From Linnemannia hyalina (lineage: Eukaryota > Mortierellomycota > Mortierellomycetes > Mortierellales > Mortierellaceae), in assembly GCA_019671135.1 (NCBI GenBank), contig JAHRHY010000002.1, positions 682,001 to 746,000 on the forward strand: a DNA stretch of 64,000 nucleotides. Direction: 5' to 3'. Below are positions 1 through 64,000 of this stretch, in pieces (position 1 is the stretch's first letter; the number at the start of each line of letters is the position of its first letter). The notes beneath the pieces are model-generated. The model was not told the DNA's origin. It was given only the letters and a program-made list of their open reading frames with translations, and searched no databases. The translations under genes and the position numbers were made by a program.

Positions 1-1058
1 ACCATATCCGCCGGCCTCACCAAGAACCTCCTAATCGCGCCTATTTGGTTGTAAATGGCGAGAAATGAAGTCAGACGTCTCTTCTTCGTTCTCAATACGT
101 TAAGTATTAAGCATTAAGCTGAACCCCAAAGGCTCCATCGAACAACTCACCAGCCATTGCGAAACCCGTCACCTGGGTCGTCAACACGAGGAACAACCCC
201 GCGACAAAAGGCTGCTCTTCTCCATAAAAGATCTTCTGCAAGATCACAATATCAACCGCATACGCAGTATTGGCATTACAAGCAGCCATGGTCCCAATCA
301 AGATATGCTCCTTGATCGAAAACGGACCCGGGTTGAGCGTGAACGAGAACCCGATACGTGTGAACGGTACAAGAGTAATCCTGAATTGACGGGTGGGGAG
401 ACATTTGGCCATCATATGGCCTAGTGGGAGGGAGACGAGTGCGACTACGGGATAGCCTATCGAGATTTGGGTCTGGCGAAGGTAGAAGAATTGGTTGACA
501 AAGGCGATGATAGCGGTGAAGATGAGGCCGAGGAACCACATCCGAAAAGTGTTGTAGGGTAAACTTGGGTCATCGCTGCCTATATTGTGATAAGAGCGTG
601 GAAGGGGGTGGGGTAAGGGAATAGACAGGGAGAAGGGGGTCAGTTAGATTGGTCGGGAGACAACACAAAACGCAAGGGTGCTGTCCCGCCTATGGAAGGT
701 TTGGTTGGCTGGTAGTGCTCTTGGGAAAATAATAATCCCAAATAAACAAACTGAAAAAAAAAAGTTCGGTACAAGAGGGAAAAGGTACAAAACAAAAGTA
801 CTTACTGGAAACAGTTACTCGCACTTCTTCAATCGGCGAAACACCCTCATCCTCGTCAAGGTTGATAGGAGGCTGTTCGATGTACTCGAGGCTCTGCTTT
901 TCATTGTACTCGTTGAACTCGTTGTAGCGGTGGGAAGGGTATGTAGTCGAAGGGGTAGGGGTATGTGTCCATGAGGTGGAGGCAGAATGTGACTTTGTTG
1001 TTGTTGTTGTTGGAGGTGGGCCTGCCGACAGGTGCTTCGGTACACTCCTGAGCTCCAT
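1..1058 (-). CDS. OPT-family oligopeptide transporter, paralogue 1 (partial, N-terminal part; runs off left edge)
   Basis: Proton-coupled oligopeptide transporters of the OPT family import small peptides across fungal plasma membranes. Exons read by eye: 807..1058 region ending at 806 (806..1058), 151..579, and 1..40 continuing outside the window; introns 580..805 and 41..150 have GTAAGT/ATAG and GTGAGT/ATAG ends and keep phase. The deduced protein has the SPIEEVRVTVS block just before the first membrane segment and the family hallmark NPGPFSIKEH followed by a transmembrane stretch. It aligns residue by residue with the complete OPT gene at 4660..6973, including the same exon 1/exon 2 splice position, so the two are tandem duplicates. 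The Met at 1058 is the first in frame after a pyrimidine-rich leader, but a further upstream exon cannot be excluded; its Thr/Pro/His-rich N-terminus is longer than in paralogue 2. The remaining three quarters of the protein lie outside the window. Confidence 0.88.
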
Positions 1059-4000
1059 CTGTCTGTGTTTAGAAAAAGTGGGTATATGTCACAGAGGGTG
1101 TCGTTGTTACTTCTAAGGGTGTGAGTTATAGAGAGGTGAAGTGGAGGGAGGGTATTGTTGATCCTGAGGAGAAGAGGAGGCGGCTGTGTGAACGATGAGG
1201 AGAAGGAAAGAGTAGAAGGTGGACGGATATGTACAGAAGGAGTTGCCGAGGTGTATGAAGAGAGGGAAGGAAGAAGTGGTGATCGATCAAGGGAGCAAAG
1301 GGGAGGAAGACGGAGAGGAGAAGGAAGGATGATTATCGAACGACGCAGCGATAGAAGGAGAAAGGGAGAGAGGGGCTGTGGTTGCTTTTGATTGAAGGGT
1401 GAAGGATGTAAGTGGAATGAGGGATAGACGACAAATGGTGGAAGTAAAGGAAGTAAAGGAAGTAAAGGGAGGAGGAAAGGAAGTAAAGGGAAGAGGAAAG
1501 GAGAGCGAAGGAAAGAGAATAGAAGGAGGAAAGAAGTTGTTGAAGGGAAGGGGAAAACAGGAGCATCATCGATGCTTAAAAAGTCTCGCATTCGGCCGCG
1601 GCGATTGGGTGCTGATGGATGGTTCCTAGTATCAGTTATCACCAGTTGATTGATCGAACCACGACGCTGAATCTGGCACCTTCTGCCTCCATTGTTGGTG
1701 TTGTCTCCTTATGTGTGTCTGTTCACGGATAGACAACCGTGTGGTCCGTCCTACTCTCTTGTCCACATTGGTATCGATCGTCTTTGTGATATCGGTACTG
1801 TGCAATTTGCTCTTTTTTTTTTTTTTTTTTTTTTGGGATTTCACCCTTCCATGGATGCCGCCCCTTTGTGTGTGGCCCAATAATAGAGTCTCCTCGGATG
1901 TGTCTGCCGAACACAAGTCAGACCAACCAACAGAAAAATTGATTTCATGATCCAACCACTCCGACTGAGTGCGCAGGGGCTACACAAGAGGGATGGGAGA
2001 ATGAACTTCTTCGTGAAAACAGCCCTACAGAAAGAAGACCCAGCGCAAACACACTCACGCAACTCACCCATTCAAGGTCTAGCATCATTTCCTGAAAAGT
2101 GGTCAACAATGATCCCTTTTGGACTCGCACGAAAAAAAGAAAAAAAAATACTATGGAAAAATACAACATATGCGCCATCACAAACAGGTATATGGCCGCC
2201 TCTCTTGGGAGGTCCTGGGAAACGGATAATTCGAACACACGAGACAGTAGATGATAAAAAGAAAAGAAGACGCCCCAGTCCTCAAACATCCATCTACTCC
2301 TCTCTTTTTAGGCATGTTTGCAAAGTCATTTATTCTCCAACCCTTTCTACCTTGAGAATCCCTGTACCAATTTCACACATGTCCCCATCCACTCAAGATA
2401 TTGCGTCTAGAAAACAATGTTCCCATCGCTTCCCATCAAAACAACATAGTAAGCATCTTCTTTCATTCTTTGTGAGTGTTCTTGTATGTTCTACCTGTCT
2501 CTCCCCAAAAACACTCTCGATGCTCAATGGCTCTCTCTCTATCACGAACCCTTTCCCTGTCTTTCCCCTGCTTTTCTCCCATCAGCCTCAATTACCATGA
2601 TGATATGTAGAATGAAGCCTGTCCAATAGGATTGCTCCCTTTTTGTTTTAGGGTTGAGCGCCCAACTATGAACCTGAATCATGCCAAATAACAAGCTCCA
2701 TGAGGTTCATCATCATTCATTCCTGAGAGGGACTTACACATTGATATGCAGAGGACGAGTACTAGAAGCCATTAAGCATTATCTTCGCCACTCTAGTCCC
2801 GGCAAGCAGCCAAGCTACACGCCGCTAGTTGCTGAGTCCGAAATGAATAGTCAAGATGTACACTTTTCGACACATACGGAAAAGCGGCGCAATAAGAGAA
2901 AAGTAGAAATGATCTGACATCACATGTAGTGTCCAAAGACTGTAGCCGAGGGAGAGCAACCAAGTAAATAAAACTACATCTTTCCCTTCTCTTTCAAATA
3001 GCCTGAACCTTTTCTTATTGTCCTTGATAGACAGTAAGCCTCTCTTTCCCCTTTCAGCCTCCCTTATACTCTTCCATCAATCTGCTGCAGTGACAACCGG
3101 CGTCTAGGCAGCGAAGATGTATCAAAAGCAGTCGGAGATGCTCGGTCTGGGATCCGGTCTACAGACAAAAGGCGAGCAACTCGGGTCCAACACCCGTCAT
3201 TGTGTAACAAAGCCCGGAGCCCTCCCTTTTCAGGCCTTCGATACACCTGCATACATATATTGGGTTTTGGGTCATGCCTTCTTTTCTTTTTTGTGCGAAA
3301 TAGTTGTGTTACAGAACGTTCGCTGGATCAAAGGGAGCGTGGAAAAATGATGAGGTTGGGGAGTGCGACCATTTAGAGAATTAGAGCCAATCAAAAGAGA
3401 GCATGAGATTGTGCCTGAAGCGTGGCCGGAACTTGTGGAATGAGCGTACAGGACTGAAAAGGTGGTGGCGTCCTCTCTATGCCTCCATCTTCTTCCTCCT
3501 TTTAAGGACCACATGCGTCGTACTCTACAACCTCACATTGCAGTCCCTATGTTCTCTCAAGGACTAGACTCCTCGTCACCTTAGTTTTCTTTCTCCACAT
3601 CCACTTTCGTTTGCTGCATCAACACGGCGAACCGAGGCCCATGGACGATACCAAACTTGAATACTCGGACTTAGGATCCGAGGGAGATTGCAAATAAGAT
3701 GTACATCTAGACTATGAAGAGGTATTTGTTTCTAGCAATGGATCTTGGACTGTTGGACATACTGGGCGAATATGGACACCGGAGACACCATCCGTGAGGA
3801 CAAGAGTGAGCGAAATAAGGAGGCTACTAGAAAAACATAAATCCCTCAGGCTAATAAAAAATGAAGCGTGAGGCATTTTTACTTGACGCGACTTTTTGAT
3901 CAAGTCCATGCGCCATTTTTTCCCATAAAAAGGATGCGAGGTTCCTAAACGATACCTTTTTTTTTCCCTTTCTCTCTCCTCACCTCTATTTTTTCCAGTT

Positions 4001-4659
4001 CACTCCACTCTCTTCTTGACCATTTCTTTCCCTTTACCCTTCTCTCCCTTACCATTCTCGTCTTCCCCCTCCTCGTCACCTTTTCTTCCCTCAAACTCAG
4101 CCTCGCTCCTCTCACACTACACCACCATGCAATATCATACCAAAGCCCTTTCCACACGTCGTCTTGGTGTTCGATAATGCGTCTCGATGTAGATCGATGT
4201 CTGCCAGGGAGAGAGATCTGTGCCATGTGGAAAATGGGAAAAACAAAACGCACAAGAGGTGGATGGTACATCCATGTGTTGCATAAACAAAGTGCGACGT
4301 GTCACGCGTGGGGGAGGGGGTTGATGGTAGTGATACGGCAAGCAGGGAGGGAGGGCTCTCCTGATCCACATGCTTCCCTCATGCCCATCATTTTTTTCAT
4401 CTGGAATAATGCACAAACACATCGTCGATCTTGCGGAGCTGAATGGGTGGGGGTTAAAAAATAGTGGCGGCTAATTTAGTTGGTGACTGACCAAATGGAC
4501 GTATAGCAGTCGATGCGTTCAAGGCGAAGACAATTCTTCAAACAGCCAAACATATAGAGTAGTTGTTGAATGAACAATTTATTACAGGGGGTAAATGGTA
4601 TGAACAGCACTAATAGGCTGGTGTCGTGGATGGAAATAAAAGAAAAAAAGGGAGACCTA
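1059..4659. other. intergenic region between the two OPT genes
   Basis: No gene is supported here. The plus strand is strongly purine-rich from about 1150 to 1580 (GGAAAGGAAGTAAAG-type runs), which is a pyrimidine-rich leader or promoter from the viewpoint of the minus-strand OPT gene. A T22 homopolymer sits at 1813..1834. A pyrimidine-rich tract lies at about 3958-4090. Open frames here are low-complexity and have no recognisable domain. Confidence 0.6.
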
Positions 4660-6973
4660 CTACCAGGATTCACCTGCGTAGTTGGCGCCACCGAGAGGAC
4701 AGTGATCATAGACACCGTCAGCAGGGTTACCCCACCAGGCGGGGAACTCGCCATCCCAGGACTGGACAGCAAAGAAGATCAGGAGACCAGCGATGGCCAC
4801 TCCGGTATCTAAGGCAGCGGAGGTCAGGTAGTTGTAGCGAGACCACCAGTCGTAACGGTAACGTCTGAGCCAGAAAGCGAAGATGAAGCCGAGGGCAAGA
4901 CCGTTGGTGTACATGTAGGGAAGACCGGGAGGCATGTTGGAGGTGGCGGCCAGCAACACAGGCCAGTGGACGAGCTTCAACCATTCAATATGGGGGAACT
5001 TCTTGGAGAGGGCCCAGAAGAAAAGAGGGAGGAGGGCACCGACAAGGAAACCCCACTGGACCGGGGCGTAGAGAGCGTCGTCCTTGCTACCAAAGACGCG
5101 AGCAGGTCCGATGGCACCCCAGATGACCGAGGCCGAGTAGAAGGTCTTTGTGGAACGGCAAGTGAAGGGTGCGCCTTGTGGGGTGCAGACGTTAGGACGG
5201 GTGTTGATCAACCAGGTGGCAGTACCCAAATTGATGATGCAGGAGATGACGGCAGAGACCAACTGGGCCATGAACATGACCTTTGGAGGGATCTTCATGT
5301 AGTGTCCCAGCTTCAAATCAGAGACAAAGTTGAGGGCCTGAACGTTGACGATGTAACCGTAGGTCTTGAAGGTGACGTTGGCGATTGCGTTACCGGGTAA
5401 GATGTAACCGATAACGTACTCAGTGACAATGTTCAAACCAGGCTGCTGGTTGGTGACAGCCTGGACGATACCGACGGGCAAGACAAAGATGATGGCGATA
5501 GCAAGGGCGAGAAGAAGGGCCCACCAAGGCATGTAGTCCCAGACAACACAAGTGACCATGGAGAGAGCGAAGGTGACAATGAAGAGGAGACCGTACCACC
5601 AGTCGGGAACCTCGGGGTATGCACGCATCAAGCGGGAGTGGACATCCTCGTTTTCAGCACGGGCAGACTTCCAGCGCTCGACAATCTCGCGACCGTTGTA
5701 CAGGAGGACGTGGACGATGGTGGCAGTCAGACCGGCGAAACCGACTCCATAGGTCAGAGCAAAGAAGGAGTCCATGCGGAGAGGACCATACTCGACGTAC
5801 AACTGCTCATCCAAGATACCCTGGGCGTTGAGGACAAGACTCTTGTCGTACTCGGACCCGTTGCCCCTGTACAATACGGCGGTGACAATAGGGAAAGTCT
5901 TGGAGCCCCAGAGGTCAGAGTAGTAGGCCCAGGGGACCATGACCCAGGCGACGAGGATGAAACCGACCAAGATGTTGACCTGGGCGAACCAAGGGGTGAC
6001 CAATGGTCCGATGTAGTACGAGGCAGCAGACCAGTCGAGGGCAATGACACCAATACCAAGACCATTAGTGCCGGTGAGCTGGGAGAGGACGACGTTGTTG
6101 GGGTTGATCCAGCAGATCCAGGCAATGTAACCGATGGTGGGGAAGATCAAACCGGGGAGCCAGTAGTACACAAAGGAACCACCAGCGATGATCATGAAGT
6201 ATTTCATCCTCGACATGCGACCGCTATTGTCCTCGTCACGCTGGGCGTGGAGTGAACGGAAAAGCGAGGCAGTGACCAAGGTCGAGGGCCAGATCATGTG
6301 AGCAGGGCGGACCAAGAAGCGACGAATGGCACCAGCAATGGCGAAACCTGTGATTTGGGTGGTAAGGACAAGGAACATGCCGGCGACAAAGGACTTCTCG
6401 CTGTTGTACCACAACTTTTGCAAGATGACAATGTCGACAGCATAGGCAGTGCCCTGGTTACAGGCGACCATGGTTCCGATGAGGACGTGCTCCTTGATGT
6501 TGAAGGGACCGGGGTTGAGCGAGAACTTGAAGCCAAAGAGGTTGAACTGGCTGGTGGGGAGGACACGGGCCATGAAGTGACCCATGGGGAGCGAGAGAAG
6601 GGCGACGACAGAGTAACCGATCGAGATCTGGGTCTGACGAAGATAGAAGAATTGGTTGACAAAGGAGATGATGCAGGTCCAGAAGAGACCGAGGAACCAC
6701 ATGCGGAATGTGTTGTAGGGCATAGTGGGGTCATCGGTGTCTGTAGTAGGGTAGGGTTGCAGCAGGGAAGTGGATAATTATTAGTCATTAAGCTTTGAGA
6801 GAAGAGTGGGCAAGGATAAAGGGGAGATGAAGGAGAGGAGACTTACTGGAGATGGTAACTCGAACTTCTTCGATGGGGGAATCATCTTCCTCATCGAGGT
6901 TGAGCTGAGGCTCGACGTCGTCGAACTGCTTCTCGTTCTCGTACTTTTCGTGAATGACTTCTTCCTTCTCCAT
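4660..6973 (-). CDS. OPT-family oligopeptide transporter, paralogue 2 (complete, 735 aa)
   Basis: Membrane importer of small peptides, proton-coupled by family knowledge. Two exons: 6847..6973 (start ATG at 6973, 42 codons plus 1 nt) and 4660..6740, joined across a 106-nt GTAAGT...ACAG intron inside an Asn codon. Family signatures visible: SPIEEVRVTIS at residues 31-41, NPGPFNIKEH near residue 110, KIPPKVMFMAQ in the C-terminal half, and about 14-16 hydrophobic segments. The protein ends in a short polar tail after PLGGANYAG, as fungal OPTs typically do, with a real stop at 4660. Length fits the family (roughly 700-900 aa). It is tandem with, and in the same orientation as, the partial paralogue on its downstream side. 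The acidic N-terminus before the SPIEEVR block is predicted cytosolic. Substrate range cannot be read from sequence. Confidence 0.95.
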
Positions 6974-9672
6974 GGTGGATGGGAGAGTATTAGGATGAGA
7001 GGGGAAAAGAGAGAAGGAGGTGAAAGGGTGAGGGGTGGGTGGATGTTGGAAAACGGCACAAGGAAAAAAGTAGAAAGAAGTGGGAGATGATCGGATATTT
7101 ATGTTATTATTGACAAAACTGTAAGTGGTGACACTCCTCCGTTCCATTGCTCGATCGAACCACTTTCCCAGACGAACGATGACAATAGATGAAAGGGAGG
7201 GGGAGAGAAGGAGAGAGGGAGAGCGTCGTGGGATTCTATTCGCACAAGAACAACAATAACAGCAATAACAGTTGTGGACGAATGGGATGGGTAAACACCC
7301 GTCTGTTGCGAAATGAAATTGGGAGAGAACAAACAAACAGGGACAAGGGGAAAAAAGAGCGTGCCTCGGCCTTTCTTTCTTTGCGTTTATGTTGTATGAC
7401 ACCGAACGTTATACACATGCCTACTCTCTCTCTCTTATTTGTTTGTGTCACGAATAGAGGTTGAAAAAGAAGAGAGGAAAGAGACGCTAATCCCAATGCG
7501 AAATGCGAGGAGAGTGCGTATGACCTGGAAACTACCGGTTATGGATTCCCCTTGGTCGTGGCTCTCTTATTTCCTCTAAATCTTGTTCAGATGGACACCT
7601 ATTGACCCCTTTTGGACATGGGCAGGTGTGCCGGACAAAACTTTCTTTTCGCTCAACAACAACAAAGAATGCGATTGGCCATACTCAACCAGCGGAGAAC
7701 ATGGCTTTCGTGCTTTGTTCTAGCTCTGCTTTGTTCATGTCTTGTCATTGCATGAGCGAATAGGATTCATTCCAGCAGGAACAAGAGCACACCACTGTCT
7801 CTTGCATCCTTCTCTTTCCTGCACTCTACTGTTGACTGGCTGGCGGACAAGACATGACACTCAACTCCGTTAGAGAAGTTTACCCTTCAAGACCAACATG
7901 CTTATCACTTTGTACTCTTGCCAGTTTCATTTCCACCAGAGCCAGCCAATAAAATTGTTCAAAGACCTCAATGGGGTAGGGAGCTTGGCCTCTGAGCCAC
8001 AAGAACGATGTAAGCCATCCATCCCATAAAAGCGCTTTCCTGTAGATAATCCGAACCATAAGAAGCTACTTGAACATCGGCATTGACATCTTGCTACAAT
8101 TGTTCATCCATGATTCAAGGGCTAGCTGGCCCCATTGACATACCTCTTGTACCTTTTGCTCAGCACTCTCATACACATTGTTCTTACTCCTTCTCCTCCC
8201 GATCATTTGTGAACAATGAACAATAATAAGCTTACGCTTCTTTCGTTCAGACTCAAACCACCAGCGACAACTTTTGCCCCTCTTCGCCTCCTTTCATCCT
8301 TGAAGGACGCTTTGATAATCAATTTGTAGGAAACTGAACTGTGCACCGCCTAATGTTGCCAAAGTAACTGTCGAAAGCCAAAAAAAAAAAAAAAGGCCGG
8401 GAAGCAAGGTACAAGGGATGGAGAGATAGGGACTCACTCTTCCGAGGACCCACAGAGCAGCACACTCTTTCTCTTCTTCGTACTTCGTCTCTGAGCACGA
8501 ATAGTTTCTTTGTTCGATCGGGTTTTCCCTTCGATGCAGCATCTTGTCATCCATTGGTCGTACTCCCTTGCGCCTTCTGTTTTTCCCTGAACTGTTTTTC
8601 CCTTCACTCCAGTCTAGCATTCGTTCGGCTATTGGACCGAACCAAACGGACTCTTTCCGGATGAGCATACACACACCACCTCCCTCCTTCTCATAAACAA
8701 GAAACAAGAAAATGGGCGTGTGTCATCGAAAATAAGAAAGAGATACGAAACTCTAAATAGGTCCTCTCCAACCGTCTACAGAATTCACATCACACGCCAC
8801 GATGCATTTTTTTTTTTTGAACAATGAAGAATAGCCGGACAGAAGAACTTTGTATCCCTGCTCTTTACCCCTCTTTTTTTTTTCTTTTTGCGGCGGAAGA
8901 AAGCATGTACACTGTCAACATCAGCGCCGACCCCCCCTTTCACTTACAGTACAAAGAGAGGAATCACAACAAACAACAAGACCGTGGGTACCTTCCTCTT
9001 TCTTCTCATTGCAAATAAACCAAAAGTCAACTCCCTTTCAACAAACAACTTCGCAGATTTTCTCTCATTCTCCCTTCTCAACGGCGCATAATAACGAGTC
9101 CATACACAAACACAAGCAAATACGAACCAAGTGCTCTCCTTAACCTTCACGTCCTTGTTGTTCAAATTGCAATCAATACACAAACATTTCATTCCCAAAA
9201 CGTGGAATCACGGTCGGGTGGACAACCGAAGAAGAATAAAAAAAAGCACAAGGCCTATGATTCTCCAACCAATCACAGCCCATCCTTGCGTGTGTCTCGA
9301 TCGCGAAGGGAAAGGTGAAAACGGATGCTGCTGCCGGAGCTTACTGCATGTTAACGGAACCAAAGAAAGTAGGAGCACGTGCTCTGCGAGACGTAGGCTT
9401 GGACTTGGACATTGCAGATTATGTCTCCTAGCAATTAGGATGGTGAGGCACTAGCCACCAGAACTCCGCGTTACCGTGAACGAATCGGGTGCCTTCACAT
9501 CTATAAGCCATATATACTTTACTCGTCTTCATACTTGATCCAATCGTTACAGTTACCAAAAGATCCAGATCCCATTTTTTTCAATGCTGGAATGCGACTG
9601 TTGTTTATGATGATTTTGTGTGAAAAAAAGAAAAAAAAGGGTGTATGAATGTTGAGTGAGGGTAGGCGCTGT
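6974..9672. other. intergenic region, OPT2 promoter side to 3' end of the TPR gene
   Basis: About 2.7 kb with no supported gene. The stretch next to the OPT start (6974..7260) is purine-rich on the plus strand, i.e. CT-rich upstream of the minus-strand gene. Homopolymers: A-tract near 8380, T-tracts near 8810 and 8874. I looked for tRNA B-box and 5S patterns by eye and saw none. The longest frame (8294..8707, minus) is not convincing. Confidence 0.55.
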
Positions 9673-11334
9673 TTAGTTCATCTCCTCGTCGTCATCCTCG
9701 TACTCAATTTCTCCGCCCTCGATCTCCTCCTGCTCAATTTCTGGCCCCAAAACCTGAGTGATGGTCTCCAAAAGCTCCTGGGTATGCTGCAGCAAAGGCT
9801 GATCTGTGGACTCTGTCGTGTGCCAGAGCTAATGCAGGTAATAATGAAATAAAGTAAGGGTTAATATATATGACAACATACAGATATCAATCGCAAACCA
9901 ATAGCAAAATAAAAGTGTCCAACAAGTGTTCGCACGGTACCTTGACGCAGGCGTTTAATGCCTCCCTGGCGTTTTCCAACTGCTCTTGCCTTTCTTCTTC
10001 AGCGGTAGGCGAAGACTCATCAACCTCCTCGGCAGCAATATAGTTGGCCCATCCAAAGAGATATAATGTGTCGGGGACCTGGTCGTTCTCCTCAATCAAT
10101 CCGTTCAAGACCGTGAAGGCTTCGTCGTACATGGCAGTCTCCAACAGAAGCTTGACCAATGCCAAACGGGTCTCGTAGTCAGGTGTAGGCCCATCTTCCT
10201 CGGTTGGGTCCGATCCCAACCACAATGCCAATCCCTGCGCCAAAGCAGCCTTGGCCTCATCCACACGCTGTTGACTCAATCTGACCGAGGCCATGGTCTG
10301 GTATACCTCTGGTGTCACAGGCTCAATCTGGATCGCCTGTGCCAAGTAAGTCTCGCACTGTGATTCTGCGTTAGATTCGAAACTATCAAGAAATATGGTG
10401 GGTGGTGATGAATAAAGAGTCGTAAGTATCCTTGTCCTTAGCGTTCATGTAAATTTCCTACGCACTCCTTCGCCTTTGTTGTATTCGCCCTTGCATCCTG
10501 GCAGTGAATTATCCATAATCAATCCAAGCTTGTTTTCTTATTCTTCCGTCTCCGATGGCTCTCCAGTTGTCGCCTTTGTATCCTAAAGCCAAATATCCCA
10601 ACGTCGATCTCATTTTGCTTGTCTCATAAGCCTCTTTTGTAGCTGCCCTTGTATCCTGAAAGTCAATTATTCCATTGTCATGTCGAAATTGAAGACGAGA
10701 CATGGAGCAGAGTGACATACCAGCAGTCGGTAAGGTAGATGTCGGTCATGGAGCAAAGTGCGGACGAGATCTTGCTGGACAACATCAAGTACTCGCTTCC
10801 TTTGGTGAGATCCTGAGGCATGGCCGCACGCTCGGCAATCATGAGGTTGACTCCTTGTTGGAAATATGAGATCGCCTCCAGCTGCTCCGACATTTGACCG
10901 AGGTACATGAACTTTGAGTAACCAGAGTTGGGCTGAATCTTGACGCATTGGAGAAAGTGCTATCGAGGTATGAAAGTTCCAATAACGAAAGAGGAGGTTA
11001 GAAAACGCGATCTGGCATCATAAGACATCCTTGCAGTAGTTGCTAGCAAGGCAAATGTGGTTCCCCGCAGTTTTATATGTCGTCTTGATAGACATACCTC
11101 CTTGGCTTCGTTGAACAGCTCAAGCTCGACCTCGATGGAACCAGCAGCCTCGAGAGCAGCGAGATTCTGGGGCTCCATTTGCAAGGCACGCATGGCGAAC
11201 TGGTGGGCGAGCTCAAACTCGAATGTGTCGAGGGCCTGGTTGGCCTGGGCAAGGAGGTCATTGACGGTGTAGGTTGGCGCTGGTGCGCTTCCTGGTTGCC
11301 GGGTTGTGACTTTTGAGCGCTGGAACTTTCCCAT
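9673..11334 (-). CDS. TPR-repeat protein, probable Rpl4 assembly chaperone Acl4 homologue (357 aa)
   Basis: Acl4 in yeast binds newly made ribosomal protein Rpl4 and carries it to the pre-60S ribosome in the nucleus. Four exons: 11098..11334, 10721..10959, 9941..10382 and 9673..9828; phases sum correctly to 357 codons plus stop. The N-terminus is short and basic (MGKFQRSKV), followed by a run of TPR-like helical pairs: NDLLAQANQALDTFEFELAHQFA at about residues 27-50 (quoted as the first pair), ALQMEPQNLAAL, KIQPNSGYSKFMYLGQM, AIQIEPVTPEVYQTMASVRL, then LALVKLLLETAMYDEAFTVL. The tail is strongly acidic (YEDDDEEMN), as in Acl4. Intron 2 (10383..10720, 338 nt) is unusually long for this gene. 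Identity as a TPR protein is firm; the Acl4 assignment rests on TPR arrangement, length and acidic tail and is my recognition, not a search. Confidence 0.8.
10383..10720 (-). repeat. degenerate internal repeats in intron 2 of the TPR gene
   Basis: The motif YTTGYATCCT recurs at about 10490, 10575 and 10648 (spacing 84 and 74 nt) with partly matching flanks; the first and third copies also share AATTAT-CCAT downstream. This suggests a decayed ~80-bp tandem duplication that lengthened the intron. Confidence 0.35.
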
Positions 11335-13061
11335 GTGTGGAATGTGTCGGAGGGGGGGAGGTCGAGGGAGGAAGGTGGGATGAGCTGGAGGAGTTGTTCG
11401 ACTGCTGAGAGAGAAAAAAAAAAAAAAAAAAAAAAGTAAAACAGGAGAGACTGGCTTTGGTTGCAGCTCAACTTTTTTTTTTTGTGTGTGTGTGTAAATA
11501 TCGCTAAGCCACTGCGTCTTGTCAGGCTGGCGTATTCCAGGCACAAAGAAAAGCAAAACGCCACCATTTTTACTTTCTCATCACAACTAGCTTGAGCGCT
11601 TCTTTTCCTCGACCTTCTCTCCACTCCCAGGTCAACAACACATATTTCCTTTCTTTTACTTTCCACTCACGCCTTCGCAGCTCTGCCTCACTCCTATTCG
11701 CTCTCTTTCCGTTACTCACTTTCATCAACAACAAGATTCAACGACCTGCCCGCGTCGCCGTGCATAACAAGAATCAGAAGGAAGTGGGACAAGGGTCGAA
11801 AAAAAGACGATGATATCGTTGTGCTATCGACGAACGACAATGGTGAAGACGGAAACTAAACGATAAAATCAACGACAAGGACAGGAATCTACGACGGCGC
11901 AAAACGGCGACGTCGGAAAGGAGGTCTTCGTAATGAAGGCTGCCATTGGCTATTACAATGTAACAATATCAACGAAAGACGACGACAAACGGGACATTCA
12001 ACGATAATATCAGCAAAGTAGCAAAGGACGAAAATGAGGAAACAGAAAAAGGACAGAGAGATCGCTTAAGTTGAGCGAGGGTCAATCCGCAACAGGATCG
12101 AGGTTGAGAATCGCCAAGCCAAGAACTAACAAAGTCATCGATAACGATGGTCACTCCTGAAACCATGGGCGAGGATGAACAATGCAACACTGACAAAGAC
12201 GGCGATACCAGTTGATACCGCTTGATACCGCTTGGGGTATCTAGGTCTAGGTCCCGAACGGGCCTTGCAGGTCGTTCATTTACCAATTTGATTGAGGCAT
12301 CGCAGGCCGTCAGAATTTTTTATCCATAGAAAAGCGTAGAAAGAGACCAAAAATGAAAAGGTGTTGTTCGTGTCATTTTGACCATAAACAAGAAAGGTTC
12401 CAATGCACCCGAGAAAAAAAATGAGACGATCTATGAACAGGCATTTATTGTATTTGTCCTTCACTCTATTCAATTGAAAAGGAAAAGCACGACATCGAAA
12501 GAACAGTGCCGTTATCCACCCTAGGGTTCAAAAGATGTGTGAAAAGGAGAGGCAAGGAGAAAAACGATAGAAAAAGTAAAAACTGAAAATGGGGGGAAGT
12601 CCTATACAAGATATGTACAATGAACTATGTACAAGCGAGATGGTAGTCCCGCGATTCTTTGTGTGTTTGAGTGAGAGTGTGAGGGTGCTGTATATACGGG
12701 TGTGTTGTGTGTTGTGTATTAGCATGCCGATGGTTGAAGCCGAGGTGTGCATGGGACCAAAGCCCCCACGCTCATTGACTCCCTTGACAAGTGCTAGTGT
12801 TGTAGTTGGCGTGGTGTTGTCTCTTTGCTGTCTGCGATGGCTCCGGTACTGAATTTTTTGTTGTTGATAATTTTTTTTGCTGTTTTTTGTGTTATTGATG
12901 TGCTGTAGATATCCCGCGTCAAGTTGCCGCTCAGAACTGCAGATCTATCCACCCAACGTGGACTCGACCCTGAAATCCTGACTCATCCTGACATCCATAA
13001 AAGAAAAAATAAATATCGAAGATCCTGATTATATGTACGATGGTTTGTCGTCTTCGAGAGG
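11335..13061. other. intergenic region between the TPR gene and Pumilio 3' end
   Basis: No gene supported. An A22 tract lies at 11414..11435 and a T10 plus (GT)n run near 11471..11494, both in the 5' leader side of the TPR gene. From about 11800 to 12010 the DNA is rich in ACGAC/GACGA words without coding character. The side near 12500-13060 is presumably 3' UTR of Pumilio. Confidence 0.5.
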
Positions 13062-16000
13062 TTAGGCTGGCGTCGCCGAAGCATTAGCCACAATAGGCGA
13101 ATTGGGCGTGGGGGTCAGGGTGCGGATCGACAATGCAGGCGATGCGATAAACCCGTCCAGAGCGGACCGGGGCTCCTGAAGTGCCATCAGCTTCTCCACT
13201 TCTATTAAATACAATGGAACAGTGGCGATGAGTACGTGCAATGCAGAGCCGACGTTATTCTTTCAACCACAATGAATGGAAGTTAACTTACTGGTGATGA
13301 GATGCTTGCCGTAGGTGTATTTCTTCAGGGACTGCAGGTGAGGCTTGATCTTGGCAACGAGGACATCACGTTGCTCGCCGTCAACAACATCCAGCATCTT
13401 TTGGACGACATAGTTGGCAAACTGGTCCTTCATCATCAACACCAAGGGAGAGGTTCCGTCAGGCTTGGTGATAATGACTTCCTCAATCAGCTTCTGACGA
13501 TCCGAAGGAGATCCGTAGGCAACGCACTTCTCGACTACGTTGCTGGCAAACTTGTGTTTGCTCAGCTGGAGGACCTGACCCATGACTTTGGACACAACAA
13601 GCGACTTTTCCGTGGGGTTTCCGCGCTCGAGAATGTGTTGGATCACATAGTTTCCGTACTGGTCCTGAACCAAGTTGGGAATGTATCTGTGGAGCTCATC
13701 CATCAAAGGCTATTTGAGGAAAATGAAAAAAAAACAAGTTGTGAGATATCGTTCCTTGATGTTAGGACATAAGCGCATAGTAAAACTGAAAGGGCTTATC
13801 ACGTACAGTCTTGGTGTCGGCGCAGTGCTCAAACATGCGCTGGATGACACGACATCCATATGGATGGGTAGCCAAAGTATAAACCTGGCCAGTAAAGGCG
13901 TTCATGATGAACTGGATGTGCTCGGCAGGGACGCACTCGATGGCTTTCTGAATCACGTGGTTTCCGTTCTGGTCCTTGACGCACTTCAGAACATGGCCCT
14001 CCAACTCTTTGACCAAGACCGCCTGCTGGTCGCTCAACACATGCTCGAGACCCTTCTGGACAACACGGCATCCGTACATCTGGAGAGCCAAAGAAAGAAT
14101 GTGGCCGTCCATCTGCTTGGCGAGAACGCTCTTGTGCTCCTGGGCGCCGTGTTCAAAGAATTTTTGGATAACATAGTTACCAAAGACATCGGTCATCAGC
14201 TGCAGAGCATGGGGCAAAATCTCATCAAAGACCATAGCTTTCTCCTCCTCTGTAGCCGTCTCAAGCTTTTGCTGAATGAATCGAGATCCATGTTGGTCTC
14301 CGCTGAACTCGACCACGCTTCCTGCAATGTCCTAATTGGGTCCATTTGATAAACCGTGGATCAGTAACATGGCTCTTCCATTAGAATGTCAGTGTATTTT
14401 TGAAAAGTGTGGTTAAGTTGACGAATATTACCTTGAGTTCGTATTTCTTGTTGCTCTTGTTGCTTCTGAACTCTTCGAGCAAGGGGCTGCGGAGACCATG
14501 ACCGGGGTCGTTCTCGCTGTCCTTGGTATCGTCGCCTTGGTGGCTCCTTGACGACACGCCAGGTCCACCGTTGTTGTGATCGGAATCGGTACCAGACTTG
14601 GCATGATCGCCCCCATTCTTGTGCTGCGAGGCATGATGATGCTTAGGAGAGGACACCTGAGAGTGCTGGTTGTGATTGTTATTGTTTTTGGAGCGTGTTC
14701 TCGTCTGTTTGTGACCGTGAGAATGAGGCTGCTGACCGTGTTGATGCTGTTGTTGTTGTTGCTGTTGTTGGTGCTGGTGCTGGTGTTGATGTTGCTGTTG
14801 TAACTGCTGCTGTTGCTGCTGTCTCATCAACATGAGCTGCTGTTGCTGCATAAGAATTTGCTGTGACTGAAGACGGAGCTTCTTCTCCGCGGCAGCATGG
14901 ATGGCTCTGGCGGCAGCAGTTGCACGCGCGTCGGCATGATTCAACTCTGACGCTCTTAGACCGTTTCCAGGATAATCCATTGCAGAGGGCGACCCCAATG
15001 AATCCATGGAAACCCCGTTGGGCGAGTAGAAACCATGCTGTTGTTGCTGTTGATGCAATTGCAACAATTGCGCCTTGCGGTACTCAGGCGACAAGCTTGG
15101 AGCCGGATGATGCATCCTGCGTGGATCATAGGCCAAATCATTGGCACGGAATCCCAAAGATGCCTCGTCGTGTCCTGCAAGCATCGAATGAAGATCTAGG
15201 AATTGTAGAGGCACACATTTGTGAGTCAATTGCTGTAACTGAAGACCATTGAATTTGGTACCCTTTACATATGTATGGCGTGGAAAAGTACCTTTTTGGG
15301 AAGCAGTCAGAAGATCACGGCTGGATGAAGTGTCCTGCAAACCAGATGAAGGCAAGTAGTCATATCCGAATTGAGTGTTCGTCATACGGGGATCCTTGAG
15401 CACGTTCTGGCTGTCAAAGTAAGGCGAGTAGGCTGTAACAGGTGTATGAGATCCATGGAGAGGGTGGTGTAACTGCTGGAACTGCTGCTGCTGCTGACGT
15501 TGCTGCTGAAGCTGGATCTGCTGCAATTTCAGTTGCTGTTGGTTCAGGTGGAACTGCTGCCTCCTCAAATTTGCCTGTTGAAGCGCCAAGTCGTCATCCT
15601 ATCAAAAGTGGGTGGGCGTAAAAAATGAGAGCATTGAAGGATGAGCGACTAAAAACAAAGCAACAAAAGTAGCGTACATAGAAAGCAGCAAAAGCAAAAA
15701 AAAAAAAAAGGGTGACATACGGAGTTTCCGAGCTGCAAGTGGCGCATGCCAAAATCCATGTCTGACTGGGCTGCATCGAAAGCACTATCGGCAGAGAATC
15801 CTGGGGGGTTTCGGCTGTGTGGGAAACCTGGCCCAGAGATGGGTGGCGTGGAGGAGGACCTCTGAGGAGGCGCAAATTTGGTTTGGAACAAGGGCGAGCG
15901 GGCATTGACCGCGGTGGGAATTCTTTCGTCCTCCCCAGCATCGAGCGCAGCGTTAAGGACAGATTTCAACTGAGAAGATCTGTCGTCCATATCATCCGAC

Positions 16001-17470
16001 GCCAGTCCATAATCCAAATCGTTTTGCGAGCCTACAGGAGCGGACCGCAGAGGCTCGTCTATGCCGAGAGACTCGGAAATGTCATGTCGAAGAGTTGAAG
16101 GGGTCGACAAGGGTGAACGAATGTTTTGGCTGGGCGTCAACGACTGATAGAGAGGGCTGCTGTGGGCTTGATGTGGCTGTGAATGCGATGGCAGGTTGAA
16201 AAGAGGGGAAGGTGACCGAGGAAAGTCCTGCGAAGGCGAGGAAACCGATGGAGCCCAGATATGGCTAAGATGATCAGAATGGCTCCCAAACATGGGCGAG
16301 GCAGGCATGGAAGAAGTGTTCCGCTGCAAGTTGCTACTGCTGTTGTTGTTGCTGCTACTTTCGCCGCCAAGTCCTTTGAGCTGGGCAAGTCTGGGCGATT
16401 GGGTCTCCGACCTGGATATTTCCGGCGACTGCATCTCTTGGCGCCAAAGAAAGGCGGGGTCGGCTGTTGATGTCATTGAACCCAGGTAATCCGTCGATCC
16501 TATATGACAGGAGAAGTTGGTCAGTCCAGGCACTAATGTTGTCAACGAGGTGAAGTCCCCGAAAGGTATAGGAAATGATTACAAGGGGGGAGGAAGTGGG
16601 CACGGTCCCTCGGTTGTTTTCCCTTGTAATAAACTCTTTGACATGCAGAAACTGGCCGCAAGGAGGCAAGGCAGGAGAAGAGAGCATGATGTGTTGTCCC
16701 TCCAGACACTGTCAATTGCTCTCTTCAGTCGCGATAATGAGGCACAAAAGTGAAAAGCAGAAATAGCGACGTCGACTCTTACCAGCTGCAGTAGTGCTCA
16801 AGTTCTTTCCAGCATCGTCTGATCCGCCTGCTTGTCCTGAGATAGAGGTGGTCGACGACCACAATTGCCACGATGGTCCAGGTGAGTAGACTGACGACGA
16901 CGACTGTGGCTGTAGCAGTGCAGAACGAGAATCCTGGCGCGGCGACGTCATAAAAGCTGCGCCGTGATTGTTGACGGTAGTGCTGCTGTTGTTGTCGTTG
17001 TAGTTGTTGTTGTTGTTGGCACCGAGGTAGTCTGTGGACTCGGAGCGTGTGAGATCTGCGGGCGACAAGGGCGAGTCGTATCCTGGACCAAAGTTGCTGA
17101 ATCGAGACGAGTTGGTCTGGTGGTGCTGGTTAGGAGGCGCGGAGCTGGAACGTGAGATATCCAGACCCGTACTGTAGTTGAAGCCATCAAAGTCTCCGAA
17201 CTTGCCTCGCAGCAAACTAGCCAACTGCTATTGATCGTTTCGTTTGTAAAAGATGATGTCAGATCATCTTGTTGAATCATAAAGGCTGTTCCTGACAGGA
17301 GCTGTTGCGTAGTATTCGTTTTGGTTGTGAGTGCGTAGTATTATTATTACCTGTCCATGCTGGTTGTTGGTGATGGCGGGTTGGTAGATGTCGGCGTTGT
17401 TGGCGCCGCCTCCGCCTGAGCCGTTGGCGGTGGTTGAGCCTATAGGCGCGCTGTAGAAGTGATCATCCAT
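13062..17470 (-). CDS. Pumilio/PUF-family RNA-binding protein (1197 aa, 7 exons)
   Basis: PUF proteins bind UGUA-containing 3' UTR elements and repress or destabilise mRNAs in the cytoplasm. Exons: 17351..17470, 16783..17227, 15721..16499, 14432..15598, 13807..14331, 13292..13709, 13062..13201; all junctions are GT-AG and phases close exactly. Residues 1 to about 815 are low complexity: Ser/Pro- and Asn-rich, then long Gln and His-Gln runs. From residue ~838 ([20 protein letters not shown]) eight PUF repeats follow. Their base-contact pentamers read SRFIQ, NYVIQ, CRVVQ, NHVIQ, CRVIQ, NYVIQ, SNVVE, NYVVQ, the same key residues as animal Pumilio, predicting the UGUANAUA target. Start chosen at 17470 because upstream sequence is a pure pyrimidine leader. 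The C-terminal tail after repeat 8 is about 35 residues with TLTPTPNSP. Identification as a classical Pumilio (Puf3-like) is secure. Confidence 0.95.
14740..14850 (-). repeat. CAG/CAA/CAC trinucleotide tracts encoding poly-Gln/His in Pumilio
   Basis: On the coding strand this is a mixed CAG, CAA, CAC array coding for Gln runs broken by His. A second Gln-rich tract is at about 15460-15570. Such tracts are prone to length change. Confidence 0.8.
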
Positions 17471-18710
17471 GATTGAGCTGGCTGGGTTCTCCCTTTTTGG
17501 TGGCAAGTCCAGATGAGTAATAACGGTTATTGCCAAGGGAGGAGGTAAAGCGCTGAAATGCTCAAGAGCTTCGAGGGTGTCAGCAAGTTGGGATAGAAGA
17601 AAGGACGAAGGAAAGGAGCAAGAAAGAGAACAAGTCCAAAGACGTGAGGGGTTCAAGGAGGCGAGGAGAAGAAAAAGGGAAAAGGACGCAAGAAGTAGAG
17701 AGAAAAAGAAGAAAAAAGAAAACAACAAACAAGTGGAAAGGGAGAAGAAGAGGGAAAGACTCTTCAGGCCTTGGGTTGAGTGTCCGAAGAAAGGACGACG
17801 CAGTGACGAGAAGAGTGGAGAGAGGGAGAGAAAAGACGTCGGTCTTTTTTTCTTTTGTCTGTCTGTGTCTTTTTCTGCCTTGTTCCAGTGGGTGGGTGAG
17901 GTGTGTTTGTGTGTGTCCTGTGCACCTGGACGGAGGGGACAGAGCGAGTGTATTTGGTACACTGAAGGATCGGTGGGGGTGGATACGTGGGACACGACGG
18001 AGGCGCAGAGGAGCAATTGAGCAAACGAACAAACGAGAGGCAAGGGTGATATGGAAGAAGAAGGAGGAGGAGGAGAGGTGGGTGAAAGGGAGGGTGAAGG
18101 GAAGGGTGATGAGAGGGAGGACGAAGTATGGATCCGACCAGAACAGCAAAAAAAAAGGATCGGATGGTGATGGGGACTGGAAAAAAGGAGAAGACACAGA
18201 AGTGAAAAGGAAGAAAACAGGAAAGAAAAAAAAAAAAAACGGCCTTTTAAAAATAGTAAGGAGGGCGATGACAGAATGCTGGTCTGCATTCAGAGTGACA
18301 AGCAAACAGAAAGAGAGAACGACGGATTTCACAGCGGAGACCTTTTAGCGTATAGTATTGCCACTTCCCTGTTCTTCACTGTTCTATCGCGCTGACTCAT
18401 CAAGGTGAATAAAAACATCAAACTGGGTTCCCCAGGCCCCAGTTCTCAGGTTCCAGGACGCAGGTACAAGATGCCCTTGTATCACATCAGAAACAACCTA
18501 ACCAAGAGTCGTGTTCCCACCGTTCCCACCGCGCGTTTTTCCAAAAAAAAAAAAATGCCGGGTGACGTCACCTGCTGGAACGACGCGTTGTCGTTCCAAA
18601 CCACGCCCTGCACCTTTCTTCTTTAGTAACCTCGAACAACCCACCAACACCAACACTTAACACTTAACATACCAAACCAACAGAAGCACATACACACCAA
18701 ACTGCACATA
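17471..18710. other. divergent intergenic region between Pumilio (-) and Rpn13 (+)
   Basis: 1.24 kb, no gene. From about 17570 to 18240 the plus strand is almost entirely purine (GGAAAGGGAGAAG type), so the Pumilio transcript would have a very CT-rich leader or promoter. A12 tracts sit near 18227 and 18542. The last 110 bp before the Rpn13 start are rich in CAACAC/CCAA, typical of a fungal 5' UTR. Confidence 0.55.
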
Positions 18711-19380
18711 ATGTCATCCAAGATTCTTCTTCAGTTCAAAGCAGGACGATGCTTCAGGGACGGAGCCACCAACACAGTCAAGCCAGATGCCACCAAAGGG
18801 TACTTCAATGCTCCCTTTATGCCTCTTCTACCTTGCAGACAGCGTTCCTCGTGGTCATGTGGAAACCACCTTTAGAGCAACACCTGTTTACACATATGAG
18901 CTCTTCACTTTCTTTCGTTGATAGGTTGGTCTATATGGAGGAGGAGGACGGCCTGTTGCACTTTTTCTGGAAGAACAGGACAACAAACTCAGTTGAGGAC
19001 GTACGTTCAACCTATCTCGCCTACTCACCTTACCATGGAGCCAAAGGAACCACACAAACGCACGCATATGGCTGACACGACACTATCAAAGACAATCAAA
19101 GACATTGGCTGACTCGAACACCTTTTCTTTTATTGTCCCACCCTTTGACGCAAAATAGGATCTGATCTTGTTCCCAGGAGACGCAGAACTGCTGAAGGTC
19201 GACGAGTGCACAACAGGAAGAGTCCTCGTCCTCAAGTTCAAATCATCTTCACAAAAGCTCTTCTTCTGGCTTCAGGAGTCCAACTCCGACCGGGATCAGA
19301 TCGTCTTGCAACAGGCAAACACCCTCATCAACCAGGGCAGCGATGGCGGTTTCGGAGATGACGATGTCAACATGGAGTAA
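18711..19380 (+). CDS. rpn13: proteasome ubiquitin receptor Rpn13/ADRM1, short form (128 aa)
   Basis: Rpn13 sits at the tip of the 19S proteasome base and captures ubiquitin chains through its PRU (pleckstrin-like receptor for ubiquitin) domain. Exons: 18711..18799, 18925..19000, 19159..19380; donors GTACTT and GTACGT, acceptors ATAG; 129 codons including stop. Matching the family: LLQFKAGRC at the start, VKPDATKGLVYM across splice 1, DGLLHFFWKNR, VEDDLILFPGDAE across splice 2, and the signature GRVLVLKFKSSSQKLFFWLQE. The protein ends soon after the PRU helix, with an acidic GDDDVNME tail. The C-terminal DEUBAD domain that recruits UCH37 in animals is missing, as in budding yeast Rpn13. The preferred ATG has a good context (CATAATG) and precedes the conserved strand. 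Confidence 0.92.
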
Positions 19381-19869
19381 GATTGGAATATTGCCTTGTT
19401 GCACTCACTCACGGCATTCGCACCACCATCGCCACCACCTGTACAGAACCAACATCCAAGCCATTAAAAGATGACAAAAATAACCGTCTGTCAGATTGAT
19501 CTATGTCAAATTATGGTGCGAGTGTTCTTTGTGCAGACTTTTGCTATTGACCGGGATGCATCAATTACATCTTTTCTATTGCAATTGGGAATTTTCAGCG
19601 ACCTGAGGTACATGAACAAGGACGATGACAATCATTGGACAAGGAGAACGAAGCAAGATTGATAAAAGCTATCGAACAAGGATGGCGAAACTCCTCGAAC
19701 AGATCTTATGGAAGCCTTCGGACAGCAATAATGAAAGCCATTGAGGACCGAAAAAAAGTTGGCGAACAAGGCACAACTGCAAATGAGGAAAAGGTACCAG
19801 CAAAACAGTTGGCATCGGCATATAATTTTTCATCAGGCATGATACGGAGAAGTGGTTCATTTTAGTTGT
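19381..19869. other. convergent intergenic region (Rpn13 3' side / CorA 3' side)
   Basis: 489 bp between two converging stop codons. It contains a 76-codon open frame (19635..19865, +) that I do not support. Probably just 3' UTRs. Confidence 0.5.
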
Positions 19870-22522
19870 CTAAATGAGGCCATAATGCTTGCCAAAGATG
19901 ATGGCAAGAACGCTATAGATACCCATGACTCCAATGAGACACCAGAACCATGTCAACGGCTCGCCATCCATGTCAGGTTGCCCCGGTACGTGGACGTTCA
20001 TTCTGTCGTTCAAAAAAAGAAAAAGAAAAAGAAAAAGAAAGGCAAAAGTAGGTCAGTGAACTACGCATTTAGCCTTTTCATAAATTCTTTGCTACCAAAA
20101 ATCAAACAAGAAACACTCACCCCCAGAGACCGGCGATAAAGGTCATAGGCACAATCAAACTGGCAAAGAACGTCAAGGTCCCGACAACATTGTTGGTCTT
20201 GTTGGAGAGCTGGTTGATTTCGAGCGAGATCTGAGCGAGGTAGTTGGAATGAGATCGGCCCAGCACCTTTTCGTAGCTGTTGAGAGACTGCAGCATCGTC
20301 AGGACGTGGTCCAGAATATCGCCCAGGTACAGCATGATCTCTGTTTCACGGTAGTTTTGAAGTAAGTACTGTGGCTGCTGATGCTGCGACATGTTGTCTG
20401 GTTGAACTGGAGCTGCTGCTCCGGGAGCATTTCCTGCAGGGGTGGCTCTTCCACTGGCTCCTGGTCCAGTTCCTGCTGTGACTCCTGCTCCTGGTTGCGC
20501 GGCGGCCGGTACTCCTGCTCCAACGGCACCAATGACAGGATCTCTTGCTGGCTCGCGTGGGCCAGCATATCCCCAAGCACCTCCTGCAGACATCATATAC
20601 CGTTCGTCGAACCGCTTCATCAGTCCACGAATGACATCGGCCTTGTTCATCAAGAGTCGAGAGATGGCCATGACGTTCTTTCGACAGGATCCAATTCGCC
20701 TCAACATATCCGTTGTCTCGTTCTCCCGAAGCAAGAGAACCAGATCATCGATTGAGTCAACTTCATATTCGATTGTCTGGATCGGAGACGCAAAGCTGTC
20801 GGTGATGTCGTCCAGGAGCGCATAGTTGATCCAATCTGGAGTCAAAGTGATGTGCGAATGGAATTGCTCGAGTCGGCGGAGTACATTCAGATGGTGCGTC
20901 GTAGGTAAAAAGTGAAACTATCGGAAATCAACAAAGAACCTCATCGAGTTGGAGGACATGTAGACGAAACGTGCCAATCGACAAACACTGAACAACAGCA
21001 AATACCCTTACGGTGATGATGCCCTCCCGCAGGACGACAGAGTACATTGAGGCAGGCTGGAGATAGGATACCGAGTTGTAGTCCTGGTCAAATGTCCGGA
21101 AGCAGACAAAGTAGTAGTTACGGAAGACTTCGTACTTTTCCCGCACTTCCTCGGTTGAGATGTCCTCGATAGTCAGCGGGTGAATATGAAAGTGCTATCG
21201 ACACAAAGAAGATCCGATCAATTTCAAGTCAGCATGCCAATGCCAATGTGCATTCAGAATGAGGGGTAAGCGGAAGAGCGGCACATAAAATAATATTCCT
21301 GTTTACCTTGGATAAGATCTGCATGTCGAAATCACTCGGGTCAAGGATATCGATCCAGAAGCAGCCATCCTTGAGCAGATCCGAAAATACTCTGGGTCCT
21401 TCCGTCCCAACACCCCCTCCTTCTAACGACGCCTTGCTGAGAATCTGTGGCAGCGATGGCGCCTCGATAAATCCTGCTGTCCTCGAGTAGAATGTATACC
21501 GAACCTGTTCTGGCAATGGTGGCTAGTTAAGTTGAGTTGGTCCGAGCACAACAAAGAAAAACAAAAGGGTAAGCTTCCTGCGGTCGTGTGACGCCTTCCT
21601 TGTTGGGTTTGTTGCTTTGGTTGCACAACCCGGATCTCCAATAGGGATTGTCTTTGTTGTTGGTCAATGTTCTTACTCTTGGAGATCGCTCGCTGTAATA
21701 ACTCGATTTTCGGGCAGACCTTCTCCGGAAGGCACTACCAAAGCCTCCTGATGATGATCCTGACGATACTGCCCTGTCAAGTCCCCCTGAGCTCTTCTCC
21801 ATGACAGGACTCTGTGTTTGGTCCTTGTCGTCAAGGAGAACAGGCTGTGGTTCATGATATCCACTCTCAATCAGTCCAGCCTCGTTCACACTGGCGTCCA
21901 GTCCATCGTAGTCGATATTCATGACATTGACCGGCCCCATTGGGTCCTGGTCATGCCCATGGTGGACACGATGATTTCCAATGTGAGGATGAGCTTGTGT
22001 AGAAGGTGCTGCTGAAGCACGATAGCTAGCTGGGAAGGCTGAGTAATCGCTCCTGCTTGTAGAATTGTAAGGTATTGAGGATTGCTGATGACCAGGGAGG
22101 ACTTCGGACTGGAGTGTGGGTGAGTAGCCATTGCTGACGCCTGTTGTAGAGTGGCTGTTGTTGCAGGTGAATGTGTACAAGTCAGGGTCGTCTGGGGTGG
22201 CAAAAGTAAGTGATGGCTGGTGGACAAAAGGGAGAGGTCCCGAAGGAGTCTCCTGCTCCTGCAGCAATTCGCTGTTGTTGTGCTCTTGCTGTTGCTGTTG
22301 CTGCTGTTGTGGGTGAGGAAGAATGGTAGAATTAGTTTGTTCACTGCTAGCGCTAGTGTTGCTGCAACCAGTTGACGTTACGTGGCTTGCTGTAAGTGTA
22401 GTTGCTGTAAGTGTAGTTGTTGTAGGTGATGTTGGAGTGGCGGGCACGGGGTGGTCACTGACAGCGATGACGATGTCAGTGTCGGCGTGGATGCCAGTGA
22501 TGTCGTTCTGTTGCCGACTCAT
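19870..22522 (-). CDS. CorA/Alr/Mnr2-type magnesium transporter (about 752 aa, 5 exons)
   Basis: CorA-family channels conduct Mg2+ into the cytosol as pentamers. Exons: about 21593..22522, 21307..21522, 21012..21194, 20121..20917, 19870..20002. Key features: residues 1 to about 310 are a disordered Ser/Thr/Gln-rich N-terminus; a cytosolic domain follows with FWIDILDPSDFDMQIL and the hallmark HPLTIEDI directly after a splice site; the last exon supplies MNVHVPG, so the canonical GMN selectivity motif (near residue 709) is split by an intron in its Gly codon. Two C-terminal membrane segments: FASLIVPMTFIAGLWG before GMN and WFWCLIGVMGIYSVLAIIF after it. An Ala/Pro/Gly-rich insert (GAGVTAGTGPGASG) interrupts the long helix region. 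The first intron's donor is uncertain: the only in-phase GT is GTCACA at 21592; all other junctions are standard. Alr and Mnr2 differ in location (plasma membrane, vacuole); sequence alone does not decide. Confidence 0.9.
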
Positions 22523-23568
22523 CTGTGAATTGATTAAGGTGAATGAGTGGAGGAAAGTCGGGAGAGAAGGGGTGTAGTGGGAAAGGAGAAGAAATGAAAA
22601 CCAGACAGCCGGCGGAGGGGAGAAGTATTATTAGTGGCAAACAAAGGAAGAAAAATGAAACGAAGAAAAGAGAGATCTCTGAGGGAGATCCCTCTTTGAT
22701 CACTGATCAAGTAGATATATGTCTCTGAAAGACCAATTGGCCTTTTTAACTGATGACGATGGTCAAGAAGGGGATGGGGCAGCAGCAAGTAGCAAGTAGC
22801 CTTGCGTCCCCCTTCTCCCCTCGCCGTCTTTTCATTTCAATCGACAATGTCCTTTTTGTGGGCGAAGAAGGCTGGCTGAGACTGACGACGATGGCCATAT
22901 TTTTTTCTTCTTTTTCCTTGCAGTCTCGCAATTATTTGTCTGTGTCACAACTGCATGTCTGACCATGGGAATGTCACTCGTCACAAAAAAGGGCACAGAA
23001 CCACGTTTTTTTACCTTTCCACACCCTTTTTTCAAGTAATATCGACAATCGGCCCCAAACCATTGCCATAACCCACTCAGTCTTGCTCTCTCTTCCTCCT
23101 CACTCTGTTTTATTCACCTCCCCTCTCCTCCTTTCCCATCGCAATTTCTGTCATTCTTTCTCTCTTTCTTTCTTTCTCTCTTTCTTTCTTTCTCTCTCTC
23201 TCTCTCTCTCTTTTACCCAACCCATCTCTCCTTGCGAAAAAAATCAGACAAGAAAAGAATCCTTCTCGCGTCCAGGCTATTGTTACCTTATTCTTTTGTT
23301 CCCTCTCCTCCCTTCTTTCCACCCTACCCTTGCCTCTCCCGACTGCATCCCTTCCTTCTCTCTCTTTCTTTCGTTCTCGCTCTTGTACTTCCCAATTTTT
23401 CCTTCTTAATTGTTTCCTCCCCTCCGAACTCCAGGCCCTTCCCTTCACTTCACTTCACTTCCACACATATATACATACATCAACAACCATCTCTTATCAC
23501 ACCTCCCTCTTGAGTCCAATCCACCTCAACATCAACCCTCAACCCTCAACTTGCAACGATCCTTCAAA
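22523..23568. other. divergent intergenic region between the CorA and RING genes
   Basis: 1.05 kb without a gene. 22540-22720 is purine-rich on the plus strand; 23080-23460 is pyrimidine-rich and contains a CT/CTTT microsatellite. Both are the CT-rich coding-strand leaders of the flanking genes. Confidence 0.55.
23155..23214. repeat. (CTTT)n/(CT)n microsatellite
   Basis: A 60-bp uninterrupted pyrimidine array of CTTT and CT units upstream of the RING gene. Confidence 0.9.
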
Positions 23569-26500
23569 ATGCTCGACCGCCCATTCTCGGATGTGTGCTC
23601 GACAGTATCGTGTTGGGCACTCATATTCTCCGTCATCCTTCCGTCAATGCAAGTCATGGGGGTCAAAGTCACAACTCCCGATGCTTCGCCCACTACCACC
23701 ACAACCTCCGACCCCCAACAACAACACTACCACCTTCAGAAACATGCACACCAACAGCAGCAGCAGTTTTTGCTAAAGACTTCGACATTCTCGTTGACGG
23801 TGTATCTGGACCCGACGACCTTCCAGCAGACCCTGCCGCCGATAACATTCCTCTCCGATCCCTCACCTTCCTCGTCCGGCAACAAGAACAGTGCTTCTGC
23901 GGCTTCTCCCTCGTTACCAAAGAGTCACTTGTTTCAAAACGGCTGCTGGAAGGAACAACAGGATCAACAGCTCCCTCACCCTCAACTCAATCAGCGCTCT
24001 TCAGTCATCGGACAGGACGTGGATCCGTCGTCTCCAGCTAGAGGCTTCTCCTCCTCTTCCTCTTCTCCTGAGAGAAAGCGTGTTCGTGGAGGCAACTCGA
24101 GAACCGTCATCGTCGACCAGGGCAGTGTGTCGAGTCGCTCTTCCCTCTTTCTTCCTGTGGAGGGTGACACCGACAACAACGACGAGCGGCACTACAGCCA
24201 TGATGCCACACCCGCACAGCGGGAGAAGGAGGAGGGAGAGGAGGAACGAATCGGTCTGGGGATCTCGAAGGAACCTCGTCGCCTTTCTCGACACCGTTAC
24301 CCACATGCATTGATCCATCGACTGTACAACAACAATAACAGGCCATTGAGGGAGGGCAGCAGCAGAAGAAGAATGGCGACAATACCCAAGACGACTTCCA
24401 AGACGATTACCACTACCAGGAGGATCGGGGCCAAGAAGCGTCCCTCCCGCCTGCAGCGGTTGTTACTACTGGACCAACAGGAGCATAATGTCGACGAGAA
24501 TTTTTGGGCAAATGAAATCAACTACAACAACAACAACCACCACCACCAGCAGGAGCCATCAGCTCGGGAGGACGACTTGTCTTATTACTCAACCGATCGA
24601 GGCTTGGCCGAGATGATGAACTTCATTCTGAACGACGAAGAACTCTCGAAGTATCTTCTCGCAAACGACAATATGCTGCACAGTACTAGCAGCAGTAACG
24701 ACAATAATCATCCCAACGACTCACCAACCTTTGAAACCAAACAACGACCCCAACATCAACAATCGACTCCTGCCCCCACACCCTCTTCCTCAGCTTCTTC
24801 ATTCGTCTCACCATCGCTCTCAGGATGGACGCAAAACGATATTGACATGGCAAGGGCTCTCTGGGATTATTGGGAGGAACTCGATGCAATGGATCTGATC
24901 CAGGCGCAACTCGAGAGTCAACTCGAAGATGAGAACGATGACGACCACGAGGACATCGACGACATCGACTATGAGACTCATCATCTACGCCAAGCCCATT
25001 TGCGACAACAACCAGAACCCCAACCGTCCAGGAGTACGCTTTGGAAAGGGAGAGTCAAGGCATTTGTTAAGGATGGTACCTCCAACATGTCTTCTCCTCC
25101 GGAGTTGATGCAAGACAGCATTTCGGTAAGACCGCGTTCTTCAACCCCCAAGCTCTTCTTTTTTTTATTTTTATCCCCCATTTATGCTTTAACGTTGTGG
25201 TGTGCATTTTAGAACATTGGATAATGAGTGAGCAAGAGGGGACATTAGGGTCCACAATGTGACCATGGACATGGTTTGGTGGGGCAAACGAAGGCATATA
25301 CCGGATAGTACATTTATTTATCCTTTTGGGTTTTTTGGGCGCAATTTTCTTTCGGAGTCAGCTGATGGACTTGGCTTGCATCATTATTTCTCAGCCAATA
25401 TACTGGAGACCATGGTCCACATCACCTTGACATGGGCATTCTTTTTGTGTCTAGCCCAACAGAGTAGCTTTTTTCGTTCTTTGCTCCCCGACCATACCCG
25501 TCATTCATCTATTACATCTCCAAAGCAATTTATTTTGTTTGTTCCAACAAGAGATTTTTCCATGTTCACATCAGGGATAAAAAGGAGGCGGGGTGAGGAG
25601 ACGGACTACGCAACAAACAGATGAGTAATTGTGAACTAGGAGAAGAAAAAGGTCATGGCGTTTGTCCATTTGGCCAAACGGAACACTGACTCAACAAATG
25701 CCTTGTCCTTTGGATATGTAAAATAAGCAACAAGTGGGCCACCTTGGGTGCACAAAAACAAACAGATACGCGATATTCTACTGCCTCCCCAACCCCAGTT
25801 TACATCCGCCCCTACTTCACTCATGAATAAGTTAACAAGGCGAAATCACTCCTCTTCTTTCTCGCTTGCCATTATACCACCATTCCTCTTCTTTGGGCAT
25901 ACATCGAAAATCTATTCGATATCCTCGGCTCCTCCAAATGGCCACGTTTCTTTCTTATACCCGCGTGGGCAGGTCATTACATCAAGAAAGAAGGAACTGG
26001 GGTTCTGACTTTAGCCAGCACACAGACACCCAAAACCTCACAACGCAAACAAACAATGTAATGAGAAATAACAGTTTCAACTAATATGCTTTTTTTATTT
26101 CCTTCCTTTCTAGGGCCAAATGATGCACTTCCCATTCTCAGGACCGATGCCCATCATGCCTCAAAACTGGATCGCTCTCATGCCCTGTCCTGTCGAGGAA
26201 TCACCTGAGTTCGACCTGGACCAGATAGGAAGAAAGTCTCTTTCCCTGCCTCTTAACGCGTCGGCGATTGTCTTTTATGAGACGACCAATGAGGACTGCC
26301 GGGGTTATGCAGAGATTATTGATGATGAAGGCGATTCTTTCCCTCCAGTTATGGTTCTGGATGCTCTGTCGGCGAAGAGGTTGATCTTGACGTTAGACAG
26401 TCTTTCTTATGGGACGACTGCTATGGCTTCTCTTGCCAGGACTGATCCCGACTCTAAGGCGACGGCGATCCGGATCAGCACAACTCCTATCAGAGCAGAT

Positions 26501-28468
26501 GACAACGACAATGAAGAGACGACAGACGCGGGGACAAGAGAGGAGAGCACAACTCCCGACTCACTAGACACGTTCGAGAAGGAAGAGCTTCCTAACAAGG
26601 CAGCTAAACGACCTCTCCGTCGTCAAATCGTCATCTCCATGCCCGGGCTCGCATCCATGGTCGATTCTTTCACAGCGGGGGCAGTCATTCAAGCACGGAG
26701 GGTGCTGGTCAACCTGGGGCTGGATACTCAGGACACAGTCACCGACGAACAGCTAGACGTCGATGATGATCGTAGAGAGAGGGGGAGGGACGATGCAGAC
26801 TATTACCGCCCGTTGACTGCCGCCATGTTGTTGAAGGATGGAGGAGTCAGATCTCGGAAGGCGGCGTACTCTGGACCTGAGGCTGCTGATGTTGACTCGC
26901 ACGGACTGGATCATGATCGTGGTCAAGACAAGGAGAAGGACAAAGGGAAGGGGAAAGAAGGCACTGCGTCTCGAGCATTCATCTTGCAGCGACACTCAAA
27001 AACGAGGACACGACCCAACCGTCTATCGCAGCGTGGACACCAAGCATCGACTCAATCCCAACTCCTCGACCAAGTCCAGTCGTTGATGCTCCTGAAAGAA
27101 TACCCTCAATACAACAGAGGACGCCAAAGTCTCCACCGCCACAGTGATCTCCAGCATAACAATAACAACAATAACCTCCCCCTCGCCCACCCCGACAACA
27201 CAACCATCTCCGGAAAAGTCGCCATGGTGCTGATGAGCACCATCTGCGGGATCGGCGTAGGCATGTTTGGCGCTCTCCTCTTCGTCGTGGCTCTCAAAGT
27301 CCGACTCTTCCAGTCCCGACGATCCAACAACTCGGGATCAGGCCTCCACCCACTCCGCCACGCAACCGCTGCACAACAACAGCAAGCCCACCAACAGATG
27401 CGCGAGAGTGGAGTCAAAAAAGTCATTCCGCTTGGAGTGCTGGAGAGTTATGGGGTTCAGACGGTGCTTCAGATGTCGGATGCGACCATGGTCTTGACGG
27501 CGGTGAGTGAGAAGTCCAAGGCAAAAATGGCGTTGTTGAGTAAAGGACCCAAGACTTTTGCGGAGGATATGATTGAGATGGAGGAGGGGCTTGAGGATGC
27601 GGAGGCGAGGGCCAATGCTCGGCGGCTGCGGTTGGAGAGGAGGAGGAATCGGGTAGGTGGTCCAGGGCAGCTGCGACTCGGACAAGATATTGAGGAGGAA
27701 GACGAGGAAGAAGAGGAGGAGTCTGGTTCTGGCTCGGACGAGGACGAGTATGACGATGACGATGATGTTGACGAGGACTTGGATCAAGACGAGCAGGACA
27801 GATATCAGGAACACGGACAGTACAGCGACGAAGAGGAAGATAACGGTGACCAAGTTGTTCTCGAGATGAGGTCCAGTCGCGACGGAGGATCCATGGACAT
27901 GGAACAGATCACAGCGGCTATTATGACGGCAACGAGGCAGGGATCATACCGACGTGTGTCGTACAGTCGCCAGGGCCATCTCAACGACTCGACGTCGTCT
28001 TTGTCTTCTTCTTACTCTTCTTCTTCGACCTCGTCGTCTTCTGGATCCAGTTCAAGTTCGAGCTCTCATTCCATGGAGCGAGCATTGACATCCTCTTTCT
28101 CATCGTCGCTGTCTCGGCCCGATAACCCTCAAGGCTGCACCCACTCGATCACTCACTCCCACTCCCACGAACAGCGCAGGAGGACAAGGAGCAGCAGGCG
28201 CAGGAAGACGCGCACCAAGGACGAGAGAGCCTTAGCAGAGGCGAAGAAGAAAGAAGAGCTTCCGTTTGCGAATGCAAATGCGCAGACGATGTGCTCGATC
28301 TGTCTGGCCGAGTATGAGGTCGGCGAACAGGTTCGAACATTACCGTGTTATCACCAGTACCACCAGGGGTGCATTGATCCGTGGCTGCTGAATGTTGCGG
28401 CGCTGTGTCCGATCTGCAAGCGGGACCTGTTCCCTTCTCCTGCTTGCGGCAGTGCACCTTTGTCATAG
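23569..28468 (+). CDS. large PA-TM-RING-H2 membrane E3 ubiquitin ligase candidate (about 1303 aa, 2 exons)
   Basis: Predicted single-pass membrane ubiquitin ligase. Exon 1 is 23569..25125 (519 codons) and exon 2 is 26114..28468; the 988-nt intron has GTAAGA and TTTCTAG ends and joins in phase. Order of features: hydrophobic N-terminal signal segment (WALIFSVILPSMQVMG, ~17-32); Ser/Gln/Asn-rich luminal region; PA-like piece around NASAIVFYETTNEDCRGYAE in exon 2; a membrane segment near residues 888-915 (VAMVLMSTICGIGVGMFGAL); acidic Glu/Asp and poly-Ser tracts; and a C-terminal RING-H2 at about 1246-1290 with C-SI-C, C-Y-H-QY-H-QG-C and C-PI-C spacing (C3H2C3). This is the PA-TM-RING layout (RNF13/RMR family) acting in endosomal or vacuolar sorting in known cases. 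It is far longer than typical members (350-550 aa) because of disordered inserts. An alternative is two separate genes; continuity of phase and the PA region straddling the intron favour one. Confidence 0.75.
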
Positions 28469-28844
28469 AACGTACATTACGTGATCAGAGCAATCGGGCC
28501 CAGGCACAATCACTCTTGCAGTAATTGATTATCAGTGATAAAGCAAATAAAATGGTGGTGATTTCACATCACTAGTTTGGCAAGTGAAATAAATTAGGTC
28601 AGATCGCAGCCAATCAGATGCAACTGTTGACTGTTGGCAAAGGGGATTGGGTGTTGTCCATCCGCCCTGTGGTTTTTGTTGTTCTCTTCCCCTTTTTTCC
28701 TTTTTTTCTTCGCCTTTTTGCTTTTTACCCGCTGTCTTTTTGTTGTCCTCCTTCTTCCTCAGGGCACACCAACACTCGCACTTTCTCCACCTCACACGCA
28801 CCTTTACACAACGCACACAAGCCAAAAAAAAAGGGACAATACAA
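28469..28844. other. short intergenic region
   Basis: 376 bp, tandem-gene spacer; CT/TTTTC-rich (28660-28760) just before the next start, as with other leaders in this window. Nothing else seen. Confidence 0.5.
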
Positions 28845-31036
28845 ATGACTCAACACTACCAGCGGACAGCAATGGCTCCCGCCATGCCTGGAATGCCCAT
28901 CATCCCCCCTCGCCTCCAACAACAACAGCAACAAGAAATGCTCCTCAACAACCGACGCCAACACCCTCAACTTTATCAACAACAGTATCCTCAACAGCAA
29001 CAACAGTTCCGACCTAATCATGTCCCTGGAGGACCCTTGCCCTTCACGGGACACACCCGAAGTTTGAGCAGCGGTGGCCGTCCTGCTGCACCTAATGGCT
29101 ACAGTAAGAATGGTAGACGACCGTTGAATAGTCCTATTAGTAACAACAACTATCCTCACCAACAACAACCTGGCAACAACGGGGACAGCAACGGAGGGTA
29201 CAACATGCAGCAGCAGCAAGGGTTAGCCGGCAGACTACGCTCGGAATCCAACCCTTCTTACAGCAGCAACCCCAACAATTCCGTGTATTCTCCAGGTGGG
29301 ACCCTTGATGGCGTCCCCAGTAGAGCCAAGTCCAGTGGCACAGCAGCGTCAGGAAGCTCTTTCCAGGACCGCTTGAGGGAGCGGGACCGAGAGCGACAGG
29401 GTCGAGAGCGAGAGCGAGAGGAAAGAGAGGCTGCAGCCCGTGCTATCCATGAAGGTAATTGACGGTGAACGATTTACAAGCAAGCGTTTCAATTAAGCGA
29501 ATACATTGACGACGATATATTTCATACATGATTGATAATGACAATGAGGGGTGCACTGTAAATTTCGGACAGAACGACATTCAATCCTCTTCCTCACTTC
29601 AACATGTGCTATCTATTTGTTGTTACTCACACCACCCAACCGAAATTTTGTTTTACTCCACTTTTCTTCCATGTGCTTCTTCCTTTCTCTCTGTCATTTA
29701 GACCCTAAACATAACACCGTAGCGTCGACGAACTCTATGACAGCAACCGCGACGGCAGCAGCGGCAAAGGAAGCAGCGGCAGCGGCAGCAGCAACGGCGC
29801 AGAGTACGGGAACGGCGCTCTGGAACCGTATGCGTGCAGCCAAGGATGCTATCAATGTGGCCATCACAGGAGAGGAGCGTTGGCCAGGTATGTGCGCAAA
29901 AATCGAAAAAACACTCACACAAAATGAAATGGATGTTTGTATTTTATGTGTTTTTTCTTTCGTTCTTTCTACTTAAGCTCTCATACATACATCAATTTGT
30001 GAGCAAACTGGAGGCGAAGGGGGACCCTTTTTCACTTGGGGTTCTTCTTTCTTCTCAAACTAGCGCACACAAGGCGCCAAACAGAAAGTGCCCAACAACA
30101 AAAGTCCGTCATATTAATCTCGCACCTTTTCTTTCGACTTTTCCGTTCTTGCTTTCGTCAGACTCTGATGACTCTGATCACGAAGGCGAATCGCACGTCA
30201 GTCGTGTGCTGCGAGAGTACAGCGACAAGAAGAAAATCGATGAACTTGACCGCATGCCTATCGCTAGCCCATTATCGTCCAGCAGCAGCACTGGCAGCAA
30301 CTACAGGAATCGAACCCTCCGGGACGCTATCCGACAGGAGCATGGTGCTAACAACAGCAGTTCCCCATCACCAACTTCTCTTGCGTCATCGGCGTCGTCG
30401 AGCGATTATCTTGTTCGGTCTCGCAGAGCTAGAGGAGAAACCGGACACCTGCCATCTCGCTCAGACTCTGCATCCTCGGCCCCACTCCGACCTATAAGAA
30501 CCCGAGAAATCGGACAGAAGCCAGCTGGTACACTCTCGCCGCCTGCATCCCCTGCTTCTGCAACACTACCAACACCCACCTCGCCTAATACTCCTAGTAG
30601 TGCATCGTTGGAGACACCGCGAATCGGGAACCGGTTTCGGACAAGCAGTGATGCCAGTCTAAGCGCAGCGCTGGGTCGACTGGAGGGCAAACGGAACCAA
30701 GATGCGTTGGTCGCTCAGGTAAGCCATCTGGGGAGCACACGGGCCCGGTCGCCTCACCGAGGGAACAGGGCTTACCGCGAACATATCGATGTCGCCCCAC
30801 CACCACCTCTGCCGACGCCCAAGAGTGACTACCGTCAACAGCGACAACAACCTCTCACACCACCCTCTTCTGGGTCATCTTCGAATACGCTGAGATCGAG
30901 TCCATCGTTGCCGTCATTGTCGTCATCGTTGTCGTCATCGCGCAGAAACGGCCAGCCTGTCGATTTGGGTGCATATGGACAACGCCAACAACAACAACAG
31001 CAGCAGACACAACAACAGCAAGCGCGCTACTTTTAA
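28845..31036 (+). CDS. low-complexity protein with a possible Mso1-type Sec1-binding segment (556 aa)
   Basis: Exons 28845..29454, 29702..29887 and 30162..31036; both introns split Asp codons after the first base (G|AC) and phases close. The protein is Gln/Asn-rich at the N-terminus, has a charged RERDRERQGRERE stretch at the end of exon 1, then an Ala-rich run, then the only compact conserved-looking block: ALWNRMRAAKDAINVAITGE (~241-260) and SDDSDHEGESHVSRVLREY (~266-284). That pattern (Trp-Asn amphipathic helix, acidic stretch, then HVSRVLREY) resembles the N-terminal Sec1-binding region of fungal Mso1, an exocytosis factor working with Sec1/Munc18 at the plasma membrane. The rest is Ser/Pro-rich with a poly-Gln end. 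The Mso1 link is pattern recognition only; without it the gene would be called hypothetical. Confidence 0.6.
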
Positions 31037-31465
31037 AGCTATTAGTGTACTTGTGGTATCTCCAAGTGAGTAGACGAGGTTTTGTTGTTGAGACGGGCCG
31101 TTCCAGTCTGTTTGCGGTGTCTCTGGCTTAGTACAGGTCATGTCGCCAATAGTAATTGGCAGACGCGTTTCAATTCTACCTCTGAAAAAAATTTCTTGCA
31201 CATGCCGCATATGTAATTTCGCGTCATTCCTGCATCCATTTCTACCCTTTCCCTTGAACTCCTCTTCTTTTTCTTTTCTCTTCTTTTTTCTTTTTCTTTT
31301 TCTTTTTCTTTTTTTCTTTACTCCACTCATCTGCCTTTCTACCGTTCTCCAATTCCTCTCCTTCACAATTGTAAATACTGTAAATAATAAACACTGCCAT
31401 CTCACTACTACTCTCCACACCAAATAAACAACCAGCAAACAAAAATAAAAAATAAAAAAGAAAAA
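31037..31465. other. short intergenic region
   Basis: 429 bp. A T/CT-rich tract (31255-31320) precedes an A-rich, T-poor 5' leader that runs into the next start codon (AAAAAATGG). No other structure seen. Confidence 0.5.
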
Positions 31466-34255
31466 ATGGAGCGAAGCAACCAACAAACAACCGACAACCC
31501 CTCTTCAACCCGCGCAACCGCCATGCGCGCAGGCGTCCAGAACCCCTCCGGCTTCAACTACCAAGTCGCCGGCCCCACCGTCGGAGGAACCGCAACCCCC
31601 TACAACCCCGACAACATCGAGGTCGCCAAGGAGCATCTGGCCGATTCCCTTGGCAGGGCTTCTCTCGACGATAACACTACCACCACCACTACCACTACTA
31701 CTGGTACTACTACCACTTATGGCACGGACTCGACGTTGAAGGATCAGGTTATCTCGGGTGCCTCGATTGCTGCCCATACTGCTGCGGATGTTACCATGAC
31801 TGTGGCCGCGGGTGCTGCTGCTGCTGGTGCTGCCACTGTCTCCGCGGTCAAGCACCTCTTTGCGGGTGACAAGACTGCTGTCGACCACAGCAACCCTGCA
31901 TCTACTACGGCTCACACCGGGATGGGTGCTACCAACAAGTCCCAGCCCATTGCTGACTTCCCCAACGTAAGTTTGCATATTCAAGAAAAAACTTTGCAAG
32001 AACGCGTTTAGGTACTAAGAAATGTTTCAAGCTAACAATTGTTTCGTTTGTTGTATTGACGATCCTTGTAGACCCAGGTGCACAACATGCATGATGACTC
32101 GACCCCCGAAACACCAACCCGCATCCACACCCACGCCGCCACAGGTCCCATCCACTCTGTCCCCGTCGACTTTGAGCCCATCCACTCCACCGGCTTGGAC
32201 AGCACCGCCTCCATGGCAGACTACCGTGCCAAAAAGGACGATCTCCACGCCACCCCTGGCGTTCGTGATTCCAAGGTCGATGTCCACCCTACCACCGAAT
32301 CGAACCAGGGTTATAACACCCACCACTCTACTACTGCTATCGACGCGCGTCCTAGTGCCAGTGCTATTGATGCCCGTCCTACGACTGCTTCCACTACCAC
32401 TACAGACTCGCGTCCTTTGACGGAAAAGGTCACGGCCCCCATCGTCGGTGCTGCCGCGGCTATGGGCACCGCTGCTGCCGGCACTGCTGCCTACCTTGGC
32501 AACAAGGCTTCCGAGGCCAAAGAATCAGTCAAGGGGACTGCCAACAACTTGACAACTCCTTCTGCCTCCTCTGCTACTCCATCGTCTGAATCTTCGCATG
32601 CGACTATGGACTCGTCTAAGGGATATTACAACCCTTCCGTCCCGAGCTCGACTTCTGCTTCTGCCACTACTCCTATTCAGCCCCAATCGGCCCGCTCTAC
32701 CGCTCCCATCCAGACTCAGTCCCCCTACTATAACACTACCACTTCTTCCGACTCGCGTCCTTTGACGGAAAAGGTCACGGCTCCCATTGTCGGTGCTGCT
32801 GCGGCTATGGGCACCGCTGCTGCCGGCACTGCTGCCTACCTTGGCAACAAGGCTTCCGAGGCCAAAGAATCAGTCAAGGGGACTGCCAACAACTTGACAA
32901 CTCCTTCTGCCTCCTCTGCTACTCCGTCGTCTGAATCTTCGCATGCGACTATGGACTCGTCTAAGGGATATTACAACCCTTCCGTCTCGAGCTCAACTTC
33001 TTACACCTCTCCTGCTTCTGCCACTACTCCTATTCAGCCCCAATCGGCTCACCCTACCGCTCCCATCCAGTCTCAGTCCCCCTACTATAACACTACCACT
33101 TCTACTGACTCCCGTCCTTTGACGGAGAAAGTCAAAGCCCCCGTCGTCGGTGCCGCCGCGGCTATGGGTGCCACTGCAGCCGGTACTGGAGCTTATCACG
33201 GAAGCAAGGCCTCTGAGGCAAAGGAATCCGTCAAAGGGACCTCTAATAACAACAACACTTACTCCACCCCGACCCCTATGAACACCTCCACGGCCAAGAC
33301 CCCAGCCTACACGACCGCCAGCGACTCTACTCCCGCCGCCGCCTTTGCCGACCCCATGATCCAGACTAGAACCTCTGCCACCAACCCCGTCACCAAGGCT
33401 GAGGAGATCAAGGCTTCCCCCGTCACCCCTGTCACCGAACCCGCCATCACCCGTTCCCCAACCTTGGGCCCTTACCAGACCAAGGCCACTACCACCAACC
33501 CTTCCTCTTCCCTCGACTCTCCCAACGTCACCACCTCGTCGTCGCGTCCAATGACCGAGAAGATCTCCGCCCCTGTCCTTGGAGCCGCCCTTCTAGGCAC
33601 GGCTGCACACCTCGGCAATAAGGCCACGGCCACAAATGCCAATAACTCTACTAAGATGTCCACCCCCTCGGCTAACAACTCCCGCACCACCGCTTCCTAC
33701 AACCCTACAAACACTTCGTCCTACAACACTCCCAACACCGCCCCTACTTCTTATTCAACCTCCTCCAACACCGCCCCTACTTCTTACACAACCCCCTCCA
33801 ACACCGCTCCTACTTCTTACACAACCTCCTCCAACACCACCATCCCCGCTTACGAAAAGTCGGCCACCGCAGCCGCCCCCATCATGGCCGCGGCCTCTGT
33901 CCCCTATATGTCCAATACTAGCGGCAACACAACCGCCCCCTACTCATCCGCAACACCCAACGAACGCAAATCCGCTGACACAACCGCAGCTGCAATCCCC
34001 GCATCCTACCACGGTTCCATCCCCCAAGCCGGCCCCGGCGAAGAAGTTGTCTGGGTCAAGACCGTCACCACCACCGACTACTACGACGATGGCACACCCA
34101 AAGGACGCGCTGATGTGGTGGATCGCCATCAGGAGGCAATTGATCCTCGCGCCTATGCAACAGTCAAGGACGGAGAGAAGGTTTATGACAACAATGACCA
34201 GCATATGCACCAGCAGGAGCACAAGGACCAAGATGGTGCTGGTCGTCATTTGTAA
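31466..34255 (+). CDS. unrecognised Ser/Thr/Ala-rich protein with long internal tandem repeats (894 aa)
   Basis: Two exons, 31466..31966 and 32072..34255, joined in phase across a GTAAGT...GTAG intron. I do not recognise the family. Visible structure: an N-terminal region with Ala/Val-rich stretches (TMTVAAGAAAAGAATVSAVK), then three to four copies of a unit containing DSRPLTEKVTAPIVGAAAAM, GTAAYLGNKASEAKESVKGT and a Ser/Thr/Tyr-rich spacer with KGYYNPS and QSPYYNTTTS. A fourth, diverged core (SRPMTEKISAPVLGAALLG) lies near 33540. A short TAPTSY-TT-SNTAP array follows, and the C-terminus has a compact motif EEVVWVKTVTTTDYYDDG then charged residues. The Ala/Gly core followed by an amphipathic K-SEAKESVKG segment vaguely recalls LEA-type stress proteins or membrane-surface helices, but no function is assigned. 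The gene is clearly real: third-position bias, a clean intron, and conserved frame through repeats. Confidence 0.85.
32405..33250 (+). repeat. 345/357-bp coding tandem repeats
   Basis: Units begin with GACTC(G/C)CGTCCTTTGACGG at 32405, 32750 and 33107. Units 1 and 2 are nearly identical at the DNA level, including synonymous sites over most of their length; unit 2 is 12 bp longer from a 4-residue insertion; unit 3 is more diverged and incomplete. Confidence 0.92.
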
Positions 34256-34823
34256 ATAGTTCTATTCGAGTATAAAACAAAAAAACCCCACACAGTAGGT
34301 TTGTATAGGAACACCAAGAAGAATATTAATTATCATGACTACATTAAAAACAAAACATACGAACACGCGTGCACTTGCATATCAACCATGCACATATTTT
34401 GGCCAGAATAGTTTGTTCTCTTTTTCCATATTTTTTTGGATTTTAATATATTACAACAATTGTTTTTTTTGTGAGGGTTCCATTATGGAGTGTGGGGGAG
34501 GTTCAAAAGGTCGCTCTCCGAGCCGGGTCGCCCGTGTTGCTCCTGCTTCCCTGCCCCACAATGGTTGGTTTTTCTAAAGAGTGCCTACAAACAGACCTCT
34601 CCTCCTGGTCTCCTTCAATCGATGCAAATGCAAAAAGATGCAAGAGAAACGTTAATGATGTCCTTGAGTCGAGTAGTGCTGTGTGTTGGGAGTTACGGCA
34701 GAGGTGGTGGTGGTTGTTTTTTTGTGTATGTTATGTCGATATTGATTGTATGTCTGTTGTTGTTATTGAATGTTCGCAACTCCACATCTGCGTCCGCTCT
34801 GGAACTGTCAACAGCTATTGCCA
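34256..34823. other. convergent 3' region; left end of the giant inverted repeat
   Basis: 3' UTRs of the repeat protein gene (+) and of RPB1 copy 1 (-). The inverted-repeat arm starts at 34471, immediately after a T8 run. No gene. Confidence 0.6.
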
Positions 34824-37800
34824 TTACTCCTCATCGTCCGAGTACGTTGGGCTGGTCGACTTGCCCTGTCCGGCAGGAGGTCGGGATGGGCTGGCCGCAC
34901 CATTGCCGGCGGGACTATACATGGGTCGTCCAGGAGTCGCTGCTCCGCCGCTCGACGGTCCTCCACCTGTGCCATAGCCCATGGGTGAGAACGACGTCGT
35001 CGGTGCCGAGTAGCTAGGAGAGTAGCTAGGGCTTGCTGGGGAGTAGCTTGGGCTCGTAGGAGAGTAGCTGGGACTCGTGGGGCTGTACGACGGCGACGTG
35101 GGCGAATAGCTAGGGCTCGTGGGCGAGTACGACGGCGATGTCGGCGAGTAGCTAGGCGACGTGGGACTGTACGAGGGCGACGTAGGCGAATAGCTCGGGC
35201 TCGTAGGAGAGTAGCTTGGCGACGTAGGCGAGTAGCTTGGCGACGTGGGGCTGTAGCTGGGGCTCGTAGGCGAGTATGATGGGGACGTGGGCGAGTACGA
35301 CGGCGACGTAGGTGAGTACGCCGGCGAGGTCGCACCGTACCCATGGTTCGTAGGAGAATAGCTTGGGCTTGTAGGCGAGTACGACGGCGACGTCGGGCTG
35401 TAGCTTGGGGACGTGGGGCTATAGCTTGGGCTCGTAGGCGAATACGAGGGCGACGTAGGAGAATACGAAGGCGACGTAGGCGAGTACGAGGGTGACGTGG
35501 GCGAATAGTTGGGAGATGTAGGGCTGTAGCTCGGCGACGTAGGGCTGTAGCTGGGAGACGTAGGACTGTAACCAGGGCTGGTCGCGTACATGGGCGAGCT
35601 GGGCGAGTAGCCCGGAGATGCTGGGGAGTATCCAGGACTGGTAGCTCCATAGGGACTGGCTGCATCCCATGATCCAGGGCCCATAGGTGAGCTGGCTCCA
35701 GAGTTGCCCATGGGCGAGAACACTGCATCCATGGGCGAGCTGGGGTGTGAAAAGTCCACATACTGAGGCGAGCGGCCGTCGTACGGCGTCATCGCAGACC
35801 CCATGCTGTCGTGGCCCATACCCATACCCATTCCCATACCCATTCCGCCGGCCATGCCAGGACGGGGTCCCTCAACGACCGTGCTCAACATCTTCTCATC
35901 CAACATCAGGTCAAATTCGCCGGTTCCCAATGGCGCCAGCTGTCCCAACATAATGTTCTCAGCCACTCCGCGGCAGTCATCCAACTCACCAACAGCGGCG
36001 GCCTCCATCAAAATCTCGACAGTCTCCTCGAACGAACAACGCATCAGTGCTCCAGTCTCGGCGCGGTTGATACCGTGGCGGGTAATAGCCATCAAGTGTC
36101 CGCGGTGAGTCATCACATCACACAGCAACGACAAGTGACGGTAGTTGACATAGGAACCATCAAACTCAATGACTCCACGCAACTCCTTCAAAAGCGCCTG
36201 ACGAGCTGCCTCAATACCAAGGACCGACATGACTTCACCGCAGTTGTTCGAGTAGGTCCTGCTAGCGTCGACATCCTCCTCGCACATGACGGCCTTCAAG
36301 TTCGAACCACTGGTCTCCAAGTGCCACTCCATATGAGAGCCAAAAGTGCCGCTCTCCGTGATGGTGATCTTCTTCTTCTCCACCATGTACACACGGATGA
36401 TGTTCTTGATACCACGCAGGCCGATCGAGCTCAACAAACTACTCTCAATCTTCTTCAAGAAAACATCCTCCTCCTCCTGAACATCCGCCTGCTTGTCCGC
36501 CTGCTCCTCGCTAATGATGCGGCACCGGATAATCAGCTTCTCGGCGTTGTCGTCGGAGCAAATGCACATCAGGTCGCGCTGGAAGTCCTCCGAGATCTTG
36601 TTGGACACATCCGCCATCGTTAGCTTCTTGTCAAGCATCATCTTGCGGTCCAACTCGATACGCAGCAACCAGGGCGACGTGCGTGAGGGGTTCAGGTCAT
36701 CATCGGGCATGGCATAGTAGGCCGAAACAAAGTCCTGATCCTCTTCGATGTTGGTGTTCTCTGGGTCGGGGTCGTAGTGAATCTCGGTCGACGAGGTTAC
36801 CTTGCGCAAGTTGGTGTACTCAAGCGCCACCTGGACCTGCTTGGCTCGCTCCATGTTACGCGCACAGTCGTCGGTCAGGTAAACGTTCAGCGAAGGCGTC
36901 TTGATGTTGGTCGCAACGTTGATAATCTCCTTAAGACGAGGCACTCCCAGGGTGACATTCTTGGACGACACTCCGGCGTAATGGAAGGTGTTGAGCGTCA
37001 TCTGTGTGGCGGGCTCTCCGATCGACTGGGCAGCGACCGTACCGACCATCTCTCCGGGATTGACCATCGCGTGGGCGAAGCGGGATCCAATCTCGCCGAC
37101 AACCCAATCAAAAGCCTCGCGTGTCAGGTGGTACTCCTCAATCACCCTGCGGACTGCAAGCGTCGAACGAATCAACATGCGGAACAGCAAAGTGGCATTG
37201 TCCTGAGCCTCCACACTGATGCGATCCGTGCCGCGAACGACAACCAGTTGCTTCTCCAGGTTCTTGATGCTCTCCAAGATGTGGCGAGGATCAAGGTCGC
37301 TGGGTCGCTTGTGGTCGACGTGGAACATCTGCTTGGAGTTCCAGATGTAACGTCTGATGTTGGTAGGCATAGGCCATTGGTCGTCACCTTCCGTGAAGAT
37401 GTAGTTGCGGAGCAAGTGGCGGTCATCTTCCAACTGCTTGAACTCGGCATCCAGCAACGACTGGACGGGGCCGACATTGGACCTCGACCCGCTGGACCTG
37501 GCAGCATCGGCCTCCTCCAACGACTTGAGCACAGAGTAGTCAAGGGTACCTGACTTGAAACCCTTGGATTTGTCCGCCAACTCAATCTTGAACTTTCGCT
37601 CAAACTGAGCATTGGACATCTTGACCGTATCCAAGCGTTGCTTCTCGACGTGACAAGCATCCATGCCATCCTCACCGTAACAGAACTGGATCACATGGCC
37701 GAGGGAGTTTCGGACGGTACCGTCGTACTTGACCATCACATCCTCCAGCGCCTTGACCAGACGACGCTGAATGTAACCGGTCTCGGCAGTCTTGACAGCG

Positions 37801-40800
37801 GTATCAATCAGACCTAATGAGTACGTGGGAAATGAGTGGAAGGCGAAGAAAAGAGGTGAGTAAATGGTAATCGAGAGCATAATAATAAACAAATACATAA
37901 TAAACCTTTCATGTTCGCATGCTTTACCTTCACGTCCTCCCATGGCGTGGAAGAAGAACTCTTGAGGGGTCAAACCACGAAGGTACGAGTTCTCGACGAA
38001 ACCACGACTCTCGGGCGAATGGTCGTCCTTGGTAAAGTGGGGGAGGGTTCGGTACTTGAATCCAAAAGGAATACGTTTACCCTCGACGTTCTGCTGACCC
38101 ACACAAGCTGTCATCTGCGAGACGTTAATGAAGGATCCCTTGGATCCAGAGATAACCATTTGCTTGACGTTGTTGTCCTCGCGCAAACTCTGCTGGGCCA
38201 TCTTTCCTGCATCATCACGAGCCGTGTTTAGCGCCCTGTTCACGTTCGACTCGAATGTCTCGCGCAGGGTCATACCGGGCTTGCACTCGAGTTTGTCCTG
38301 CTGCGCCTGGATAATGAGGTCGTTGACGTTGCTGGTCGCGTTGTTGATAATCGTGGAAATGCCCAAGACAGTGTTACGATCCGCAACTGTGTCTCCAATA
38401 CCAATACTGAATCCGTGCTGCAACAGCCAGTAGTTGACGACCGTCTGACATCCGTTGAAGAACGTCTTGGCCACCTCAGGTCCGTACTGGTTCATTATTA
38501 CGTGGATCCATCCGCCTCCTGATGTACCGACAGTCTTCTTGCAGACAATACCGCAAATCAATTCGCCGTTCTCGACAATGACCTTGGTGTCTCCAGGGGA
38601 AATGTCGCTCTCTTCGTTATCAGGGTGAGTCGAGTGGAAGGTGATACAGTTGATACCCTTGGGGATAATCATACTGACCATCTGCTTTCCGGTCCATAGA
38701 GGCTTGGGCTTGAGGATTGCAGGGGTTGGCAGGAATCCCTCCCAACCGGGCACCCACATCACCAAGTTCATCACCATCTCCTTGGTCAGGAAGCAGTCAC
38801 GCTTGGTAAACTTGCGCACACCGCACAGCGTATCCTGCACAATACCCATGACGGGCTTGTTCGACTGGGGGGAAACGATCTGGCGAGGAACCATGCAGAT
38901 CTCTGTAATCTCGGCACGCGTCTCAACCGACTGGGGAACGTGCAAGTTCATCTCGTCTCCGTCGAAATCGGCGTTGTAGGGCGATGTGACAGAGAGGTTG
39001 AGACGGAACGTCGAGTAAGGCATCACGCGAATCTTGTGACCCATCATCGACATTTTGTGCAGAGAAGGCTGACGGTTAAAGATAACAACGTCGCCGTCGT
39101 TAATGTGACGCTCAACCTTCCATCCGAGCTGCAAAGGGACTTCTCGCTTGTTCCACCGCAAGTCGATACGCTGGCCATCATCACGGATGACATACACAGC
39201 TCCGGGATGCTCTGTGGGTCCGTTCCTGACCAGCTCCTGCAATTTGTCAATGTTGTAGGGTGTGACCAATTCTGGGTAGGTAAGGGTCCTGGCGATACTG
39301 CGGGGCACTCCGACCTCGTCAATCGACAAGTTGGGGTCTCCTGTAATAACTGTACGCGCCGAGAAATCCACACGCTTTCCCATCAAGTTTCCACGAAGAC
39401 GACCCTCCTTTCCCTTCAGACGAGCACGAATCGACTTGAGCTGCATGGCGAGAAAACAATTAAACAGAGTTGGCAATAAGTACCGTGTCAAGGAGCTCAA
39501 AACAACTAGCTCGGCAAAGTCACGTATACGACATGTTCAAAACAAACAATATGTCCACTTACAGGTCGTCCGTTCTTGTGAGCTGCTGGGGGCTGTCCAG
39601 CAATGTCGTTATCCATGTATGTGGCGACATGGTACTGGAGCAGCTGCTCGTGCTGCTGGATCAAATGTGCTGGGGTTCCGTCCTGTGCACACCGGTAGAC
39701 ATCAGCATTGGTCTTGATGATGGCAAACAACTTGTGAGTCAAATCATCCTCTCCTGTGCTCGATCCATCCATTTGAATACTGGGGCGGACAGCCAGAGGA
39801 GGGATAGGAAGCACTGTCATGATCATCCACTCGGGGCGAGCAAACTCTGCAGACAGACCCATGGCCTGGATATCTTCGTCCGAAATACGCTTCAAGATGT
39901 GGTACGCATCACTGGGCGTCAATGTGCGCTTGCCCTCGGGTTGAGAATCCTATGTTCAACATAAGGCGAATGGTGAACGAGGATTAGTATTGTTGTTACG
40001 GGCCATTTAACAAAATTGACCAACGGTCAGGCATAGCAATCACTGCAAGGATAAAAGAAGCCATAATACTTACGTCGTTGGCGTTGGCTTTGAAGTTGAC
40101 GCTCAGGCCGAGACCTTCCTTGCGGAAGATGGGCTGGCGGTGTCCACATCCACCGTGCGACTTTTTCTTGGGCTGTGGAATACCTTGCTCATCCACCTCC
40201 ATCTCTTCGCCCATCTCGCCGTCAATATCATCGCCACCCTCGCAGACCATCTTGGTCTTGGCGAGCTCCCAAACAGCCTTCAGACGGACCTTGGGGTCTC
40301 TGATGCGTCGAGCTCTGACAAACTTGCTGTTGTTCTGATACCACAAACATATCAGAACAGAGAGAAATGATCGGAAAGAATAACGACCGAATTAGCTATG
40401 CTTTGCCACCAACAGCGCCACCGGCCGATATTATTTTTCGTTATCCACTCTGACGAAGCTGGAAAATGGCCAAAAAAAAAAAAAAAAAAAAAAAAGGAGG
40501 GCAACAAACTTACATCGTCCACCTTGAGCTTGGAGCAAGAGTAGCACACACACTCAAGAATCTTCTTGACCTTGGTCAGAAAACCTATTAGGCAGTTGCG
40601 GTTCAATGCTCAGATTAGTCGTTCATATATCCCTACACGATTCTTGCCTCAGAAAAGGACTCAAAAATGCGCGTTTGAATAAATAACGACTAAATAAACC
40701 ATGGGACATGTCAGTCGGACATACCGTTCAGATAAACAGGCTTGGCCAACTCGATATGACCGAAATGTCCGGGGCACTCAGCCATGCCCTCCGAGCACGT

Positions 40801-41229
40801 CTGGCACTTGAAGTTGCGGTTGATGGTACCCATACGGGGATCGTGCAGACCGCCGATCTTGGGCCGCTTGGTACCCTCGTCAATCAGCTCTGCGTGCTCG
40901 ATCTTGGCCACAGACATGTTTTTCTATATACATTTTTTTTTTTGGTGTTTTGTTATTTGTGTACATACACAGATCAGGAATACATGTTTATTAGTTTTAC
41001 GCTGCCTCTCATTTCTCATACGCAACAAGAACAAAACACAATACGGTGTTCGTTCTTTGTCCACTGTACAGGACACATATACACACACTCATAACCACAC
41101 GCGCAAACATAAACAACAAAAGCATCAAAAATGCAAACGTACAATTTCTTCTGGCGAGAGGATACCAAACTGCACACAGTCCACGCGCCGCAGCGGTGCT
41201 GACGAGTAGGTGAATCTGTTGCCGCTCAT
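34824..41229 (-). CDS. RPB1: RNA polymerase II largest subunit RPB1, copy 1 (1835 aa, 7 exons)
   Basis: Catalytic subunit of RNA polymerase II; with Rpb2 it forms the active centre that makes mRNA in the nucleus. Exons: 41143..41229, 40725..40923, 40514..40584, 40074..40334, 39563..39949, 37928..39440, 34824..37813. Phases close. Visible: N-terminal clamp zinc motif ([19 protein letters not shown]), second zinc pair in CVCYSCSK, catalytic [10 protein letters not shown] near residue 491-500 with three Mg-binding Asp, bridge and trigger regions (FHAMGGREG then [13 protein letters not shown] across an intron), and a C-terminal domain of roughly 25 YSPTSPS heptads interrupted once by [15 protein letters not shown] Gly-Met run ([13 protein letters not shown]) links the body to the CTD. 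The last intron (37814..37927, 114 nt) is a multiple of three without stops, so its retention would insert 38 residues; conservation of [11 protein letters not shown] argues it is spliced. Nothing suggests inactivation. Second copy at 42086..48509. Confidence 0.97.
35010..35600 (-). repeat. 21-bp CTD heptad repeats, RPB1 copy 1
   Basis: Coding array of 21-bp units for YSPTSPS. Codons vary between units (AGC/TCG/TCT for Ser, ACG/ACA for Thr), so the array is old and not freshly expanded. The codon pattern is shared with copy 2. Confidence 0.95.
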
Positions 41230-41239
41230 TGTCGTGTCG

Positions 41240-42075
41240 GCGGATAGTGCACGGCAGTAGGCGTTATCTGCTGCGGGGTTTTTCTGCTGCGGAGTGAAGG
41301 TTAAAGGGAAGGCTCCCGCGGAGACAAGTCCGGTGTATCAAGAGAAGTGGTTTGTGTAAAGACCAGTTGGTGAAGGCTGTTGAGTTTTGGTGGAGACGAG
41401 AGTGTGTGGTTACAGGGCGGTGCGGGAGTGTGGAAGGGGGTCTTGATGACTCCTGGGTTACTAATGTGTGGCCGAGTGAGTGTGTTGGGTTGATTACAAA
41501 CTGTTGATGAGAGAGAGTGAATAGTCCTATTGCTGTCGGCTGTGTTGTTTTTTTGGTCCTTTCTTTTCAGGGTCCAATGGTGGTACCGAGACGAGGTTAG
41601 ATGTCGATGGCAACCTTTCGTCAGGCAGAGGAAGTGAAAGAGAAACAGATGGAAAAGACAAAAGCGCAAGAAAAAAAGGTGCAAAAGATCTTTATTTATA
41701 CGTTGGATTAATAAACCATGCGATATCGCAATTATCAGTGACGTAACATTTATTGGGGTCCTGAGGGCTCCAAGATCCGCACTCTCCCAACTTACTTAAA
41801 CTTCACTCTCCTCGCCATCAAGATGTCCACCTTGTTCTTTCATCCACGCTTTACAGTCTTGTCATTGTCAAGCAACAGCACCGCAGGATCCTGTTGCGCC
41901 TCACCCATAACACCTACCACCGCTTCCTATCTACCTCTCCACATCCTTACTTCCTTCTAATTAGCTACATCCTAACTACCCACGAGCAGAGCGATAGTCA
42001 GGGTAGAAGATCGACCCAGAAACCCATTCACTGGCAGGAACAAACCAACGAGGCATATCGCACATAAGGACACCG
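41240..42075. promoter_or_regulatory. unique 836-bp spacer: divergent promoter region of the two RPB1 copies
   Basis: This single-copy sequence separates two start codons pointing away from each other, so it must hold both promoters. The left half is GA/GT-rich and the right half CT/CA-rich on the plus strand, so each gene sees a pyrimidine-rich strand upstream, like other genes here. Near the middle lie a 12-bp perfect palindrome (TGCGATATCGCA, 41719..41730), an ATF/CREB-like TGACGTAA (41739..41746) and an A/T-rich TTTATTTATA at about 41691. The two 5' flanks share only the last 10 bp (CGACACGACA) before each ATG. No convincing ORF. Confidence 0.7.
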
Positions 42076-42085
42076 CGACACGACA

Positions 42086-45000
42086 ATGAGCGGCAACAGA
42101 TTCACCTACTCGTCAGCACCGCTGCGGCGCGTGGACTGTGTGCAGTTTGGTATCCTCTCGCCAGAAGAAATTGTACGTTTGCATTTTTGATGCTTTTGTT
42201 GTTTATGTTTGCGCGTGTGGTTATGAGTGTGTGTATATGTGTCCTGTACAGTGGACAAAGAACGAACACCGTATTGTGTTTTGTTCTTGTTGCGTATGAG
42301 AAATGAGAGGCAGCGTAAAACTAATAAACATGTATTCCTGATCTGTGTATGTACACAAATAACAAAACACCAAAAAAAAAAATGTATATAGAAAAACATG
42401 TCTGTGGCCAAGATCGAGCACGCAGAGCTGATTGACGAGGGTACCAAGCGGCCCAAGATCGGCGGTCTGCACGATCCCCGTATGGGTACCATCAACCGCA
42501 ACTTCAAGTGCCAGACGTGCTCGGAGGGCATGGCTGAGTGCCCCGGACATTTCGGTCATATCGAGTTGGCCAAGCCTGTTTATCTGAACGGTATGTCCGA
42601 CTGACATGTCCCATGGTTTATTTAGTCGTTATTTATTCAAACGCGCATTTTTGAGTCCTTTTCTGAGGCAAGAATCGTGTAGGGATATATGAACGACTAA
42701 TCTGAGCATTGAACCGCAACTGCCTAATAGGTTTTCTGACCAAGGTCAAGAAGATTCTTGAGTGTGTGTGCTACTCTTGCTCCAAGCTCAAGGTGGACGA
42801 TGTAAGTTTGTTGCCCTCCTTTTTTTTTTTTTTTTTTTTTTTTGGCCATTTTCCAGCTTCGTCAGAGTGGATAACGAAAAATAATATCGGCCGGTGGCGC
42901 TGTTGGTGGCAAAGCATAGCTAATTCGGTCGTTATTCTTTCCGATCATTTCTCTCTGTTCTGATATGTTTGTGGTATCAGAACAACAGCAAGTTTGTCAG
43001 AGCTCGACGCATCAGAGACCCCAAGGTCCGTCTGAAGGCTGTTTGGGAGCTCGCCAAGACCAAGATGGTCTGCGAGGGTGGCGATGATATTGACGGCGAG
43101 ATGGGCGAAGAGATGGAGGTGGATGAGCAAGGTATTCCACAGCCCAAGAAAAAGTCGCACGGTGGATGTGGACACCGCCAGCCCATCTTCCGCAAGGAAG
43201 GTCTCGGCCTGAGCGTCAACTTCAAAGCCAACGCCAACGACGTAAGTATTATGGCTTCTTTTATCCTTGCAGTGATTGCTATGCCTGACCGTTGGTCAAT
43301 TTTGTTAAATGGCCCGTAACAACAATACTAATCCTCGTTCACCATTCGCCTTATGTTGAACATAGGATTCTCAACCCGAGGGCAAGCGCACATTGACGCC
43401 CAGTGATGCGTACCACATCTTGAAGCGTATTTCGGACGAAGATATCCAGGCCATGGGTCTGTCTGCAGAGTTTGCTCGCCCCGAGTGGATGATCATGACA
43501 GTGCTTCCTATCCCTCCTCTGGCTGTCCGCCCCAGTATTCAAATGGATGGATCGAGCACAGGAGAGGATGATTTGACTCACAAGTTGTTTGCCATCATCA
43601 AGACCAATGCTGATGTCTACCGGTGTGCACAGGACGGAACCCCAGCACATTTGATCCAGCAGCACGAGCAGCTGCTCCAGTACCATGTCGCCACATACAT
43701 GGATAACGACATTGCTGGACAGCCCCCAGCAGCTCACAAGAACGGACGACCTGTAAGTGGACATATTGTTTGTTTTGAACATGTCGTATACGTGACTTTG
43801 CCGAGCTAGTTGTTTTGAGCTCCTTGACACGGTACTTATTGCCAACTCTGTTTAATTGTTTTCTCGCCATGCAGCTCAAGTCGATTCGTGCTCGTCTGAA
43901 GGGAAAGGAGGGTCGTCTTCGTGGAAACTTGATGGGAAAGCGTGTGGATTTCTCGGCGCGTACAGTTATTACAGGAGACCCCAACTTGTCGATTGACGAG
44001 GTCGGAGTGCCCCGCAGTATCGCCAGGACCCTTACCTACCCAGAATTGGTCACACCCTACAACATTGACAAATTGCAGGAGCTGGTCAGGAACGGACCCA
44101 CAGAGCATCCCGGAGCTGTGTATGTCATCCGTGATGATGGCCAGCGTATCGACTTGCGGTGGAACAAGCGAGAAGTCCCTTTGCAGCTCGGATGGAAGGT
44201 TGAGCGTCACATTAACGACGGCGACGTTGTTATCTTTAACCGTCAGCCTTCTCTGCACAAAATGTCGATGATGGGTCACAAGATTCGCGTGATGCCTTAC
44301 TCGACGTTCCGTCTCAACCTCTCTGTCACATCGCCCTACAACGCCGATTTCGACGGAGACGAGATGAACTTGCACGTTCCCCAGTCGGTTGAGACGCGTG
44401 CCGAGATTACAGAGATCTGCATGGTTCCTCGCCAGATCGTTTCCCCCCAGTCGAACAAGCCCGTCATGGGTATTGTGCAGGATACGCTGTGCGGTGTGCG
44501 CAAGTTTACCAAGCGTGACTGCTTCCTGACCAAGGAGATGGTGATGAACTTGGTGATGTGGGTGCCCGGTTGGGAGGGATTCCTGCCAACCCCTGCAATC
44601 CTCAAGCCCAAGCCTCTATGGACCGGAAAGCAGATGGTCAGTATGATTATCCCCAAGGGTATCAACTGTATCACCTTCCACTCGACTCACCCTGATAACG
44701 AAGAGAGCGACATTTCCCCTGGAGACACCAAGGTCATTGTCGAGAACGGCGAATTGATTTGCGGTATTGTCTGCAAGAAGACTGTCGGTACATCAGGAGG
44801 CGGATGGATCCACGTAATAATGAACCAGTACGGACCTGAGGTGGCCAAGACGTTCTTCAACGGATGTCAGACGGTCGTCAACTACTGGCTGTTGCAGCAC
44901 GGATTCAGTATTGGTATTGGAGACACAGTTGCGGATCGTAACACTGTCTTGGGCATTTCCACGATTATCAACAACGCGACCAGCAACGTCAACGACCTCA

Positions 45001-48000
45001 TTATCCAGGCGCAGCAGGACAAACTCGAGTGCAAGCCCGGTATGACCCTGCGCGAGACATTCGAGTCGAACGTGAACAGGGCGCTAAACACGGCTCGTGA
45101 TGATGCAGGAAAGATGGCCCAGCAGAGTTTGCGCGAGGACAACAACGTCAAGCAAATGGTTATCTCTGGATCCAAGGGATCCTTCATTAACGTCTCGCAG
45201 ATGACAGCTTGTGTGGGTCAGCAGAACGTCGAGGGTAAACGTATTCCTTTTGGATTCAAGTACCGAACCCTCCCCCACTTTACCAAGGACGACCATTCGC
45301 CCGAGAGTCGTGGTTTCGTCGAGAACTCGTACCTTCGTGGTTTGACCCCTCAAGAGTTCTTCTTCCACGCCATGGGAGGACGTGAAGGTAAAGCATGCGA
45401 ACATGAAAGGTTTATTATGTATTTGTTTATTATTATGCTCTCGATTACCATTTACTCACCTCTTTTCTTCGCCTTCCACTCATTTCCCACGTACTCATTA
45501 GGTCTGATTGATACCGCTGTCAAGACTGCCGAGACCGGTTACATTCAGCGTCGTCTGGTCAAGGCGCTGGAGGATGTGATGGTCAAGTACGACGGTACCG
45601 TCCGAAACTCCCTCGGCCATGTGATCCAGTTCTGTTACGGTGAGGATGGCATGGATGCTTGTCACGTCGAGAAGCAACGCTTGGATACGGTCAAGATGTC
45701 CAATGCTCAGTTTGAGCGAAAGTTCAAGATTGAGTTGGCGGACAAATCCAAGGGTTTCAAGTCAGGTACCCTTGACTACTCTGTGCTCAAGTCGTTGGAG
45801 GAGGCCGATGCTGCCAGGTCCAGCGGGTCGAGGTCCAATGTCGGCCCCGTCCAGTCGTTGCTGGATGCCGAGTTCAAGCAGTTGGAAGATGACCGCCACT
45901 TGCTCCGCAACTACATCTTCACGGAAGGTGACGACCAATGGCCTATGCCTACCAACATCAGACGTTACATCTGGAACTCCAAGCAGATGTTCCACGTCGA
46001 CCACAAGCGACCCAGCGACCTTGATCCTCGCCACATCTTGGAGAGCATCAAGAACCTGGAGAAGCAACTGGTTGTCGTTCGCGGCACGGATCGCATCAGT
46101 GTGGAGGCTCAGGACAATGCCACTTTGCTGTTCCGCATGTTGATTCGTTCGACGCTTGCAGTCCGCAGGGTGATTGAGGAGTACCACCTGACACGCGAGG
46201 CTTTTGATTGGGTTGTCGGCGAGATTGGATCCCGCTTCGCCCACGCGATGGTCAATCCCGGAGAGATGGTCGGTACGGTCGCTGCCCAGTCGATCGGAGA
46301 GCCCGCCACACAGATGACGCTCAACACCTTCCATTACGCCGGAGTGTCGTCCAAGAATGTCACCCTGGGAGTGCCTCGTCTTAAGGAGATTATCAACGTT
46401 GCGACCAACATCAAGACGCCTTCGCTGAACGTTTACCTGACCGACGACTGTGCGCGTAACATGGAGCGAGCCAAGCAGGTCCAGGTGGCGCTTGAGTACA
46501 CCAACTTGCGCAAGGTAACCTCGTCGACCGAGATTCACTACGACCCCGACCCAGAGAACACCAACATCGAAGAGGATCAGGACTTTGTTTCGGCCTACTA
46601 TGCCATGCCCGATGATGACCTGAACCCCTCACGCACGTCGCCCTGGTTGCTGCGTATCGAGTTGGACCGCAAGATGATGCTTGACAAGAAGCTAACGATG
46701 GCGGATGTGTCCAACAAGATCTCGGAGGACTTCCAGCGCGACCTGATGTGCATTTGCTCCGACGACAACGCCGAGAAGCTGATTATCCGGTGCCGCATCA
46801 TTAGCGAGGAGCAGGCGGACAAGCAGGCGGATGTTCAGGAGGAGGAGGATGTTTTCTTGAAGAAGATTGAGAGTAGTTTGTTGAGCTCGATCGGCCTGCG
46901 TGGTATCAAGAACATCATCCGTGTGTACATGGTGGAGAAGAAGAAGATCACCATCACGGAGAGCGGCACTTTTGGCTCTCATATGGAGTGGCACTTGGAG
47001 ACCAGTGGTTCGAACTTGAAGGCCGTCATGTGCGAGGAGGATGTCGACGCTAGCAGGACCTACTCGAACAACTGCGGTGAAGTCATGTCGGTCCTTGGTA
47101 TTGAGGCAGCTCGTCAGGCGCTTTTGAAGGAGTTGCGTGGAGTCATTGAGTTTGATGGTTCCTATGTCAACTACCGTCACTTGTCGTTGCTGTGTGATGT
47201 GATGACTCACCGCGGACACTTGATGGCTATTACCCGCCACGGTATCAACCGCGCCGAGACTGGAGCACTGATGCGTTGTTCGTTCGAGGAGACTGTCGAG
47301 ATTTTGATGGAGGCCGCCGCTGTTGGTGAGTTGGATGACTGCCGCGGAGTGGCTGAGAACATTATGTTGGGACAGCTGGCGCCATTGGGAACCGGCGAAT
47401 TTGACCTGATGTTGGATGAGAAGATGTTGAGCACGGTCGTTGAGGGACCCCGTCCTGGCATGGCCGGCGGAATGGGTATGGGAATGGGTATGGGTATGGG
47501 AATGGGTATGGGTATGGGCCACGACAGCATGGGGTCTGCGATGACGCCGTACGACGGCCGCTCGCCTCAGTATGTGGACTTTTCACACCCCAGCTCGCCC
47601 ATGGATGCAGTGTTCTCGCCCATGGGCAACTCTGGAGCCAGCTCACCTATGGGCCCTGGATCATGGGATGCAGCCAGTCCCTATGGAGCTACCAGTCCTG
47701 GATACTCCCCAGCATCTCCGGGCTACTCGCCCAGCTCGCCCATGTACGCGACCAGCCCTGGTTACAGTCCTACGTCTCCCAGCTACAGCCCTACGTCGCC
47801 GAGCTACAGCCCTACATCTCCCAACTATTCGCCCACGTCACCCTCGTACTCGCCTACGTCGCCTTCGTATTCTCCTACGTCGCCCTCGTATTCGCCTACG
47901 AGCCCAAGCTATAGCCCCACGTCCCCAAGCTACAGCCCGACGTCGCCGTCGTACTCGCCTACAAGCCCAAGCTATTCTCCTACGAACCATGGGTACGGTG

Positions 48001-48509
48001 CGACCTCGCCGGCGTACTCACCTACGTCGCCGTCGTACTCGCCCACGTCCCCATCATACTCGCCTACGAGCCCCAGCTACAGCCCCACGTCGCCAAGCTA
48101 CTCGCCTACGTCGCCAAGCTACTCTCCTACGAGCCCGAGCTATTCGCCTACGTCGCCCTCGTACAGTCCCACGTCGCCTAGCTACTCGCCGACATCGCCG
48201 TCGTACTCGCCCACGAGCCCTAGCTATTCGCCCACGTCGCCGTCGTACAGCCCCACGAGTCCCAGCTACTCTCCTACGAGCCCAAGCTACTCCCCAGCAA
48301 GCCCTAGCTACTCTCCTAGCTACTCGGCACCGACGACGTCGTTCTCACCCATGGGCTATGGCACAGGTGGAGGACCGTCGAGCGGCGGAGCAGCGACTCC
48401 TGGACGACCCATGTATAGTCCCGCCGGCAATGGTGCGGCCAGCCCATCCCGACCTCCTGCCGGACAGGGCAAGTCGACCAGCCCAACGTACTCGGACGAT
48501 GAGGAGTAA
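42086..48509 (+). CDS. RPB1: RNA polymerase II largest subunit RPB1, copy 2 (1841 aa, 7 exons)
   Basis: Full, apparently intact second copy. Exons: 42086..42172, 42392..42590, 42731..42801, 42981..43241, 43366..43752, 43875..45387, 45502..48509; GT-AG junctions and phases as in copy 1. All catalytic and structural motifs are present: zinc-binding clamp, [19 protein letters not shown], and the roughly 25-heptad CTD ending in PTYSDDEE. The protein differs from copy 1 only by six extra residues (Gly-Met-Gly-Met-Gly-Met) in the linker before the CTD. Because introns are present, this is not a retrocopy. Its promoter is different from that of copy 1. RPB1 is single-copy in nearly all fungi, so two intact adjacent copies are unusual; either a real recent duplication or an assembly effect must explain it. 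Confidence 0.97.
47740..48330 (+). repeat. 21-bp CTD heptad repeats, RPB1 copy 2
   Basis: Same array as in copy 1, unit for unit in translation, including the mid-array [14 protein letters not shown] interruption. Confidence 0.95.
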
Positions 48510-48993
48510 TGGCAATAGCTGTTGACAGTTCCAGAGCGGACGCAGATGTGGAGTTGCGAACATTCAATAACAACAACAGACATACAATCAATATCGACAT
48601 AACATACACAAAAAAACAACCACCACCACCTCTGCCGTAACTCCCAACACACAGCACTACTCGACTCAAGGACATCATTAACGTTTCTCTTGCATCTTTT
48701 TGCATTTGCATCGATTGAAGGAGACCAGGAGGAGAGGTCTGTTTGTAGGCACTCTTTAGAAAAACCAACCATTGTGGGGCAGGGAAGCAGGAGCAACACG
48801 GGCGACCCGGCTCGGAGAGCGACCTTTTGAACCTCCCCCACACTCCATAATGGAACCCTCACTTCCTACAAAAAAAACTAGCTGCCATCTTTTCCTTTGT
48901 AAAATAATTAAAACGAGAGATTGTAATCTCTAAGAAACATCTGTGAACACTGTTGACTTGTGGGAGAATGCTTTCGTTTATTATTGATACCCT
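48510..48993. other. convergent 3' region between RPB1 copy 2 and SF3A1; right end of the inverted repeat
   Basis: 353 bp belong to the arm (RPB1 3' flank) and about 130 bp are unique, holding the SF3A1 3' UTR. An A8 run at about 48870 adjoins the arm end. Confidence 0.6.
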
Positions 48994-51398
48994 CTAGTTG
49001 TGATCTTGCTTAAACCGCTTTGGGTCGCGATCGTTCATAGCTTGATCGCCGTCAGGATGACGGGGCGGCACCATGCCAGGAGGTGGTGCCATACCAGGAG
49101 GTGGCGCCATGCCTGGTGGCATTGGCATGCCAGGGTAATATCCAGGTGGAGGCTGCTGACCAAAGAATTGTGGTGGTGGGATGCCGGGCAACCCTGGTGG
49201 AGGAACCATACCTGGTGGAGGGAGTGGAGGTGCCATTCCTGGTGGCATTCGGTTATATCCTCCTGCTTGAGGGAACATTGGGGGCTGGCCTCTTTGAGGA
49301 CCGATGGAAGACTGGAGGTGCCCACTTGAGGCATCATGGCCGTATCCGGGTCCACTTGTAGAGGCGGCTGCTGCTGCGGCCGCATGTCTCTGTGCGGTTT
49401 TCGCGACCGTAGCTGTTTGTCCATCCCAGACATTCTTTTCCCTCTCGATTTGGCGCTTCCGCTCCTCCTCCGCATTCCTAGTCTGCTCTTCGCTGAAGAT
49501 ATCTGTGCGGTGAGATTTGAGGAGACTCAAATTCCTTGCAACATCAGTTCCTAAAGGTGTGGGTAAACACACAAGAAATAATCTGGACGTTAAGGTTTGT
49601 TCATGTCATTGCAATGATTTGGTTGCCACGTTATCTACCACGCAATCCAGCGTATACCCAGCTGTTGGAACTTACCATCAGTGACCGTGGTACTTGATTT
49701 TGTTTTGGCATCGGCCTGCTCACGGAGCACTTTGTATCTAGGATCCAACAATTCAATGCGGACGTGCTCGTCCATCTCCGAAAGTGGGATCTGCTCCCCG
49801 CAACGAGGACATGTCTGTGTAGCCTCCTTCAAGCTGGCAGCAGTACGGCCCTTGAAGGTCTTGGGTACAAAGTCCTCCTTGATCTTCATGGGCGCGGTCG
49901 ACTGAGAAGCGGTCATCACGACGTCGTGAGCTCCTGCTGGACTATTCTGTACATCGTCGTTGTCTTCTGCATCAGAGTCCTCCATATCCATATCGTCGTC
50001 GTTGCCATCAATCTCGATATCCTGGGGTGCATCCACTGGTGCATGTTCGCTCTCTGCCAGAACTTGGATCATCCGCTTTTGAGCCAACGACATATTCTCC
50101 AGTTCTTTCAGACTCTTGGGCAATGGCAAGTCTACGAGCTCATCGGCCTCTGTGAACTCGATCGTTTGCACAACAACGAAATCCTGCCAGTTAATACTCA
50201 AAAACGCCTCTAATGACGTTAGAAAATCGGGCAATGGGAGAATGAAAGCGTTAGTACACATTATCAATCAATACAACCAACACTGTACTTCAGTATTCAA
50301 AACTTTGCACCAATGATCTCAAAACTTACGTCGTTCGGCGTCCTCCTTTTCATCCTTCTTCTTGCGAAGTTCCTGCTGGTATGCGGTATACTCCACGCGC
50401 CTCATAACAATATCTTGGACTGCATACTTGTCGTTGGCTCTCGCCTCGATCTCCTCGACCATTCCTGGGCCAGGGACCAAAATCTTTGTGTATTGCTCCA
50501 CCAACTTGGAGAAGTAGCTGAATAAACTGTGATTGGGTCGCAAAAAGTCGAACTGGTAGTTGCGAGCTTCCCGCTGTGCCAATGAAACCATGAACTGCCT
50601 TCCATTCCTTGCCACGAACTGTGCTGTGAGCTTGATAATGTCCCTAAATGCCACAATTATGAATTTTCAAACGATTAACATCTGATCAAGAGTGAAAACG
50701 GCATAGAGTCTGGGACGAAGTTAACAATAGTGCATATCGGCGACTTACAGGTCCTGAGCTGAGACAGACGGCATCGGAGTCATGAATTCCAGAGCTGGTG
50801 GTTCTTCTGGTGGTGGCTTTATCGCTTCCTCAATCTTCGCCTCCACTTCCGCCTTGAGTTCCGCAGCCTTTGGTGCTATTGTTAACAAATGTGCAAAAAG
50901 AGACATACATCAGTTTGAGAGTTTTTCAATCCCCACGAACAACGATAAGCATGGAATGCGTATGACATACCTTTTCCTGACTTTGCCTCCTGAATCTTAA
51001 AGGCGTAGTAGGCGTGGTAGGGATCAGTAGTGTTCAAGAAACAAAACTTGGGGTTGCTCTTTTCCTTCTGACGAAGGCGTTCCTCCAGCAAAGCACCTGA
51101 GTCACTTCCAGAGACATATGCCGCCGTCTTGTCCGCGATTTCTATAATTGTATTCAAGTTCATAGTTGTTAGTAAACATGGTTCTACAAAAGTAACGCTG
51201 TTGAATGCCCTGATCCCTGATCACCTCTAAAATAATAACGGTTCTTGATGTACCTCGAATATAAGGTGGAGGGTAAATGATGCCTACGGATGCGACATCC
51301 TCCTGCTCTGTTCCTTGTGCTGGTGGTTGTTCCTCGGCTCCATTCTGGGCACCGTATCCGCTGATGGCGCTTGGCAGTGGTGGAGGCGCGACCGACAT
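48994..51398 (-). CDS. splicing factor 3A subunit 1 (SF3A1/Prp21), 615 aa, 6 exons
   Basis: SF3A1 is part of the U2 snRNP SF3a complex that helps U2 engage the branch site. Exons: 51254..51398, 50971..51141, 50749..50875, 50330..50643, 49676..50209, 48994..49550; phases close at 616 codons. Two SURP (SWAP) modules are visible: the first includes EIADKTAAYVSGSDSGALLE and FCFLNTTDPYHAYY; the second includes DIIKLTAQFVARNGRQFMVS, FDFLRPNHSLFSYF and LVEQYTKIL. Next comes INWQDFVVVQTIEF, an acidic middle, the conserved CPRCGEQIPLSEMDEHVRIE block (zinc-finger-like) and SLLKSHRTDIFSEEQ. The C-terminus is Pro/Gly/Met-rich (PPGMAPPPGM repeats) and ends KRFKQDHN. The C-terminal ubiquitin-like domain of human SF3A1 is not present in this model; the stop at 48994 follows directly after the Pro-rich tail. 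Confidence 0.95.
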
Positions 51399-52536
51399 GT
51401 TTGCTGGTAGGAGAAAAGAATGTAGTGAAGTTTAAGTCTGGGCGATCAACTCGCTTTTCATCTGATGTCGACGACATAAAAGCCTTATTTCCGTTCAATA
51501 TTAGGAATTAAGACTTCCTATCCAAAGCCCCTTTTTGCCTGCTTCTGATTCGACGGACAGGCAAGAATGCAGATTGTGGTTGTGCTACAGTAAGTGAAGT
51601 GATGACATATCGCGCAAGCAGCTGAATCGAGCAATGGCTCGAAGGCAATAAGGCACTCGGTCAACAGAATTCACAACAAAGTGGTCAGCGTAGCAACCTG
51701 AGAGGGGATCAATTGACAAAATGCCTACTCTAAGCCCATCTCAATTGAAAAAAATGGACGCGTCGAGATAAAGACACCTCTCATTCTTCACGACAAAGAT
51801 GGCTGTCGACGATAACGACTATCGCTACGGATGGTCAATTGCCATCGAGAATGAACGACGTATTGGCGGCAACATGCACTGGGCTAAGATAGTCGTAAAT
51901 ACGGAGAGCATACGCCTATTTATTTTCGAATCTTGTTCGCTCGATCTGCTTACACCAAATAAAACGAAGCTCGCTTAAAGGTGTGTAGGAGAATTGTTTA
52001 AGGAATAGGATATAGGCAGCATAAGACATGGATTTGGGGGTGGGTCTGCAATGGGTGGTTTCCCTCGCTGTCTCCCTGAAAAGGGCCTCTTTTCCTACCT
52101 CCTTTTTTGCCTTCTAGCCCAATGAGTGCGTAAAAGAGAAGACAGACATCGCTCCTCATCCTATCATCTATTCCTTCGTTCTCTTTGAACTCCTTTCTTT
52201 TTTTTCTTTTCCTTTCTTTTCACTTTCCACTGTATCTCTTTTTTAATCACTCTCATAATATCGATCCAAGATCCATCCACTTGTAGACACCGTTTCACCC
52301 TTTCCTTTCGCTTTTGCTTACCTCTTCCACCGCACAGTCTAGCAAATTCGACTAACCCTTTGTCAAAAAGTCAGTAAGCCCGTCTTTTATTTCATCTTCA
52401 ATCAGTTCAATCCAATATTGACAAAACCTATGCAAAAAACTGTCGTTTCTCATCATATTTACGCGTTTTTTCTGTGCGTTGTCTTCATCCTTATTTTATT
52501 CAACCTTTGACCCCGATTCGATACAACAAGTCTCCA
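51399..52536. other. divergent intergenic region between SF3A1 and the secreted protein gene
   Basis: 1.14 kb. It holds a small open frame (51799..51978, listed separately), a CTTTT-rich stretch at 52190-52250, and a CT-rich leader up to 52536. Nothing else recognised. Confidence 0.5.
51799..51978 (+). CDS. possible small ORF (59 aa), unrecognised
   Basis: ATG in a favourable context (ACAAAGATGG) opens a frame starting MAVDDNDYRYGWSIAIENER and ending at a TAA. Composition looks less random than the surrounding DNA, but there is no known domain and no support beyond the open frame. It could be the first exon of a gene using GTAAAT near 51894, or chance. Confidence 0.2.
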   Translation: MAVDDNDYRYGWSIAIENERRIGGNMHWAKIVVNTESIRLFIFESCSLDLLTPNKTKLA

Positions 52537-52872
52537 ATGAAACTTCTCTCTGCTGTCTTGGTCGGCGCCTTTGCTGCCATCTCAATCGCCCAGGGTGCAA
52601 AGTGAGTTGATCCTGATCCAGAGCGTGCAGCTCGCGTTGCAGGCTACATTACCTGCATTAGACCCTGTCTCCAAGAGGCGGTCACAGACCCTAGCAACGG
52701 GGTTTGCCAAAACGCCACCGATTCCAAAAAGTGCTTGGCGACTGTAATTCCCAAATACCTTCCTTGCGTAGTGAAGTGCACCGGACGAACGCTGTCCCAA
52801 TCTGCCATCAACACCCCCTCCGGCTATCTCGATGACAATGGCCAGGAGGCCTTTGGTCAGAAATACTTCTAA
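52537..52872 (+). pseudogene. small secreted Cys-rich protein gene interrupted by an in-frame TGA
   Basis: The frame starts with a classical signal peptide (MKLLSAVLVGAFAAISIAQG), reaches AK, then hits TGA at 52603..52605. The same frame continues uninterrupted for 88 more codons (VDPDPERAARVAGYITCIRP onward) to a TAA at 52870..52872. The mature part has six cysteines in a regular spread (TC, PC, VC, KC, PC, KC), typical of small secreted fungal proteins. No GT-AG intron that removes the TGA keeps frame: acceptors at the nearby CAGs give 20, 29 and 41 nt, none a multiple of three. So a single base (for example TGG, CGA or GGA to TGA) or a sequencing error breaks an otherwise intact gene of about 111 codons. 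I do not recognise a named family. Stop-codon readthrough is a formal alternative. Confidence 0.65.
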
Positions 52873-53700
52873 AACACCCACGCCGCTCTCCCGCCTCTTT
52901 GCAAGGATCGCTCAGCAGGCTTTCATCATCCTCAATAAACCAAGGAGTTCACTCAACAACAAACCAAACCACAGACTCTGGCTCCATCAGCTAGAAACAC
53001 ACACCACCTTCCTTTCCATACATCGAATCTTTTTTTCTCCACCTTCGAAAATAACCGGAGGAAAACCCATCAAAAAAAGTCAATAAGAATAAATGAGCGC
53101 GACTTTTTGTATACATTCAACCCCCACTATTTTCGAGTTCCACCCCTTCTCTCACTCATCCTTCCCTTTTAGGTTTTTTTTTGTCCCTGAAAGCACATTC
53201 TTTTAGGGACGTGAGAAAAAAAAGAAGGGTAGCAAGTAGTCAAGAAATAAACAAGGATTTTCACCCTACTTAGGAGCTTTCTTGTTAAATGTTGCGAGTT
53301 GATGTCAGTATTTTTCTACGGGTGTATTGTTATCCTCTGGTAATAAATATCGTGCAGATTCCTAGCCTTTGCTGCTGTGGTATGTTATAATATTGTTTGA
53401 TTAGAACAAGATGTAAGAAGGGGCTCGATTGCCATGAACGAGTCCTTTGACGCGATGGTGCTAAGACTCGCAAGATATCCTGATCACTTGCACGCGTTTA
53501 GATTTTTGAACACGTCACAGGGAATCGGTAACGTGACAGCTCCTTCTGCGAGACTGTGAATCGACGGAGCGAGGTGCCTGGCAGTTGGCTGACAGACAAA
53601 AAAAGAAGAGAGCCGTCGTTTGCCGTTGTTCTTCTCACACTTCCATCACGCACTCTCTCATCACTACTCCGCTCTTCACCCCTCACTCCCACTCCTTACC
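52873..53700. other. intergenic region between the secreted protein gene and Vps29
   Basis: 828 bp. No gene seen. AT-rich 3' UTR-like sequence (53040-53400), then a CACTCTCTCATCACT-type leader before the Vps29 ATG. Confidence 0.5.
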
Positions 53701-54848
53701 ATGGTATGCGCACTGCAACAACTCGCTTCAAGGAGTCATACACTACTACAGTTAATAGTAACATCAGCAGGACTAACACCCCTACCTACTTCGTCCTCTC
53801 CGTAGCTGGTTCTCGTAATAGGCGACCTTCACATTCCCAACAGGGCTCACGACCTGCCGCTCAAGTTCAAGAAGTTGCTTGTAAGGAAAACGAGAGGACT
53901 CACAAGTGCCGCATGACAACGTACACACGGACAGAAGAACCGAATTACTCCCATTCAGCAAACAGAGACGGACCGTTCATTCTTTACTAAAGCCATTCAC
54001 AGAACAGCGGAATCCTGACTGACCACCGCAATTGCCTTTTGTGTGCTCCTATTGTAGGTTCCTGGAAAGATTCAGCAAATCATCTCGACAGGAAACATTT
54101 GCGACAAGGAGACCTTTGACTACCTCAGATCCGTTGCAGGAGATATCCAGGTTGTGAGGGGAGACTATGACCAGGTGAGTTGTTTTTGGCGACCTTCCTT
54201 CCCTTACCTACAGCCGCATGTTTTGTATCTCCACAGCCTAGGTGTTTACCCCACGAGGTTTTCGAGTAATGCCAAGCCAACCAGTCCTGCCAATTGGACC
54301 AAAACATATCTAATCTCGGTGAATATCTTTCGATCTCTCAAATAATAGAACGTATCGTGGCCTCTCTCAAAAATCATCACCCATGGACCCATTCGCATTG
54401 GAGTTGTTCACGGACACCAGGTCATCCCCTGGGGTGACACAGAGTCACTCAACATCACTGCCCGCCAGATGGACGTCGACATTCTCTTGACAGGACACAC
54501 ACACAAGTTCGAAGCCTTTGAGCATGAGGGCAAGTTCTTTGTCAACCCAGGATCAGCAACCGGCGCCTACCACCCACAAATCGAGTACGTTTCCTTTCAT
54601 GCCATCCCATTATAGTTTTTGCTCAATCTGGTCGTATCTACATGGCGTTTATGATGACTGAAGCCAAGGTTAATATTAACCCGAAACTGTTACCTTTTCA
54701 TAATTGACATAGGGATGTGACACCTTCGTTCGTCTTGATGGATTTGCAGGGATCGGTCGTTGTGCTCTATGTATACCAATTGATTGATGGCGAGGTCAAG
54801 GTCGAAAGAATCGAGTACCGCAAGCCATTCGACAGCCGCACTGCTTAA
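53701..54848 (+). CDS. vps29: retromer subunit Vps29 (188 aa, 5 exons)
   Basis: Vps29 is the metallophosphoesterase-fold subunit of the retromer core (Vps26-Vps29-Vps35), which recycles cargo from endosomes to the Golgi. Exons: 53701..53703, 53806..53880, 54058..54174, 54349..54584, 54713..54848. The first coding exon is just the ATG, spliced at GTATGC to CTGGTTCTCGTAATAGGC, giving the invariant [14 protein letters not shown] start. Other conserved blocks: [79 protein letters not shown] and [10 protein letters not shown]. Length matches the family (about 182-190 aa). The GDLH, GN and HGHQ/GHTH motifs are those of the phosphoesterase fold, which is catalytically inert in known Vps29. Ends with a short SRTA tail. 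Confidence 0.96.
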
Positions 54849-54991
54849 TCCACTTCTTCTTTCTGTACCACCGCCACACAGTCAACAGCGAGGACATGCA
54901 CGCCAGACATTGCAAAACAAATAAAGTGAATGTACGCTTCTTTTTTTTATATCTTCCTTTCTCTTTTTTTCTTTTTCTTATTTTTTTTAGC

Positions 54992-57900
54992 TTAGTTGGA
55001 AAGAGTCCATGCGACAATCTCCTTGAGCAATGAGAGTCCATAGAACTCAGCAATGTTCTCAAAGACCCTCATCTTGCGCAGATAATCGTTCCTCCCAAGC
55101 ACTGTCACAAACCGACCCGAGCACTCACACCACTCGCCCAGATGATCCGCCTTGACTCGTCGACACTTGACACACTTCAGATCCTGCATCTGGTACTGGT
55201 CCACCATCCGCTCAACAATCGACACCATTGACTCCTCAATCGCCTCACGATCGTACTCCTCCTTGCACTCCTGACACCTCCAAGCTCCCAGCACAACCTC
55301 ACCTGTGTCCTTCTTGATCTTGGGCAGCAGATGTGGGTCGCGGCAGAAATCCAGGTCCTGGCAGTAATTGCAGTACGAGCAGATAACGCCTCGAAGCACA
55401 AAGCTCTCGCATGGATTCGTGAAGAGCGACTCGGGCGAGAACTCGCGAATCTCGATCAGATCCAACAAATTCTTGCGCATCACCCGGACCTCTCGTTCGA
55501 CAGTCGGGTCAATACTAAAGACCGCCGCAAGAGACTTGATTAGCTCCAGCGCTGGGTTCGACAGCTGCAAATGAGATCCTGGTTGGCGTGGGAAGGCATA
55601 CAACAACGCCAATTGAGGATCCTTGAGCGAGTCGCGTCTCTTGGCCATGATCTCGGGAAAGACCTTAAGCAGCCGTCTGGAAATCTGCTGTGAAATCAGC
55701 TTCTTCTTGAACGACACTGCTTCGACACTCTTCTTGTCTGCCTTGCTGGCTCCCGCGCTTGCGCCTGCACCGTTCTCTTCCTGGCCGTTCGTCTCGCCAT
55801 TCTGAGAACTGCTGCTGACCTTGGCCAGACGCTTCTGGTGAGTGAACTTGTAGACCTGGTCAATAAACTCCGCAATTGTCTTCCCGAACTCGTCCTGGAG
55901 TGCCATCGGCAGATACTGCTGAATGTTCCAGGCCAGCGTGATAGGTCGGTCGACCTGGGTCAGGAGAGTGGGCTGGTCCTGTTCTTGAACCTCGTGCGGG
56001 TTGGGGCAGATGATACCACCATAGTTGGCAGAGTCCATCCATAGCAGTTGCTCCCAGTAGTGGACGGGCATCAGGTCGATATGCATGAACAATGGCTTGG
56101 CCTGGATATGTCGAATGACCCAGCTGCAGTAGGCGTAGGCGTTTCCGACTGAGGGCTTAGACGTTGCAACTGTCAGCTTGTTGAAGTTGCCATAGGTGAC
56201 ACGGGATCCCAGGCGCTTGAACTCGGCCACGAGCTGCAAAAAGACCTTCTTCATCAGACCGTGGATAAGCGCATACATGGAGGGGTCGTACAGCTTTGAG
56301 TTGGGACTGGTCAGCCACCGGTGAAAGTGGGCAGTCAAACTCTGGGCAAAGAATCCCTGCGTCTCGGCCACCTCAATCGCCCATCCTCGCACCATCGCCT
56401 TGATCATCGCAAACGCCTGCACGGAAGCCATTCCTGTCCCAAACGAGATCACACTTGAGACCTTTCCAGAGTTGTAGTCGTCCAAAGTGTGGGATGCGTC
56501 GAGAGTTGCTTCGCCACCGCCCTCCAACTCGTTGATCTGACTCGACTGCAGCAATGTGTTGACGGCCAGGCCAAGCATATCCATCTCCAGACAAACAGTC
56601 TCATAGTGACCAGGGGTGCTGATGATGGGATCTGACAGCTCCTCCGATCCTGATAGGTTCTCGTCTTCCTCACGACCGCCCAAGTCCGGCTTGCTCGATG
56701 GAGACCACCAGAGCAACATGTCATGGCGCTGAAGGCGACGAGCCAACATAACATCTGTAACAAAGATGGGCGAGTCCTGTTCGATATTGCAGAGAGGAAC
56801 ATCCGCGTATCTTGCCATAGCAATTTGTTCCGTGATCCATCCTCCGACAGTCAGGAACTGGGCCAACATTCGCTTGGTCGCGTTTGTTTGCCAGGCTAAA
56901 GCCTGGAACGGCTTGATGTTCTTGGAGCAGGGCATTGAGATGAGTGGGAAATCAGAGAGGATACTCATGCTCTCCAACATCTTTTGGCGACTCCATGGGG
57001 AATGCAAGATCACAGCCGTGGCTCCGCGACGCTCGTCCTGATGCTTGCTAAGACACTTGATCAGACCCTTGATTGCGGTCTTATCGTTGTTGACATACTC
57101 GACCTCGAACTGGAGCTGACTAAAGTAGTCAAAAGCCTTGTTGGGTCGTCGGGTCGTGTCCGGCATCCGGTCGATCTCGGCCTTGACCGCTTCGTACGTT
57201 CGGCTCATGTTAGGCATCTGGCCCTTCTGTCCAGGTGCATCCACCACAAACACAAAGACTCGATTGTGGACCGAGGAGAAGAGGGCAAACAAGTGTCGAG
57301 TGTCTGTCGTGGCGTGGTACAAATACAGATAGTTGAGTGCCCGGTCGTCCTGCATGTACGGCATCTTGTCCATGCTCACTGGTTTGAGATCGGCAAGCTC
57401 GAAGCCCTCATCTAGGCCGCGCTTAGCTCGGTTGGTGACAGAACACACGCAGCTCAGGTTGATGATTGCCCTGTAGAACAACGGCAACTGGGTCTCGTAC
57501 ACACCTTCTACGTCTGGATGACTGAAGAAGCTGGACAGGTTCTTGGACTCCTTCTGGTACAAACTCTCGGGCATTGTGAATTGGTACAGATGAAGGCAGG
57601 GATGGGCGCGGGGCAGGGTCCTGACCAACTTTTGCTTGGGAAAGAGTCGAGTTTCGTGGCTAGCATCCTCGACTCGGCTGTTGACGTAGAAGATGCGTGG
57701 TACTGACAAACGGACCGAATGAAGAGCCTTGTCGATGAGGATCCAAAGCCTGAATTCGCCAGGGATCTCCGACTCGACAATTTGAACAATCTGCCACACG
57801 TTGGTCAAGATGCTGGTCGACTGTTGCTGAATAAAGCCCGATAGGGAACCGACGGGGCCCTTGGCGCGAGACTGACCCAGGGCCTTCCGTTGGGCTCGCT

Positions 57901-60900
57901 CCAATCTCTGACGCTTCCATTTCTTCTTCTGATATGCCAAGAATCCATGGTAGTCTGTGAGCATGTCAGGCATCTCGGCAGGCAACTCAAGCTCCAAGAC
58001 CTGCTCCTCGATCGACTTGTGCTGCTGTTGAATCCTGCTGTTCTTGCCCTTCTTGGTAATCTTGTGGACGATGGGTCTCGAGGGGAAGCCTTGATTAGCG
58101 CCGGATGAGCCAAAATCCTCCAGATCCATAACGCCATCCGCATTAAACGGACGCTTCTCGGTAGGCTTGAAGGCGTCGGTGATACGGTGCTGCTTGAACT
58201 TGTCGTCAATGGCGGCCACACGCTTGAACAACCAGTCGGGGTGCCGAACGCGAGGAATGGGGTTGGTGACTTCCTGCATCGCTGCGGGAATGGTGATCAG
58301 CTTCTGGATAACGCCTCCGAATCGCTCCAAGTAGTAGTGCCAGTCCAAAATCGATCGGATGTCAAAGTCCTGCAAACTGCTGTCCTTGAGCCACTTCCGG
58401 AGGTAAAACTTCATGACCGCGGGCTCAGCAGAGAAAATGGCGACGGGAATGGCTCGTTCTGTGACCGGAGCGCCGGCAGGCTGGGTGGCGATAATGAACT
58501 TGCAGTTTAGTCCCTTGTCCTTGACCATCTGATCGCCTAAGAACTCTCCTAATCTCCTTGCGGTACTAATGGCAGTCGACTTTTGAGCTCCGTACTCCTC
58601 CAACGACTTGGACATGTTCCTGTTCTCGGAAATCAGATCAAAAAGCTCATCCTCCTCCAGATCAATCCCCTTACTGTACAGAACGTCGAGCCACTGGTTG
58701 GCGACCCTTGCCACGGCATCGTAGCATCCCACAAGATCGGAGCCCTCCAGGAAGACCTTGAACAGCTGCGACTGGAAGTTCTTGATTAGCTTGAGCTCTC
58801 CACGACGCTTGACCTCGAAACCCTTCAGCTCAGCAATCGACCCGTCTTTGTTAAACACGGCATAACGCTTCTTCAGCAACTTGTCCTCCTCCTTGGATGC
58901 GGGCAGGATCATGGCGTGGTAGGGACCGTCGACCTCGAAAAAAATACTGTTCTCCTCGATCGTCTCGTACTCGTGGTCGTCGGGGTTCTTGAGAACCTGG
59001 TATTGATTGTTGGTGAACTTGGCGTGAACAAGATGGTTGAGCATGGTACAGGGATATGAGATTGGGAATTTCTTGCCACTCTTGAGCTCAAAAGTGAAGT
59101 TCTCGGGAAACGTTTGCGGAAAGATGCACCAGATACCATCTGTGTCCAGCTCGAGAGGTTGGCCCATTCGCTCGACCAACTGACGCGCCAGCTGAATAAT
59201 CCTTGCTCCAGTCAGACACACAATACCGGCCATCTCCATCGAGTACCAACGCGCACCCTTTCTCATGACGTATCCATAGAACGAGTTGAGAATGCACTTG
59301 TGAGCGAGCTGAAGGGAGTCATACAGAACGACCATCTTCTTTGCGTTATCAACCTCAACAAGATCTCCTGACTTCAACGCCTTGTCCGTTTCTCCCTTCC
59401 ACTTCTTGTGCAGACCCTTGTACTCGTATCGACGATCACGGAAGGCCTTGACGGTATCGACGTAGAACGGGTTCTCCCTCTGACAGACCACTGCCTCTCG
59501 CTCCATGACCTTGGTCTCGTGTGTCTTACGGTATACCTTCCTCGAGTACTCGGCAATACGCTTCGTGATCAACGATGCCTGCTCAGCCTCCGTCAAACTG
59601 TGAAACGTCCGTGGCTCGTCCCAGGGCTTCTTGCCAGGAAATCGCTCGGACTCTAACTGGTTCCTGATCATGTTGTACTCGCTTCTCTTGGCTGGGAAGT
59701 ATTCTCCACGCCACGACCAGGTCATCCTCCGATCGCACTCCTTCCCGACTCGGTTGAAATCGCATGCAGCGCAAGTCGACTCATCAATAATCGAATCCGG
59801 TTGAAGTCGATTGGTAAGAATGATGTTGGGGTACATGGCGGCAACATCCAAATGGTAGATGCTGGGATTCTCGCGTCGCTTAGGATTGTCCCGCAGATCT
59901 TCCAGCGGTGCCGTAATCGCAGCTTTCACCTAAAGTCATTGATCAAACAATATACAGTCAGCTACGTGTACGTTTCTTGGCCAGGTTTTGCTCTGTCGCA
60001 ACTTTGGAGCGCCTATTCTAAGTACAGTAACTTACCTCTTGATAGTTGACAACGTCTTCCATCTTGAGATTACCCTCGACTTCAACACTGAACTTCAACG
60101 CTGCGTCCAAATCGTCGATAAGCTGTTGAGCCGTGCTCGGGTCGAGTTTGAAGTCGTTGGGGATATCACTTCTGTAAACACCGGCCTTCAGCGCCTCGAC
60201 GTGTCCTCCGACATAGGTTTCGCTCTCCAGCAAGTGTCCCTCATACATTTTGTTGAATGACTCCACATGCTTGTTAGGCATGATAATGTTGCCCTGATAT
60301 GCCTCGACCTACATAATCATACGAACAGAACTGAAAGTAAGTATCATACTGACAAACCCAACATAGTACATCATCATTTCTGCGATATAATTAAATAACG
60401 TACCATGAGAAGGGTCTCGCACAGAGTTCCGGATCCTTTACGCAAGACCTCGTCTGGGTTCATTGGGATAATGTTGCAGAGGGAAAAAATGAAAGGATGC
60501 ACGTACTTCATGTACAAGTAGTAGGTAGCAACAGCATCGGAAACGGAATACTGAGCTAATGTCTGGGGCCTCTCTGAGGCGAACCGGGTCATGTCTTCTG
60601 GGTCAAGTTCCATGGGGTTATAGCCCAGCTTTTCTTTAGTAACCGATTTCAGACCTTGACTTCCCATGGGCAGATAAGAATCACGCTTGACCCAGCGGAA
60701 AGCGTCCATATGTACAGCAGTGTTGGATTTGTACTCGTCCTCGTCGTCCTTCTTGACTCCAATTTCCTAAGTATTTCAATCACCAACAGCACTGCGCGGT
60801 TAGCATGCAATTTTTATGGAAGGCGATCCAGGACACATGCGAACCACAGAACTCAATCCTAGACCAAGACGCTTACCAGGAACATGTCGATGCCGTGGAC

Positions 60901-62722
60901 TTTTGATCGAGCCTCCATGAATGGCCAATCGAAAAAGTCTCCGTTATATGTGACAAACACTGTGGGCTTGACCTCTTGGACGTGGTGGAAAAATCGACGA
61001 AGGCACTCTTCCTACAAACGCAAATACGACGTGACGTTTGAGGGTTAGAGACCAGCGCTGAGCCGCGAATTACTTTCCTATTCGTCAAAAGTAGATCAAC
61101 CCTTAGGACATACCTCGTTGGGTTCATTGAAGATTGTAAACAAGCCTTCGTATTCCGGCTTGGGGGTATATTCAAAGTCGTCAATGTCCTGAGAAACCAC
61201 CTCTCGATTTGTAATCAAGAATCCCTAGAGGTGAACAACGAAAAACAGGCATTAGCAACCTGCTGTCTTGACATGACATCACTCTTGCTCCTTGCTTTTA
61301 GAATGCCGTGAGAGTTCTTCTTTACCTGACCATCGATCATGTATGAAATCATCATCACAGAGTCAATTGCGGCGTCGGGAAACTTGAGCGGCAGCTTTGT
61401 CGTCTCGATATCGAATGCAAATACTACTGGATCTGCACGCGCCACCCTGTCGAACTGTCGCTTGATCTCCACATCCGTGGGTGTGACTCGAACAGTGTAC
61501 CACAGTCCAATGCGAATGTCTAGATAGAGAAACGACAATGAAAGTGTGAGCTAACGGATCAAAAGCGCGCTATGCCACGTCTACTTAGAATCATTGTTCA
61601 ACATGATGTACCTTTGTCAATAGCCACACGGATGGTGTATGGAATATCGTACTCCCGAATATCGACAATGTAGTCCAAACCATCCCCTCCGCCTGCTTTT
61701 GAGGAGATCGGCTCGTGGTCCATGCCAAAGTCATATGCAGCGGAGATGGTTTCGGCGTAGGTGTCCAGGACCGACATTTTTGCCAGGTTCTGCTTGGCTG
61801 CTGGGAAGACAACTTTTCGCACGTTCAGCAAATCCCGAACATTCCTGAACGCCAGCTTGATGAATGTCCGAGTGTTTCCCATTAGATGGTTTGGCTATGG
61901 GTAATTCAGAGGCGCAAGGTGTATTAATTAGTATACACTTCCTGGTCGAAAGACAAGAATATTTTTGTTCGCCATGCTGGTTGAACACCCTACACAAATA
62001 TGAATCGTTGCTTACCATATCCAAATCCTCTTTCTGTACTCTGTTCATTTTCTCAACCAAATTCTCAAACTTCCTGCGAATGTACTCTTCAACGTCGCCC
62101 TCATACCCAACCTATACAAAACGAAAAAGGACGGCACACGTATATGTTAGCACTCAATATTAAATTGAACAACGTTCACGATACCTTACGCCTCTGATGG
62201 TTGGTAGCTTACCTTGACAGCAATGTAAAAATATGGGCTGTACTTCAAGGTTGTTTTGAACATCTCGCCGTCGTCCTGGATAAAGTAATAGTCGATTGCC
62301 GCTCGACCTGTTGGCCAATCTTCGTCTTTTACGATCGTCTATGACACCAGCACCCAAAAAAGAGTCAGTCTCCGTCACCCCAAAAGGAAATGTATGAAGA
62401 AAAACAAACACGAAATAACAGGCAAATGGCAACTTACAGCGTGCTGATTAATGAGCCAACCCAATTTCTCGGGCCCTTCCTGGAACTTGAAAAAGCCTAG
62501 CTTCTCGTCAATCTCATCCTGCAGCACGGCATCGTCAAAACGCTGCTCGACATGAGTTCCTTCGTCACCGGTAGGTACGAATGCCTGTGCTTTGGGGTCT
62601 CTGTATGACTTCCCGCCTCGTCCACTACCACCACCTCGACCTCCTCGAAATGTGCTACCACCGCGACCACCACCACGATTCGATGGTGGCATGAGTCCGA
62701 AGGTCGTCTTTTTGAATCCCAT
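54992..62722 (-). CDS. POL2: DNA polymerase epsilon catalytic subunit Pol2/POLE (2267 aa, 10 exons)
   Basis: Leading-strand replicative polymerase with proofreading exonuclease; nuclear. Exons: 62438..62722, 62213..62338, 62016..62111, 61612..61894, 61326..61519, 61114..61224, 60877..61011, 60404..60766, 60036..60308 and one very long 54992..59929; all GT-AG, phases close. Motifs: exonuclease [15 protein letters not shown] (Asp300/Glu302), exonuclease [14 protein letters not shown], exonuclease [16 protein letters not shown]; polymerase motif [13 protein letters not shown] (~Asp650), [20 protein letters not shown], motif [10 protein letters not shown] (~Asp884/886). The C-terminal half is the inactive second polymerase module, and the end holds two Cys clusters (CSYCNYC and CQEC; CVKC and CEC) that bind accessory subunits. 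Length agrees with yeast (2222) and human (2286). The N-terminus carries an RGG-type stretch ([20 protein letters not shown], ~17-36) not expected in this enzyme. Start: first ATG before the conserved RDPKAQAF block. Confidence 0.97.
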
Positions 62723-63022
62723 GTGTCCTTTGTTTGGGTGTGAGTGTAGTATGAGTGTTGCAGTTGGTTGGTTGTTTTGCGTTTTATCGTTAGTGGGTCA
62801 TATACAGTGAAAAGGAACACGGGTGAGGAGCGTGAGGAGTGTTAGCGAGAGGAACGGAGATGATGTGGTACAGCGAGAAGGAGCGAAGAGTTGGTGCCTG
62901 GAAGTGGCAACGCGCACTATTTATGTTTTTCCGACAGTCCATTTTTTTTAATTTAGAGGCGCGTCTCTTTGTGTTTTGATTCTATTGCAAGTCACGCTTG
63001 GGTCATGAAAGAGAAACGCGAA
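62723..63022. other. intergenic region between POL2 and the GCP5-like gene
   Basis: 300 bp between the POL2 start and the stop of the next minus-strand gene. A T-rich stretch at 62941 and a purine-rich stretch 62815-62890. Nothing more seen. Confidence 0.5.
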
Positions 63023-64000
63023 CTATGACAGTAAGGCTAGGATCAGCCCGTCAAGATAGTCCGAGTCTCCCTCGCCCCGCACACCCTGCTCACTCGACTG
63101 ACCTCCACCTCGACGATCAGCAAATCCTCTGGCCGCATTCGAGTTGACAACAACCTGCAGACTCTTGGCAAGAAACTCTCGACACCGATTAAACTCTTGC
63201 TCGATCGCCTCGAGGGATTCACGATACGAGCTGCTGCCGATGCCACCCTGCGAGGTCTTACGAGACGCATCTGTTCGCCTGTACTCTCGTCTGTGGAACA
63301 AACGCTCGCGTGGGAACCTTGCCGTATTTGAGCCAACCCGCTGCTTCTTGACACTACTGGAGCTCTCCCCTGGGTCCATCTCAATATCCTCTTCGGCGGG
63401 ATGGTCTTGACCGTCGTGGTCAAGGTCAATATTCTCTTCTAGACCTCCATCCCTGTCCTGTTCCTGATCATACGAGTCTTCTTCCGAGTCTGAGCTGAGC
63501 TCTCCTGTTAATCTCTCAGGGATGGGTCCTCGAGCGCCCAGATTAACCTTTGGTGCAGTATTGAAACTCACCCTTCTGCCACTACGGCCTGTCCGTTCCC
63601 TGGAAGGGTCAACAGCCTTGGGCTGTGTATCTTCTCCCTGCCCGCAATCCGTAACAAACCTTGACAAGAGTGTCGAAAACTCGAGTGCCAGATTAAGCAT
63701 TGTCAGGAGTGACCGATGAAGGGGTAAAGTCTTCTCCTTCAAGAAGCAGCGCTCGTAGCATGTGCTGATGAAGCGCTGCGAGAGTCGAATCATGTCGTCC
63801 AAGTCACCCTGTCCCTCGATTTGCGACCGAAATTTTTGAATCTGCACGTCAAGTACCTACAGAAGTAGAGGGGAAGCACGAATCAGTATCTCAATTCAAA
63901 CCAAGCGTAGTCCGCGTTTTTAGGCGCCAGTGTACCAAGGGATTGATACTATGCAAAACTTACTGTCATCATGAAGTAGCTCCAGAGGTCATTCATGGTG
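63023..64000 (-). CDS. gamma-tubulin complex component, GCP5-like (C-terminal part; runs off right edge)
   Basis: GCP family proteins form the gamma-tubulin ring complex that nucleates microtubules at spindle pole bodies. Visible exons: 63964..64000 (continuing outside) and 63023..63856, with a 107-nt GTAAGT...GTAG intron in phase. The joined end reads NDLWSYFMMT then VLDVQIQKFRSQIEGQGDLD, followed by DMIRLSQRFISTCYERCFLK and EKTLPLHRSLLTMLNLALEF. This is the C-terminal GCP domain signature (LW-YFM, DLD--I--H-R, ERC-L, LNLAL-F), closest by eye to GCP5. After this domain comes an extra ~200-residue tail that is acidic, then basic (RFPRERLFHRREYRRTD), ending DSDYLDGLILALLS. The bulk of the gene lies outside the window. 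Confidence 0.85.

What the first reader, a model, noticed from the sequence alone, without database searches (positions are those of the whole stretch)
34471..48862. Head-to-head inverted duplication of a complete RPB1 gene
Two full intron-containing genes for the largest RNA polymerase II subunit form the arms (6,769 and 6,787 bp) of one inverted repeat around an 836-bp unique spacer. RPB1 is normally single-copy. Exons, introns, 3' flank and even the 24-nt intron homopolymer match; translations of overlapping frames on both strands also agree. Such identity means a very recent event, ongoing gene conversion between arms (as in palindromic chromosome regions), or an assembly effect. Unique spacer and unique flanks argue against a simple missed-hairpin read artefact, in which spacer and flanks would be mirrored too.
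Basis: partly seen in the sequence, partly recalled or inferred. Interest (0 to 1): 0.9.

Follow-up and report, generated by a model that had tools for sequence, protein, structure and literature searches.

The report
Mirror-image doubled polymerase gene in fungus
In the published genome of the soil fungus Linnemannia hyalina, the gene for the core of RNA polymerase II, which fungi usually carry once, appears as two practically identical, intact copies facing away from each other across a short unique stretch that would have to serve as promoter for both; it is probably a young real duplication, but the raw long reads must still rule out an assembly error.

Summary
Two arms (34471-41243, RPB1 on the minus strand; 42073-48862, RPB1 on the plus strand) flank an 829-bp unique spacer (836 bp ungapped). 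They show no substitution, one 18-bp in-frame gap in a hexamer repeat and one 1-bp gap at the inner end. Both genes are intact (7 exons; 1,835 and 1,841 aa).

The window matches Linnemannia hyalina: the left neighbour equals KI688_005663, on a contig of the same length as the window's. The published SCG-10 genome is PacBio-only (HGAP4). RPB2, RPA2 and RPC2 were each found once, and the spacer and tested right flank are unique, so the doubling is local.

New here: homology starts only 13-14 bp before the start codon, so the copies share no promoter. Each has an ATG-poor leader of its own. The left copy keeps the repeat length of its closest relative; the right has one extra 18-bp unit. Identity reaches the very edges, favouring recent duplication over long gene conversion.

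Assembly error is unlikely on topology but untested, since no reads are accessible here. Two RPB1 genes are known in Allomyces and trypanosomes. I judge it a new member of a known kind: striking, not a new system.

The parts
34471..41243 (-). Left arm of the inverted repeat: whole RPB1 coding gene plus 353 bp of 3' flank; probably extends to 34462 (A8C tract) beyond a 7-bp indel
   Evidence: extension: (11-mer ACA8C occurs twice in 308 kb of stranded sequence, at the two arm ends)
42073..48862 (+). Right arm of the inverted repeat: whole RPB1 coding gene plus 353 bp of 3' flank; probably extends to 48878
34824..41229 (-). Left RPB1 coding gene, 7 exons (41143-41229, 40725-40923, 40514-40584, 40074-40334, 39563-39949, 37928-39440, 34824-37813), 1,835 aa, CTD with 22 exact YSPTSPS heptads
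   Evidence: Pfam RPB1 domains
42086..48509 (+). Right RPB1 coding gene, 7 exons (42086-42172, 42392-42590, 42731-42801, 42981-43241, 43366-43752, 43875-45387, 45502-48509), 1,841 aa
   Evidence: best PDB sequence matches are Pol II RPB1
41244..42072 (.). 829-bp unique spacer, the only upstream region of both genes. No ATG starts in the 489 bp before the left start codon and none in the 262 bp before the right start codon
   Evidence: only itself found in the genome; 4 of 2000 and 28 of 2000 dinucleotide shuffles have as long an ATG-free run
47501..47518 (+). The 18-bp unit of the ATGGGN hexamer tract present only in the right copy (6 residues of a Met-Gly tract between core and CTD); placement within the repeat is arbitrary
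48863..48869 (+). 7 bp present only at the right outer end, followed by the A8C tract shared with the left outer end
32072..34255 (+). Left neighbour (open frame of 727 aa), tail-to-tail with the left RPB1; matches KI688_005663 (894 aa) of Linnemannia hyalina at 100% over all its length
   Evidence: contig length 3,814,424, as C12
48994..51398 (-). Right neighbour, SF3A1/PRP21-type splicing factor, tail-to-tail with the right RPB1 (gene limits read by eye)
   Evidence: PF12230 on 49635-50267
54992..59929 (-). DNA polymerase epsilon catalytic subunit (POL2), large open frame

Best explanation
A real, local and evolutionarily recent inverted duplication of RPB1 in Linnemannia hyalina. A segment reaching from 13-14 bp before the start codon to about 350 bp past the stop codon was copied in reverse orientation to the other end of the upstream intergenic region, most simply by replication template switching with end joining (inferred). 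Both copies are intact. Because no promoter was copied, the 829-bp spacer must act as a divergent promoter: its left part drives the left copy and its right part the right copy (inferred; no expression data). The left copy is probably the older one (about 60:40). Since then only one extra 18-bp repeat unit in the right copy and small indels at the arm ends have appeared. Shown: sequence, copy number in the assembly, intact frames, unique spacer. Inferred: that the assembly is right, the direction of copying, the mechanism and expression of both copies.
For: 0 substitutions over about 6,770 aligned bp, of which 1,264 bp of the right arm are non-coding; 95% upper bound on divergence 0.044% for the arm and 0.24% for the non-coding part. 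Identity runs to within 3 bp of the inner end and about 10 bp of the outer end, with no decayed similarity outside; long-term conversion alone would be expected to leave worn edges (inference). Unique spacer, unique right flank (2 kb tested), and in the left 10 kb only short, partial matches elsewhere. Only one RPB2, one RPC2 and one RPA2 found, so no doubled haplotype. The 18-bp difference sits in one arm only; the left copy's Met-Gly tract equals that of the closest relative, and in 9 of 9 relatives compared the tract is no longer than the left copy's. Both upstream sides are ATG-poor. The contig is 3.81 Mb and the locus lies about 0.72 Mb from its start.
Against: No read, depth or expression data could be examined. 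The published genome is PacBio CLR, HGAP4-assembled, with no short-read polishing mentioned (PMC8444964, whole text). Identical T24 tracts in both copies could mean that the two consensus sequences share reads. The ATG-free leader on both sides hints that the divergent arrangement is older than the sequence identity suggests. The pyrimidine bias of the upstream sides does not set them apart from other gene flanks (0.60 and 0.57 against a mean of 0.57 for 17 upstream and 0.54 for 18 downstream regions). Junction microhomology is not clear-cut. The genome search scores only its best candidates, so its copy counts are lower bounds.
Confidence: 0.6

Rival explanations
1. An older head-to-head RPB1 pair kept identical by gene conversion between the inverted arms, as in palindromic chromosome regions. 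The interior is homogenised; the promoters and outer flanks, outside the tracts, have diverged fully.
For: Inverted arms under 1 kb apart are good substrates for conversion (general knowledge). The only non-repeat differences, a 1-bp and a 7-bp indel, both lie within about 11 bp of an arm end; two random events would both do so about 1 time in 100,000 (a post hoc estimate). Each side of the spacer has a leader-like ATG-free run, as if both promoters had been under selection for some time.
Against: Identity holds to the very ends with no zone of substitutions and no residual similarity beyond the A8C tract. The end indels are equally expected as scars of the duplication itself. No relative's DNA was reachable to compare arm against orthologue.
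Confidence: 0.24
2. Assembly artefact: one RPB1 locus drawn twice by the long-read assembler.
For: CLR-only HGAP4 assembly (PMC8444964); more than one RPB1 was not seen in most fungi examined by PMC1599754 (passages); perfect identity including a T24 tract.
Against: A hairpin read would mirror spacer and flanks, and they are unrelated. Four different sequences abut the arm ends; for a single RPB1, even an inversion polymorphism does not join both spacer ends to the 5' end of RPB1, so at least two contexts must have been read or a chimeric join is needed (reasoning). The arms differ by exactly one 18-bp in-frame unit, which a single locus would not give in a haploid (haploidy recalled, not tested).
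Confidence: 0.13
3. Two alleles or nuclear types (heterokaryon or diploid) merged into one contig.
For: The strain's ploidy was not tested here; one 18-bp length difference could be allelic.
Against: RPB2, RPA2 and RPC2 were found once each; spacer and right flank are unique; no substitutions at all between the copies.
Confidence: 0.03

Closest known systems
Two RPB1 genes in the fungus Allomyces macrogynus (PMC1599754; passages seen)
   Same: Two RPB1 genes in one fungal species, with similar sequences
   Different: Found as slightly different sequenced PCR products; paralogues in that study differ by 2.2-9.8% in nucleotides; no arrangement described in the passages seen. Here there is no substitution and the copies are 829 bp apart
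RPB1 of Trypanosoma brucei (PMC2734056; passages seen, abstract opening)
   Same: Pol II largest subunit encoded by two similar loci whose mRNAs have identical 3'UTRs
   Different: On chromosomes 4 and 8, not adjacent or inverted; no canonical CTD
Gene-conversion palindromes, such as those of the Y chromosome (recalled; one genome paper with palindromes listed, not read)
   Same: Large inverted arms, near-perfect identity, short unique spacer, intact gene in each arm
   Different: Arms of one gene only; conversion, which defines that class, is not shown here
Recent inverted segmental duplications of single genes (recalled)
   Same: Local, inverted, near-identical, small indels at junctions
   Different: The duplicated gene is a core polymerase subunit, and the break lies 13-14 bp before the start codon, so the two copies share no promoter

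Membership tests
[quoted passage not shown]
   (left large open frame): PF00623, PF04983, PF05000, PF04998, PF04992, PF04990 over cut-off; PF04997 under its cut-off there because exons 1-5 lie outside that frame, but over cut-off in both arms exon by exon. (right large open frame; 60 of 139 matches shown): of the 20 best rows 15 are named Pol II largest subunit/RPB1 and 5 only 'DNA-directed RNA polymerase subunit'; RPC1 first appears in row 21 at 643 bits against 1,487 or more
[quoted passage not shown]
   22 exact YSPTSPS in each copy; PF05001
Inverted segmental duplication | Two near-identical inverted arms with unique flanks and spacer | tested here: met
   left flank without its self-match
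Inverted segmental duplication | Both copies present in single DNA molecules | not testable with these tools
   raw reads SRX11233978 (named in PMC8444964) are not held here
Gene-conversion palindrome | Arms more alike within a genome than to their orthologues, although the duplication predates the species split | not testable with these tools
   no DNA of relatives held; one genome contigs and one viral-contig scan found only distant polymerases
mRNA-derived retrocopy | Loss of introns in one copy | tested here: not met
   the same 6 introns in both copies
Missed-adapter hairpin read artefact | Spacer and outer flanks mirrored | tested here: not met
   upstream 415 bp score 21 against shuffle mean 20.7 (83 of 200 reach it), whole spacer 24 against 21.3 (26 of 200), downstream 1,000 bp 22 against 22.6 (126 of 200)
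Haplotype or whole-genome doubling in the assembly | Other single-copy polymerase genes doubled too | tested here: not met
   one RPB2 (C19), one RPC2 (C10), one RPA2 (C7) found; all 3 candidates of the first look were scored

The most novel reading that the evidence does not exclude
The 829-bp spacer is an invertible promoter cassette: recombination between the 6.8-kb inverted arms flips it, swapping which promoter drives which RPB1, so that nuclei of one mycelium hold both orientations and two RPB1 forms, differing in linker length before the CTD, are expressed from two different promoters.
Probability: 0.08. Interest if true: 0.65.

Novelty: new member of a known kind. Interest (0 to 1): 0.42.

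Why it matters
RPB1 is the catalytic core of Pol II, is dosage-sensitive by general knowledge, and is used as a marker gene in Mortierellaceae taxonomy (PMC12195542 and PMC12661329, listing and abstract openings only). A real head-to-head pair would test how a cell tolerates doubling one subunit without its partner RPB2, and how a copy without its promoter gains one. It is also a compact natural substrate for measuring conversion and flipping between inverted arms. If it proves an artefact, it is a warning about CLR-only assemblies, where identical inverted arms can go unnoticed.

Tried and rejected
Retrocopy: rejected, introns kept. Hairpin artefact: rejected as a simple cause, flanks and spacer unrelated; the genome paper says adapters were removed before assembly. 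Doubled haplotypes: rejected. Spacer copied from the left flank: the spacer scored 29 against the left 1,000 bp, reached by 2 of 200 mononucleotide shuffles (26 in the other orientation, 14 of 200); but 19 of 279 random pairs of stretches from this window score 29 or more, so I take it as chance. Genome-wide habit of inverted repeats: none in 11 stretches, 139 kb; that is 0.27% of the genome, so it only shows that such arms are not dense. RNA families or tRNAs in the window: none (ARAGORN with the bacterial code). Bacterial promoter scan of the spacer: nothing, and not suited to a fungus. Pyrimidine bias as a promoter test: not discriminating. Synteny by equal contig length: no length is shared among the 9 RPB1 rows of Mortierellaceae shown, the 16 POL2 rows of Mortierellaceae shown and the 34 left-neighbour rows, compared; the rows are cluster representatives and the first two lists are capped at 120, so the ancestral side stayed open. 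Literature: searches listed no report of this duplication (titles and abstract openings; one search shows 15 of 384, 15 of 16); the genome paper (whole text) does not mention RPB1. These searches cover open-licence PMC papers only. No structure was predicted, since the fold was not in doubt.
Full report
What was checked. The finding claims a head-to-head inverted duplication of a complete RPB1 gene at 34471-48862. Repeat search and BLAST of the window against itself confirm it. Ungapped, the arms are 34471-35846 plus 35815-41239 on the left and 42076-47500 plus 47487-48862 on the right, with 836 nt between. Allowing gaps they are 34471-41243 and 42073-48862, with 829 nt between. Over 6,791 alignment columns there is no mismatch. 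There are two gaps: 18 bp in a hexamer repeat, and 1 bp three bases from the inner end.

The genes. Splice sites read from the sequence give seven exons in each arm and intact proteins of 1,835 aa (left, minus strand) and 1,841 aa (right, plus strand). The proteins are identical apart from six residues of a Met-Gly tract. In the left large open frame Pfam finds six RPB1 core domains and the C-terminal repeat over cut-off; domain 1 lies in the earlier exons and is over cut-off in both arms in the exon-by-exon genome search. The right large open frame matches Pol II RPB1 chains of the PDB best. Each copy holds 22 exact YSPTSPS heptads. The T24 tract in intron 3 and an A11 tract are the same length in both copies.

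Where it comes from. The open frame at 32072-34255 is 100% identical over all 727 residues to KI688_005663 (894 aa) of Linnemannia hyalina, on a contig of 3,814,424 bp. The window's contig C12 has exactly that length, and the genome held is 51,506,068 bp in 50 contigs. The published strain is SCG-10: 51,558,230 bp in 52 contigs, PacBio Sequel reads only (13.7 Gb), HGAP4, no short-read polishing mentioned (PMC8444964, whole text). I infer that this is the window's assembly.

Copy number and background. A DNA search of the genome with the left arm finds the two arms and only short, 70-86% matches on C4 and C11, where the domain search places other polymerase largest-subunit genes (not assigned further). 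The second-largest subunit family gives one RPB2 (C19), one RPC2 (C10) and one RPA2 (C7), so neither the genome nor the Pol II pair RPB1-RPB2 is doubled as a whole. These searches score only the best candidates, so counts are lower bounds. The spacer was found once, and so was the 2 kb to the right. The 10 kb to the left have only short, partial matches elsewhere; the self-match is not listed, and one of nine candidates, presumably it, was not scored. In 11 other stretches of this genome, 139 kb in all, there is no inverted repeat of 60 nt or more.

What was duplicated. The shared sequence begins 13-14 bp before the start codon and ends 353 bp after the stop codon. At the outer end both arms are followed by A8C, directly on the left and after 7 further bases on the right. 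The 11-mer ACA8C occurs only twice in 308 kb of stranded sequence, at just these two places, so the homology probably extends to 34462 and 48878 with a 7-bp indel. Outside that, neither the upstream sides (415 bp: score 21, shuffle mean 20.7; whole spacer: 24 against 21.3, reached by 26 of 200) nor the downstream 1,000 bp (22 against 22.6) resemble each other; the nearest 200 bp downstream score 22 against a mean of 18, reached by 18 of 200 shuffles. The best local match there is the A8C tract. A score of 29 between spacer and left flank (2 of 200 shuffles) is reached by 19 of 279 random pairs from this window and is taken as chance. No promoter was duplicated, so the 829-bp spacer must serve both genes. 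It looks fit for that: no ATG starts in the 489 bp before the left start codon (as long a run in 4 of 2000 shuffles) and none in the 262 bp before the right one (28 of 2000). Base composition did not help: pyrimidine fractions of 0.60 and 0.57 are ordinary for this genome.

Which copy is older. In an alignment with nine relatives the left copy has the same Met-Gly tract length as the closest one, a protein whose label is cut to 'Linnema' in the output, and all nine have tracts no longer than the left copy's. The right copy has one extra 18-bp unit. Together with the left copy's longer ATG-free leader this favours the left copy as original, weakly. Equal contig lengths were used to look for the ancestral neighbour and gave no answer.

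How young. No substitution in about 6,770 bp puts divergence below 0.044% at 95% confidence, and below 0.24% for the 1,264 non-coding bases alone. The closest relative's protein is identical at 1,704 of 1,750 aligned residues, with many of the differences in stretches that look mis-predicted. Either the duplication is recent or conversion has recently levelled the arms. Edge-to-edge identity favours recency. The placing of both non-repeat indels within about 11 bp of the ends (about 1 in 100,000 for two random events, post hoc) fits conversion or junction scars equally. I put recent duplication at 0.60, older pair with conversion at 0.24, assembly error at 0.13 and merged alleles at 0.03.

Is the assembly right. 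A missed hairpin would mirror spacer and flanks; they are not mirrored. If RPB1 were single, no simple inversion polymorphism would join both spacer ends to its 5' end and two different flanks to its 3' end, so a chimeric join would be needed (reasoning). The 18-bp unit separates the arms. Against this, the published assembly rests on one read type, and identical long homopolymers may reflect shared reads in polishing. Only the reads can settle it.

What is known. More than one RPB1 was not seen in most fungi examined, but two RPB1 genes were found in Allomyces macrogynus (PMC1599754, passages), and T. brucei has RPB1 on two chromosomes (PMC2734056, passages). Spt6 binds the Rpb1 linker before the CTD in yeast (PMC5599234, abstract opening); the one protein difference between the copies lies between core and CTD, but it was not aligned to the yeast site and no effect is claimed. 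No report of this duplication appeared in the searches made. Verdict: observation confirmed; a probable young inverted duplication of a core gene with split promoters; new member of a known kind.

Noticed in passing
window 32400-33240: A 345-bp tandem repeat (2.4 copies; one 264-nt pair 96% alike) inside the left-neighbour gene KI688_005663; its 34 listed rows vary strongly in length and identity.
   Followed up: partly
window 34808-35788 and 47545-48525: 326-aa open frames on the same strand as RPB1 but in another frame over the CTD, with further long frames on the opposite strand; probably by-products of the repetitive coding sequence, not genes.
   Followed up: no
window 41823-41960: A 45-codon upstream open reading frame (ATG) starts 263 bp before the start codon of the right RPB1 copy; the left copy has no ATG within 489 bp.
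   Followed up: partly
window 41719-41730: A perfect 12-bp palindrome, TGCGATATCGCA, lies in the spacer.
   Followed up: no
G000 C4:1301156-1302754 and C11:154748-154951: Other polymerase largest-subunit genes match PF04997 here; not assigned to Pol I or Pol III.
   Followed up: no
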